Shown piece after piece: positions 1 to 64,000 of a DNA stretch of 64,000 nt. The DNA comes from Bryoerythrophyllum caledonicum (lineage: Eukaryota; Streptophyta; Bryopsida; Pottiales; Pottiaceae): NCBI GenBank assembly GCA_963971425.1, contig OZ020519.1:6464028-6528027 (forward strand). The letters run 5' to 3'. The notes under the pieces are model-generated. The model ran no database searches and had not been told where the DNA came from. It worked only from the letters and a program-made list of their open reading frames with translations. How positions within the stretch are numbered: position 1 is the first letter of the stretch; each line of letters opens with the position of its first letter. The position numbers were made by a program, and so were the translations under genes.

Positions 1-1
1 G

Positions 2-3000
2 ATGGCGATGGCGATGCGCAGGGGCGCAGAGCGAGTGGGGACTGTGATGCGCGCGGGTGAGTGGTGTAACGGTGGTGCTCGCTTCATGGCTACTGCTGTG
101 CGCGTGGAAGACGACGGATCGTCTTCGTCGTTCTCGTCCGGGCGCGCATTGACGGCGTTCAGTGCGCTTCTTGGAGCTGGCGCGTTCTATTCTGCGTGCG
201 AGAGGACGGTAAATTTCAGTTCCTCTACGTGGGGGAGGGTTTGACGTGTTTCTTGAATGATTTCGTGGAGAATTTTTGTATCTCTTAGACGAAGAATTTT
301 CTGTTGCGAGAGTTGTTTGTACGTTAAAGAGTGAGTGGTTATGAGACAATAAAATTATGTTTCATTACTTTTTTTGGCAGTGTGAAACTGTTCAGTTCCT
401 GCTGGTCGATAATCGTGAATTGTTTTTAACGCTTGAACTGATGATGCGAATACGTAGCACAGTTTTTTCGTGCTGAAGATATTGAATTTTTGCTGAGCTG
501 CCTTCCATTTTGTTCGAAAGTATTTCAAAGGTAGTTATCAGACTGGTAAGTGGACGTAGAATGCTATTGCTGTTACTTTGTGGTAGTTTAACAGCTGTCG
601 ACAGTTCCTTTGTCATTAAAAACAGTAGCTCTTTTGGAGAGAGATTGGTAGTAGTAATTACTATTGTATCGGAAGGATAGTCATTTGGTGCATTGGTTTA
701 GCAATTACTTCCAAAGAAGAACTGCGGTTGATATTGCTCGGTTTTCGACGTTGACTTCATGGATGCGGACTCTGATGTTTCTTGACAAACAGATCAAAAC
801 AGAACCAGCTGTTGCGGAGGCCACACACGACATGCACCAAGAATGTGCGCCAAGAACCGGTGCGTTGTTCTTCATTCACCTAGACTTTGAGCCGCGACTG
901 ATCAATGTAAATGAGAATGCGGATGCCTCAAATTCTCTCTTATGCCGGATGGCTAGTGCTTCGAGGTTTATGTTTTTGGATGAGTTATTGATCTTTGAGA
1001 TAGAATGTATCCTTAAAAAAATTCTGAAAGGAACCAAGATTACTAGCAAGCAGGGCTGTTTGTGATATGGAGAGATTGGACAAAGGCGGCCATTATTTTC
1101 TGGCATCTGGATGTATGGCCAAACTAATTCACGTTAGACTATGGTGAATTAACATTGCAGCATTGAATCCTAACGAGTTTGTGAAGTTCAAGTTGGCTGA
1201 AGTCCGCGATGTCAATTACAACACTAAAGTGTTCAGGTATGCGTCCAGAAGTATTTTAGTTGACCATTCCTGAAAAACCTCACAGTCTACCTGAGTCTCC
1301 GCTTAGAGTTTTCTGATGTGGCGACTCCCTCTCGTTTCAATTATATGGGCAGTGTCACTACTATTATGTTGAGGAAGTGCACAAAAGCTGCTATTTACCA
1401 TGTTTGCGAAAATAGCATGTCTTCTCTCAGCTTTACTGATTACTTACATTATGTACTCGAAAATCTCTTGTGGTGGAGCAGATTCGCGTTTAATCCTCAA
1501 GAGGCACTCGGTCTTCACGTTGCTTCCTGTTTGATCACAAAGTAAGGCTTTCACTCCTTGTTGAAAAATGACTGCACATATTGAATAAATGGATAGACAT
1601 CTCTAGCTTGAAGCTGCTATCACGAACAGGGCATGCATTAAAACTTAACGATTTCTCTCAATGTTTTTTTTTAAAGACATAGCGACTCATGGAAAGCATA
1701 CTGAGGATCTACCGGTAAATTTCATTTTTTTGCAGGGCTGAAATGGGCACGAAGAAAGATGGGACTCCGAACTATGTTTTTCGCCCGTGAGTATTGACCT
1801 TTCCCAAGTGTAGCTCGAGGCCATTCTGATAAATGAGTGGATTTTGTATGTGATCCCAAATTAAAGAGTTCAGCAGGCTTGTGTTCCAGTCTCACAACCG
1901 TGAGAGTGAAATTCTGTTTTGCATGGCATTCAGAATTTAGCCCTTATTTTTAACGTAAATGAAAATTGACTGTCCTTCTGTTGTAATGTTGTGCAGATAT
2001 ACGCCTGTTTCACCTCCAGATTCAAAGGGTTATTTTGATCTGATGATTAAGGTAAGAGCACTCACGTGCTGGCGTATGGAGAGCTGGAATGTGTTCTGCC
2101 TCGTGATCCATCCCCATTCCCTTACACATTCTAGTGAAAAATTGTGCAGATTTATCCACAGGGTGCCATGACTCAGCACTTGGCGCACCTTAAGCCAGGA
2201 GATACCTTGGAAGCTAAAGGGTAAATTCTGAATCCGGGTGCTGATATCGCTGTTAAATGCACGCCTGTAACGATTTCGGAAACTTTGATGACATATATTG
2301 TAATGAAGTTGAAGCTAATGTATTAGTTTACATCTCCGCTTAGTTTTCACATAAATTTCCACGAAGTAACGATTTTTTGATGTTTTGTTAGGCCTATCCC
2401 CAAACTCGACTACAAGCCTAACATGAAGAAACAGATTGGAATGGTGTGCTGATTTTCTTTCGATCTCCTAGTTATTGGGCAAACATCTGAGGAATATTGG
2501 ATTTTTGCGGTACATATTTGGATTGGAGCAAGGCTCATCAAATTTCTGCCTTGTTTTGAAAATGCATTGATGTTGTCTAACAGTTCCTTTGTGAACTGGT
2601 GTGAACTGATGTGATTAGAGTGGCCATCGCTAAATGATGAATGCGTGTAATGGGTTTTTGCAGATTGCTGGTGGCACAGGATTAACCCCCATGTTACAGG
2701 TCATTGATGCCATTGTTTCCAATCCTGAGGATAATACACAGGTCCACTTTCTGAACTTTTTATTTCAGGCTCTCTCTTTTTCGAGAAGTCATCCTGGTTT
2801 ACAGAAATGAGATTTTGACAAAATTTCGAGGGGTGGCTTTTAAATGAATTGGCATGCAGAACGTAGTGATCACGTTAGACTAGGGGTTTTTCACGTTTTT
2901 ATTTTATTTTAGAAAGTAACTTTGGAGGTTTATTGCAGGTCTCACTTGTTTACGCTAATACAACACCTGCCGACATATTGTTGAAATCAAAGTTGGATGC

Positions 3001-3847
3001 TCTTTCGTTTGCTCATCCTAATTTCAAGGTACAGTATTCACATGAACGAGAACCTGAAGTTGCAAATGGGGCTACATCATCAGCCAGCTGCTTCTTCTTT
3101 TCATCTTTTTTTTTTGTAGTGGCACGGACTAGAATTGAACCTCGTGGTTAAATTGAAACTACTTTTCACATTTCATTCAATGAATGTGTGTAACTGAGTC
3201 TATTTTGCTGGATCTTATGGCACGAATGGAGAGTTTGATGAGATCTTGATGCACCCTTGTGGCAGGTGTTCTACGTAGTATCAAAGGAATCCCAAGGATG
3301 GAAGGGTGGCAAAGGGCGTCTTACAAAGGATATGCTCATAAAAGGACTGCCTTCCCCTTCCGACGACTCTCTCATCTTGGTAACTCGTGCTCCCAGGCTT
3401 CCTCCATAACTCATGTTCATGTCTTTTCTTCAAACCTGTGATACATAATAAGTCTTAGTGACAGAATGTATCGCAATTGTCTACGTCTCAAGGGATTAGA
3501 AAACTCCATTTTCTGAGAGTACTTTATAGCGACATGATAAACATATAGACGTGAACGTTTTGCTTTTTCATATTGCAGGTGTGCGGACCTCCTGGTTTCA
3601 TGAACCATATTTCGGGAGATAAAGCTCCTGACAAGTCTCAGGGAGAGGTAATATTTACGTCTTTCCCTGTGTCCAAACACGACCGAATTTTCTCCTTTTA
3701 CCCTCTTGTCAACTCCATGATTGAAACACGTATTCTGCCAACTTCATTGTGTTTTGCTCACCCAACATTGTTGGTGTTACGTGTTTGCAGTTGATTGGCA
3801 TGCTCAAGGAGCTCGGGTACAATCCAAAACAAGTTTACAAGTTCTAA
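2..3847 (+). CDS. CBR2: NADH-cytochrome b5 reductase, mitochondrial type (13 exons)
   Basis: Flavoenzyme passing electrons from NADH through FAD to cytochrome b5. Exons read by eye: 2-208, 793-859, 1161-1236, 1482-1541, 1736-1786, 1997-2051, 2150-2220, 2392-2443, 2664-2741, 2939-3028, 3266-3379, 3579-3647, 3791-3847; all introns GT-AG and all phases agree, giving 348 residues (plant homologues are about 330). The Arg-rich N-terminus plus a hydrophobic stretch (about residues 50-66) suggests mitochondrial targeting and anchoring. The FAD motif RPYTPVS is near residue 153, the NADH-side motif [10 protein letters not shown] near 214, VCGPPGFM near 308, and the protein ends in VYKF. In-frame ATGs lie at 2, 8 and 14; the true start could be upstream of the window. 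Exons 1 and 2 are the least certain because the leader is poorly conserved; exons 3-13 match the family closely. Confidence 0.92.
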
Positions 3848-4533
3848 ACAGAGAAAGCGGGGGACTTAAGCAAACCACTCTCACTTTGGCTTCAGGAAAC
3901 AAGCGAAGACACGACAGTCTCTTGGAGAAAAATTTCTCTGCGTATATTTATTCACCTCCTAGTCAGTATGCTTCCCCACTCCACGTCCCACTGCTCGCCA
4001 CCAACACCGGACATATCACTATAGATTCAATGTAGACTTAGTGTAGATTCGTTTCAACAGATTCAATATTCTACCAAGAGGTTGGCTTTGGGTCTTTCCT
4101 TTTAAAACCAACATTTTTTTTCCTCGGCCACGTCAGCCGCCCCACCTCATCCAATCCCCGCTCCAGAATTCACCGTCCAATCACCGTACAGATGGCACCA
4201 ATATCCAAATCCATGCACACAAACTGCAACCTCATTTATAAAATAATTAATCATTCCAGAAAAACACTTAGTGAAGTGGCATCACACCAATTGAACTTCG
4301 CAGGAGCATCGTCAACCCCTGAATTCCATTCAACAACATTACCAAATTCTCGTGTGTTCGAAGGAAGTGTCTCGGAGCGAGAGAGAGAGGGAGAGAGAGA
4401 GAGAGAGAGAGCCTCGGTGATGGTTGTTTGCGGGTATGATTTTGAGAGGGAACGAGTAAGTGAGGGATTCATTTTTTTGGGCTTGATGTGTACTCGAATT
4501 CTGTGAGGATAGGGTTTGGGATTTGGAGGAGCT
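3848..4533 (+). promoter_or_regulatory. CBR2 3' flank and TGD2 promoter/5' UTR
   Basis: 686 bases between the reductase stop and the TGD2 ATG, both genes on the + strand. No canonical AATAAA follows the first gene. The TGD2-proximal half has two CCAAT-like sites (about 4150-4182), an ACGT-core site in CGGCCACGTCAGCCG near 4125-4140, and a GA microsatellite at 4379-4411. GA tracts of this kind are common in plant 5' UTRs. Transcription starts were not determined. Confidence 0.4.
4379..4411. repeat. (GA)n microsatellite in the TGD2 leader region
   Basis: About 33 bases of nearly pure GA, with one GG interruption near 4390, ending about 120 bases before the TGD2 ATG. Confidence 0.9.
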
Positions 4534-6807
4534 ATGGAGATGGCATGCGCGAGCTCGAGGATTCTCGCTGCGAGGGTGGAATGGATGCGTTCCCCTCTCG
4601 GAATGAGGCAGGGATTAGGGTTTGGGTCGCGGCACGGGTTAGGGAGCGCGAGGTTTGTGTCGTCGGGGGTGGTTAGGGCGAAGGTGACGAACAGTAGCAG
4701 CAGCGAGGAGCAGCAGGAGAAGCGGGTGGAGGGGGGGAGTCTTTTGAGGTTGCCGGGGGCGATATGGCGGCAGGTGCTGGGGCCTTTGAGCAACTTCGGG
4801 TTCGGGAAGCGGAGCGTGTGGGAGGGCGGGGTGGGGCTGTTCGTGATGTCGGGGATGGTGCTGCTGGCGATCACGCTGGTGTGGGTGAAGGGGAAGCAGA
4901 TCCGCGCGCAGACGCGCAAGTACGAGGCGGTGTTTGAGTTCCAGCAGGCGCAGGGGATCACCGTGGGCACGCCCGTGCGCATCCGCGGCGTGGACGTGGG
5001 CAGCGTGGTGCAGGTGCGGCCCAGCCTGGAGCGCATCGACGTCGTGGTGGAGCTCGCGGATTCAGGCATCGTGGTGCCCAAGAACGCGTTGGTGGAGGTC
5101 AACCAGAGCGGGCTCATCAGCGAGACGCTCATCGACGTCACGCCGCGGCGTCCGCTGCCCAAGCCGACGGTTGGGCCCTTGGACCCCGGGTGCGCCGCCG
5201 AGGGCCTCATCGTGTGCGACCGCGAGCGCATCAAGGGCGAGCAAGGCGTCAGCCTGGATGAGCTCGTCGGGATCTGCACCAAGATCGCTCGCCAGATCGA
5301 TGCCCTTGGGGTTGAGCGCATGGCCAGCATGGCGGAACGCCTCGGCGACGCCGTGCAAGAAGCCAGACCACTGCTCTTGAAGGTGAAAATCCTCAAAAAA
5401 AATTCTTTGACAAACCTCTGGACGCAATGCAGAAGTCTTCGTAGATAGACATCAGGCTTAATTTTGCATATTGCTGGTCTACAGGTTCAGTCCATGGCGA
5501 GCGACATTGAGCCCTTGCTGAAGGAGGTGCGAGAAGGTAGCCTTCTCAAGGACTTCGAGAGTTTGACAAAGGTTGCGGCAGACGCAGGGCGTGACGTGAG
5601 GTGATTTTTTTTATTTTTTGAGGATTTTTGTGAGAATTGGTACCAGTTTGTCTTCTTTTTTGGATTTATTTTGTTGAGAATTGGTACTAGTTTTTCCGGT
5701 TACAGAGAATCGTCTTTTCTTTTCTCCTGGATTCCTTTCGAGGTCCTTTGTGAGAATTGGTCCCGGTAGTTTTGCTGGTGACAGAAATGTGGCTTCTGTT
5801 CCCAATGTATGAATTTACGTCAGTTGTAAGGGTCAGAGACTTGGTCTTTTCTTGTGAGCGTTGCTACTTGTCACTACTTTGCTGGTGACAAGAATTGGTA
5901 CCAGTTTGTCTACTTTTTTTGCGGATTCCTTTTGTGAGAATTGGTACCAGTTATGGTCGTTACATTAGATTAAAGATTAATGTAATGCACGTTGAGATCG
6001 TAATGTAACCTTTACTAACTGATATAATATTGCCGCCAATGAAGACGTGCCTTGATTTATCAGTCCTGAGTATCTGGGAGGGTTGTTACGTGTTCTCTAG
6101 ATGTAGCATACTGGTTCTGAGTGGGTTTTCTTTTTGCCTCTGCAGTAATTTGTCCAAAGTGGTGTTGACCTCGGATAACACGGAACTGTTACGGGACTCG
6201 GTGTCTACATTGACCAAAACCTTACAACATGTAGAGGTAAGCCTACTTGAATCCTGCCATCATTTGGCTGATGTTCAAGTCACCCAAAGTTCCAATAAGA
6301 TGCCCTTTCTTTTTACATATCACACTTCTCTTTCCTCACTTTAAATAGTTACTAAATTCAATAGAAGAGCTTGGTGGTCTCAAGGTAGTTGTAGCCGTCT
6401 TTGGGAGTGAAGAAAGAGTTTACAAATTAGCTGTAATATCATGCTACTCTTATAGGCAAAGACCCCATGAGATTTTACCTCTTTTCTCGTTTTTAATCAT
6501 TAAACTAGCTCTAGATCTCCATAACAGCACAAAGACGAGAAAGGCGGCTGGGAACGGCCTTTCTGTCCTTTCCTTTCCCTTGAGGTGCTTTGGAAAGTAT
6601 TTAGAGGTGGTTTTAGAGAGAAAAAAGAGGGAGTGTCTTATCTTCACGAAAAGGAAAGAAACTTGTTTGTGTTTATCTCTGAAGGATGGATTGATCTGGC
6701 GCTTGCAGAGCATCAGCAGAGACGTTAGTGGAGTGACTGGGGACGCAAAAACGAGGAGCAACTTGAAGCAGCTAATCGAGTCACTAAGCCGGCTTGTTAC
6801 AGAGTAA
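4534..6807 (+). CDS. TGD2: TGD2-like MCE-domain plastid lipid transfer protein (4 exons)
   Basis: Substrate-binding subunit of the TGD1-2-3 ABC importer that brings ER-derived lipid into plastids; the protein sits in the inner envelope membrane. Exons 4534-5382, 5485-5600, 6146-6236 and 6709-6807 join in frame with GT-AG introns to 384 residues (Arabidopsis TGD2 is about 381). A basic, Ser/Arg-rich leader (1-60) fits a transit peptide. One membrane span lies at about 97-117 (GLFVMSGMVLLAITLVW). The MCE/MlaD domain spans about 130-207 (TVGTPVRIRGVDVG; NALVEVNQSGLISETLIDV). A helical C-terminal tail ends SLSRLVTE. The start was set at ATG 4534; in-frame codons upstream are not ATG. Exon 1 is very GC-rich and later exons are not, a 5'-to-3' GC gradient seen in plant genes. 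Confidence 0.93.
5632..5960 (+). repeat. Degenerate minisatellite in TGD2 intron 2
   Basis: The motif GAGAATTGGTACCAGTTTG recurs with changes near 5633, 5676, 5752, 5888 and 5936, spaced roughly 45-135 bases, between T-rich stretches. All copies are inside the intron between exons 2 and 3 and contain the KpnI-like core GGTACC or a one-base variant. Confidence 0.7.
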
Positions 6808-8152
6808 TTAGAGGTTAGTCTCTAGAACTTATTATCAATCTCACCATGAAACCTTTCTGAATTAGTTGAGGATTGCTTGTTCGCCTTCCTCGTAGTCTCT
6901 TGTAAGTACTCCAATTCTGGCCAGATATTCTGGCCATGTCAAAGTATCTTCTTTCTTGACACTCTTTGCAATGTTTTCCGTTGTTGTTGCATTCGACAAG
7001 TTACTAGATTATCATCATTCTTCACCTCAGAACTTGGAGGTTGGGATGATAATGAAAGGTGATTGAAATATTATCAAAATGGTGGTACAAAAATGTAGTA
7101 CTCTACTAACAATTCCATGGGTTCACAAGGATTTTTCTCATAAGAGAAGAAAAGTCATTTTTAATATTTAAGAATGTGACTGAGCTTCTTACTAAAATTC
7201 TAAGTGTGGGTATTTTTGTGTTTGTTGAGATCAATATTACAAGTATGTTACATGGCTTAATTCCTAAAGAACAATGACTATGTTTCACAAAACTACCTCT
7301 TTACGATGAGATATTATGAGAGACTATGAGTAAACAACTTTTCACTACTTCTCAATTGTAGGATCTTGAAGTTTAATACTACAAGAAAACACTCAAGAAA
7401 ATTCGTAAACTTTTGTCTGTGCAGATTGTAAGATACATGCAATCGAGAGTGCAATATTGTTTTGTCTATCTTGTCTGGTCATGGTTAGTGTACTTGATGT
7501 AGAATAATGGCATATTTTTCCATTGCATATTGCATAAATTTAATGGAATATGTTTGTTTGGTCATTGCCTACCAAAAATCACAAGTAATGGAGGGGTTCA
7601 AGATAAGGAAAAATATCACGCAATGTCTAGGGATATAGGAAACATGGCCATTTCCTAAACATAGCATATATCATGTTTGTTTGAATATAATATGTGGATC
7701 TAAAATTAAAATGGCAAACAAAATCTTTATGCTTGTTCTACAAGGGAAAAACAATAAATCAAATGAAAGTCTTAATTTCTATGTCATTTCTATGCATTAT
7801 AATCAAAAACATTAAGGGCTTGCCAAGAGGTTTCCTTCATTGTTACATGCCTAAATTTTTTATATTATTCAATTTTTAAGTACACTACTTAAATACTCCA
7901 TAGTCTAGCTTTTGATGTTTGAAGCACTATAACTTTTTTGGAATAGATCCAAAAAAGAAATGCCTCGGTAAAGCTTATCAAAATGTTTTCTTTCAATTTT
8001 GTGAAAACCATTTCTCAAAACTCAATTTTTAGAAATGTGCCCCAATTTTCACAATTCCCCCAAGGGTCAAAACGTCCTTTACAAGTTTAACATAGGGTTT
8101 GCTGCCTTTAGACCACCAAGTTCAGATTTTTTTGCCTATTTTTGGCAGTGTA
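6808..8152. other. TGD2 3' flank with a decayed MITE-family copy
   Basis: No gene seen. About 7280-7920 is a diverged copy of the family called B here (full copy at 57243-58114): shared landmarks are GATGAGATATTATGAGA, GTAAGATACATGCA, CACAAGTAATGGAGGGGTT and a closing block about GTTACATGCC. Ends are not clear, so it is probably an old fragment. Confidence 0.6.
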
Positions 8153-8722
8153 TAGTGGGGTACCAATCAAAATGTCGTTTTTGAATTCGCAGTGAGAAAA
8201 ATTTCAATACTGCCAACTTTGAAAGCCTCCTGAGAGCTCAAAAATTGGTATTTTACCACGAAATTTTTACCAAAGAATTATCTTTAAGTTAATTACATGT
8301 ATGCCAAATTTCAAGGCCAAAAGATTCACCGAAAAAAAAGTTATTCAAAATCTACCAACATTGGTAGCTGTGGAAATTTTTTCACTGTTGCCAACTTCGA
8401 CAGCCTCCCAAAGATTGAATTTTTTTTTGCCATGAAATTCTTGGAACAAAAACCTCTTTATGTTAATAACATATGATAAAAATTTCAAGGCCAAAAGATT
8501 AATACAAAAAAAGAAATCCACAATCTACCAACATGTGTAGTTGTGGGAAACAATGGGGGAAACCATTTCATTGCTACCAACTTTGACACCCTCCCAACGG
8601 TTGAGAAATTGTCTATTTACCATGAAATTTTTGGCACAACATGCTCTTTATGATAACAAAATTCATGCCAAATTTCAAGGTCAAAAAATTTATACAAAAA
8701 AAACATTTACAATCTACCAATG
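8153..8722 (+). repeat. Left long inverted arm of Tc1-like element A
   Basis: Reverse-complement partner of 11160-11729. Subrepeats are marked by CCAACTTTGAAAGCCTCC near 8213, CCAACTTCGACAGCCTCC near 8393 and CCAACTTTGACACCCTCC near 8577; each unit also carries GGCCAAAAGATT and CAATCTACCAACATG. Confidence 0.9.
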
Positions 8723-9344
8723 TGTGTAGTTGTGAGATACCTTTTATTAAAGACATTGAAGTTGTTGAAGTATGTCAGTCAATCATGCTTCTAGATTGAA
8801 ATTCTCCAGATGATGCAATCTCTAATCATAAATGCTTCTCAAAAAAATCAAGGATAGCCAAATTTAGTTGTGTGCACTTGTCACATCTCAAAGACTGCAC
8901 TTGTTTAAAAATTGGAGACCATATATGCATGAAGAAGCTTTTTCCTCTCAATAAGAATGATTGCATTTACAATAGAGCATTGTAGGAGGTGGGATGTGGG
9001 ATGATGAGAGAAGTAAGTGATGGGTGATTATTTTCTAAGCACATGATTGAAACTTTGTGAACATGAGTGATTGAGTGCATGAAATATGAGTTAACTGAGT
9101 AAGTCTTGGCTATGTGATAACTTAGTGGATGAGGCATGGGATGAGTGTTTGAGGATATATGGAGGTATGTGAGATTTTCTTTAAGAGTGAGTGAGGTTGA
9201 GTGAAGGTTGTGAGGCAGGATGATGGTGAGTGATTGAGGGTATGTGAGATTTTTTTCTGATGACTGAGTGACGTTATATATGTGCTCAGTGAGTGAGGCT
9301 GGATCATGGTGATTAAGTGAAGGCTAGATCATGGTCACTGAGTG

Positions 9345-11168
9345 ATGGCTATTTCAGATGAAACTCGTGCTTGCATAGTAGGTTTGAATGAGGCAGGGAA
9401 GATAGAAGTTGACATTGCAGCTATTGTTAGAGTCTATGTTAGAACAGTTCAGAGGGTAGTGAAGAAATTTCGAGAAGATGGAACCTATAAGTGCAAACCT
9501 TGTGGTGGAAGTCATGCTAAAACGCTTAGTGATAGAGATGTCCGTGCTATTATGTGTCTCAAAAACTCATCGTCGCTCGACACTCTCTGAGATCACTAAT
9601 ATATATTTTACTCAAGTGTCTAGATCGACTATTCGAAGGGCCTTATATGAGAGTGGCATTTTTAGTCGAATTGCTGTTGAAATACATTTTTTGACACATC
9701 GTCACATGTCTAAACGATTGGCATTTGCTCAAAAGTATTGTGGGTGGACTATAAAAGATTGGGAGAGAGTTGTTTGGACAGATGAGTCTACCTTTGAAGT
9801 TGGAAAAAATTCTAAACAAGTTCGCGTTTGGAAAAATGCATATGAGCACTATTCGTCAAGTTGTATAGTTCCAACTTTTAAGAGTGGGAGAACTTCTTTG
9901 ATGATTTGGGGTGCATTTGCTGGAGGGCAAAAGTCACAACTTGTTTTTATGCCCAAAGATAGACGTTCTGCTAAGGATTTTGTTGAAGTGGTCTACAATG
10001 TCGAGTTGCTTCATTTTATGAGTAGAGTGCCACAGGGATTGCTCATGGAAGATGGCGCACCTGTCCATCGTAGCAAAGTATGTGAAGAATGGAGACCATC
10101 ACACCTTCTGGAGAAGCTCGATTGGCCTGCAAATTCTCCCGATCTCAATCCAATTGAGAACCTTTGGAAGATTTTGAAAGATGTTGTGCAACATGGCCCA
10201 ATCATACTACTAAAATCATAATCCACGCAGTGAACCACGCAACGATCAATGGCGCTCTCAACCGTGCAGTGAACTATAGGAACGGTGGAGCCAACCGCGT
10301 AGTGAATCATGTTACCTTTTTTTAAATATAGTTTGTAATATAAAAACTACATGAAAATGGTTGGACTAATGCGTTGCAAAGCATTAGCTTGAGTTTTTGG
10401 GTGTGACAAATATGCATTAGTGTGCTGCAATTTGTGCTTTTGATTACAAATTGGACGTTCAAAATATTTTTTGAGTTAAGCACTTAAAGATTGAATGGAA
10501 ATTATGAGTTTTAATCTTGGAGTGAAAAAGTTGTGAAGTTGGAGTTGTGATTTTGGAGGTTGGCATACAAAGTTGGAGTTGCAAAATTGCATATTCGAGT
10601 TGTGGAGATTGAAATTACAAGTTTTGAGTTGAGATTGCAAGTTTTGAGATTGTAATTGCAAATTGAGTTTGTGGGTGTGTGAATTTGAGATTGTAATTGC
10701 AAGTTGAGTTTGTGGGTGTGTAAAATTTGCATTTGTGTGTTGCAATTTGTGCTTATCCATAATAAATTTGAAACTCTTTATTACAAATTTGACATTCATA
10801 ACATTTTTGAAATTCCATGTTAAAATGCAAATAATCTAAAACTTGATTAATTTTTTTCTATTCTATTCTATTACATTATTGAAATTCATCCATAGGTTTT
10901 GAAGATATATTTATATTTTACGTAGATTGTTGTTACCTTTCTTTTTTTATATTTTGTGATATAAAAACTACATTAAAATGGTTGAACTAATGTGTCGCAA
11001 AGCAAGCGCCAACTGCTAGTATGTCCAAAAAATTTAGATGACTTGAAGGTAGTTATTGAAAGAGAGTGGAGGTTAATCAATGGTACAAAGCTCCTTCAAC
11101 TATGTCATTCTATGCCCTCTAGATTACAAGCAGTGATTGAGGCAAATGGAGGACATACACGTTGGTAG
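9345..11168 (+). pseudogene. Tc1-like DD34E transposase, frameshifted and split by a Helitron
   Basis: Same protein as the intact copy at 60788-61795. An N-terminal helix-turn-helix region is followed by WTDES (first catalytic Asp), DGAPVHRS (second Asp) and NSPDLNPIEN (catalytic Glu). Two lesions: a 2-base deletion near 9553-9560 (relative to the other copy) shifts the frame, and the Helitron at 10202-11019 interrupts the C-terminal part. After the Helitron the same frame resumes and ends in GGHTRW with TAG at 11166-11168. The ATG at 9345 matches the start of the intact copy. Confidence 0.9.
10202..11019 (+). mobile_element. Non-autonomous Helitron (818 bp)
   Basis: Starts TCATACTACTAAAATC and ends GCGCCAACTGCTAG, the TC...CTAG ends typical of plant Helitrons, with host A at 10201 and T at 11020 (insertion between A and T, no duplication). 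A GC-rich TCGCAAAGCAAGCGCC segment sits just before CTAG, where Helitrons have a hairpin. No Rep/helicase is encoded. Internally there is a near-duplicate of the 3' region (10318-10395 resembles 10939-11005) and a run of TTGAGATTGCAAG-type minisatellite units (10510-10700). Removing it restores the transposase reading frame. Confidence 0.9.
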
Positions 11169-11729
11169 ATTGTAAATATTTTTTTTGTATAAATTTTTTG
11201 ACCTTGAAATTTGGCATGAATTTTGTTATCATAAAGAGCATGTTGTGCCAAAAATTTCATGATAAATAGACAATTTCTCAACCGTTGGGAGGGTGTCAAA
11301 GTTGGTAGCAATGAAATGGTTTCCCCCATTGTTTCCCACAACTACACATGTTGGTAGATTGTGGATTTCTTTTTTTGTATTAATATTTTGGCCTTGAAAT
11401 TTTTATCATATGTTATTAACATAAAGAGGTTTTTGTTCCAAGAATTTCATGGCAAAAAAAAATTCAATCTTTGGGAGGCTGTCGAAGTTGGCAACAGTGA
11501 AAAAATTTCCACAGCTACCAATGTTGGTAGATTTTGAATAACTTTTTTTTCGGTGAATCTTTTGGCCTTGAAATTTGGCATACATGTAATTAACTTAAAG
11601 ATAATTCTTTGGTAAAAATTTCGTGGTAAAATACCAATTTTTGAGCTCTCAGGAGGCTTTCAAAGTTGGCAGTATTGAAATTTTTCTCACTGCGAATTCA
11701 AAAACGACATTTTGATTGGTACCCCACTG
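11160..11729 (-). repeat. Right long inverted arm of Tc1-like element A
   Basis: Inverted partner of 8153-8722, with three subrepeats. Its inner edge carries the last codons and stop of the transposase. Confidence 0.9.
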
Positions 11730-11731
11730 TA

Positions 11732-12709
11732 CAACTTTTGAAAAAATTGGCCTTGTTCCTAGGAATTTTTTGTGAAGCTTGTATATATTTGCAACATATA
11801 ATTAACATTTTTAACAAAATTTCAAAGTAAAATAAACTCTTGTCTATGTTCATACTTTTGTGTTTCTTGTTTACATCTCATGAGCAAACCTAAACCACCA
11901 CCTAAGTTGGTGGTGAGATTCTAAGTGTAGCAAATAATGAAGTGATCAACAAACAAATAATTTAGTGCTTGAAGATTAGTGTTGCAAGTAAAATGATTTT
12001 TCCTACTGTAATTATAGGAAAGGCTATTGGGTTGATTTTGATCCAAAATCAACCAACCATAGATTTGCTAATAGGTTGTTTGACTTTGATTTTTTGTTTG
12101 TTTGCAAGGGTGGTTGTGATTACAACATTATAGTAGTTTAATCAATTTGAGAAATTTGAATAAGTTACACATAATGTTTTCATCACATAACTTGTATTTT
12201 GGTGCAATGAAACTACAAGTTTTATGTCAATTGAAATTTTGTGCACCAGAAGTCCACATTTATTTATGGCTTCTTGGTTGGTAAAGGGTTAAAGTCTTGT
12301 AGAGGATTGTACATGTACCATGTCTCAATAAATGAATCTTATTTAAACAAATGATTGCTACATTTTGAATCCTTTAATGTGACATTTATATGACTTTATG
12401 ATATGGCACTTTTTGAAATGACAGCCTACCCTTGGAACCTCAAAATAATACACAACATTTAGTGGTCACTTTCTGCATCTCTTTGTCAAAAGAATTCTAT
12501 TTTTTTTACAAAGTGATTCAAACACAATGGTAATCACCTAAGTATTACATGGGTATCACTTAGGCATTATATGGGTAGCACCTTGACATTATATGGGTAG
12601 CACCTTGACATTATATGGGTAGCACCTTGACATTACATGGGTGATCACCTAATCAAAATAATTATATTTTCCAAAATTTTGGACAAGTCTCCATTTTGAA
12701 TAAATTATG
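11732..12709. other. Intergenic, AT-rich, with a 22-bp minisatellite
   Basis: No gene recognised. At about 12531-12650 a unit close to CATTATATGGGTAGCACCTTGA (split here as CATTATATGGG and TAGCACCTTGA) repeats about five times; the outer units are diverged (GGGTATCACTTAGG, GGGTGATCACC). Confidence 0.7.
12531..12650 (+). repeat. 22-bp tandem repeat, about five units
   Basis: Core TATGGGTAGCACCTTGACAT is repeated three times almost exactly, with a degenerate unit on each side. Confidence 0.85.
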
Positions 12710-12711
12710 TA

Positions 12712-14037
12712 CAGTACCCTCACACAAGTATATGTACTTTTTTGATTTTGTAGGTTTCCACACTACATTGCTGCCAACTTTGGCACCCTCCTGAGGGCTG
12801 AAAAATTGTCAATTTACCATGAAATTTTTGGCACAAGATAACCTTTATGTTGACAGCATGTGTGCCAGATTTCAAGGCCAGAAGATGAATAAAAAAAAAG
12901 ATATTCAAAATCTACCAAGATGTGTAGTTGTGAGCCATTCACAGCTAACCAACTTTGACACCCTTCCAAGGATTGAAAGAATTTTTTTGGCCCATAGAAT
13001 TTTTAGCATGAGACCACCTCTATGTTTATAATAAGTGTGCCAGATTCCAAGGCCACATGATGAATAGAAAAAAGGATATTCAAAATTGTTTCTCATAGCT
13101 ACATATTTTGGTAGATTTTGAAGATGGTTCTTTGTATTCATCTTCTGGCCTTGAATTTTGGCACACATGTTATCAACATGAAGGTGATCTTGTGCCAAAA
13201 ATTTCATGGTCAATTAATAATTTTTCCGACCTAGGGAGGGTGCCAAAGTTGACATTAGTTAAATGGTTTCGTTGATTGTTTCTCACAACTACACATGTTG
13301 GTAGATTTAGATTTGTTTCTTTTCTTTTGTGGGTCTTTTGGGCTTGAAATTAAGCACATGTATAACCAACATAGATATGGTATTATTTCTAGAATATCAT
13401 GGGAAAAAATAAAAAATTGGATCCTTAGGAGGGTGTCAAAGTTGGCAGCACTGAAATGTTTCTCACAACTATACATGTTGGTAGATTTCAAAAATCTTTT
13501 GCTATGTAGATATTTTGGCCTTCAAATTTTGCACGAATGTGATAAAAATAGAGATAGTCGCATGACAAAAATTTCATGGGAAAATACCAAAAAATCCAAT
13601 CATTGGGAGTGTGTCAAAGTTGGCTAGGAGTTAAATAATTATCACAACTACACATGTTGCTAGCTTTTGATGTAGTTTTAATTGTGTGGATCATTTGGAC
13701 TTGAAATTTTCACACATGTAATCAACATAGAGGTCGTCTCATGCTAAAAATTACACGGGCAAAAAAAATTCTTTCAATCCTTGGAAGGGTGTCAAAGTTG
13801 GCAGCTGTGAAACTTTTCTTACAGCTACCCCATGTTGGTAAACCTTGGATATCTTTTTTGTATAAATCTTCTGGCCTTGAAATTTGGCACATGTTTTCAA
13901 CATGAAAGTGATCTTGTGCCAAAAATTTCATGGTAAACTGACAAATTTTTAGCCCTCAGGACGGTGCCAAAGTTGGCAGCAGTGTAGTGTGGAAACGTAC
14001 AGAAGCAAAAAGTACATATACTTGTGTGAGGGTACTG
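12712..14037. mobile_element. Non-autonomous Tc1-like element (1.33 kb)
   Basis: Ends CAGTACCCTCACACAAGTAT and its inverted match finishing GTGTGAGGGTACTG, flanked by TA at 12710-12711 and 14038-14039. No transposase remains. The body is entirely subrepeats of the type found in the arms of elements A and B (CCAACTTTG-CACCCTCC, ACATGTTGGTAGATTTTG, GGCCTTGAAATTTGGCAC): two on the + strand (12773, 12949) and at least five inverted (13235, 13433, 13609, 13787, 13960). Confidence 0.88.
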
Positions 14038-14039
14038 TA

Positions 14040-14690
14040 CAATACATACTAAGCTTTCTATGTTTTCTATTTGTGAATTTAGTGAATTGATCAAGTTGTT
14101 CCTTTATTTTCACTAAGCTCATGCTTTATTGGCCTTCAATTCTTTCATGATATTGATGCCAAAATCTACCTTAAATATTTATTGTTTTCCATGGTACCAT
14201 TCTATATTTGCCAATTAAGTAGGTTGTAGGTGAAAAGTTTTGGAAGTTGTTTATTAACTCTTTCTTCACTTTATTATGATACATGTGAGATACTTGGAGA
14301 TTAAATTAGTGTGGAAATCCAAAGGTATTGACCTCCATAAATCCAGCTAATGATTCCCCAATATCATCTTGAACTATAGTCTTCGTTAGTATGTAATTGG
14401 CTAATCAGAATTTGGAGATTAAACTAGAGGAGCAATCCAAAGGTATTGACCTCGAGAAAACCCATCTAAAGAATTCTCCAATTTCAAATTAAATACCAAT
14501 ATTCGATATATAACTGAGTAATTTATATGTAGAGATTATAGAAGGGAGATCCAAAGGTATTGATCCTTGGATAATCCACTTTACAAATTATTCATACTCT
14601 AGATTTATAAATTAAAAAACTAACTTATCTATTTAATTAATTAATTTCAAATTTTAGTACATAAAAATTTAATCTTCATAGGTTTTCCAT
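14040..14690. other. AT-rich spacer with three ~115-bp tandem units
   Basis: No gene seen. The only clear structure is the tandem repeat described separately at 14295-14600. Confidence 0.6.
14295..14600 (+). repeat. Three ~115-bp tandem units
   Basis: Units start near 14296, 14411 and 14530. Each begins with a GGAGATTA-like stretch and contains ATCCAAAGGTATTGA followed by CC and a short AATCCA or ACCCATC segment. Divergence between units is substantial. Confidence 0.75.
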
Positions 14691-15137
14691 TTATTGAATT
14701 AACATTATTTATGTATTGATAGATTATTTATGAAATATGATTTTTAAGGAGATTTTGAGATATTTACCACTAAATAAATAATTTAGATAATAAACTTTCA
14801 TAGTTTGAATTATTTAATTATAATCAAGTTGTGATTTAAGTTTCAAGAGCTTTTAATTCATCTCTCCGTATATTGGGCTTAATCGAACAAAACTCACTAA
14901 AACAAATATGTTTCCCCACCAGGAATGCTAGAATGTGAGCAGTGAGCAATGAGCAATGAGCAGTGAGCGGTGAGTAGTGAGTCGTAAGCAATTTATTTTT
15001 TTCAGTTGGGCACTTTATAACCATAGATTTGGGATGATTTACAAGAAACAATTTTACATTATGACTTATTTCCGTGGTATGAAATGAGAGAAAATTGGAT
15101 TTAAAAACCCGGAAATAAATTATTTGGAGGATACTTA

Positions 15138-15192
15138 AATGAATGTAGATAGATGGATGAATGTAGATAGATAGATGAATGTAGATGAATGA
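15138..15192 (+). repeat. GATA/GATG microsatellite
   Basis: Imperfect GAATGTAGATAGATG units in tandem inside the 2.86-kb element. Confidence 0.8.
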
Positions 15193-15270
15193 TTGCTCAG
15201 CTTATAGTTTTTAAAGATAGAGACTTCTAAAATATTAGTAGAGAAAAGAAAAAAAAGAAAAAAAAACCAG

Positions 15271-15645
15271 CGGAGGGGCTCCTCGGTACCGAGAAGTGCC
15301 CTGAGGGCGAAACCAAAAAAAAAAAAAACCACCACCACCACCTGCCGAAGGGCACCTCGGTACCGAGGAACGCCTTGAGGGCAAAACAAAAAAAAAAAAA
15401 AAACCAACCACCTGCAGTGGGGCACCTCAATACCGAGGAGCGTCCTAAGGGAAAAAATAAAACATAAATTTAAAATATTTTTTAAAAAAAAATCCAGCTG
15501 AGGGGCTCTTCGGTACCGAGGAGCGCCCTGAGGGTGAAATAAAAAATTAAAAAATTAAAAAATTAAAAATTAAAAATTAAAAAATTAAAATTAAAAACCA
15601 GCCGAGGGGCTTCTCGATACCGAGGAGCGCCCTAAGGGTGAAACC
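15271..15645 (+). repeat. Array of five palindrome-bearing units
   Basis: Near 15271, 15341, 15412, 15495 and 15599 a unit reads CAGCNGAGGGGCTCCTCGGT, then ACCGAGGAGCGCCCTGAGGG, with variations. Its centre CTCGGTACCGAG is a perfect palindrome in the best units. Units are separated by A-rich spacers of varied length. Diverged single units recur at 15856, 15968, 16310 and 17228. Confidence 0.85.
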
Positions 15646-18210
15646 AAAAAAATCAAATAAAAAATAAAATAAATTTAAAAATTATTAAAAAATTGTCGCC
15701 CATTAAGAAAAATTCTTGTTAAGGGGTTATTCAAATTGCCCATTTGGCACTCCAAACTTTTCCGTAAATTTGAATACAAAAATTCTTGCTTCCACTACAA
15801 TTTTACATAATTTTACAATTCTTGCTTCCACTACAATTTGAGTGAGGGGAAAAATGGCACCTTGGTACCAAAGTGCCCATTTAGCACTCCACACTTTTAT
15901 GTAATTTTGAACACTAAAATTCTTGCTTCCAATATAACTTTACATAATTTGAGTGAAGGGAAAAAAGGCACCTCGGTACCAAAGTGCCCATTTGGCACTC
16001 CAAAATTTTATGTAATTTTGAACACTAAAATTCTTGCTTCCACTATAATCTTCATCGTAGTGGAGCATTAGGCAAATGCAAAGCGTGGGTGAATTGCAAA
16101 CACTTGTATTATGTATACAGATTCTTGTGCAAGGCAAACCTGGAAGACGACAAGTAAATACATGGACCAAATCTTAGTTTAAATGAAGTATAGCTCCTAC
16201 TCCGCAATAGTAATCTCTAAGTTTTTCTTGGTTTGGTCATAGTAGTTATGGCAAGTTATTGCCTCTTTTATAGTTTAACTTTGAAACTACACAAAACTTT
16301 GGAGGACCAAAATGGCTCCTTGGTACCGAGGAACCCTTTTGGGCTTCACAAAAAACTTGTGAAGTTCAACGATTTTCACTTGTAGAAATAGTAGAATTTG
16401 TTGAGGAAAACAAATTTAAAACATGTTTTACCCGTTGTTGGGAACGGGAAAAAAAATCAAAAAAATTAGACAAAAGGGTCAAAGCACACTACGGTTGTAC
16501 GAATTTGTAGTCACGGCACAATTTCAGGGCCTGGTATAAGTTTGGACTCAATTTTAGACTAGATTTTTTTATAATTTGGAGAAATTTTTAGTAGGTATAG
16601 TCCTACATCTTGCATACATTGAAGAACTGAAATCAAAATAGTCATTGCATAAAATGAAACCCTCAAAATGAGTACAAACATAAAACGTTGGTATTGTTAC
16701 AGTTCAGGTTTCACATATTTGTACTCATTATGATGATTTGTAGTTATCATTTTTACATTTTAAATAGCTATATATGATCCTCTATTCTTTGGATACCACG
16801 CCTTGTTATTTATATAGATAAAATGATAGCCAATAAATAATAAATATAACAAATATGTTTTCTTTTGGGGATCCTAAACATGAGTATAAAGTCTTTTTTT
16901 CCCATTTTTTTTAAAGATTGGCGTTTAGGGACTATATGTCTAGGGCGGCCAACAATTGAATTTTGAAAAAAACAAATTCTTTCTCCTCATTTCTTGCATT
17001 GAAGATTATACTCCCTATTTTGCCATAGTTTTGTTTAAATTCTCAATGTGTGAATTGAAATTGGATGTCAATAGGTATGATAAATCCACCATGTACACGA
17101 TAGGAAAGATACCCATAAACCTGATTTTAATTTGGAGACTTTAAATATTGTACAATTTGTACAACGGCTAGGGGGTCGACCGTAGTGTGCGATCACTCAA
17201 AAAGAAAAAGAAATAAATAGGCCTAATAGGCTCTTTGGTACAGAAAAACCTCTTTTGACTTCTTTAGAATCTTGTAGTTTAGTGATTCATCTTCACTCTT
17301 GAAAGGTGTATTTTTTTATGCGGCATGAATTATGAAGCACTGTGAATTAACATAGTTTTTGTTTCCCATTAAATTTCATGTCACTCATAGAGAAATTTTC
17401 GTAAAACTAGATGAGATTTTGAATGGATGCCCTAAACTTCATTCATCTATAAACTCTATCCATCCATGAAATATATCATCCAAACTTATTCATCCATTTA
17501 ATGACGAGAAATAGTCAACTCCATATTAAAGTTTGGTTAGGTTTGTCCCTAAAATCCAACATTTATTTTCATGTGAAGAAATTTCGTAGCCCATCTGTAC
17601 GTGAAAAATCACAGAAGACATTTGAAAACCACGGTACTAGGTTGCAATTTTTTTTCTTTTTCTAGAAAATTCCAAATATCATTTATAGAAAATTCCTATA
17701 ACTAGAATATTTTTGTCCATTTTAATCCTCCCTCCTCACCGCTCACCGCTCACTGCTCGCATTCTAACGTCGTTGGTTTCCCCACTTGTAGTCACTACAA
17801 TCACTATTCCTTAGTCAACGATCCATTGGTGTGCTTGTAAGTTCCACACCATCTTTCCATTGAAAGAGCTTCCATTGTCGTTTCGACAATCTTTTGGCGT
17901 GGAGAGGTAGTCTATGGTCGGGAGGTCACAACTGCAACAAACACCCTATTGGCCATTGGAGTGACCATTGGTACAATAAGTGCGGATGTCCTTAGAGCAT
18001 CCGCAACGTCTCCACGGCCAATGGATAGGGTGAAGGAAGTTTGGTGTAGTGATTGAGGAGAGTTAGTCTAGCCGGCCCTCTTCACCGAGCGGGACTTGAG
18101 CTGATTTAGTATGTGAATGGTCTAGGAATGAATGAAAGCAATCTCTACACATGCAAATCGATCTCCGCCTTTTGTGCCGAACTCAGTTGACCTCTAATGA
18201 AGGGCCATGA

Positions 18211-18734
18211 AATCCCACAACATCTGATATTTTGGTTCAATGTTTTTTTTTGGCCACGTGCAAAGCTTTTCATCCAATATTGTGTATAGATGTAGTTTAA
18301 AAGCGTCCTCAATACATGTACTTTATTCCAAGCCATGTACTTAATTTGGACCTAGATAAGGGGACTGGTGAGGACGGACGGAGTTGCTCCGAACAACCTT
18401 CGTTCGTTTGTCCGTCCATCCTCGCGTCCATTTGTCTACCCGTTCCTCTGTCGTCCTGTCCGTCCCTCATCTTCCTTCGTCAATTCTTAAGGGCTTCCAC
18501 ACCGAGAAGCGTGGGGTTCACACACCAACAAAATAAAAGTTGTAGTAAAAGTAAACTTCCACTATTAAGTCAACAACTTTATGTTTGAAAGAAAAATCTT
18601 CTGCTATTTTCTCTTATGAATATAAAAGCTCATAGATCACATATGAGTACCATATTACTAAGAGCACGATATATTTCATACACATACATTCAAACATCTC
18701 ATTATCAATCACACAAATGAATTTGTAGATTGAT
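18211..18734. other. Spacer with a fragment of repeat Y
   Basis: 18215-18355 resembles 19120-19255 (AAAGCTTTTCATCCAATATT, CTCAATACATGTACTTTATT), so it is a stray piece of repeat Y. 18357-18500 is a C/T-rich stretch with repeated GTCCGTCC/CGTTCGT motifs. No gene seen. Confidence 0.6.
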
Positions 18735-18759
18735 AAAAATCGGCTTTGTACGCTACACG

Positions 18760-19089
18760 ATGGGTTCTAAGTCGGATGATTCATGCATGACAATGGGTTC
18801 TTCGAGTTGCAAGCCTTCTAATGCAATCACAGCAACCGAAGAAGTCAAAAATCCTCCCAAATCTCCGGCATCAAGTGCAAGTTCAAATGAAAAGACACCT
18901 CCCATGCAATTCAAAGTTTATAAACGCAAATCATCATGTTGTGGGAATCGCGTGTCCGGAAAAGGGTTGGGAGGCCATAAAACGGAGTGTCTATTGGCAG
19001 AGAAAACGAGTATAATATGGCATTTTCAGTTGAAGCCAGACTGTGTGAAGTTTGATTGGCATGAAACCGTGCTCCCCGGAAATCTTTAG
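18760..19089 (+). CDS. Hypothetical 109-residue protein, copy 1
   Basis: Not recognised. ATG at 18760 begins MGSKSDDSCMTMG; the reading frame is also open 10 codons upstream without a better ATG. The N-terminal half is Ser/Lys/Pro-rich. The centre has Cys-Cys followed by SGKGLGGHKTEC, which faintly resembles the GLGGH/ALGGH core of plant C2H2 zinc fingers, but the usual Cys/His spacing is not met. The second copy (32499-32828) differs at about two residues, and its DNA is equally similar, so conservation says nothing about function. It may be a fragment of a transposon-carried gene. Confidence 0.35.
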   Translation: MGSKSDDSCMTMGSSSCKPSNAITATEEVKNPPKSPASSASSNEKTPPMQFKVYKRKSSCCGNRVSGKGLGGHKTECLLAEKTSIIWHFQLKPDCVKFDWHETVLPGNL

Positions 19090-19464
19090 AATTTGAGGCA
19101 TATAAGTCTATAAGCATTTATATGTGATGTTTTGGTTCATTGTTTATTCTTTTGGGCCACTTTCAAAGCTTTTCATCCAATATTGAGGATGTAGTTTCCT
19201 CAATACATGTACTTTATTCCAAGCCATGTACTTAATTTGGACCTAGATATAGTTGTATATATAGAATCAGACAGATCTATTTGACTTAGTTTGGGCAATG
19301 GTAGACAAATATAAAGCATTATAGTGTGCGTTCCATATTTTGATCTTGATACACTATATTTTGAAACCTTTTTTTACAAAGAGTTTATGTAAACAAGGAA
19401 GATTATCTTTTGATGCATTTAAGCTTTACTAGAAGAACAAAGCTTATAAAGTCAAACTTTGACT

Positions 19465-19477
19465 TCCATTTTGACTA
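19465..19477. repeat. 13-bp target duplication at the LINE 3' side
   Basis: TCCATTTTGACTA; identical to 31688-31700 and present once in the empty copy at 33204-33216. Confidence 0.9.
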
Positions 19478-19620
19478 AGAAGAAGAAGAATGCCGGTCTC
19501 CAAGGGAGCCGGCGTGAATAAAGTGTTTGTTCGTTCCACTACTAAGACCATGCCCACCGGACAAGGAATTAGCAAGCTGGAACTACTTCCCCCTCTCGAG
19601 GGTAGACACTATGTAACAAG
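19478..19620 (-). other. LINE 3' tail: hairpin plus CTT repeat, shared with a SINE
   Basis: On the element strand the tail has GAGAGGGGGAAGTAGTTCCA, then TTCACGCCGGCTCCCTTGGA, then GACCGGCATTCTTCTTCTTC. CCGGCTCCCTTGGAGACCGG can fold as a stem with a one-base bulge just before the terminal CTT repeats. The same arrangement ends the SINE at 36233-36580. In stringent-type LINEs such a 3' hairpin is what the reverse transcriptase recognises. Confidence 0.85.
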
Positions 19621-19668
19621 TAACCACAAAACAAAAAACAATAGAAATGAAATGAAGAGAAGGTAATT

Positions 19669-22600
19669 TTATGGGGGGTCTTGAATATCAGGGAGGGCTT
19701 GGTTGTTTTCAATTTTTCGTTTGTGTAGAAGGATGGACATAGCATGTTGTATGGCAATGATGTTAATATTCTTGAAAGTGTTAGTAATTGTATTAATAGG
19801 AATTTTGAAGATATCTTCTAGGGCTTTTATAGAAGGGATAAAGGTGGTGGCGCGAGTGCCGGCCGTGATTACCATAAGGGGGTCCGCTTTCCAGCCGAGG
19901 GCAATGATGTCATCTATAAGGGGTTGGTATTTATTGATTTTGTTTTCGATTGTTACAGGGGAGAATCTGTCATTACAATATGTAAATTCGATGAATTGAA
20001 TGGTGTAGTTTTGGTTTATGTGGTCGGGTGGGGGGTCGTTGTATGGAAGGCCTCTAACGCATAGTATGTCTGGTTTGAGTCGAGCATTGCAATGACATCG
20101 TTGTGTTTCACATGTACATGGGAGTAGCCATGGTGGGACCGTGTTTTCTTGTGGATTGTTGTTAAAGGTGCCAGCATTCATGAGGATGAAACATCTCAAT
20201 TTGCTATGGGAGGTGATTAATTTACGGAGTTCCCATACGGCTTTGTTATGTCTTTTGACAATTAGAGAGTGTATGTGGTGGTTATGACATTTAAGTAAAA
20301 CATGTAGCCATGTGTCGGGGTCCGTGGATGTGCATATTGGACATGTTATGGATGGGAATCTTTCTATTCCAAAGAAGAGTTGTTTTCGAGCATTTCCCAT
20401 GTATTGTCCGGTACGGAATTTAATAAGACATGTTATTTGTGAGTCGGTGATGATTGGATTTTTCCAAAAATTTGTAGAGAGTTCATTGTCTATGTTGTTG
20501 TTAGTCCACTTTTCTATGTTAGGGAAGTTATCTGAGATTGTGTCAAGGTTATTATATAGGTCTTGTTTTTGAAGGTATTTGTTCAAAAATCTTACCGGGC
20601 CTTTATCGGGGGTGTCTTCTTTGGAGGGCCAATCTTCTTTTTGGAAGTAGTATGGGGTGGCGTGGGCATGTTCATGTGGATCTTTGGCATTTTTGTGTGA
20701 TTTTTCCCGGCCCTCTTTTGCAAGTTTATCCGCTTGTTCGTTACCATCGATATCGGAGTGGGCTCGAACTTTGTGGATGGTTGTGATTTGTCTTCGTTTC
20801 AGTATCATTTGGACCATAGATTTTAGTATGATTTGGTCGGGGTGGCTGTTATGGAGGGTAGGGTGTGTTATTTCGGTGTTAAGTAAGTATAGTGCGTTAA
20901 TGCAGTCTGTGAAAATGTGTGCTGGTTCATTATTGTATTTTGTTGTGATAATTTCTAGTGTTTTGTGGATGGCCATGAGTTCTGCTCTGAGGATGTTTTG
21001 CAGTCCATGCAGTCTTTTGGCTAATTTGATTTCTTTCGTGGGATTATATATTCCATAACCGGCTTTCTCTCTACGCCAATTACCCGGGCTGATATATTCT
21101 GGTGGTTTGAAGGAGCCATCGGTATAGTAGCTGTATGCGGGGTCAAATTTTGGTGCCGTGGTAGTTTGGTAGTCTGGGAGGGGTGGAAGTGGTAAAATGT
21201 GATCTAATGTGTTGTTATTGTAGTTTAGTTTTGACCATTTTTTGCTTCTATTGACTAATGTTTGTATAGGTGTTGGTGGGGCTATCTTTGTATGTAGCCG
21301 GTTTATGTTAAGAGTTTTTGCTATGGAGGTGAGTTCGGCAAGTTGATCTAGGGTGCCAAGGGTTTGGTTTTGGTGGTGAACGCATATTATCTGTAATGTA
21401 GATGGTTCAATCCTGGGCTTTTTTAGCTCGGGTGGGATCGTAGGTTCTTCGTAGTAAATTGAGTCTGCTTCAAATATTGCAAGGATGTGGGAGTCTGCAA
21501 ATGGGCTTGACTGGGGATTAAAGTTTTTGTACCAATTTTTGATTGGCGTGATAATGAGTGTAGATGTGTGTTGTGGGTCGTTTTTGGCAGCGAGGCGGGC
21601 CCAATGTAGTGCTTGTTGAGTTTCTTCTTCATTGTGGGGGTGAGCTATACCATTACCAGTCCATTTATAGTCAAAGGCTTTTCCCAAGGAGCCAAATATT
21701 CTATCTCTTTCAAAAGGTGAGTAGAATTTTTTTAATTTGGTGGAACATGTGACGGGGGAAGAGAAATATGATTGTTCGATGTTAAAGGATGAGATTAATG
21801 AGTCTAGAATAGATGTGGGTATTGTGTATTGTGCATTTTTGAGGGGGTTATTTTTCGGAATGCGGTATTTATATCTTTGGTATAGCCAAATTAATTCAGT
21901 TTCAAATGGTTGGGTAGTTGGTTCAATGTTTGTAGGGGTTTTTAGTTTCATGTTGTATTGATTCCATAGCCATTGGAGTCTGGTAGTGGGGATAGTGTGT
22001 AAATGTCGGCCATTTGCTTCATACAGATGGGCTTGATTGTTCTCTATTTTGATTGTGTTCGAGGTTGTGGTAATATCGTTTTCGGGGTTACATTCCGTTG
22101 TATAGATGTTAAGGAGTGGGATGGTTATAGGTGGAGTTACGGATCTTGAGTCTTGTAATTGTTCTTGGGGGTGGTGTGCTTGAATGATTTCCGAGTAGAA
22201 TTTATCTTTGATTTTTTGATAGTATTGTTTTAGTTTTTCGGTGTTGAATGCGGAGGTATTACTGTCGTGTCTTGGAAAAAGGTTTCTTTGAGGAAGCCAT
22301 TTGTTGAATGTATTGTTGTTGTGTTGCCATTGACAGAGGTATTTTGTATAGGTATTTTGTATTCTATTGGCATCTTTTTGTTGTATGTGTTCGTGTCATA
22401 TGATGTTATTAATAGGGTATGTGGTGGGATTTTTGGTGATGTATGTTGGGGGGTGGGGGTGGCATGGGTATGAGGGGTTGGGAGGATGGATTGGTGGTAG
22501 GGTAGTTCTTGGGAGGATGTTGTTGTTGATGGTGATGAATGGGTCTTGGAGTATGTAGGAGTGTGGGTGTATATTACAAGAGGTATCGCATGTAGTTGGG

Positions 22601-25600
22601 CATGTTGGATGGCAAAAAAGTTGTTTGGCAACATTTAGGGCACTCTTTATTAGTTTGGATGGGGTGAAGTGGAAGGTTTTGAAGTCCTCGTTGCTCATGA
22701 TGTGTGTGCCGTTTGGTAGAGTGATTTGTTTTAGTTCAAAAATGTTTTTTGAGAGGAGTTTTTGTAAGAGTTTTTGGGAGAGTTGGGCGTTAAGTGTGTT
22801 ATGGTTGCATGTTTCTTGACGCCATACTACTTCTAAGGATGTTTGATCCAAGAGGAAATTTGGGAGAGTACTTTTAAGGTGAACTTTAGCTACGTGTTTT
22901 AATAAGGAAAGTGTACGAGTTATAGGTGATCTTATACAGTCCGTTTTTTTAATCCTAGGTATATTCTGGGCACCACCATATTGAGCAAGAACATATTGTG
23001 TTAGTCCATTGTATATTTTTCCGAGCCTACCTTTGTCATTTAGAGCATTTTGTAATTGTTCCCCGATACATCTTAGATAGGCGTTTTTTAGGGAGAAAGC
23101 TTCAAGTCCAAATAGGTTATGGGGGAGTTGGGTTATTGCATTTGACATGCATTTTGGCATACCGCAAATGGATTTTTGTATGGCTATAATCTTTTGATCA
23201 AGTTTTTTAATGGCTGGCATAGAGTATGGCACGGCATAGAAGCTATATGCTACACCTGGGCGTATTACGGTGTCAACCATTTTAATTTTTTTTTGTTTCA
23301 TAGTAGCCGGACATGTTGTTAATTCTTTGCATTGTTTAATGAGTTTTGTGGTTGTAGTGTGAATTTGGATTTTCCATTTCAGAGAGGGAACCAGATTTGT
23401 GCCTAAGTAAACATATGCTTCGTTTTGGTGTAGTATGGGGATTGGTTGACCATGGTAGTTGATGTTAGAAGCTTGCATTAGGGCTTTAAATGTGGTTGGA
23501 TTCAATTTGAATTTTTTTGGACATCCTGTAGCCGCGCATTTTGGGACGCCTACGTCCATACCAGCCCATTTACAGTATCTGTCGATTTTATCAATTTGTG
23601 TTTGCAATGATTTTATTTTGTTACTTATAGTAGCAAGGTCATCGGCGTAGGCGGCGGAGTTTATGGTGATTTGTGATGTACCAAAGGTGTATCCATTATT
23701 GCCTCGCTCTAGCCATCAAAGTAGTGGTTCTAAAAATATAATGAATAGATATGGACTAAGGGTGTCTTCTTGTATTGTTCCTCTATGAATGGGGATAGGT
23801 TTAGTTTGACCAAAGTGCTCACCGATGTAGTAACTAGATGATTGGGAATAGATATTTCCAACTAGTGCAGTTGCATCTTTTGGGTATCCAATATCAGTCA
23901 TTATTGCTAATAATCGGGTGTGGTCTATAGAGCCAAAGGCGTTCTTGAAGTCAACATATAGAACATACATGTCTTGATTTGTGAATCGTGCGTCTTCTAG
24001 TGCGGCTATTATGGTTTGTATTTGTCTAGAGGTGCTTCTCTCTGCTATAAATCCTTCTTGACTATCGTGCAAAATTTTAAATTTTTCACCATATGAAGAT
24101 AATATTGAGGTAAGTGTACTGGTGAAGAGTTTATATATTGTATTGGCTAATGCTATTGGTCTATGGTTTGGTAATATTGAGGGATCTCCTTTTTTGTATA
24201 GTAAAATTGTTGCACTTGTTTTCCATGAGCCTGGTATTTGTTTTTGTTTATAGCAATGAGAGAAAAATAGAAATAGTAATTTATTAAATCTTGGGGGCAT
24301 GTTTTTTAGTATTGAGTTTGGTATACGGTCTGGCCCTGGGGCTTTATTATTTCCGAGGTTGTGGAGACATGTGTCATATATAGCTCTGTTGAAGTATGTG
24401 TGTAATGGAGTTTCAAGTTCACCTCGTTTGTCTAAGGTAAATCCATCTAGGTCATGCCATGGGTATTGGCGTACTGCACATGTGCATGTGGTGAGATGTT
24501 GTGGTTGGTAGTTGCATGTTGGTACCGTGGGTCTATTATTTTTTGTCTGTTGATTGAATATTTCGTTTGCAATATCTTCCGGGCTAGTTAGAATGTTATT
24601 ATATTGGTCAGTGATACAATCTAGTGGTGGAGATTCTAGTTTTTTTAAAACTTTTCTGTTTATTTTTTTAGGGCTAGTTTCGTATAGTTGTCTGTATTTT
24701 GAGATGGCTTTTTAAATGTTATCTTTGGAGTATTTTGTAGTTACTTTCCGGGCTTGTATATTGGCGTTTTTTGCGATTAGTGCAATGTCTTTAATCCATG
24801 TGTCATGGGGTAGGTCCGGGGGGGGTGGGCCAGGGATTTGGGTGTGGTGCAGGGTTAGTAATTCGGACAATATGGGATGATTACGCCATTGTGGATTATT
24901 CTTTACAATTGTAATAGTTTTTTGTATTATATGGTATGTGGTTATGTGTTGTTTCCATATTTTGGACAGTTTGCGGGGTAGATAACCGCCTTATAGTGAT
25001 GATCTGTTTGTCATTTGTGGTATTGGTTGGGCATTACAAGTTTGTTCCAATGTATTGGAGATATTGTTTATAAGTATATCTAAGGTGTGGCACATTTCGT
25101 GCCATTGTGTTGGTGAGAGTTGGTAGTTATGTTCGAGGGTGTTTATGAGAGAGTCAATTTGTACGGAGTTTTTTTCAAAGAACTTTGTGTTGAATTTTTC
25201 TAAGTTATCTTTTGGGATGGGGTTGAGTATTCGGATAGTATCTTTGTTTGTGGTTATCGGGGTGTGACCAATTAGTATGTTGTTTGGGATGTGAAGTTGT
25301 ATAGGCGAGTGATCCGAGTTGAGAGTAGTATCTTTGTTTGTTGTAGAGGTATATTGTGTAGTGTTATTTGTATTTATGTAAAAGCCGTCTATTAGGCTCC
25401 AATCACTATAGTTGTATCCGCCTTGTCTGGAGTATTGTGTATCAATATTTATGTATATAAAGTTTAAGTTTTCTGTGAAGTGGCGCCATTGGTAGTCTGT
25501 GGTTTGAGGAAGGGTGGTGTGGTTTCCATTTTGTCGACCAATTAGAGCTATGTCTCTGTTGAAGTCTCCACATAACAAATAGGTATGATTAGGGTTTTGG

Positions 25601-26716
25601 TTTAATTGATATGTAATGGTGTTTTGTATGCCTATAATAAATCTAGTATCTTCGGGATGGGAGGGCATATACATGTGAAAGATTAACCATGCTTGTAGTG
25701 GTTGATTAGTAATTTTAATTATTTGTAGGTAGGGAGATATGTGCATTGGGGTAGAGATTTTTTTGATGTTACCCAGAAAAGCATATTTCTTGTGTATTAG
25801 TGTAAGGAGGCCACCGCGGCCTGGTGTGTATGGTCTACGTTGTTGGATGCACCTTGTTAGTGCATGTGTGTTGTTAAAAATAAGTTTGTAGTCTTGAAAT
25901 ATGTTTTGTATGTATTTTGTAGATTTTGTGGCCGATATTTTTGTTTCTTGTATAGCTATGATGGCCGGTGGCGTGTTTGTATGTGTGACCAAGGTATGTA
26001 GACTAGGGAGAGCGGTGTTTAGAGATGAAGCATTCCATGTGATTATGTTTGTGTTTCCATAGTTTGAACTAATATTTTGGTTTTGTGGAGGAAGGTTATT
26101 TTGGTTTTGTGGAGGAAGGTAAGAGGGTGGGGGGGGTGGATGGGTGTATTCTAGTATGGGGTTGAGGCATTTTAGTGACTCATTAATAAGATTGTTAGGG
26201 AGGTAAGGGAATTTTTTTTTTATTGTGTTGTTTGTGGGGGGTATAGTTTGACTGTGCCAAGAAGTCGTATAATTCTTTATGTATTGAATTTTTATGATTT
26301 ATGATACCTAGGTTATCTTCAAGAAATTTTGTATAAGGGTGTGTGGTGTGTATATGTCTTTCGGGTGGGTTTTGTAAGTTTGATAGGGTTTGTAATAATG
26401 TGTTAGTCCATATAATTATACTCGGGTTTTGTAGATTTAGAAGACGGTTACATTCATCTATGTTTGGGTGGGTGGTAATTACTAGGGCGTAGAAAATATG
26501 TGTTGATGGATGTGTATTTTTTTGTTGTATATATTGGGCAATATTTGGATGTGTTGTGTTGTGTAATTGATGTAGTATATGTGTGGTTTTTAAAAGGGGT
26601 GAAAATGTCTGAGCAATATGTTTGTATTCCGGTTGTAGTTTTATGGTATTTGGTATGAAGTACATTTTGGCATTTTTCTTATGTGTTGTGGGATGTCTTT
26701 TTAGTACATTGGGCAT
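19669..26716 (-). pseudogene. LINE ORF2: APE endonuclease, RT, RNase H, CCHC, restriction-like endonuclease
   Basis: About 2,350 codons from ATG 26716 (MPNVLKRHPTTHKK). The N-terminal ~165 residues are of unknown type. APE-type endonuclease: IITWNASSLN (about 26055), AIQETKISA (about 25945), LLCGDFNRD (about 25565), SDHSPI (about 25310). RT: NNKAPGPDRIP (about 24335), YVDFKNAFGSIDH (about 23940), YADD at 23638-23649. RNase H: YYTDGS (21113-21130), AELMAI, FTDC, RAHSDIDGNEQAD (about 20745). CCHC knuckle C-X2-C-X9-H-X4-C (about 20290-20345). Restriction-like endonuclease: KRHN (about 20250), LKPDIL (about 20075), FIEFTY (about 19985), KINKYQ (about 19930). Lesions: a likely one-base insertion in an A10 run (26212-26221) and stops at 24991-24993, 24712-24714, 23716-23718 and 22396-22398. 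From 26.2 kb to the end everything else is in a single frame. Confidence 0.92.
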
Positions 26717-26879
26717 GGGTCCCGGATTGGTTTCTATATCTCCACTTAGTAGTAATAGGATTTTATAGTATGATGGTTTAGTGAGTTGTTTTTGGTTTAT
26801 TGGTTTGTTTATATATTCTAGTTGTTTTCTTAATTTTTTTGTTTTTGTTTATGTATGTGTGTATGTTTTTGTTCATGGA

Positions 26880-27300
26880 GTTTTTTTTGTCTCTGTTGTT
26901 TTCTCGTGATTCTAAGTGTTATCCTTGGATGCGTATTTTTTATGGTGCTTGTGTGGTCTTGTTTATAATTTTTTAGGTGAGTTTTTGTATGTGTTTTTAC
27001 GGCTTTTTGTAAGTAGGTTTTTGTTTGCGAGTGTGGCTGTGTAAGTGAGTGTTTGTGTATGTGTGTATATATTATGTGTGTTTTCGAGCTTATGTGTGTG
27101 TATTTGGTTGTGTGGGTGTTTTTTTTTATATGTATGTTTATGCGTATTTGTGGTTTTTTTTTGTGTGTTTATATGTGTATGCGAGTGTGCGGGCGTTTGT
27201 GTGTTTGTCTTAATGTGTTTATGTGTGTGTATGTATGTGATTGTGTATGCAATTATTTTGATTTTTTGAGGTAAGTTTGTGTTGGTGATAGTTTTTTTGT
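26880..27300 (+). repeat. GT-rich (CA-rich on element strand) tract between LINE ORFs
   Basis: Imperfect GTGTGTATGT runs. The tract gives long but low-complexity open frames on both strands (Thr/His-rich on minus, Cys/Val-rich on plus) that I do not regard as genes. Confidence 0.8.
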
Positions 27301-27978
27301 TTGTGTTTTTGGGAGGTGTGTGTAAGAGGTGACGTGCAATGTGGTAGTTGTTTTTATTATTTGGAGGTGTGTGTGGGAGTAGGGTTAGTTTGTAGTGTGT
27401 GGGTGTATTGGGTGTGTTTGTGGTGTAGAGATGTGGTAGGGGTGTATGAGTATTGAGTGTGTATATTTCATATGTGCTTTTCCAAGAGATATTCATACCG
27501 TAATGGTATATGCAATGACAATATTTATAGATATGTGGGGTGAAAACCCAAAACCAGTACATGTATCTACCATGTGGTCTCCAAGTCATGCATTTAATTG
27601 TAGGTATGTTGTAGCAAAAGTAGAGAGTATGTCTAGAGTAGGAGGTGACTAGTGAGGGTGGGGTAGAGACTGTGATAAGGCTAGAGTATACTATAACTAT
27701 ATTAGTGAAATGATATATCACTAGTAAGGGTAAAGAGAAAGATTGGAGACATTGAAAGTTTATATCTAGAAGTAGTGGTATAGGGGGTACTAATGTAATA
27801 AGTGTGAGAGTACTAACTAGTATATTGTAGTAAGGGAGAGAGAGCATACTAGCGGAGATAGTAGTTTCAATGAATAGAGGGGTGTTCGAAGAGAATTGGA
27901 GAGTATGGAGGGGAGGGGTGCTAACCTTGTTCATCCATATAGTGCCATATTGGTGATATCTTCTGCTGTAGTCCCTGG

Positions 27979-29622
27979 TCAATCCACGTTTGAGTGGTCT
28001 ACTAAGGCTGGGATAATTGGTGGCCGTGATCCTGTAATTTGTTGCATAGCCATCAGTGCGGAGGTCATCAGCTGGTCAACGTTTGAGAGCTTCGCCTGTA
28101 GCTCACTGGTGCAGTTATCGGTGTAGGCCTTTGTATCCTTGATGATGTCTTCTCTGAGGGTGGAGAGCTCCTGCCGTAGTCTCTTGTTACCTGCATCTAT
28201 AATGGAGGTCATTTCTGACCTTGTAATGCTTGCAGGAGCTGAGGTAGCTTGTAGGGACGCCACGGTGTTTACGAGGGCTTTGTTGATGTCATTAAAGCCC
28301 CACTTCTCCAACAATTCGGTTGTAGGTGGGTCATCACCTTCGAGGCTACGGCGGTGGGGAGAAATCTCCACATGATGTCGCCCTATCGTGAACGTCTTGT
28401 GTAGAAATTGGCGGTAGATGATGGGGTTAGGGAATTGCACATTGGCACTGCCATTATGCATTCCTCTCTGCTGCCTATGGAACCATAGGGAGATGACATT
28501 CTTGGCCTCAAAGGTTTGATGAATAGCTGCCGTGGTTTCTACCACGCTCATAAGGATGGGAAGATGGGAAAGGGTGACTGTCAGTGTGTCCTTCTTGGCT
28601 CTATCAGTTGGGGAGAGGCCTCCAGAACCACTAGCACGTGCTGGTATCACCTCGTGGTGTGTGGTAATTTGGTGGAGCTCAAATTTCTTTGCCTGTTGAG
28701 GGGTTGGGGCGACTATAAAGGCGTGTGAGTCTTCCTGTACCTTCTGCACATCCGTGATCTCGAACTCCAAGTTTCTTGAGAAATTATTTGTCACCACATC
28801 TTGGAAGAGGGTGTGGGCGCACACACCTTTGAGGGATTCACTCTTGATTCTTACAGATAAGTTTTTCCGTCCTACTGCATGGAAAGTTTTGCATACTTTC
28901 CCTAAGGAGGCCTATCCTATGGGGTCCAGGTGTAGAATGAAGTATCTAGTGCCGCGAAGGAGGGCAATAGCATCTACCTCTGGCCTAAGGAGATGTAATT
29001 TGATTGTGCCTGACCATACACCCTTTTGTCCCTCGCTTTTGACCCCTTTGCATAGAACGGCCATGGGGTCCATTAGGTTGGTGCCTAATGGTATTTTCAT
29101 GTGTTCGAGCCTAGCTAGGGCTAGCCTCTTCACATCATCATGGTACATAGGGTGTGGTGGCAATTCGAAGTGAATTGCCACATGGAAATCATAGGAGAGT
29201 CCATTGATAGGGTGTGTAGGGATATCAAAGGGTACTTGTGTGAGGTTGTAGTGTTGGCCCTCGATGTTGTCGTTGCACACTGAAGAATATAGAAGTTGTG
29301 GGATCCTAGGGTAGGCCACCACCGCGCCGAGGACCTCCTCTGCTTCTTCCTTTGGTACTCCACGAGTGATCATGTCTCTAACGCTCTCTCCACTGAATAG
29401 GGGCTCCTGTCCCGCATCTATGGCAAGCTTTTCCATAGTGGAGAAGCCCAACCAAAAATGGAATGAAGAGAGGTTAGGGATGGAGACCTGGATGGGGGTG
29501 GGATAATTACCTCTAGCTTTTTTGGATGGTGTTGGACCTCCATTTGTCATTGAGACTGATGCTTCAGTCTCCGAGTTCTTCATAACTCCTGGGTGGGGAT
29601 GTTCGGTGTCCATGGCGTCCAT
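27979..29622 (-). pseudogene. LINE ORF1 (nucleic-acid binding/gag-like) with one in-frame stop
   Basis: From ATG 29622 (MDAMDTEHPHPG) about 547 codons to the stop at 27979-27981, interrupted by a single TAG at 28912-28914; both parts are in one frame. No family match by eye. A segment reading TLTVTLSHLPILM to HHVEISPHRR has a beta-alpha-beta-beta-alpha-beta look like an RRM, as in many LINE ORF1 proteins, followed by an amphipathic helical stretch (NKRLRQELSTLREDIIKD) that could be a coiled coil. The frame is open upstream to about 29787 but without an ATG. RNA chaperone/RNP assembly is the inferred role. Confidence 0.75.
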
Positions 29623-29679
29623 TATGGGTGGGGTCGTTGGTTTGGAGGCTACCTGGTGAATGGCTCTGGGCCTGTAGTA

Positions 29680-30560
29680 GTTGGGCTTGGGGGAGTCACG
29701 GGTTGGGGTAGGTCGATAATGGTGTTGAAGGTCACTAGTTGGGCTTGGGGAGGATCTATAGGGTTGTGGGAGGTCGCTGCCTACCACTGGGGGGTCGTTG
29801 TCCTCTGGTAGGAGGTCGCAGTTCGTTTGAGGGGGTCTCAGTTCGCCTAGAGGAGGTCGTTAATCGCCTTGGAGGGTCGCTAGTCCTCCTGGAGGAGGTC
29901 GCAAGGCGTTTGTGGGGGTCGCTATCCTCCTGCTGGGAGGTCGTTGTCCACTACCGGAAGGTCTCTATCGTCCTGTCGGGAGGTCGCTGGAGGGTGCCGT
30001 GTTACTCCGCCTGTCCACTGCCGGGAGGTCGCTGGAGGGTGCCGCTATACTCTGCCTCCTCTCTGAGATCCTGGGTCACTGTCCTGAGTCCATGTGATCG
30101 ATGTCCGCCTTCTGCGTGTGTTTGTCGCTGTTTGCGTTCGAGCGCTGTCTGCCTGCTTTCTGAGGTCATGTGTCGCTGTCCTCAGTCCCTGTGAGCATTG
30201 TCCGCCTTCTACGTGTGTTTGCCGCTGCTTGTGTTTGAGCGCTGTCTTGTTGCTGTCTTCATGCTTGCGTTCTTCTGCTTTGTCTTCCTACTGACGTACT
30301 CCTGCTTGCGTCCTCTTGTTGTTGTCCTCTTGTTTGCGTCCACCTACTTGCGTCTTCCTGTTTGGTGTCCACCTGGTCGCTGTCCTCCTGCTTGTGTTCG
30401 TCGTTGTCCTGTTCTTCCGTTTGTATCGGTCGTTTGTGTTTGCCGCTGTCCTTGTAACGGCCGCTGTCTTGTTCTGCTGTTCTTCCTACTTGTAATGGCC
30501 TCTGCTGGTGTTGCCGTTGTTTAGAGTCTTTGTCTAAGGTCCGTGTCGAGAGTCTATGTC
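29680..30560 (-). repeat. LINE 5' leader minisatellites
   Basis: On the + strand GGAGGTCGCT-type units (29700-30060) grade into units built on CTGTCCTC, CCGCCTTCTGCGTG and GTGTTTGCCGCTG (30060-30520). GC content is clearly above the rest of the LINE. Tandem units in a LINE leader often hold the internal promoter; here that is inference only. Confidence 0.65.
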
Positions 30561-31687
30561 AAGTATGATCCTCTGACACTGGGTCTGGGTGATTCTGAGT
30601 TGGTGTATGATGTGAGCCTGAGTCGTTGTGTATGTTTAATCCTAAATCGCTGATGATGGGTATAGACGTTGGGGTCTCCTCGTGCTGTGAGTCCAGGTCT
30701 TCTAAGTCTAAGGTCCTGTTGGTCTCTGATTAGGTCTTGCTCTTGCGTCACTAAGAACTATGTTTCTACAGGATGGGGAGACTAAATGGAGGTGCAATGC
30801 TGCTCCGCACCCGGCCTCTGATTGGAAGATGCTGGTTCAAGTTTGAAGGATTGACTTGTGCACGTGTAGCGTCTTCGGTGCCTACAAGATTCTAGGAAAA
30901 AAATGCGCAGCGCTTCCGCACTCTACTGTAAAGGTGGAGATTTCTATATGAGTGCGCAGGGTTATTGTGGTTTAGGGTTAGGTTTTGGTTAGGTTGTGAT
31001 TATCACTGCTGGTGCTCTATGTGACATGTATCAAGATAAAGATTGTAATACAAAGTGTGTAGGCTAGTGGTGTGAGCTGCAGATCTGATGCATTAATCAA
31101 AAACTTACAGATGTTGATGTTCTTCTTGTTGCTGATATATATGGTGTATACGCTTTCTGCTGCTAATGGTATTGTTCTCCAAGGTTGTCGGTGCGGCTGC
31201 CTAAGCTCCGGGTTGCCAATGTTGTAGATCTGAGGCTGTGGCGAGTTGTTGCTGTAATGTAGTCGCGTTGGTCTGGTCTTTCTTGCTATGTTGTACAGAT
31301 GGATAACTAGTTAGGGGAGATGTGTCGACTATCAGAGAGACCTGCAGATCTGGTATCCAGCCTTCAGATCTAGAGCAGATCTGAATGGTACAAGTCAAAG
31401 GTGGATCTATGTGCCAACACTTGCTCCCACGCTTCTCAGAAAACGCACTCCATAAATCCAACACTCACACTTTCACTCCTCAAACTCTATATCTGATGCT
31501 TGTGAGCTCTCTCCAATGTGGTCTACTTACTAGGCCTCTCTTACTTCTCAGATCTAAGATGTGTGGGGAGCTCTCACCAAGATCAGCCACCTCTTCGTGC
31601 CCACAACCTTGAGTCTGGAGCTAAGTCTCACCTCCCCTAACCAGAAATTTCGGAGCTCACTCTGTCTTCATCGCTTCAGTCGTGTTG
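30561..31687 (-). other. Remaining LINE 5' leader
   Basis: No ORF of note. Contains AGATCTG-rich stretches (31200-31560). It is assigned to the LINE only because the 13-bp target duplication starts at 31688. Confidence 0.6.
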
Positions 31688-31700
31688 TCCATTTTGACTA
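31688..31700. repeat. 13-bp target duplication at the LINE 5' side
   Basis: TCCATTTTGACTA, followed by the same downstream sequence (CTATTACTAAAATTGATT) that follows the single copy at 33204-33216. Confidence 0.9.
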
Positions 31701-32473
31701 CTATTACTAAAATTGATTAATCTGTAATAAATGCATGTTTTGTACCTATTACCATGGGATAGTATTTCATACGACTTTGAAAGAAAAGGATGATTTTCAT
31801 CCACCACATTAGTCTCCATAGAAAACTAGGGGTATGCAGAAACAACTCGTTTCTTAAATGTATTTTTCTAGTTTTTATGAATATTCTTAAATTTTCCCTG
31901 TACAAAATCAAAATATCTCTACTTTGTCGCAAATATGTAATGGAAGAAATCCAACAGACATAAACCCTCTAGCTTTCTAAAAGATTAATAGGATAATTTT
32001 AGTTCCAATATATTAAGCTGTGAAAATGAACAAACAAAAACGCTCCTTCGACCATTTTGAATCCATGGCAATAGGTCTGGCGTTTATATCTTTTGTTACT
32101 ATGATAAATGCAGCAACGGATATCTTTAATATTGGAGTGAGACCCTCCATGTGGAGGGAGAAGATTGCAGATTGGAGGAAAAGTTTTGAGGGTGGAGGCC
32201 ACAATGTAGTTTTGGGCGGGTGTTTAGGGACATGACCTCTACAACCTTCTCGTTCCATTTGCTATAGATTAGGCTTCCACCCTTAGAAATCCTTTTACTT
32301 TTCTTTTGCTTTAGAAACCCTTTTACTTTAGGATTAGGTTATATATAGGAGTGGAGACTAATGAGTCCTTTAGTCTCGACAACGCATCTCTTGGAGCACT
32401 CATTCACCTCTCTTCGTGTTGTTTTGTATACTCATCTTGTTAATCAATCACACAAGTGGGTTTTTAGTTTGGT

Positions 32474-33740
32474 AAAAATCGGCTTTGTACGCTACACGAT
32501 GGGTTCTAAGTCGGATGATTCATGCATGACAATGGGTTCTTCGAGTTGCAAGCCTTCTAATGCAATCACGGCAACCGAAGAAGTCAAAAATCCTCCCAAA
32601 TCTCCGGCATCAAGTGCAAGTTCAAATGAAAAGACACCTTCCATGCAATTCAAAGTTTATAAATGCAAATCATCATGTTGTGGGAATCGCGTGTCCGGAA
32701 AAGGGTTGGGAGGCCATAAAACGGAGTGTCTATTGGCAGAGAAAACGAGTATAATATGGCATTTTCAGTTGAAGCCAGACTGTGTGAAGTTTGATTGGCA
32801 TGAAACCGTGCTCCCCGGAAATCTTTAGAATTTGAGGCATATAAGTCTATAAGCATTTATATGTGATGTTTTGGTTCATTGTTTATTCTTTTGGGCCACT
32901 TTCAAAGCTTTTCATCCAATATTGAGGATGTAGTTTCCTCAATACATGTACTTTATTCCAAGCCATGTACTTAATTTGGACCTAGATATAGTTGTATATA
33001 TAGAATCAGACAGATCTATTTGACTTAGTTTGGGCAATGGTAGACAAATATAAAGCATTATAGTGTGCGTTCCATATTTTGATCTTGATACACTATATTT
33101 TGAAACCTTTTTTTACAAAGAGTTTATGTAAACAAGGAAGATTATCTTTTGATGCATTTAAGCTTTACTAGAAGAACAAAGCTTATAAAGTCAAACTTTG
33201 ACTTCCATTTTGACTACTATTACTAAAATTGATTAATCTGTAATAAATGCATGTTTTGTACCTATTACCATGGGATAGTATTTCATACGACTTTGAAAGA
33301 AAAGGATGATTTTCATCCACCACATTAGTCTCCATAGAAAACTAGAGGTATGCAGAAACAACTCGTTTCTTAAATGTATTTTTCTAGTTTTTATGATTAT
33401 TCTTAAATTTTCCCTGTACAAAATCAAAATATCTCTACTTTGTCGCAAATATGTAATGGAAGAAATCCAACAGACATAAACCCTCTAGTTTTCTAAAAGA
33501 TTAATAGGATAATTTTAGTTCCAATATATTAAGCTGTGAAAATGAACAAACAAAAATGCTCCTTCGACCATTTTGAATCCACGGCAATAGGTCTGGCGTT
33601 TATATCTTTTGTTACTATGATAAATGCAGCAACGGATATCTTTGATACTGAAGTGAGACCCTTGGGGTGGAGGGTGGGGATTTGAGGAAAAGTTTCGAAG
33701 ATGGAGGCCACAATGTAGTTTTGGGCGGGTGGTTAGGGAC
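32474..33740 (+). repeat. Repeat Y, copy 2 (uninterrupted)
   Basis: Near-identical to 18735-19477 joined to 31688-32246. It shows the pre-insertion state of the LINE target. Confidence 0.88.
32499..32828 (+). CDS. Hypothetical 109-residue protein, copy 2
   Basis: Duplicate of 18760-19089; about two substitutions (Pro to Ser and Arg to Cys), both in the middle. The open frame extends upstream here to 32361, giving a possible 155-codon version starting MSPLVSTTHLLEH, but that leader is not shared with copy 1. Confidence 0.35.
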   Translation: MGSKSDDSCMTMGSSSCKPSNAITATEEVKNPPKSPASSASSNEKTPSMQFKVYKCKSSCCGNRVSGKGLGGHKTECLLAEKTSIIWHFQLKPDCVKFDWHETVLPGNL

Positions 33741-33744
33741 ATGT

Positions 33745-34400
33745 GGTGGTATTTATGTATGTATAGGTTATTTATGAATTTTGATTTTGAGGAGATTTTG
33801 AGATATTTACCACTTAGTACATGATTTATTTAATAAGTTTACATAGTTTTAATCATTTAATTTTAATCAAGTTTTGATTTTAGTTTCATTAGCTTTTTAA
33901 TTTTTATTCATCTTTTTGTATATTGGACTTAATCAATCAAAACTCTCTTAAACAAGTATGTTTCCCCACTTGTAGTCACTACAATCACTATTCATTAGTC
34001 AACGATCTATTGGTGTGCCTGTAAGTTCCACACCATCTTCCCATTGAAAATGCTTCCATTGTCGTTCCGGCAATCTTTTGGCCTGGAGAGGAAGTCTATG
34101 GTCGGGAGGTCACAACTGCAACAAACACCCTATTGGCCATTGGAGTGACCATTGGTACAACAAGTGCGGATGTCCTTAGAGCATCCGCAACGTCTCCACG
34201 GCCAATGGACAGGGTGAAGGAAGTTTGGTGTAGAGATTGAGGAGAGTTAGTCTAGCCATCCTGGCCCTCTTCACCGAGCGAAACTTGAGGTGATTTAGTA
34301 TGTGAATGGTCTAGGAACAAATGAAAGCGTTCGTTACACATGCAGATCAATCTCCGCCTTTTGTGCCAAACTCAATTGACCTCTAGTGAAGGGTCATGTT
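33745..34400 (+). repeat. Repeat X, copy 2 (empty site for the 2.86-kb element)
   Basis: Matches 14690-14919 joined to 17776-18210; GTTTCCCCAC is present once at 33960-33969. No gene seen. Confidence 0.85.
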
Positions 34401-34449
34401 ATCCCACCACATGTGAAAAGATCAAAAAATCAACTATTTATGAGTTTAA

Positions 34450-34745
34450 CCTTTTAGGGCCGATCGACCATATATGGATCGATTCTGGAAAAAAACCTTT
34501 CTAGAAAGCGTTGCATGCCACCTCAAAGGAAAATATAGACCATGATTTTGAGGTGGAAGAAGATGGGCATCTATTGAGACCATTGCCACCGCAATCGGTG
34601 CAAGCATGGGCGAGCTATAGTGTTTATGTGAAATGAGTTTGCTGATTTTTGTGCTAAATTGAATTGGCTTTGTAGATGCCATTTTGCATGATCTAGAACA
34701 CTCGTAGATCCTCACAAGTCGAAAAAGCTCATCGGCCTTGAAGGG
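34450..34745. mobile_element. Short TTAA-flanked MITE, copy 1 (296 bp)
   Basis: TTAA at 34446-34449 and 34746-34749; ends CCTTTTAGGGCC and, inverted, CCCTTCAAGGCC. Shares the body motif AAGATGGGCAT...GATCTAGAACACTCGTAG with 37122-37396. Confidence 0.85.
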
Positions 34746-34907
34746 TTAAGAGGGCATGGTAGAGAATGCCATTTGGCCTTATGGTGGCTTTGTTTTGGGG
34801 GCGTGGCGGAAATTGTTGCATTGCCCGAGTGCAGCTCAGAATCGCCTCCAGACCCAGTCATTTGCCTAACCGCCCGTTGGCCAAGCATACATTGCGGATG
34901 CTCTTAC

Positions 34908-35451
34908 GGTAGAGGCACCCAATTCCGATCATTTAAGGGAGTTTGGGACTCAAATGACATTGTATGTCAAAAACATTTATGTAGAAAGATGCGGAATTAG
35001 GAATGAAACTCAACAAATATTCTTTCAAATTTAATTTCAAAGATTTGCAATTGATATAGAATTCAAAAGCCCAAAAATCATCAGAGCCCATAATCAAACT
35101 GTAGAGTAGGTGAGATTTGGTGCCCTCCTTTGCCCAATGCCAACAAGTGAGAGTGAGTAAAAAGAGAGAAGACATGCCATGGATAACCAACTCATGGAGG
35201 GTACCCAATGCCGATCGGCCTTGTTCTTCTTCCAAGGCAAGGCCCCCGATGAGAGCTCAATTGAGGTGGAGCAACCCAAAATTGCACACTTCATGACCCA
35301 ATGCCGATAATGACTGGAGTTTTCAAATTTTGAGCTATCGGTTATGGGTTGCTTCACGCACCATTTCATGCATTTACCATTTTCATGCACCATTCCATGC
35401 ACACTCTCCTAATCGGAATTGGGTGTCCGATCGGAATTGGGTGCCTCCACC
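34908..35451. mobile_element. TIR element with GGTRGAGGCACCCAATTCC ends (~540 bp)
   Basis: Left GGTAGAGGCACCCAATTCCG and right, inverted, GGTGGAGGCACCCAATTCCG are near-perfect inverted repeats. TTA lies next to both ends (offset by one base on the left), so a 3-bp TTA duplication is likely but not exact. No coding capacity. A second GATCGGAATTGGGTG copy just inside the right end duplicates the terminus. Confidence 0.65.
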
Positions 35452-36075
35452 TTAGAGCTTGACATTCTGTAAAGATATCTCAAACATGAGAGCTTAACAT
35501 GCCCATGTCGGTGTTTGCTCAGTGTGAAAGAGGTCCCGAAATCTCCCAACACCCGAAACAGATTTCTGCCAGCATAGATATTGTGCGCATGAAATCATCA
35601 GACAAAAAAGACAGAGAGACGACGTCTCTACTCTATTGTCCCTTGTAATTCCTCTTCATCTTCTTCTCCTCCTCAATTGCCTCCTTGGAAAAGAAGGTCC
35701 GAAGGTGTGCAGCACTTATTGTGGTACGGCCCAAGGACTGTCAAACAAATACGCTGTAGTTTCAGGTGGTTCTTACACTGTGGCCTGTACAATTCATCAC
35801 CTGTACCAGTTTTAAAGGTACTCAAATTTTAATATTCATATGGTAACTTGTGTATGGATTTCAACCACTTTCTCTCATGCAAAATGGTGCCAGGTTTAAT
35901 GACAAGGCAGAAAAAAGGATGGCGATGGCCACTGAAGTCATAGAGTGTCAGGGGCGACAAGGAAAACAGTCATAAAATCTCTAACAAATCTGGAGTCCGG
36001 ACTTGTTTTATGCACATTGAAAGAGGTTTTTGAACCCTTTACAAACACCAAAAGCCTGCCATATGATCCCGCTTT
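35452..36075. other. Unassigned spacer
   Basis: Low-copy-looking mixture with a C/T-rich run (35640-35690). No open frame, splice pattern or repeat I can support. Confidence 0.4.
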
Positions 36076-36660
36076 GGGCTGTGACTAAGGTTGGATAACC
36101 TATCACCACCATTTCCGAAATTTTAGGAAAGTCAGTTTATAATTGGGTCTCAGTTTATAATTGGTTCACAGCTCTCGGTTTTTAGTCTCTTGTGCTCACA
36201 GTGATGGATGCTTAGACAAGTGGTCATTAGCAGAAGAAGAACTCCAGTCTCCAAAGGAGACCGGCGTGAATAAGTGTTTCTTCATTCTCTTCACTAAGCA
36301 TATGGCCACAGGACATAGGCTAGTGTAATAGAACTACTCCCCCCTCTCAAGGGTAAACACTTTTCTACACTAAGTGCTTCCCTACACTAATTGCCTTAGA
36401 AACAACCGACATGTCATCTCCCCCAAGGGCTTTGTGGGTCCCCATACAACAAGGCCTTGGGACCCCCACCATAATTGGGTGGACTATGGTGGTAGGCACC
36501 ACGCCGGCAATACGACTTGAACTCACAACCACCTCACTGGTGTGCCATGACCAAAACCACTACACCAAGGCCATGGTGCTTGGTCATTAGCACAACTTAC
36601 TGTGGAAGTAGAGAGTTTTGTATGTCAAGGAATGGTCACGGCTTACTATCCACTTAAAAA
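36076..36660 (+). repeat. Repeat C, copy 1 (carries the SINE)
   Basis: 36076-36232 and 36581-36660 match 63721-64000 (GGTTGGATAACCTATCACCA, CTCTCGGTTTTTAGTCTCTT, TTGTATGTC-AGGAATGG). Copy 2 lacks the SINE and has extra sequence near 63755-63810. Confidence 0.85.
36233..36580 (-). mobile_element. tRNA-derived SINE (348 bp) with LINE-like 3' tail
   Basis: Flanked by a 12-bp duplication TGGTCATTAGCA (36221-36232 and 36581-36592), single at 63943-63954. On the minus strand it starts with a tRNA-like head: A box in TTGGTGTAGTGG (about 36556-36567) and B box GGTTGTGAGTTCAAGTCGT (36512-36530), spaced as in a tRNA. A unique middle follows. The last ~120 bp (36233-36355) match the 3' end of the LINE at 19478-19620, including a 9-bp hairpin (CCGGTCTCC-TTT-GGAGACTGG) and a terminal TTCTTC tail. 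Confidence 0.9.
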
Positions 36661-37117
36661 ATTTGTAGCAATTTCACTATGAAGAAACAAATGGTCACGA
36701 TAATTGCAATATTCATGAAATCCTATTTTGAATTCCCAAAAAAAATTTACCATGTATAGAAATGCTATAAATAGGTCAGCAAGCTTAAGTTGGTTATAGG
36801 TCATCCAACCTTAAGTTTCACCAAGACCACTCCAAAACTGCTTCTTTAACCTTATTAAGGCTTGATGAAGTCAAAGTCTACTGATCCACTCGAAGCAGGG
36901 AAGAAAATGAACCATTTTTTCTACTTCAAACACTATAATCTTTTAATCCATGTTGTCAAAGTGTATGAAATTTTGTGAGTATGTTACTTTATAAGCCTTC
37001 ATTGAGATCCTACGGTCAGAACTGAATATCAATTTTTTTTGTTTCCTTCCTCACTTATTGTACTAGAATCACCAGTTTGAAGTGTTCTTGTCGGAATTTG
37101 TCATAGAAGTTTAGGGG
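36661..37117. mobile_element. Long TTAA-type MITE, left end missing
   Basis: Ends TTTAGGGG next to TTAA at 37118-37121. Body matches 46832-47776 (ACTTCAAACACTATAATCTT, TTGTACTAGAATCACC). The left terminus was not found. Confidence 0.7.
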
Positions 37118-37121
37118 TTAA

Positions 37122-37396
37122 CCTTGTAAGGCTTAGTGTCCATTTTTGGGTTGTTTTGGCATAATGACCTCCATAGCAAACGCTATTGGCTACCTTCATG
37201 AAATATTTGAATGAGGACATAGAGGTGGAGGAAGATGGGCATGTAATGAGATCATCACTGCAAGCATCATCGAGCTATGGTGATTTCCCTGAAGTGGGGT
37301 CTTGATGAAATGTACCCTATGCGTAGATGTTTTTCTACATGATCTAATACACTCGTAGCTTCTCACAGGCTAAAATGGATCATTGGCCTTAAAGGG
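37122..37396. mobile_element. Short TTAA-flanked MITE, copy 2 (275 bp)
   Basis: Shares the TTAA at 37118-37121 with the preceding element and has TTAA at 37397-37400. Ends CCTTGTAAGGC and inverted CCCTTTAAGGCC. Sister to 34450-34745. Confidence 0.8.
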
Positions 37397-37400
37397 TTAA

Positions 37401-38060
37401 GATGAGATATTATAAGACTAGTTTAAACAATTTTGTACTATTTTCAAATGTAGGATCTTGAAGTCTAATATTGTAAAAAGACACTTGAACACTTTTGTAA
37501 ACTTTGATAGCGTGAGTTGTAAGATACATGTATTTGAAGAGCTCATTGCAAGAATATTGTCCTTCTCCTACTGTAGCCCATTATTTGTGATCGTCCGCAT
37601 ACAATGACATAACATAAGATAGAACATAGTTGCAAGGGTATAAATTGCAACCATTACTTTAACATGTGATTTTTTAATTATTGAATAAATATCAGTTGGA
37701 TTTAGTATTCAAATAGTAGATGAGATAATCATGTCTTTATCAATAAGAAAAATAAAATTTTGGAAAAATAAATTCCTTAATTTCTATGCTTTTTTAATAT
37801 TGTAAACATAAAGTGTTGCCAAAAACTTTCCTTCACCATCACCCACCTCAAATAATTACACTATTCAAGTCTGTAGTACTACTATTCAGCTCTATAGTAC
37901 CATATCTAGCTACCCTAGAGTCCAGTTTTGATGTTTCAAGCGCCATAACTTTTTCCCACCCCGCACCTTCCATGAAAATAATTTGTATGCCTATTCCCAA
38001 TAAAAGTTCCAAAAATTAGTTTTCAAAATTTGAATTTTAGAAACTTCCCGACTCAAAATG
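37401..38060 (+). repeat. Fragment of MITE family B
   Basis: Matches the interior of 57243-58114 (reverse strand): GATGAGATATTATAAGACTA, TAAGATACATGTATTTGAAG, AACTTTCCTTCACCATCACC. Termini not seen. Confidence 0.65.
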
Positions 38061-38323
38061 CACCCCATGGTACAAGATGTCCTTTTCAGGTTGATAAGAT
38101 CGTTTTGATTGCATTAACTTGATCCTTCTAAAAACAGAATCACGCTGGAAAATAGAGGACAGAAACCATCAGTAGAATCACTTGAAGAGAGCCACTTTAT
38201 TTAGAGCAATTTTTTGAAGAATAAAAAAGCCACATTTCTATTGTGATTAAACCAAATTTCTTGTGTTCATAAGAATGTTTCTACCATATTTTTCTTTATG
38301 CCATTTTACAATAATTTATATCA
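38061..38323. other. Unassigned spacer
   Basis: No feature seen. Confidence 0.4.
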
Positions 38324-38599
38324 AGGGCGGTTTACACTACGGACCAAGAACTCGTCCCATGCACCTCTAAAATATGTGATTGGCTCCATCAACTCGTCCC
38401 GGGATGACTTGAGTTTACACTACGACGAAAAAAGAAAAGTGACCAAAGGATTCAAGGTCCTCAAAAGGCCTAGAAATAGGCCTAATGGATAATGTTGAAG
38501 GGTCCCCCGGATTTTGCGGTGAGAGAGGCAAAAAAGGTTCTCTCATTGCTGAAACGAGGAGACCATGGGCCTGAAATGCCGTTTTATTATTTTTAATTG

Positions 38600-38632
<33 letters not shown>

Positions 38633-38968
38633 TTACTTAAATTATTAAAAAAAAACTTGATTGGTTTTTTGGAGGGGCCCAACATTACTATAGATACAAT
38701 GGCGGCCACCCTTTTTGTCTTTTTGGCTTGCTTAATTTTCTTTGTTATTTTAGGAAATACTGCCATTGTTAGACATTAATTTAAAAAATAAGCACACCCA
38801 CTTTTTAGTACATGGTCATTCCTCCCGGTCCAAGTTCGGTTTACACTTAGTGAGAGGCCCAAGGGCTTTAAAATTTTCATTTTTCTGAAGTGTGACCATG
38901 GAAGTGTGACCATGGAATTAATCCATTTTCTTTGGTCACGGCTCTTGGTCTATAGTGTAAACCGCCCC
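38324..38968. mobile_element. GGGGCGGTTTACACT-ended MITE, copy 1 (645 bp)
   Basis: Ends AGGGCGGTTTACACTACGG and, inverted, GGGGCGGTTTACACTATAG; 3-bp duplication TCA at 38321-38323 and 38969-38971. No transposase. Interior contains an ATT microsatellite and AATGGCGGCCACC. 3-bp duplications with G-rich ends suggest PIF/Harbinger, but TCA is not the usual TWA. Confidence 0.85.
38601..38632. repeat. (TTA)n microsatellite
   Basis: Ten or so uninterrupted trinucleotides within the MITE at 38324-38968. Confidence 0.95.
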
Positions 38969-38971
38969 TCA

Positions 38972-39435
38972 GTGTGTAGATTCTGTGAATGTCTATGTCA
39001 TGGTAATAATTTCCATGTATATCTCCAAAATGGACATGTTACAAAACTTTGTCATTCCAGCTATTGAATAAAATATTCTTCCGTATGTCTGCATCATGTT
39101 TGACCAGGTGCTTCTATGAACACACATTTCAATGAAGCAGAACTACAGCAGCTGTAAATTAGTACTGAACTCAGGCATTTGTACTTGCACGCTCAAAGGT
39201 GGGAGCACGAGAAGGCATTTTTATATTCTTTGTTGCACTTGCATTCTGATTTTGCATATCTTTTTGGAATTTGAGTTTGCGGATGTACTGCAAATATCAT
39301 ACGGTAGCAGCAGCAGCTACAGATGACCGATCTTATGCACTCCTTGTAAGGGGACCAGCTCCTGTCTCTCGTGCACCAGAAGCTCAAATACCTAAACAAG
39401 ATTAACTGTATTGATGATGAGTGGAGTACGGTACC
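38972..39435. other. Unassigned spacer
   Basis: No gene or repeat recognised; CAGCAGCAGCTACAG near 39306 is too short to interpret. Confidence 0.4.
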
Positions 39436-39438
39436 TGA

Positions 39439-39588
39439 GGGGCGGTTTACACTATAGACCAAGAGCCGTGACCAAGGAAAATGGATTAATTCCATGGTCA
39501 CACTTCATGGTCACACTTCCATGGTCACACTTCATGGTCACACTTCCATGGTCACACTTCATTAAAATGTAAACCTTCCTCTCACTAA
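39439..39588. mobile_element. GGGGCGG MITE, copy 2 (truncated, inverted)
   Basis: Begins with the GGGGCGGTTTACACTATAG end after TGA and stops at CTCTCACTAA, where copy 3 starts. Contains four tandem TTCATGGTCACACTTCCATGG-type units, more than in copy 1. Confidence 0.75.
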
Positions 39589-40984
39589 GGGGCGGTTTAC
39601 ACTACGGACCAAGAACTCGTCCCATGACCCTCTTAACCCCTAAAAGACAATTGTCCCAAAACGGGTTTTTTGAGAATTTGGGCAGGTTCCTATGATGTCA
39701 ATTTTAGATATATTTTATTGAAACTTTTTTTGAAGGTGTGGTAATGTTAGAGCTTCATGGGGATCTAATTTATTCATCATTTGGACATTGGAAAAAAAAA
39801 ATATGATGCCCAAAGTAAAAATTCCTACTCGTCCGGCACCTCGGGCAACATAGCAAAAACACTCCATTATTTATGAATTTTTTTTACAAGAAGCTAATAT
39901 TATACTATTTGGTGATTTTGAAAAAAAACTACTTTTGGAATTGATGTCTTTTTTTAAAAGAGAATCAAAGTTCTCACATCTTTTCGGGCAAGGTGCCAAA
40001 AAAAAAATCTTCTTTGCCATATAAAAGATAGAGATTTTATTTTTTAGTACTTTTAATTTTTTCTACTTTGAAAAGGAGTATGAAACTTCGATTTCACCGT
40101 TTGGATTTTGAATTTTCAAGATCCACAATTTACAAAAAAATAAAATGCAAATAAGCAAGTTTTAAATCCCTTCTACTTGCAATACTAATTTGAGAATGCT
40201 ACACACTATTATTTCATTTGAAATTTGGGGAAAGTATAGCTTATATGGTCTGTTTTTATTTGGTAAAATCTCCTCAAAAGAAAAGATGCAAGAGATATTT
40301 TTTCATGAGGAAACAAAGTGTGTTGATCGTGTTTTGAATGGTCCCAAAATGACTATGTTTTTCACTTCAAATACTATAATCTTCTAATTCATATGGTGAA
40401 AAAATTTGAGAAAATTACCACTTGTTTTTATTATACTCTAAATTAATATCCTAAGGTTAAAAATATTAATGGAAGATTTTTTTTACTCTTACCTTCTCTT
40501 TTACTAGAATATGTAGTTTTGAAGTGTTTTTGACAAGAAAATCGCAAAGAATTTTAGGGGTTAAATCTGTGATTGGCTCCATCAACTCGTCCTAGGATGA
40601 CTTGGGTTTACACTAGGAGGAAAAAAGAAAAGTGACCAAAGGAGTTGAGGTCCTCAAAAGGCCTAGAAATAGGCCTAATGGATAATGTTGGAGGGTCCCC
40701 CAAATTTTGTGGTGAGAGAGGCTAAATGGGTTCTCTCGTTGGTGAAACGAGGAGACCATGGGCCTGAAATGTTGTTTTATTATTTTTAAATTGTTTTTTT
40801 GTTGTGGAAGGGGGCCCAACGTTACTGTAGATACAATGGCGGCCATCCTTTTTGTCTTTTTGGCTTGTTTTATTTTCTTTGTTATTTTAGGAAATACTGC
40901 CCTTTTTAGGCATTCATTAAAAAAAATCAGCACACCCACTTTTTAGTACATGGTCATTCCTCCCAGTCCAAGTCTGGTTTACAC
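39589..40984. mobile_element. GGGGCGG MITE, copy 3 (holds a TTAA MITE; right end cut)
   Basis: Starts after TAA (39586-39588), the internal TAA of copy 2, and is split by the TTAA MITE at 39637-40560. It runs colinear with copy 1 up to GGTTTACACTTA, where copy 4 begins. Confidence 0.75.
39637..40560. mobile_element. Long TTAA-flanked MITE (924 bp) with empty site in the window
   Basis: TTAA at 39633-39636 and 40561-40564; ends CCCCTAAAAGACAATTG and inverted CCCCTAAAATTCTTTG. The host MITE without the insertion is present at 40988-41628 and reads CAGATTTAAGAGGG across the site. No transposase. Confidence 0.92.
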
Positions 40985-40987
40985 TTA

Positions 40988-41628
40988 GGGGCGGTTTACA
41001 TTATAGACCAAGAGCCGTGACCAAGGAAAATGGATTAATTCCATGGTCACACTTCATAGTCACACTTCCATGGTCACACTTCATAAAAATGTCATTTTTA
41101 AAGCCCTTGGGCCTCTCACTAAGTGTAAACTGAACTTGGACCTCTCACTAAGTGTAAACCGAACTTGGACCAAGAGGAATGACCATGTACTCAAAAATGG
41201 GCATGCTGACTTTTTTAATGAATGCCTAAAAAGGGCAGTATTCCCTAAAATAACAAATCAAATAAAACAAGCCAAAAAGACAAAAAGGATGGCCGCCATT
41301 GTATCTACAGTAACGTTGGCCCCCTTCCACAAAAAAAAAAAAAAAAAACAACAATTTAAAAATAATAAAACAACATTTCAGGCCCATGGTCTCCTCGTTT
41401 CAGCAACGAGAGAACCCATTTAGCCTCTCTCACCACTAAATCTGGGGGACCCTCCAACATTATCCATTAGGCCTATTTCTAGGCCTTTTGAAGACCTCAA
41501 CTCCTTTGGTCACTTTTCTTTTTTCCTCCCAGTGTAAACCCAAGTCATTTCGGGACGAGTTGATGGAGCCAATCACAGATTTAAGAGGGTCATTTGACGA
41601 GTTCTTGGTCCGTAGTGTAAACCGCCCC
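40988..41628. mobile_element. GGGGCGG MITE, copy 4 (641 bp, inverted to copy 1)
   Basis: TTA at 40985-40987 and 41629-41631. Both ends intact. Contains a local duplication of CCTCTCACTAAGTGTAAAC (41110-41170) and the empty TTAA site near 41581. Confidence 0.88.
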
Positions 41629-41631
41629 TTA

Positions 41632-42640
41632 GAAGGTTTCAGTTTAGCATCGGAACATTCCATGTTTTCAAAATAGCACGGGAACATCCCATGTTTTCAA
41701 AATAGCATGGGAACATTCCAAATTTGGGCTTCAGTTTAGCATGGGAACATTTTGTGTTTCAAAAAAATAAAAAATAACCTAGACGACCAAGATTATATTT
41801 TGCCAAACCACCCTGAAACGGATCCCACTAAATGCCCCCGGTCGAGTGTTGTAGCAAGCCTCACGTTGGGAGGGTGGGGAAAAAACCGGCCTCTATTTTT
41901 ATGTTGGAGGGGGGCCCTATTTGATGAAGGGGGGTCTCGGGGTAATTTGGGGACGTAGGCCCCAAATTTGACCAAAAAAATCCAAAAAAGCCTAAAAAGA
42001 GCTCCAAAAGTGAGAAGGCCAGAAAAATGGACCCACCTAAGGTTGAGGCTTGGTGCAATGCTCGACTAGGGGTAAAATAAAGGGATCCCCGCAAAATTGT
42101 CTCCTTGAGATGAGACGTTGCTAGACTACGGGTCTGTTTGCACTTAAAGGATTGTACATCCTTGAAAATTTCTTGTATCTATAAAAACTTGATAAATTAA
42201 AATTGTTTCACATTGGACGATAGAAAATAGTTTCATTCATTGACAAGAAGTCAAGATTTACAAAAGTAGGAAATTGTACATTTGCACCAAACCACTTTAC
42301 AAATAGCTAAATTGCCACTTTTTGCATACCCTCCATCCCTTTGTTATTATGGCACTGGCTCGTAGATAGTAAAGGTACACATGTTCATTTTCAAAAGAAT
42401 TGTGAAGTACCAAGAAATTATGCAAATACTTCCTGCCTCCAAGCTACCTCTAGTCTACCTCAAGTCTACCTCCACAATCCTTGTCATGATTTCATCCACC
42501 AAGTAGGATGCCATGTCATTTATTTCCTCACCACTATTCTTGGTGCAAATGCATCAATTCCTACCTCCATCCCACCGACCTAAATAGCAATTTACACGGT
42601 ATCCTTGCAAAAAGAGATTCCCAATCCGGGGCCTTAGTTT
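41632..42640. other. Unassigned region with small tandem units
   Basis: 41636-41760 has a tandem unit GCATGGGAACATTCCA / TGTTTTCAAAATAGCA. 41820-42060 is G/C-run rich (GGAGGGGGGCCC). 42101-42125 resembles the start of family B, which resumes at about 42645, so about 42126-42640 may be an insertion. No gene seen. Confidence 0.45.
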
Positions 42641-43240
42641 ACTACTACAAAAAAACACTCAATTTTTTTTTTGGTAAACTTTGATTGCATGGATTGTAAG
42701 ATACATGCATTTGAAGAGTGGGATATGGTTTTTTTCTTCCCTACGCGGACATGTTCACCAAACTTTGACTCAAGATGATGACATATTTTCCAACTACACA
42801 TTGCATAAATTATATGGATCTATGTTTTGCCTTGTGTTAGGTAATTGCATGCCAAAACTCACAAGTAATGGAGGTGTTTCAGAGTAAGAAAAATGGACTT
42901 GCAATGACTAGGGGTATAGAAAGTAGTCATTTACATAGGAAAACAATCTTACTTTTTAAATAAAAAATAAGTGTTGGATCTAAAATCCAAACAATGGATA
43001 CAATTATCATGCCTTCTCTGATTGATTTTTAAAAATATATATAAAATCCTTAGTTTCTAAGCATTTTATAGTATAAATAATGAGGGTTGCCAAGAAGTTT
43101 CCTTCACTGTTACAAGCCTCAAAAGTGCACTATTAAGGTGCACTCTATGATCCTACTATTCAACTCTATGATACCTTGCCAACTCGCCCTAGACTCATAC
43201 TTTTGATGTTTAAAGCACCACAACTTTTTCCCAATAAATC
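42641..43240 (+). repeat. Fragment of MITE family B
   Basis: ATTGTAAGATACATGCATTT, ACACATTGCATAAATTATAT and AATCACAAGTAATGGAGGTG are shared with 49620-50140 and 7360-7920. Confidence 0.7.
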
Positions 43241-43511
43241 TATAAAACGGAAAAAACAAACCCCGCAAAGATAACATGTATTTTTTTTCTTAGTAAATTT
43301 TTAAATAATTAATCTATGATATTAGAGACAAGTGTATAAATTTTCCATTAGAGATTAAACAATATTAGAGAAGTAAAAAAATGCACATGTCATTTATTTG
43401 AGATATTCTATTTTTTTAATTAGTCCATAAAAATGGCTTTCCAATTTTAAATTGAGTATTTTATAACCAACAAGCAAACACCTATTTTCTATTGAGAGGA
43501 GATTTTTTCTA
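43241..43511. other. Unassigned AT-rich spacer
   Basis: Nothing recognisable. Confidence 0.4.
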
Positions 43512-44300
43512 ACTCCTATTATGGACGATTGTCTTTGGCATGTTGTTTTTCCTGTGATTAACACTCGTAGTAGAAAATTGAGGTTGGTATGAAGCCAACT
43601 CTAGCTAGTTTTCATAAGTTATTCCCTAATATTTCTTTACAAAATCACACTAAAAAATTGTTGCAGACGTCGTCAAAAAATTATTAATTCTAGTGCAAAG
43701 AGTTGGGAAGGAAACCAAAAAAAAATCTATTTTTAACCGTAGAATCTCATTTAAGACTTATTATGTAAATCAATCACAAAATTTCATAACTTTGATAGTA
43801 TGGATTGAAAGGTTGTGATGTTTGAAGTAGAGAATCCAAATGGCCAATAAGAAGGTTTACAACACATTTTGTTGTGGGAAAAACAAAAAGTAAAAAAATC
43901 AAGATCTCTAGTTTTTATGTGGAGAAAAAGAAGTTTTTTTGGGTACTTCGCTAGACAACATATTAAAAATAATTGACATGCGTAAAAATGATTTTTTACA
44001 CTCAAGACAAGATATGTTTCTTGAAAATATCCAAGAAAATCATAATTATTATCCATTCAAAAATTCTTAAAGCTAATAGAAGCTTAAGTCAAATTTGGAG
44101 CTACTTGGAGTCCCCAATTTTGCATTCAAAACAACATAATTGTTTTTGCTAAAGATCTGGTGTGAAAAAAGTAAAATTCCACAAAGTTATTACTATGCTT
44201 CATTTACATAAAAAGCCTTAAAAACTCATGATCAAAATTGAGAACATAGGGACTTACCAAAATAGAAAACGCCCCCCAAGGGAAAATGGTCCACTAGGGG
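43512..44300. mobile_element. Diverged TTAA-type MITE (~790 bp)
   Basis: Right end GGTCCACTAGGGG next to TTAA (44301-44304). The left end is weak (CTAACTCCTATTATGGACG near 43509). Interior resembles 48076-48880 in reversed landmarks, so it is probably an old copy. Confidence 0.5.
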
Positions 44301-44304
44301 TTAA

Positions 44305-45783
44305 AGGTGCCAAAGTCAAGCAATCCTTAAAGACATCAAACATATTAGAGTTCCTTGTAATTGAGGGAAATATACCGTGAGTTTTTCCCTCTTTTCTTAT
44401 GTTCAACTATTACAATTATTTCTAAATCGCTTTACAATTTTATGATCATTTCAAAAAGAAAAAAATTGGCTAAAATTCATAATATATCATGACCTCTCCT
44501 ACTTTCTCAAAGGCAGTGAAAACTACACATAACTTGAGCTTAGAGATCACCAAGCTCTTCCATATCTAATAGCTATTAGATATGGAATAACAAATGGTAC
44601 TACTACACATCACAAGAATTTTATTGAAACCTTGGATCACTTTAAACATAACCCTATGCTTCCCCTGTATTAGTTTTTTTGCACTTGTAGGTGCTTTTGT
44701 CATTGCAAAGATTTCAAACTACTGATTAGTTCAATCCTCATACTTGGTAGCAAAAATGGCATGGAATGTAGCAGAGTTCCTCGTGACATTTCCATTGAAG
44801 ACTTTGCTACCAGCCTTGATAATAAATTGGCGTCATTTGGTAAGGCCTCAAGGACTCTAGTAGAGTGGTATGGAGGAGGGTTGCAACACCTAACTCCAAT
44901 CAAAGTATAATCAATGCCACCACTCGATTCAACGTCAATTGAGGTTGTTTTGAAGCAATGTGCAATAGGCAGGGAAGCAATGTGCAATAGGCAGGAAAAC
45001 AAGGTGATTTGTGTTTAGGTGTTTCAGTTACAATGGTCCGGTCGAGTCTATAGCGTGGCTGGCCGTGGCGCGCTCTGTGTATGGTTCCTAGTTCTTCTCT
45101 GCAAGTAATGTTTGCTTTTCTTGTGCCAATTATTTATATAAAAAAATAAAAATGGCAAATTTGACATTATCGGCAATCAAATAAAGAGAATTCATGTTGC
45201 CACCTGAAGATTATTGATCCACATGCATGTTAGAAAAGTTTCTAAGATTGTTCATAAATTTCATTTTTCTCCAAAAAATTTGAAGAGACCATATCCATGA
45301 GGTCCCAATTACTAAGTTAAGACCATAAAGTAGGGGTGATATGTGGAGTCATCCCCTTTCACTTTAATAAAAACTTCATGGGATTTTGGAGGTACTCACA
45401 ACATATGTATTTAGAAAATATTCAATAAATTCTAAAGTTAAAAGATAAAGTGTAATTTTTTAAAAGAAAAAGATAGTAAATGTGAAAATGGTTGTGAGTT
45501 CCACCCCTTCTTTTTCCATAACATTGTCTATTGATTCAATCCTATTCTTTTGTGATGGTAGCAAATTTGAAGTATAATTGAGTTATTTTCTACACTTGAT
45601 TTCTATTGTAGACATTAGAGGGTAGTGGTTTCAAAGTGCATAATTTGTAGTACACTTAGGTCGACAAGGACAAATAAAAGCATGCTTCTAAAAGAAAATG
45701 GGTTGTTCCTCCTATTGCACAAAATGGACTAAATTGACAATGGATGAACGAGGAATGGGGACATAGAGCCAAATCCTTGAAAC
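44305..45783. other. Unassigned AT-rich spacer
   Basis: No supported gene. Small features: an inverted TATCTAATAGCTATTAGATA palindrome near 44565-44585 and a duplicated GGAAGCAATGTGCAATAGGCA near 44955-45000. Confidence 0.4.
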
Positions 45784-45786
45784 TAA

Positions 45787-46532
45787 AGGGGGTTTCACAC
45801 ATGGACCATGGTATTAAAGCACCAAACTATGGTCAGGTGTCGGGTTTTTGAGTTGGAAAAGAATACAAAGATATATAGTTTGTGGAGTTTGGGACTATTC
45901 ATGTGTGAAAGACCAAGGTACCAAGTTGATAGGCTGTGACCCATATTATTTGGCAAATCCCAAGTCAATCTCTACCTATGGGTCTTGCTTTTATGAAAAT
46001 TTCCTTTCTCACATTCTCCAGCCATGGAGCCTACAAAGGAACACATTTATGGTAAAAAGAAATCAAGAAAATGGTCAAAATGCTCATAACACAAAAAAAT
46101 TCCAGTACAAGCATCGGCACAAAAAAATTCAGGTTAAAATTTAGGTGATAATTCGAATTAAAAATTGAAGGCAAAAAATTGGATAAAAAATTTGGATAAA
46201 TAACTCAGATTTATTTTTTCGAAGGTAAAATTTTGTCAAATTTTGTCAAATCTTTATTTCTTAATGAAGAAAATGTTTGGCACCTCCGCAAGAGTTTGGT
46301 CTGAGCAAGAATAGAAACCCAAACTTCCCTCGAGGAACCACACTCTCAGCGCCTAAACTTTCAAAAAGTGTTGCCATGTAGGCATTTTAGACGCTCTAAG
46401 TACCTTGGTCCAAGTGTGAAACCCCAAGGTCCCAACCAAGGCCAATTTTGAGACTTTACACCAATAGAGTTGCTAGAAGCATTCAATGGTAAGTTGATAC
46501 CTTGGTATCATGGTCCATGTATGAAACCCCCC
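45787..46532. mobile_element. GGGGGTTTCA-ended MITE (746 bp)
   Basis: Ends AGGGGGTTTCACACATGGAC and inverted GGGGGGTTTCATACATGGAC; TAA duplicated at 45784-45786 and 46533-46535. TAA with G-rich ends fits PIF/Harbinger Tourist-type MITEs. No transposase. Confidence 0.82.
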
Positions 46533-46831
46533 TAAGTTGTTTTTATAAAATTTAAAAATCACCTTTTAAAAATATAAAATTGATAAATCTCATTTAATCA
46601 AATCAGACCAAGTGCATATTTTATCTATTCATGAATTATACAAATCTAATTTTTGATATTAAATTGAATTTTGAACTTTGATTATTTTTATTTTTATTTT
46701 TATTTGGAATAATATTGAAGTTATAAGATCCAAATGTCAATAAGAGCAACCTATATTACCTCGCTATTGCTTGATGGGTTTGACAAGGCTTGCTTTGCAT
46801 GCAAAGTTGCACCAAAATTGTACAATCTTAG

Positions 46832-47776
46832 CCCCTAAATTACCAAGAGTTCCCTTGGTGGACTCTTGAAGGTCCGGGCAAGTTCCTACTATGTCAGTTT
46901 ATAACATTCTTTTTTGAAATTTTTACTATAGATGTACATTACCAAAAGCTTTGTGTGAGTGTAAATTTTTCATGAACATGACATTTAATGAAAAAGTTAT
47001 AGGGGTTTTGAATTTCAAATGGGGAGAGTAGGTACGTCGGGCAACTACAAAAACTTTTGCTAGGACACTCTATTGAATGTGATATTTTTAGCAATAGCAA
47101 ATAATATTATTTCCTTTCATATTGTCAAAAAAATCTCTTGTCCTTAATGAAAGATAGCATATTAATCCAAGTCAAACACTTTCACACATTGTCCCACATT
47201 GTCGGGCAAGGTACCAAAAAATCTTCTTCTTTTCCACATAAAACTTAGATCTACGTGTTTTTCACTTTTTATTTTTCCCTATGGCATTATGTGGTGTAAA
47301 CCTTCTTATTGACCACTTGGATTCTCATTCTAAAATATATTAAGTTCACAAAAAAATAAAACGTGAATTGACAATCTTTGAACCTCAACTCCTTGCACAA
47401 TTTTTTTGAATATGCTACAACCTTTGGGTACCTCTAAAAATTATTGTACAAGGAACTCATATCATGCTTATTATGATGGTAATGAATTTAGACCTTGTGC
47501 AGTGCAAAAAATTGACAACGAGTGAAGTCAAAGCCTGCATATCCACAAAACGCAAGGAAGAAAATGAATCCTTTCCTTTACTTCAAACACTATAATATTT
47601 CAATCCGAGTCGTGAAAGTTTATGAACTTTTTATAGTATGTTACTTAATTAGTCTTTCTTGAGATCGTACGGTTAAAACTTGAAATAATAGTTTTATTTT
47701 TCTTCCTTACTCATTGTACTAAAACCGAGCAATTTTGAAGTGTTTTTGGTGTGAAATTGTCAAAGTAATTTAGGGG
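46832..47776. mobile_element. Long TTAA-flanked MITE (945 bp)
   Basis: Ends CCCCTAAATTACC and inverted CCCCTAAATTAC; right TTAA at 47777-47780, left TTAG (one change). Sister of 39637-40560 and 36661-37117. Confidence 0.85.
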
Positions 47777-47780
47777 TTAA

Positions 47781-48071
47781 CATACTAACATTTCCTTTCT
47801 TTCCTCAAAGTGGTAGTCAAAATGGTTGGGGTTCTCAATAATTGCAAAATGGTTGGCAATGTTTTCTAATTCTGTTAAAGAGCTTGGGAGAGAGGTAACA
47901 ACTTGAATAGGTATACAAATTGCAAATTCATGTAGTTCCAAACTCCCTCTTTAGACTATCATTGGTTAAAGTTGAATACAAGAAGAAGGAATCCTGTAAT
48001 AGAGTCTAATTACTCCTCTATTGTTATATTTTGGACCTAATAACAACTAAGTATCAATCTCTTGTTAATCT
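47781..48071. other. Unassigned spacer between two MITEs
   Basis: Nothing recognisable in about 290 bases. Confidence 0.4.
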
Positions 48072-48075
48072 TTAA

Positions 48076-48880
48076 CCTCTGAAGGACCAAGGCGATTTTT
48101 CCTCAAAAACACTCCGAAACTGCCATTTTCAGCTCATTCAACACGAAATGATACAAAATATTTTTTTTGAAAATTAAACCGTAGGATCTTGTACTAGACT
48201 TGTATGAGAGTGTGGTGACAATTTTGATAAGTTTGACCGCACGGATTGAAAGGTATCAGCCTTTGAAGTGAGGCATAATCTCTTTTTGAGGTCATACTAA
48301 ACACCTTCAACAAACTTCAACCACCTTCTATGGCAACTTTTTGCACTACGTGCTGTGAATTTATTATGTTAACTTGAAAAGGATCATGTCAGGCACATGT
48401 GCACCAAATTTTAGAAGTAAAGAGGTGTAGAAGATGTCCTAAAAAATCCTGCAATGCAACTATGTGCTAAGAATCAACAATACACTTTATATTTTGCATA
48501 TATCATGTCCCTCTCAAATTTTTGAAATTCACAAATCCATACAATAGATGCAAAGATTTCAATTTCTTTTCCAAGAAGACATTTTCTTTCTTTTAAATGG
48601 ACAAAAACTCGAATTTCTATTGAATTTGGAAGTTATTAAAGTTTAGTGACAGTATTTGTGATATGTCACACTAAACTGCTGCACTATTTGTATATGTAAG
48701 TGAAAATAAATTGTAACTTTTGAACCGTAAGTCCAAATTCTACGAAAATTGTGTCTACGCAAAGCTAATAAAAAGTTGTCCATTTAATACAAAATCTCAG
48801 AAAATAATGCCTAGATTTGAGAACGTGGTACCTTATCCAAACTCAAAATGTCCCCCGAGGGGACATTGGTCCTTTAGGGG
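48076..48880. mobile_element. TTAA-flanked MITE (805 bp)
   Basis: TTAA at 48072-48075 and 48881-48884; ends CCTCTGAAGGACC and inverted CCCCTAAAGGACC. Interior includes a run CTCCCCCGAGGGG-like near the right end, shared with 44270-44300. Confidence 0.88.
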
Positions 48881-48884
48881 TTAA

Positions 48885-50630
48885 AAAGACATTTTGCCCT
48901 TTGAGGACTTTTGCCACCTTTGAGCAGGTTCCAATGATGTCGATTGTAGTCAATAAAAAAATTAATTATTTTTACGAAGATGTGCCATCGTGTTAGTTTC
49001 ATGGATTTTTTTATAAAAAACATTGGCCCCCTACAATAATAGTTATGCTATTCTAAGTGCAATTTGTTGGATTTTTTTTCATAGCTCCAAATCTTTTGCT
49101 ACAATCTTCTATAGGCATTGAGATTTTTTCATACAAATTCCTAATATTATTCTCCTTGAGATTGTTGGAAAAATATTGAGTTTAGTGAATCATTCCATTT
49201 TGATGCAAATCATATTTTTTCACACATTATTGGTAGGATACCTAAAAAAATTATTCTCTTCCACATAAATATTGAAGGATTTAATATATTTTAGTTTCCA
49301 TATTACCACTATAGGATGTGGTGTAGAACTTATTTTGACAATTTGACTTTGCAGCTGATCAATGATGACAAATTTGGTTCACAAAAAACCAAAAAGTGTG
49401 TTGACAATTTTGGCTCCATTGCTCCTTGTACAATGTTTTCGAATATCCTACACCCATCCTCTACTTCTAAAAATTAGTGTGCAAGCAACTGACATCATGT
49501 TTACCTCTAAAGGATCAAGACTATGTTTTGACAAAATTGCCGCTCTAAGATGAGGCGTTGCAAGACAATAAAACAACTTCACATTATTTTTAACTATAGG
49601 TTTTTCAATTTAATCACTACAAAAAGACACTAATAAAATTTGTAATCTTTGATTGCATGAATTAAAAGATACATACATTTAAAGAGTGTAGTATGGTTTT
49701 TTATTCTTTGTGCGGACATGGTCAACATACTTAGAATCAAGATCATAATGACACACATTTCTACTACACATAGCATAAATTATATGGATCTACATTCTAC
49801 GTTATCTTAGGTCATTGCACGCCAAAAATCACAAGTAATGGAGGTGTTTAGGATAAGAAAATGGACTTGCAATGACTAGGGATATAGAAAGTAGCTATAC
49901 AGTTAGGAAAGCAATTGTTTGATCTACATTTTGAATGGTGGATTAAATCATTATGCCATCTTTTGTTTGAAGGAGAAAAATAATGAAGAAAATAAAATCA
50001 TCAATTCCTACACGCTTTAAGTAAAAAATGAGGGTGACCAAGAACTTTCCTTCACTCCTACCCGCCACAAAAATTGCACTATATACTTTACAATAGTATT
50101 AAATAAGTTCTACATTAGTACTTTTCACCTCTACATCACCTTGCATGCCCTGTTTCAAATTCAAAGCCTTGTAATTTTATTTTTGGTGCAATTGTTTTCA
50201 TATATTTCCCCCCTCCCCACAAAGCTACTACTTTCCCACATTTCCAATGTAATTTTTAGAAATTCATGATCTAAATTGACGTCAGGGTATGCTACCCAAC
50301 ATTACTGAAAGCTCACCTCGAGACTTTGGTCTTTAGGGTATGAAATTAAGATCTTGTACGATGCAAAACATTGACACAAAGTGAATTCAAAGTCTATCAA
50401 TTCTCTTGTAGAGGGAAATAGAACGTACCATTTTTATCACTTTAAACACTATTACAATCCTTTAATCTGAATAGTCAAAGTTTATGAGATTTCGCAACCA
50501 TATACTCTTATAAATCTTAATAAAATTTCATGGTTGACAAATGAAGTTAGACATTTGTTTCTTTCCTTGTCCACTTTACAGTAGAATGGCTACTTTTGAA
50601 GGGTTTTTGGTGTGAAATAATTGCTCTACA
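48885..50630. mobile_element. Long TTAA-type MITE split by a family B MITE
   Basis: 48885-49500 matches the left half of 39637-40560 (CAGGTTCCAATGATGTCGAT) and 50337-50630 the right half of 46832-47776 (TTTGAAGGGTTTTTGGTGTG). The middle is the B element at 49505-50336. Termini are worn. Confidence 0.65.
49505..50336. mobile_element. Family B MITE nested in a long TTAA MITE
   Basis: Left CCTCTAAAGGATC after TTTA, right GGTCTTTAGGG before TATG; both flanks look like mutated TTAA. Body matches 57243-58114 in inverted orientation. Confidence 0.65.
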
Positions 50631-50776
50631 ATATGTAGAAAAGTTGTGTTTGCTTTTGATTAGTGCAAACATTTAAGAATTAGAAACATTGTCATTATGA
50701 GTGTATTGCCCTCCATGAATTCAAAGATAATTTAGATAAACTTATGGTTCTCGCAAATCTAATCCATACCCTTTAA

Positions 50777-51067
50777 CCCTTTAACATCTATGAGGTCCTC
50801 GCAAGGTCGATTTTGGTGCTTTTGCTCGTGTAACTCTTTCCATAATTGGCCATTGTCTCTCCCATCCTCTGAACGCATTTGGAGCTCTTCGTTAGCTTTC
50901 CAATAGATCCTTCTAATGTCCAATCGATGGAGGTATTAATAGACTCCAATGATTTCCATGAAGTGGGATTATGCTGAAATGTATCCGCTATGTAGATGAT
51001 ATTCTACCTAATCTACTACGATTGTAAACTCTCCCAAGCTCTCACGGTCCACATAGACGTTAAAGGA
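50777..51067. mobile_element. Short TTAA-type MITE, copy 3 (291 bp)
   Basis: TTAA at 50773-50776, TTAT at right. Ends CCCTTTAACATC and inverted TCCTTTAACGTC. Body shares the ATGAAGTGGG and TCTACNTAATCTACTAC landmarks with 37122-37396. Confidence 0.7.
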
Positions 51068-51071
51068 TTAT

Positions 51072-51708
51072 AAATAACTCTATCCTATTAAAAAAAACTA
51101 CAATCAGGTAGGCGTGGATGACGTCATGCACGATAATGTGAGGTCAAAGAATGTGGAAACTCATATTAGAGAATAGAGTTTTCCTGAAAGTCTGAGTTTT
51201 AAAGGGTGGCTACCTTGTGTCAGCCAAAAGACCCGGTGCAACATCCTTTAAGGACCTTGTGTCTTTCTCTATTCACCAAAGCAGAGTGAGATTTAAATAC
51301 AACAATATTTGCAGGGTGAGAATTTTCACCCTCCATATTTTATGGGCCACACGCATGAAACAAGCTAATGTAACCAAATTAGTAATTTGGAGTCACCAAT
51401 GCCACCTTGCATCTATATTGTTTGGACAATGACTGTGCCCGGATGATTAACCCTGTAGCATATTGGTTGGCTGACAAAGGGCCATAATTTATGGAATAAA
51501 CCCCAAAGTTAACCAAACTACCATGTTTCTAAAAAACAAGTGGACTTTCAGGTGTACAACCCCTATTAGCGTTTTGGGGTGACAGCCAGGGTTTAAACCC
51601 TGAGTACTTTTAGGAAATCTCCAATGACGTGGGGGCAGGTGACGACGCTCAAGTGGGGGATCTAGTACGCACCATCGACAATAAGTTCCCGATGATTGGA
51701 TAATCCAC
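51072..51708. other. Unassigned spacer
   Basis: No gene supported; a 71-codon open frame at 51217-51432 has no recognisable features. Confidence 0.4.
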
Positions 51709-51710
51709 TA

Positions 51711-52164
51711 CACTAAAATTGATATCTAGTGTTAACCACACTAATTGAGTCATAAATGCTACAAATTTTCCCTCTCCATGAATATTTTTACTAAGAGCAC
51801 AACTATCTATACTACCGTAGGTGAACCTCTAGTTCAGGGTTTATTATCTAGAAAACGCATGCCGAATTAAGTGGGAAAACATTGAATGAAAATGCCAAAA
51901 CTGGAGAAACTACATGTTTATAGATTTTGCCACACAAAGAGACATCAAAGGGGAGTGTAGCTTAGAAAAGCCTTCATCCTTGATTGTACGTGCATGAAGG
52001 CTTTGGTTTTGACCCTCAAGGTCTCAGATTCAAGCCCTACGGTATCAAAAGAAAACTCGAAATCAAAGGGAGGAATCACTAGTTGGTAAAAATACTCATC
52101 AAAAGTAAAAATTTATAGCATGAATAAACCACTGAGTATAGTCAACACTAAATATCAAATGACG
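51711..52164. mobile_element. TA-flanked CACTAAA-ended MITE (454 bp) with a tRNA-like insert
   Basis: TA at 51709-51710 and 52165-52166. Arms share ATATYTAGTGTT and ATAAATGCTACAAATTTT (left) with GTCAACACTAAATATC and AAATTTATAGCATGAATAAA (right, inverted). Related to the smaller, better preserved copy at 59230-59449. Confidence 0.65.
51951..52045 (+). mobile_element. Candidate tRNA-like SINE head
   Basis: A-box-like TAGCTTAG (51958-51965) and B-box-like CAGATTCAAGCCC (52023-52035) about 60 bases apart. It lies inside the MITE at 51711-52164 and is absent from the sister copy at 59230-59449. No anticodon arm or CCA-adjacent structure was established, so it is not called a tRNA gene. Confidence 0.35.
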
Positions 52165-52167
52165 TAT

Positions 52168-52531
52168 TCAACTAAATCCGGACTATGCAAAGTCCATAAA
52201 CTATGACCGTTCATCAACAATTTGAGAAATCTCTAGATGATTCTACTGTAACTCAACTCAAGATCTCCAGATGATGCGTTCAGTCCAAAGTCCATAATTC
52301 CCTAAATTTTCCAGACTTAGTTAAACGAGGCATTCCTCAAATTAGTGTACTCAATTCACCTTAATATGCATCATTTAGCTAAATCTAGAAAATTCAGTGA
52401 ATTCTAGACTTCGGGCTGAACGCATCTCCGGTTGAATTACACTAGAATCATCCGGAGATTTCTCGAATCATCGGGAGATGTGATCAACGGCCATAATTTC
52501 TGGACTTTGCATAGTCCACTTTTAGTTTAAA
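52168..52531. mobile_element. Foldback element with ~150-bp inverted arms
   Basis: Left arm from CAACTAAATCCGGACTATGC and right arm ending GCATAGTCCACTTTTAGTTT pair over about 150 bases (TGCAAAGTCCATAAACTATG with CATAATTTCTGGACTTTGCA; GATGCGTTCAGTCC with GGGCTGAACGCATC). Loop about 52321-52382. Target duplication not clear. Confidence 0.8.
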
Positions 52532-53687
52532 ATGGCATCTAGATTCAAAAGAGGAATGTGGACCATCTACACTAATTTTACGTGAAGCACATGCATATAT
52601 GTGCAAGTATTGAGAGGGTGTTCATTTCCAAGCAACGATGGGAGCCGGGTCGGTCGAGAGAAGCGTTCTTCTCCGACGCGATCCGGACTCGGGAGTTGCT
52701 GGTTGCGTGACTGCAATGATAGGAACGCTGATTGCACGCTGCTGCAAAGTTGAAGGCTCATGCACTGCATGCATGTGGTATGGTGGGTGGAGATGGTGAC
52801 GGTCCGGTCGCGGAGTTAATACCAAAGGGCCCCACTCACTGTCTTTCCAGCTTTCACGACGTTGCTGGCATCCAGACAACTTGGTCTAGTTTCCCGAGAA
52901 AAGGTACCAGTTAGTTACCGGAACGTTCTGCTGCTAATTCTAATCGAGGTCGTCCTTACAAGTGGGTGGAGCTGTAACCACAAGTTTCCGCGTACTGATT
53001 TGACCGAGGTGTGAATTTTCTCCCTGATTCGTAGAGTGATTATTCTATTCCCGGCCCCTCTTTGACGTCGTCGACTTTGTGGGAGCTCTGGCCCCACGTC
53101 AAGTCCGAGCTTGGACAATCGTGCAGAGGTGATGGGAGAGGAGACCTGCAGACAGGTGAGCAGAGCTGCTGCAGCTCCAGAGCCGGCCCCCGTCAAGTCG
53201 ACGACGCGGACTGGACGTGATTAATTACAGCGCCCCGGACGTCGTGAGGATTTATATCCAGCAGCCGTAAGCTCACCACGACTGCGGTACACACCCCCTG
53301 CACTTGCTAGTTTGTTTTTTAACCATTTCCGCACTAAAGACGCCTGCCACGCGACCCCTCGCACCTGGAAACCAGTAAAAAACTCCTGGCTCAACCGGCT
53401 TGGCCGGTGAATCTAGTCGTAACAATTCAACTACTGCTCAGGACTTTCGTATTGTCTGGCCATGAATATCTTTTCTTCAGCTCTGGGCCCCGCTCCCCGA
53501 ATTCCGGACGTAAAGCGGCACCGAAATCACGTAACTGTAGAAGTTTTCAGAAATATTCTTGTCTTGTCAAGCGCTCCCGGTTCTCGTAATTGGCACCGAT
53601 CACGCCCATGGCCAGGTGGAGGGAGCTAAGGGCCCTAGACAGACAGACAGACAGGCCAAGTCTTTACGAGCTGTGCTCAGGTGTCTG

Positions 53688-53694
53688 TATAAAG
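53688..53694 (+). promoter_or_regulatory. Candidate TATA box
   Basis: TATAAAG in GC-rich context, followed about 35 bases on by a CT-rich stretch (53720-53745) as in many plant leaders. No transcript evidence. Confidence 0.35.
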
Positions 53695-53766
53695 CCCCTT
53701 TCGTTGAGCCTACAACAGACATTCTCTCCCTCTCTCTTCTCGAGTCCACCTTTCTAGTGCGTGATC

Positions 53767-53880
53767 ATGACTGTCTCCGACACAGTCCTCTGCAGAGATG
53801 CAGCACCAGTTCAGATTGGTTCCTCAGTCGAGAACTTCACTTGCTGCTCTTGGTTCATCGTCGACCGCAACCCAGGCTAG
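53767..53880 (+). CDS. Possible small ORF (37 codons) downstream of the TATA-like box
   Basis: First ATG after the TATA-like box; begins MTVSDTVLCRD, has an adjacent Cys pair (NFTCCSWF) and stops at TAG 53878-53880. Not recognised. It could be a first exon, a small peptide or chance. Confidence 0.2.
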   Translation: MTVSDTVLCRDAAPVQIGSSVENFTCCSWFIVDRNPG

Positions 53881-54835
53881 CTTGTGGTGCTGAGAGACGT
53901 CGCTCCCTTGTGGACTGTCCCAACAACGTGCGCAAATTTGTGGTTTCGTGTGAAACCCGGGCCGCTTGTGCGATGCCGATCGAGAGCAGTGTGTAGTCCA
54001 GACCGGGGCGTGACTGATCGGTGACAACGAGAGAGAGCACGCTGGAATGCGCTCATGCAAGCACGCATGGCTGTGTTCTTGCGTGCCCTCTCCCGCTGCC
54101 GCCAACTTGCTTGATACCCGTTTGTTTTCTCACCTCATTCTCTCGCAAGTTTTCAAGTCAGGCGACGTAGCCATTGTCAAAAGAGTCACGGATCTGGCTT
54201 TAAGTTATTAGCATCTAGGTTCGGCTAGTTAGTATGACTGATAACTTGCTTGATATCTATTTGTGTTCTGTGTAACCTATGTAGGATTTTTAGCAACTTT
54301 TAAGTGTCGTACATTGCGTGAATGTTATGGTGGCGGCGTAACCGATGCGTCTTGTGTATATTATGGGGCTTAAATATTAGTCTTGCATGTGTGGGGTCAG
54401 GTTGGGGAACAGATTATACTGGTGTATACTCCAGTGTAAACTACCTGTATCAGGATAATTTTACTACACAGTCTGGATTGTGGTAATGCAGAGAGGAGAC
54501 GTTGCAGTAACCAGGCTCTTTAAGAGCCGGACCTGCTGTGCTGCCAGGTCGGACGAGTTTAGTTTTTAGTTTGTACTTGTCATATGTATTTTTTTTTCTA
54601 TTTAGTTTGTGTACACGGGAAGAATGAGTTTATGCGGTGAGATTAATAATTAGTTTAGAGGGGGCTTCCTGCACTCCAAATGCATTCGACTTTCTTGGAA
54701 AGTGAGTGGGACTCTGTTCTGCATTGATGATGTGAAGTAAGATTATAAGACATAAGTTCTGTGGTATATATTATACAAGTTCTGTGGTAGTTCTAATGGT
54801 TCTTTTGATGGCGAACAGCACTATCTGTTAGCAAC

Positions 54836-55459
54836 TCACAGCCAAAACTCCCAGTTCTGACTTGTGTTTATTCTGGTTGTGTAGGATGAGTTTGAACATT
54901 GTATCTGAGCAGTTCTGATGTCTTTAACTGCTGGCCACAAGCTTGAGGATTCATTCTGAATGTTTCCCAACTCTTTAATCAACTTTGAGTTATCTGGTGC
55001 AGAGTACTTGCATTGCATAATTTCTGTACAAAGATGTCCATACCTTGCATCGCTGATAAATATGTGCTTGACCACCATTAGTGCCTCCCAAATAGTAAAT
55101 GTTTTTTCATTTACTGGCTTCTCCATAATTTTCTACTGAATAGTCATGCTGAAACTTCAGTGAACAATAGTCACCAATGATGTTTTCACACGTGACAATA
55201 TTGGTGTGTAATAAATCAACTTGTGATGTATGGTGAAGGGATGTGAGCAACATCCATTTTGAATGGCTGTGCTTCATCATGCTAACAATTTGGGCGTGAG
55301 CACCTTGATTGTTGTACATCAATGCAGGTACATTATTAATTTAGGAATGGAGGCATATTATGGTATAAGGAAAAGATATTACTCTTCAGCCCTAATGCTC
55401 TGGGTTGGATAATTTCATTAGTGCTGATCAATGCAATCAACATATTTAGCAATCTCCAT
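54836..55459. other. Unassigned spacer
   Basis: No gene or element supported. Confidence 0.4.
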
Positions 55460-55463
55460 TTAA

Positions 55464-56293
55464 CCCCTAAAGTCGAAAGCCCTCAACTGCCAAAAACCCT
55501 CAACTGCCCTCTTTCAATGCAAGGTGAAAATTTTTAACTTCGACAAATTTTTGAGTATGTAACCGTAAGATCTAGTACCTAACTTGTACATGTACATGCA
55601 TACCGAATCTTAGTTTCACCATTTGTGAGATCAGAATGTTCGAAGTTGAAAAAAAAGATTTTTTCCTTGTTGTAGAATGGAAAACTAAAGTTTTGGGGGC
55701 CAAAAACACCATTTTTGAAAGGAAATTTGACATGAGGCTCTTCAAATTCTTGTTCCCATGTGAGTAAGGAATATGTCCATATAATTTTTACCCTCATAGG
55801 ACCCGTAAAACCAAAAGAAATGCTTAATTTTTCACATGGAGGTATGCTGTAATACAATTACAAATGCCCATTTTCAACAATTAAAAAGGCATGTAAAAAA
55901 TTATGGGATTGAAAATCCAAACGGTGAGATCATGCTTTACTACCTCTTTTACATGTACGAAAAAAAAAATTCTAAAAAAAAGTAAAATATCAATTTTTGG
56001 TGAATTTTTGAAGTTACTGCGATCTAATTAATTTTGGGCAGATTTGGAGAATGAATGAGCATATACCGCAGTTTTGGGCAGATTTCAGCATGCCCTAACA
56101 GTGTTTTCAAACTTTGACCGTGAATATCTCCTAAAGTATGAGGAATTTTGAAGCATGAATGGTGTCATTTTTGAGGTATGGGAAAACTCTACAACCTGCA
56201 AAAAAGTTGTAACTTCATACGATCTAAATTTAGTAACTGAGAGCCTGACCAGAGTCAGATCGACCACATTCTGGTCGATTTCGACTTTAGGGG
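55464..56293. mobile_element. TTAA-flanked MITE (830 bp)
   Basis: TTAA at 55460-55463 and 56294-56297; ends CCCCTAAAGTCGAAA and inverted CCCCTAAAGTCGAAAT, a 15-base perfect terminal match. No transposase. Confidence 0.92.
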
Positions 56294-56297
56294 TTAA

Positions 56298-56989
56298 TGG
56301 ATGGTACAGAGAACCTCTGGTTGTGCCCCAATAGCACCAAAATTTCCTATTCCTATTGGAGTTGGTGGAGCATGGCGCTACAAATTAAATGTTGATATTC
56401 ACATCAGCAAAGTTTTATTGACAGATCATCTATTAAAACTATACTGCTTCCTCCGTAGGAACTGTGAGGTCTGTACTTCAAAATTTCACTTAGTTGGTAG
56501 ATTTCAAATTTGTAGGAGCTCTAGTTTGTGATCGAGCATGGGGCCATGTTTTATGTTCATTTAATACTTGGAAAGGTTTGGTTGAAACCACGACGTGGTA
56601 ATGGACCCTTTATTAGAGCTATTCGTAAATGTTGTGTATTGATTACAATCAATGGTTCCAAGTTCCATTAAGGTTAGATGATAATATATTTCAGGTGCTA
56701 AATGAGTTTTGGAGGTTCTAAAATAGTGAATGAACACCTTATAATTGTAACTCATGGTCAAAACTATATTGTGTCGTACATATCAGCCTAAATACAATTA
56801 CGATTGGCCGTTGTAGGACGTTTCCATTGGTAGGTCAAAGGCATATTAGAACTCATAGTGCTCAAGATCAACCCACAGTCTTTTGCACATTCATTTACAC
56901 CTTCTAGAAATTGAATGGTTATGATAAACACACTCCACTTTTAAAAGGCTAGCCACCTACTTGCTAACAAGCATGTGACTGATTATTAA
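56298..56989. other. Unassigned spacer
   Basis: No gene or element supported; the open frame 56301-56531 has no recognisable features. Confidence 0.4.
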
Positions 56990-57238
56990 GGGGGTTTTCA
57001 CGCCAACGACCAAGGTCAAGATGTCAAGTGATACTAGCGATTTGATTAGTCTAGAGTTCAAACTTCAAACTTGGCCCTTGGAGCATCATATTAGGCACCA
57101 AGGACCAAAGGTTGGCGGCGTTTGAAATGCCTACATAGAAGCACATTTTGAGAATTTTGGCATCAAGAATTTAGCCACTTGAGGAGAGTCTCGATCAAAT
57201 GAGAACAAAAATCCAAACTCTTGCCAACTTGGCGTACA
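56990..57238. mobile_element. Partial GGGGGTTTTCA-ended MITE
   Basis: Starts GGGGGTTTTCACGCCAACGA after TTAA/TAA and is related, inverted, to 45787-46532 (AGGCATTTNAAACGC-type block). Cut at 57239 by the family B element; its other end was not found. Confidence 0.55.
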
Positions 57239-57242
57239 TTAA

Positions 57243-58114
57243 CCCCTAAAGGACCATTTGTGCTTACAGGGTGCAAATCAGTATTCGGTAGGTTCTTAGA
57301 AATCCATATTTGAAGATAACTTCTTGAAACTTTTAGTGAGAATAGGAATACGGGTTATCTTTGCTAAAAGATTTAAAAAATAAATTTGGACTAGTAGGAA
57401 AAAAGTTATGGTGCCTCAAACATAAGAAGCATGTTCTTTTTGGCACCTAGGTAGGGTACTATAGAGATATACAGTGCAATTGTAGAATTGAAAATTTCAC
57501 TTTTTTGAGGCGGGCAGTAGTGAAGGCAAGTTCTTGGCAACCTTTATTGTTTTCACTTGAAAATGCAGAGAATTTAGATTTTACTTTTTTTGAAAAGTTT
57601 TTTTTCTATTGTTAGAATAATTCATGAAAATTCTATTGACCGTTTCGATTATAGATCCAATAATTATTCTTCTATTTAAAAAATAAAATATCTTTCCTAA
57701 GTAAAGGGCCACTTTCTATACCCCTAGTCATTGGAGGTCCATTTTCTTATTGTAAACACCTCTACTACTTGTGGTTTTTGGTGTGGAGTGACCTAACACA
57801 AGGTAGAACACAAATCCATACAATTTATGCAATGTGTAGTAGAAAAATATGCCAATATCTTGAGTCAAAGTACGATGGCCTTGTCTGGGCACAATGAAAA
57901 AAAAACAATTTTGCACACTTCAAATGCATGTATCTTACAATCCGCACAGTCAAATTTCACGAAATTGTGTTGGTGTCTTCTTGTAGTAGTTAGCTTGAAG
58001 AGCCTACGGTTGGAAATAGTCAGAAAATGATTTAATTAGTCTAATAATATCTCATGTCAGAGTGGTAGTTTTTGGGTGGTTTTGATGAAGCACAAGGCCG
58101 AGTCCTTAAAGGGT
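57243..58114 (-). mobile_element. Family B TTAA MITE, full-length (872 bp)
   Basis: TTAA at 57239-57242 and 58115-58118; ends CCCCTAAAGGACC and inverted ACCCTTTAAGGAC. Fragments of the same family occur at 7280, 37401, 42641 and 49505. Confidence 0.85.
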
Positions 58115-58118
58115 TTAA

Positions 58119-59227
58119 ATTATTCAAAAGGTGACAAGATTTTAGCCGTTAGATTGAAACAACTATATCTTTTCACCTAAAACTTGTTACCTTTGATGAC
58201 CATGCATACTTTTAGTTTCGATCAAAAGACTCAAATCTTTAAGTGCTTTTAGACCTATGGCCTCTCTTGGCTACATTGAGTTTATGTCTAGCAATTCAAA
58301 AGGAGGCAAGATCATGAAACATGAGCGCAAGTCAGTGCCTCTCTCACCAGGTTGCATGTCCTAACCTCTAGTTAAGGTAGTCACGTCTAAAACCAACAAT
58401 ATTTCATGACTGACAACTAATTTTTCACTAGAAACTGTCAATAATTGCACATGTAACCAACTTCCTAATTTAGGGCTAGTAGCGAAAGCATGGGTAGCGG
58501 AAGTTGGTTTCAAAGCTGGTGGTTTTAGGAGTAAATGAATAGGGGTTGCTGTCAAAATTAGTGAATGCGTCAGAGTGCATGTAAGATAAAGGGAACTAGG
58601 ATTTTCCAAGTTCAGTTTTAGAGTGAATAATACCCGGTTTCCACTTTTTTTTGTTGGTGGTTTCAGGCCATTTGTGGAGGGTCATGGCCCCCACCTACTG
58701 ACACTGACCCAACTTTCGTCAGATGTGACTTTGGAAATTCATAACTAATTTATATTACATCGGAAAAATCTGAAATCACTTGGGTTGAAACTGTAATTCT
58801 ATTGGCTATCACTAGAAATTAATTTAATTATTATCTGGGCTCTCCATATATGCAAACTGCTTAACTTGGCAATTATGGGGGTTTACCTTATATCCCATAA
58901 TCCTGCCTGCTTTGGCATTACATAGTCTTTAATTTCTTAGGAAGCATTCAAAGCATGCCACCTCATGTGCCAATGCACTACAATATATGCTATGGGTTCA
59001 AACAAATTACCATTGCTCTGCAAAACCAATTGAGATGCAAAATACATGCACATACCATTAGACGAATATGCAACACACACGCCTCTACTTATGTCCCATA
59101 ACCGGCTCAAGCCCGTAGTCCTCAACCAATTATCCAACTCAGCACAATGCCAAATAGCACAGACTCTGATGAAACAGGTGCCAACATGTTTTGTGTGTGA
59201 CAATTGCTGCAGGTTTCTCAAAAGAAC
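58119..59227. other. Unassigned spacer
   Basis: 1.1 kb with no supported gene or repeat. Confidence 0.4.
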
Positions 59228-59229
59228 TA

Positions 59230-59449
59230 CACTAAATTTTATCTTTAGTGTCATGTAAATAAATGACTTGTAAATGCTATAAATTTTTACTATTAATGAA
59301 GATTTTTACCAACTGTGTCTACAGTGATCCCCCTCTTTGAATAATGTAAATTTTTGTGCTCTTGGAAAAAAAATCTTCATCAAAAGTAAAAACTTATAGC
59401 GTTTACAAGTCATTTACTGTGTGCATGACACTAAAAATAAAATTTAGTG
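59230..59449. mobile_element. TA-flanked foldback MITE with ~80-bp arms (220 bp)
   Basis: TA at 59228-59229 and 59450-59451. Arms CACTAAATTTTATCTTTAGT and inverted CACTAAATTTTATTTTTAGT continue through CATTTACAAGTCATTTAC-type sequence to GAAGATTTTT. Short loop near 59310-59365. CACTA at the tips suggests En/Spm, but the duplication is TA, not 3 bp, so Stowaway-like is more likely. Confidence 0.85.
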
Positions 59450-59503
59450 TACATGAAGGAGCCTAGGTGTAGGTTCCTGAGATAGGAGCCTTCATGTAGT
59501 TAA

Positions 59504-59792
59504 CCCTTTAGCGCCTGAGCCCTCTTTTTGTACGACTAGATTCTACGAGTGTACTAGATCATGAAGAGCATCCTCTACAGAGTGGGTATATTTCATGTTG
59601 AATACGCTCCACATAAATGAGGCTAGCAGTTGATCTTCAAGGCTGATTTGCACGCAAACGGTCTCATCAAAATCTTCATAACCTCTACCACGTCCACTAT
59701 GAGGAGTATTTTGGACCATGCCTCCTCAATTCATTGCTACGGTGCAATTTTAATCCCCTAGGAAACACATGGGCCTTCCCGGCTCTAAAGGG
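59504..59792. mobile_element. Short TTAA-type MITE, copy 4 (289 bp)
   Basis: TTAA at 59500-59503, TCAA at 59793-59796. Ends CCCTTTAGCGCC and inverted CCCTTTAGAGCC. Sits 56 bases from Tc1-like element B. Confidence 0.8.
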
Positions 59793-59848
59793 TCAAATAG
59801 CTCTCTAACCGAGGAAGTCAAGCTCTCCAAAATATCCAGCATACTGTA

Positions 59849-60796
59849 CAGTAGGGTGACATTCAAATTGGCGTTTGGGCAATTCCAGGGATGGTGTCCC
59901 ACACTGCTGCCAACTTTGACGCCCTCCACAGGGCTGAAAAATTGTTCTTTTACCCTAAAATTTTGGGAACAGCATCACCTCTATGTTAAAAACATGCATA
60001 CCAAACTTCAAGTCCAGAGGACTTATAAAACAAAAGATATTAAAAATTAACCACCATGGGGTAGCTGTGAGAAAAGTTTCTCAACCGCCAACTTTGACAC
60101 CATCCCAAGGATTGAGGAAATTTTTTTTGCCCATGGAATTTTTGGAGTGAGAACACCTTTATGTTGATTACATGTGTGGAAATTTTCAAGTCCAAAAAAT
60201 GCACAAAAAAAATCACATCCCAAATCTACCAACATGTATAATTGTGAGAAAAAAAGGGGAAAACCATTTTACTACTTCCAACTTTGACACCCTCCCTAGG
60301 ATTGAGGGTTTGTTATTTCAACATGAAAATTTTGACACATGGTAACCTCTATGTTGATAACATGTGGGAAAATTTTCAAGGCCAAAAAATGTATTCAAAA
60401 GAAGATATTCAAAATCTACTAACATGGGGGTTAGTTGTGAGAAAAGTTTCATAGCTGCCCACTTTGACACCCTCCCAAGAATTCAAAAAAATTTATTTGT
60501 CCATGAAATTTTGGGTATGAAGTCACCTTCACGTCAAATACAAGTGTGGAAAATTTCAAAGTCCAAAAGATTTACACAAAAAACATATACCAAGTCTACC
60601 AACATGTATTGTTGTGACAAACAAAGGGGAAAGTTTACCACTACTTCCAACTTCAACACCCTTCCTAGGATTGAGTTTTTGTTGATACATAATGAAATTT
60701 TGGCCACAAGATCATCTCTACATTGGTAACATATGAGATAGATTTCAAAGCCAAAAGATGTATATACAAAAAAAAATTATTCCATATCTACCAACG
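59849..60796 (+). repeat. Left long inverted arm of Tc1-like element B
   Basis: Subrepeats marked by CCAACTTTGACGCCCTCC (59910) and variants near 60090, 60280, 60460 and 60648. Inverted partner 62609-63552. Confidence 0.92.
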
Positions 60797-61795
60797 TGTA
60801 TGTCCTCCATTAGCATCAATCACCGCTTGTAACCTTGAGGGCATAGAATGACATAGTTGAAGGAGCTTTGTACCACTAACCAAATTCCACTCTTTTTCAA
60901 GAACTACCTTCATCACTTCTAAGTTTCTAGGGCATTCCTTGCCATGTTGCACAACATCTTTTAGCATCCTCCAGACATTCTCGATTGGATTGAGATCGGG
61001 AGAGTTTGCAGGCCAATTGAGCTTTTCGAGTTGGTGGGTTTGTCTCCATTCTTCACATGTTTTGCTACGATGAATAGGTGCACCATCTTCCATTAGCACT
61101 CCTTCTGAAAGTCTACTCAAGAAATGAATCAATTCGCCATCGTAGACCACTTCAACAAAATCTTTAGCAGAACGTTGAGTTTTTGGCATAAAGACAAGTT
61201 GTGACTTTTGTCCTCCAGCAAATGCACCCCAAATCATCAAAGATGTCTGTCCACTTTTAAAAGTAGGAACTATACAACTTGATGAATAACGCTCATATGC
61301 ACTTCTCCAAACATGAATTTGCCGAGAATTTTTTCCAATCTCAAAAGTAGATTCATCTGTCCAAACAATACGCTCCCACTCTTTTGGACTCCATCCATGG
61401 TACTTCTGAGCAAAAGCTAACCGTTGAGACATGTGATGGGATGTCAAGAAAGGTTTTTTGACTGCAATTCGACTAAAAATACCACTTTTATGTAATACCC
61501 TTTGAATAGTACGTCTACACACTTGAGTACGGCACATATTAGTAATCTCTGAGACCGAGGAACGACGATGAGTTTTTGCATAACGCACAATATTATTCAC
61601 ATCTCTCTCACTAAGTTTTTTAGCATGACTTCCACCGCAAGGTTTGCGCTTATAAGTTCCATCTTCTTTAAACGTTTTTACTAACCTCTGAACTGTTCTA
61701 ACAGAAACTCCAGGAATGGCTGCAATTTGAACTCCTGTATTTCCTCCCTCACTCAAACCTATAATGCGAGCACGGATTTCATCTGAAATTGCCAT
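60788..61795 (-). CDS. Tc1-like transposase, DD34E, intact
   Basis: 335 residues, close to the 330-350 usual for Tc1 transposases. Cuts and pastes its element into TA sites. Residues 1-110 hold two helix-turn-helix-like regions (IAAIPGVSVRTVQRLVKTF; RRSSVSEITNM-RTIQRVL) for binding the inverted repeats, with a basic GTYKRKPCGG linker. Catalytic triad: D147 (WTDES), D237 (MEDGAP), E272 (NPIEN), with 34 residues between the last two. No frameshift or stop. ATG at 61795 (MAISDE). The C-terminus GGHTRW and its TAG stop overlap the inner edge of the left arm. A decayed sister is at 9345-11168. Confidence 0.95.
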   Translation of the reverse strand: MAISDEIRARIIGLSEGGNTGVQIAAIPGVSVRTVQRLVKTFKEDGTYKRKPCGGSHAKKLSERDVNNIVRYAKTHRRSSVSEITNMCRTQVCRRTIQRVLHKSGIFSRIAVKKPFLTSHHMSQRLAFAQKYHGWSPKEWERIVWTDESTFEIGKNSRQIHVWRSAYERYSSSCIVPTFKSGQTSLMIWGAFAGGQKSQLVFMPKTQRSAKDFVEVVYDGELIHFLSRLSEGVLMEDGAPIHRSKTCEEWRQTHQLEKLNWPANSPDLNPIENVWRMLKDVVQHGKECPRNLEVMKVVLEKEWNLVSGTKLLQLCHSMPSRLQAVIDANGGHTRW

Positions 61796-62608
61796 TATAG
61801 ACTATTTTTTATGATGTTGATACAATACTAAATGCTCTTCAATAAGTAATCAATATAACACTCAACCTATGGCAATTGGATTATATAATTCAGTAAACAC
61901 AAAGGACTCAGCTTATGGCATGTGCACTAAATAAATCAATCAACAACATAACACTCACATTGGCATGTGCATTAGGTGATAACCATGGCATGTGCATTAG
62001 ATGATAACCATGGCATGTGCATTAGATGATAACCATGGCATGTGCATCAATTGAGTGAACCAAAAAATACTCTTGGACATACTCATGCCACATGTGATTC
62101 GTCAACACTCAGTAAACTAATCAACAACACTCAACAAAAAATATATATATATCCACTCAATAAATCAGCCCATATGTGATATGCCCACTCAATGGATCAA
62201 CCCATATGTGATTTGTCTACTCAATCAGTCAACAACACTCAGCCCATATCTAATATGTCCACTCAATACCATCTCAACATTCACTCTCAATACCATCTCA
62301 ACATTCACTCTATTACAAATCACATGACAAAATACACACAACATTTCCTTTACATAGTGCTCAACAGATATTTGGAGGAGAAAACTCGTCATACGTGCAT
62401 AATGCACACCAAACCTTATGACAAGTGGATTCTTCTACACAAAACAACTCTGCAATTCTACATGTAGATTTCATTGATCTTTTCAAGATGCATTTATGTT
62501 TGGTAGCTTAGTCGCATGAATAAAATCAATGAAGAGTACGAGGTGTCAAAGATAATTTGACATTCTCAATATGCCCCTTCAATATAGTTTGTCATTGTTA
62601 CAAACATT
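61796..62608 (-). promoter_or_regulatory. Transposase leader region with short repeats
   Basis: AT-rich, between the transposase ATG and the right arm. Contains a 25-bp tandem repeat (61961-62046) and scattered CCACTCAAT and CAACACTCA motifs; the matching region of element A (8740-9340) is likewise made of GAGTGA/GTGATTGAG motifs. No promoter element identified. Confidence 0.5.
61961..62046. repeat. 25-bp tandem repeat, 3.4 units
   Basis: TGGCATGTGCATTAG plus RTGATAACCA at 61961, 61986, 62011 and a partial unit at 62036. Confidence 0.95.
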
Positions 62609-63552
62609 GGTAGATATGGAATAATTTTTTTTTGTATATACATCTTTTGGCTTTGAAATCTATCTCATATGTTACCAATATAGAGATGATCTTGTGGCCA
62701 AAATTTCATTATGTATCAACAAAAACTCAATCCTAGGAAGGGTGTTGAAGTTGGAAGTAGTGGTAAACTTTCCCCTTTGTTTGTCACAACAATACATGTT
62801 GGTAGACTTGGTATATGTTTTTTGTGTAAATCTTTTGGACTTTGAAATTTTCCACACTTGTATTTGACGTGAAGGTGACTTCATACCCAAAATTTCATGG
62901 ACAAATAAATTTTTTTGAATTCTTGGGAGGGTGTCAAAGTGGGCAGCTATGAAACTTTTCTCACAACTAACCCCCATGTTAGTAGATTTTGAATATCTTC
63001 TTTTGAATACATTTTTTGGCCTTGAAAATTTTCCCACATGTTATCAACATAGAGGTTACCATGTGTCAAAATTTTCATGTTGAAATAACAAACCCTCAAT
63101 CCTAGGGAGGGTGTCAAAGTTGGAAGTAGTAAAATGGTTTTCCCCTTTTTTTCTCACAATTATACATGTTGGTAGATTTGGGATGTGATTTTTTTTGTGC
63201 ATTTTTTGGACTTGAAAATTTCCACACATGTAATCAACATAAAGGTGTTCTCACTCCAAAAATTCCATGGGCAAAAAAAATTTCCTCAATCCTTGGGATG
63301 GTGTCAAAGTTGGCGGTTGAGAAACTTTTCTCACAGCTACCCCATGGTGGTTAATTTTTAATATCTTTTGTTTTATAAGTCCTCTGGACTTGAAGTTTGG
63401 TATGCATGTTTTTAACATAGAGGTGATGCTGTTCCCAAAATTTTAGGGTAAAAGAACAATTTTTCAGCCCTGTGGAGGGCGTCAAAGTTGGCAGCAGTGT
63501 GGGACACCATCCCTGGAATTGCCCAAACGCCAATTTGAATGTCACCCTACTG
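62609..63552 (-). repeat. Right long inverted arm of Tc1-like element B
   Basis: Five subrepeats marked on + by GTGTCAAAGTTGG-type motifs near 62741, 62928, 63108, 63300 and 63480. Confidence 0.92.
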
Positions 63553-63720
63553 TACTTGTAAGCAAGGGTAGCTGATTCATGAACTAATTGGCATGACCTA
63601 AATTAACTTGCATGATCTTGTAATTAAGTTAAGTTGATCCTTTGACCCAATGAGAAGACACCTCAACTTGTTTCTGACTTCATGCTCATTATTCTGATTC
63701 CATGCACCAATTACATTACT

Positions 63721-64000
63721 TGGGGACTCGCCTAAGGTTGGATAACCTATCACCACTATCAACCCCAAAATCGACAGTCTTGTGTGGGCCAAAATCGCCA
63801 GCCGCCCACCCTATTTCCAAAATTTTAGGAAAGTTAATTTATAATTGGGGGAGGTCCGCCCCTTTCCTCCTAATCGCATGCGCCCCCTCACAGCTCTCGG
63901 TTTTTAGTCTCTTGTGCTCACAGTGATGGGTGCTTTGACAAGTGGTCATTAGCACAACTTACTGTGGAAGTAGAGAGTTTTGTATGTCGAGGAATGGATC
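63721..64000 (+). repeat. Repeat C, copy 2 (no SINE)
   Basis: Matches 36076-36232 joined to 36581-36660 and runs off the window. TGGTCATTAGCA occurs once at 63943-63954. Confidence 0.85.

Follow-up and report, generated by a model that had tools for sequence, protein, structure and literature searches.

A probable Dualen/RandI-type retrotransposon with two endonucleases, full-length but decayed, in a moss genome

Dualen elements encode two endonucleases, APE and a restriction-like endonuclease (RLE), together with a reverse transcriptase (RT) and RNase H (PMC4640811, PMC3636483), and have been taken as evidence for the replacement of RLE by APE in LINE history (PMC4640811). In the 64,000-nucleotide stretch of moss DNA analysed here (the window), one minus-strand frame carries motifs of all four, raising the question of whether this is a Dualen element in a land plant and, if so, which nuclease would make which cut. 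Here we describe the locus as a full-length, decayed non-LTR retrotransposon of the Dualen/RandI type, with a proposed working scheme, a reading that we give a probability of about 0.85. The moss host, the exact element, a PCIF1-like domain, a 2A motif in the Dualen family and a SINE partner are new.

A sequence-only reading of this DNA had proposed Dualen/RandI identity from the presence of both nucleases, and the architecture and the relatives, many of them from Haematococcus lacustris, support it. On distribution, that reading was right that a copy in this genome extends the known range, and the family, mainly algal so far, extends to land plants; but its starting point was too narrow, because published records were already broader: Dualen had been listed from Chlamydomonas incerta, C. 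schloesseri and Edaphochlamys (PMC8226300), and a repeat label added cryptophytes (PMC12747079). Among the matches listed in our search of one library of open-access papers, we found no report of Dualen or RandI in a moss, bryophyte, Sphagnum or liverwort.

Extent, state and host of the element

The LINE is inserted in a dispersed repeat that is duplicated within the window. Self-comparison of the window shows that the flanks 18695–19477 and 31688–32234 adjoin in a second copy at 32433–33743, to which they are 98.5% and 95.2% identical; joined, they match the unoccupied copy at 96.4% identity over 1,328 columns. With the element ends assigned by eye from the aligned flank strings, TCCATTTTGACTA stands once at the join of the unoccupied copy and twice around 19478–31687 in the occupied one, so the LINE is a single complete insertion, 12,210 bp long and bounded by a 13-bp duplication (Table 1). 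The element is thus longer than the interval 19669–26716 first assigned to it. The right end of that interval falls on a Met of ORF 26848–26198, which is in a different frame, directly past the 2A motif; the APE–RLE frame begins at 26298.

From 26298 to 19669 this minus-strand frame holds the APE, RT, RNase H, knuckle and RLE motifs. The earlier description of a single ORF2 frame therefore stands in that the motifs share it and falls in that it is broken by four stops, TAA at 24993 and 24714 and TGA at 23718 and 22398. The element is a full-length but decayed copy. An alternative genetic code was ruled out, as the stops include both TAA and TGA and the near relative P0002 is unbroken over 1,289 residues. 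Owing to the four stops, the frame change and the lack of a Met upstream of the 2A motif in its own frame, expression cannot be read from the moss copy. The sequence-only reading had noted neither this decay nor where the element truly ends, and it had also passed over the 2A motif and the PCIF1-like domain.

The probable ORF1 matched no Pfam family above cut-off, and its best match among the collected proteins had an E value of 0.42. Its position and strand indicate that it probably belongs to the LINE, although its GC content (51% versus 36–41%) counts towards nesting, and it could be nested in the LINE. The 3′ UTR folds at −54.4 kcal/mol (z −2.78; 2 of 200 shuffles equally good), and Rfam gave no match inside the element up to E 0.5.

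The inference of a plant host from a TGD2-type gene holds and can be sharpened to moss. Among the named matches listed, the TGD2 exon (4534–5412, about 14 kb from the element) is nearest to the mosses Ceratodon (76% over 97% of the query) and Physcomitrium (72% over 95% of it), followed by score by Sphagnum, liverworts and vascular plants (best 120 of 623 matches, several better ones being nameless). An algal contig taken for moss is unlikely, since this exon is nearest to mosses and the repeat that holds the element has a second copy within the window.

Table 1. Features of the locus, in window coordinates
Feature	Position	Strand	Basis
Target-site duplication, element 5′ side	31688..31700	.	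sequence TCCATTTTGACTA
Whole LINE insertion, Dualen/RandI type (probable), 12,210 bp	19478..31687	-	13-bp duplication TCCATTTTGACTA on either side and empty site
Tandem repeats, 5′ part of element (97-bp unit twice, plus shorter units)	29810..30394	-	repeated units in the sequence
Probable ORF1, one frame in two neighbouring pieces	27979..29859	-	one in-frame stop (28912-28914) between pieces
ORF with 2A motif, frame different from APE–RLE	26198..26848	-	ORF list
StopGo/2A-like peptide YYKILLLLSGDIETNPGP (candidate)	26717..26770	-	sole D[VI]ExNPGP in the six-frame translation of the window
APE endonuclease domain, limits approximate	25222..26073	-	Pfam Exo_endo_phos; alignment
Reverse transcriptase, residues 623-976 of P0001	23371..24432	-	Pfam RVT_1; one in-frame TGA inside
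PCIF1/CAPAM-like methyltransferase-fold domain, without NPPF	21307..22065	-	PF12237; Foldseek and VIA; motif census
RNase H domain	20707..21135	-	Pfam RNase_H 1.4e-13, above cut-off
CCHC knuckle, C-x2-C-x9-H-x4-C	20287..20343	-	alignment
R2-type RLE domain, limits approximate	19708..20253	-	RHN, KPD, E of IEFT, K-x-x-K-Y; fold
3′ UTR, terminal hairpin and (CTT)n tail	19478..19668	-	folding; tail read from sequence
Target-site duplication, element 3′ side	19465..19477	.	sequence TCCATTTTGACTA
Empty site, TCCATTTTGACTA once in unoccupied duplicate	33204..33216	.	self-comparison of window
SINE, 348 bp, 3′ end in common with the element; TGCTAATGACCA on either side	36233..36580	-	similarity to LINE 3′ end; duplication

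Two endonucleases around one reverse transcriptase

The domain order is 2A (in the other frame), APE, RT, PCIF1-like, RNase H, knuckle and RLE. All of the motifs named beforehand in the minus-strand frame are present: IQETK, GDFNRD and SDHSPI of APE; NKAPGPD, FKNAFGSIDH and an intact YADD of the RT; YYTDGS, FTDC and DGNEQAD of RNase H; the knuckle; and KRHN, KPDIL, FIEFTY and KINKYQ at the C terminus. Three of the domains lie beyond chance, with Pfam matches above cut-off to Exo_endo_phos (9.8e-7), RVT_1 (9.7e-15) and RNase_H (1.4e-13); matches to Exo_endo_phos_2 (4.4e-5) and of the RT portion past the TGA to RVT_1 (5.7e-5) fall below it. The HMM search that had been suggested thus recovered these three families, but Pfam reports no RLE family in ORF2. 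In an alignment with six relatives, the N, E, D..N, D and D-H positions of APE, which we take to be its usual active-site positions, are all filled in the moss copy.

For the C terminus, structure prediction had been set beforehand as the test of an R2-type nuclease, and the model, of middling confidence (pLDDT 68.6), shows an R2-like PD-(D/E)XK fold, with R2 ranked first by a wide margin in the fold search. The alignment with R2Tg is collinear and low-scoring, the R2 sequence match reaching 2.1 and −0.8 bits. The knuckle residues C80, C83, H93 and C98, and the R-H, P-D and E of the RLE, are invariant in all 11 aligned sequences. The moss RLE and that of P0002 have EFT, versus E-x-K in the aligned algal-type proteins; in moss a Lys lies 16 residues past the Glu in a K-x-x-K-Y setting, as in R2Tg, so the Lys may have moved. 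Identity between moss and P0002 is 71% in the RT thumb, 68% in RNase H, 65% in knuckle plus RLE and 58% in the PCIF1-like core, with 32, 42 and 54% in three linkers and 50% in the C-terminal tail. Both nuclease active sites are apparently kept in the moss copy.

Against PDB chains, the RT scores 105–111 bits with R2 of turtle and finch, 59–63 with Bombyx R2, 62–63 with chains named L1 and 64 with a chain named RNA-directed DNA polymerase. An RT phylogeny, also proposed in advance, sets the moss sequence apart from L1 and R2: in a tree of 27 rows, whose outside rows (one L1, two R2 and four other LINEs) sit on long branches and drew a program warning, moss groups with 19 relatives in a single clade (100/99). 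Both R2 rows fall outside this clade, as does L1, represented by a single long-branched row, and the moss RT is the deepest of its 20 rows with weak support (75/56). Both nucleases accompany the RT in most of these relatives, 17 of the 19 matching APE, RT and knuckle/RLE within a single protein; the exceptions are P0202, which begins within the RT, and P0214.

Searching with residues 1380–2209 of the read-through ORF2 (P0001) returned four proteins, P0002 (58% over 100%), P0003 and two from Haematococcus lacustris, and searching with P0005 (Haematococcus lacustris) returned 104, most of them from Haematococcus and hence not independent. Neither search included a named Chlamydomonas Dualen protein among its matches, so Dualen membership rests on architecture and relatives; scans of IMG/VR found no relative. 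We counted domains in 107 proteins (P0001–P0005 and P0126–P0227, the last four being other LINEs), using HMMs that the moss sequence had helped to build; the Haematococcus gene models counted may be fused or cut. APE was matched in 73, RT in 89, knuckle/RLE in 74 (43 of these matches extending from the knuckle past PD..E) and the PCIF1-like domain, by an HMM built from that domain alone, in 80. APE, RT and knuckle/RLE occur together in 47 of the 107; 46 of the 47 also have the PCIF1-like domain, and all 46 show the order APE, RT, PCIF1-like, RLE. A long RLE match is found in 29 of these four-domain proteins, 11 of the 29 from outside Haematococcus (window included). Long single proteins with the shared order include P0201, P0205 and P0206, on contigs of 10–22 kb.

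Like Dualen/RandI, the moss element combines APE, RLE, RT and RNase H (PMC4640811, PMC3636483), ends in a 3′ repeat tail other than poly-A, and is accompanied by a SINE with a common 3′ end, as SINEX is with RandI in Chlamydomonas (PMC3747384). It differs in its moss host and its (weakly supported) deepest place in the sampled clade; in the EFT and displaced Lys of its RLE, where algal-type proteins have E-x-K; in its (CTT)n tail, versus (ATT)n and (CTATTT)n (PMC3747384); and in its 2A motif and PCIF1-like domain, which the available portions of the Dualen/RandI descriptions do not mention (PMC4640811, PMC3636483, PMC3747384). With R2-type elements it shares the C-terminal knuckle and PD-(D/E)XK fold, and its RT scores higher with the two vertebrate R2s than with L1; unlike them, it has APE and RNase H, an RT outside the two R2 rows (100/99) that matches Bombyx R2 no better than L1, and an insertion site within a dispersed repeat, marked by a 13-bp duplication.

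Could the element be an ordinary APE-type plant LINE of the L1 kind, its knuckle no part of a nuclease and its RLE motifs due to chance? Plant L1 elements may carry RNase H (PMC4640811), and the absence of an RLE family from the Pfam report, the weak sequence match to R2 and Bombyx R2 scores no better than those of L1 would all fit. We nevertheless reject this reading as very improbable, given the wide margin of R2 in the fold search, the 11/11 invariance of PD, E, RH and knuckle, the RT scores with the two vertebrate R2s and a tree that places the RT outside both L1 and R2. A chimera might also explain why one locus holds two separately derived nucleases: an R2-like element could have inserted into, or been joined by accident to, an APE LINE in this genome. 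That account is scarcely credible when only one RT was found, when one insertion is bounded by one duplication and when the same domain order recurs in 46/46 four-domain proteins, long single ones among them, and it too was rejected. A Dualen/RandI-type element is the reading that we retain.

A StopGo-like motif and a PCIF1-like domain

The 2A-like peptide, a candidate ribosome-skipping site by its sequence, reads GDIETNPGP after a hydrophobic YYKILLLLS and ends at 26717, one frame off APE. The pattern D[VI]ExNPGP arose in none of 300 window-length and 1,500 element-length first-order Markov simulations, in which NPGP alone appeared 190 and 237 times. Of the 106 other proteins, 29 (28 from Haematococcus) carry motifs of this type, 30 in all; P0206 has two, GDIETNPGP and GDVHPNPGP. 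Wherever the same protein has an APE match (28 of 28 cases), the motif lies upstream of it, at a distance of 351–824 residues, and the best 12 matches listed for the stretch after 2A all cover the 2A region. The motif resembles the D[V/I]ExNPGP of L1Tc and sea urchin LINEs, described as APE-type (PMC4981915); in contrast, the moss element and its algal-type relatives also carry RLE. StopGo has been reported as almost absent from plant viruses and rarely used in cellular genes (PMC12846837), so its natural occurrence in an element of a plant genome is unusual.

The PCIF1-like domain matches PCIF1_WW (PF12237) at 7e-12 (45.7 bits; cut-off 31.1), and its model, of middling confidence (pLDDT 62.1) and low at the N terminus, has a clear methyltransferase-domain fold by Foldseek and VIA. 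It aligns with human residues 417–668 only, the WW and helical domains being unmatched, and its sequence match to solved chains is marginal (0.04). Shared fold and family thus link it to PCIF1/CAPAM, from which it differs in lying inside a retrotransposon polyprotein and in having HPHN in place of NPPF. Could it still methylate adenosine, by way of an unusual catalytic loop? The fold and a conserved stretch, FSSPV..F.SPF..D..FGS, akin to FASPL..Y.S.F..D..FGS of PCIF1, speak for activity; against it, PCIF1 requires NPPF (PMC10544176), [DNS]PP[FYW] occurs in 0 of the 78 proteins whose match spans the position, and the WW and helical domains were unmatched in the alignment. We regard a working enzyme as improbable; the catalytic motif is lost, and what is left is probably an RNA- or nucleotide-binding module. 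Among the matches listed in the open literature, we found no report of a PCIF1-like domain in a retrotransposon or transposon.

Proposed division of labour and a SINE partner

In the scheme that we propose, the ribosome would skip at the 2A motif, so that a short hydrophobic leader is separated from the polyprotein. The latter would bind its own RNA, and that of the SINE, at the 3′ hairpin and (CTT)n tail, the template being chosen by its 3′ end, and the PCIF1-like domain would probably serve as an RNA- or nucleotide-binding module. One nuclease would nick the target and the RT would prime at the nick (target-primed reverse transcription); a cut in the other strand 12–13 bases away would generate the duplications, and RNase H would clear the RNA template. 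In R2, second-strand cleavage is carried out by the RLE on a four-way junction (PMC6895275). By analogy, the simplest scheme would have APE nick first and RLE cut second, a division that we prefer to its reverse, with RLE cutting first and APE second.

Alternatively, only one nuclease might cut, APE nicking while the RLE fold binds the target or a branched intermediate, or the other way round. The EFT of moss and P0002, a change at the usual Lys position, would suit a nuclease that no longer cuts, but the R2Tg-like K-x-x-K-Y with a Lys that may have moved, conservation of knuckle plus RLE nearly equal to that of RNase H (65 and 68%) and the filled APE positions speak against it, and we judge a single cutting nuclease unlikely, if still a serious contender. 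A moss copy with a deep place in the sampled clade and both active sites apparently kept opens the scenario of APE replacing RLE to tests outside algae, and likewise the assignment of each cut to a nuclease. An apparently inactive cap-methyltransferase fold, present in this LINE and in most of the relatives sampled (80 of the 107 proteins), points to an unnamed step of the LINE cycle. More speculatively, and with doubt that exceeds our confidence, the Dualen lineage may be older and more elaborate than described, reaching land plants with an ancestral, dead cap-methyltransferase fold that binds element RNA, perhaps at its 5′ end, and a StopGo peptide, APE cutting first and the R2-type RLE second.

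The window also contains a SINE, the last part of which is 77% identical to the last 133 bases of the LINE over 136 columns. The 12-base TGCTAATGACCA lies around it and occurs once, at 63943–63954, in an unoccupied duplicate. Duplications of 12–13 bp thus accompany both insertions, LINE and SINE; these two target sites are too few to infer any target preference. The SINE head is taken as tRNA-like from an A-box-like GGTGTAGTGG and, by eye, a B-box-like stretch; a scripted B-box pattern search gave no match in the SINE, and ARAGORN found no tRNA there. An Rfam snoRNA match over the SINE end was sub-threshold (20.7 versus 45 bits) and was taken as chance. As the SINE shares the 3′ end of the LINE, and as pairs of RandI and SINEX are listed for Chlamydomonas (PMC3747384), the moss LINE machinery most likely moved RNAs in trans, with the SINE as a likely trans-mobilised partner.

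Additional domains in relatives of the ORF2 protein

Among the relatives of the ORF2 protein of the LINE, P0206 spans 3473 residues and contains two 2A-like motifs, with PF02902, the C48 peptidase family, included in its precomputed Pfam domains. A PHD-finger-like stretch is present in several others, corresponding to PF00628 among the precomputed domains of P0202, P0212 and P0213 and to a weak Pfam PHD match in P0004 and P0005; no PHD finger was found among the Pfam matches of the moss element.

Repeats and genes surrounding the LINE

The LINE insertion splits a duplicated repeat, within which lies a short ORF (SDDSCMTMGSSSCKPSN...). The SINE bears the 3′ end of the LINE and a target duplication of its own, and an empty site for it is also observed. 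Two transposase ORFs, presumably of the Tc1/mariner family, share about 82% DNA identity, and a pair of inverted copies (952 bases) is 99.8% identical, with related but diverged stretches elsewhere.

Features of the window outside the LINE
Feature	Positions	Strand
TGD2 (Mce/MlaD) gene exon, moss-like	4534-5412	+
Duplicated repeat	17776-19477; 31688-34416	
SINE with target duplication	36221-36592	
Empty site for SINE	63943-63954	
Tc1/mariner-like transposase ORF	9463-10221	+
Tc1/mariner-like transposase ORF	60788-61801	-
Inverted copies	59846-60797; 62604-63555	
Diverged relatives of inverted copies	8149-8744; 11155-11733; 12708-14041
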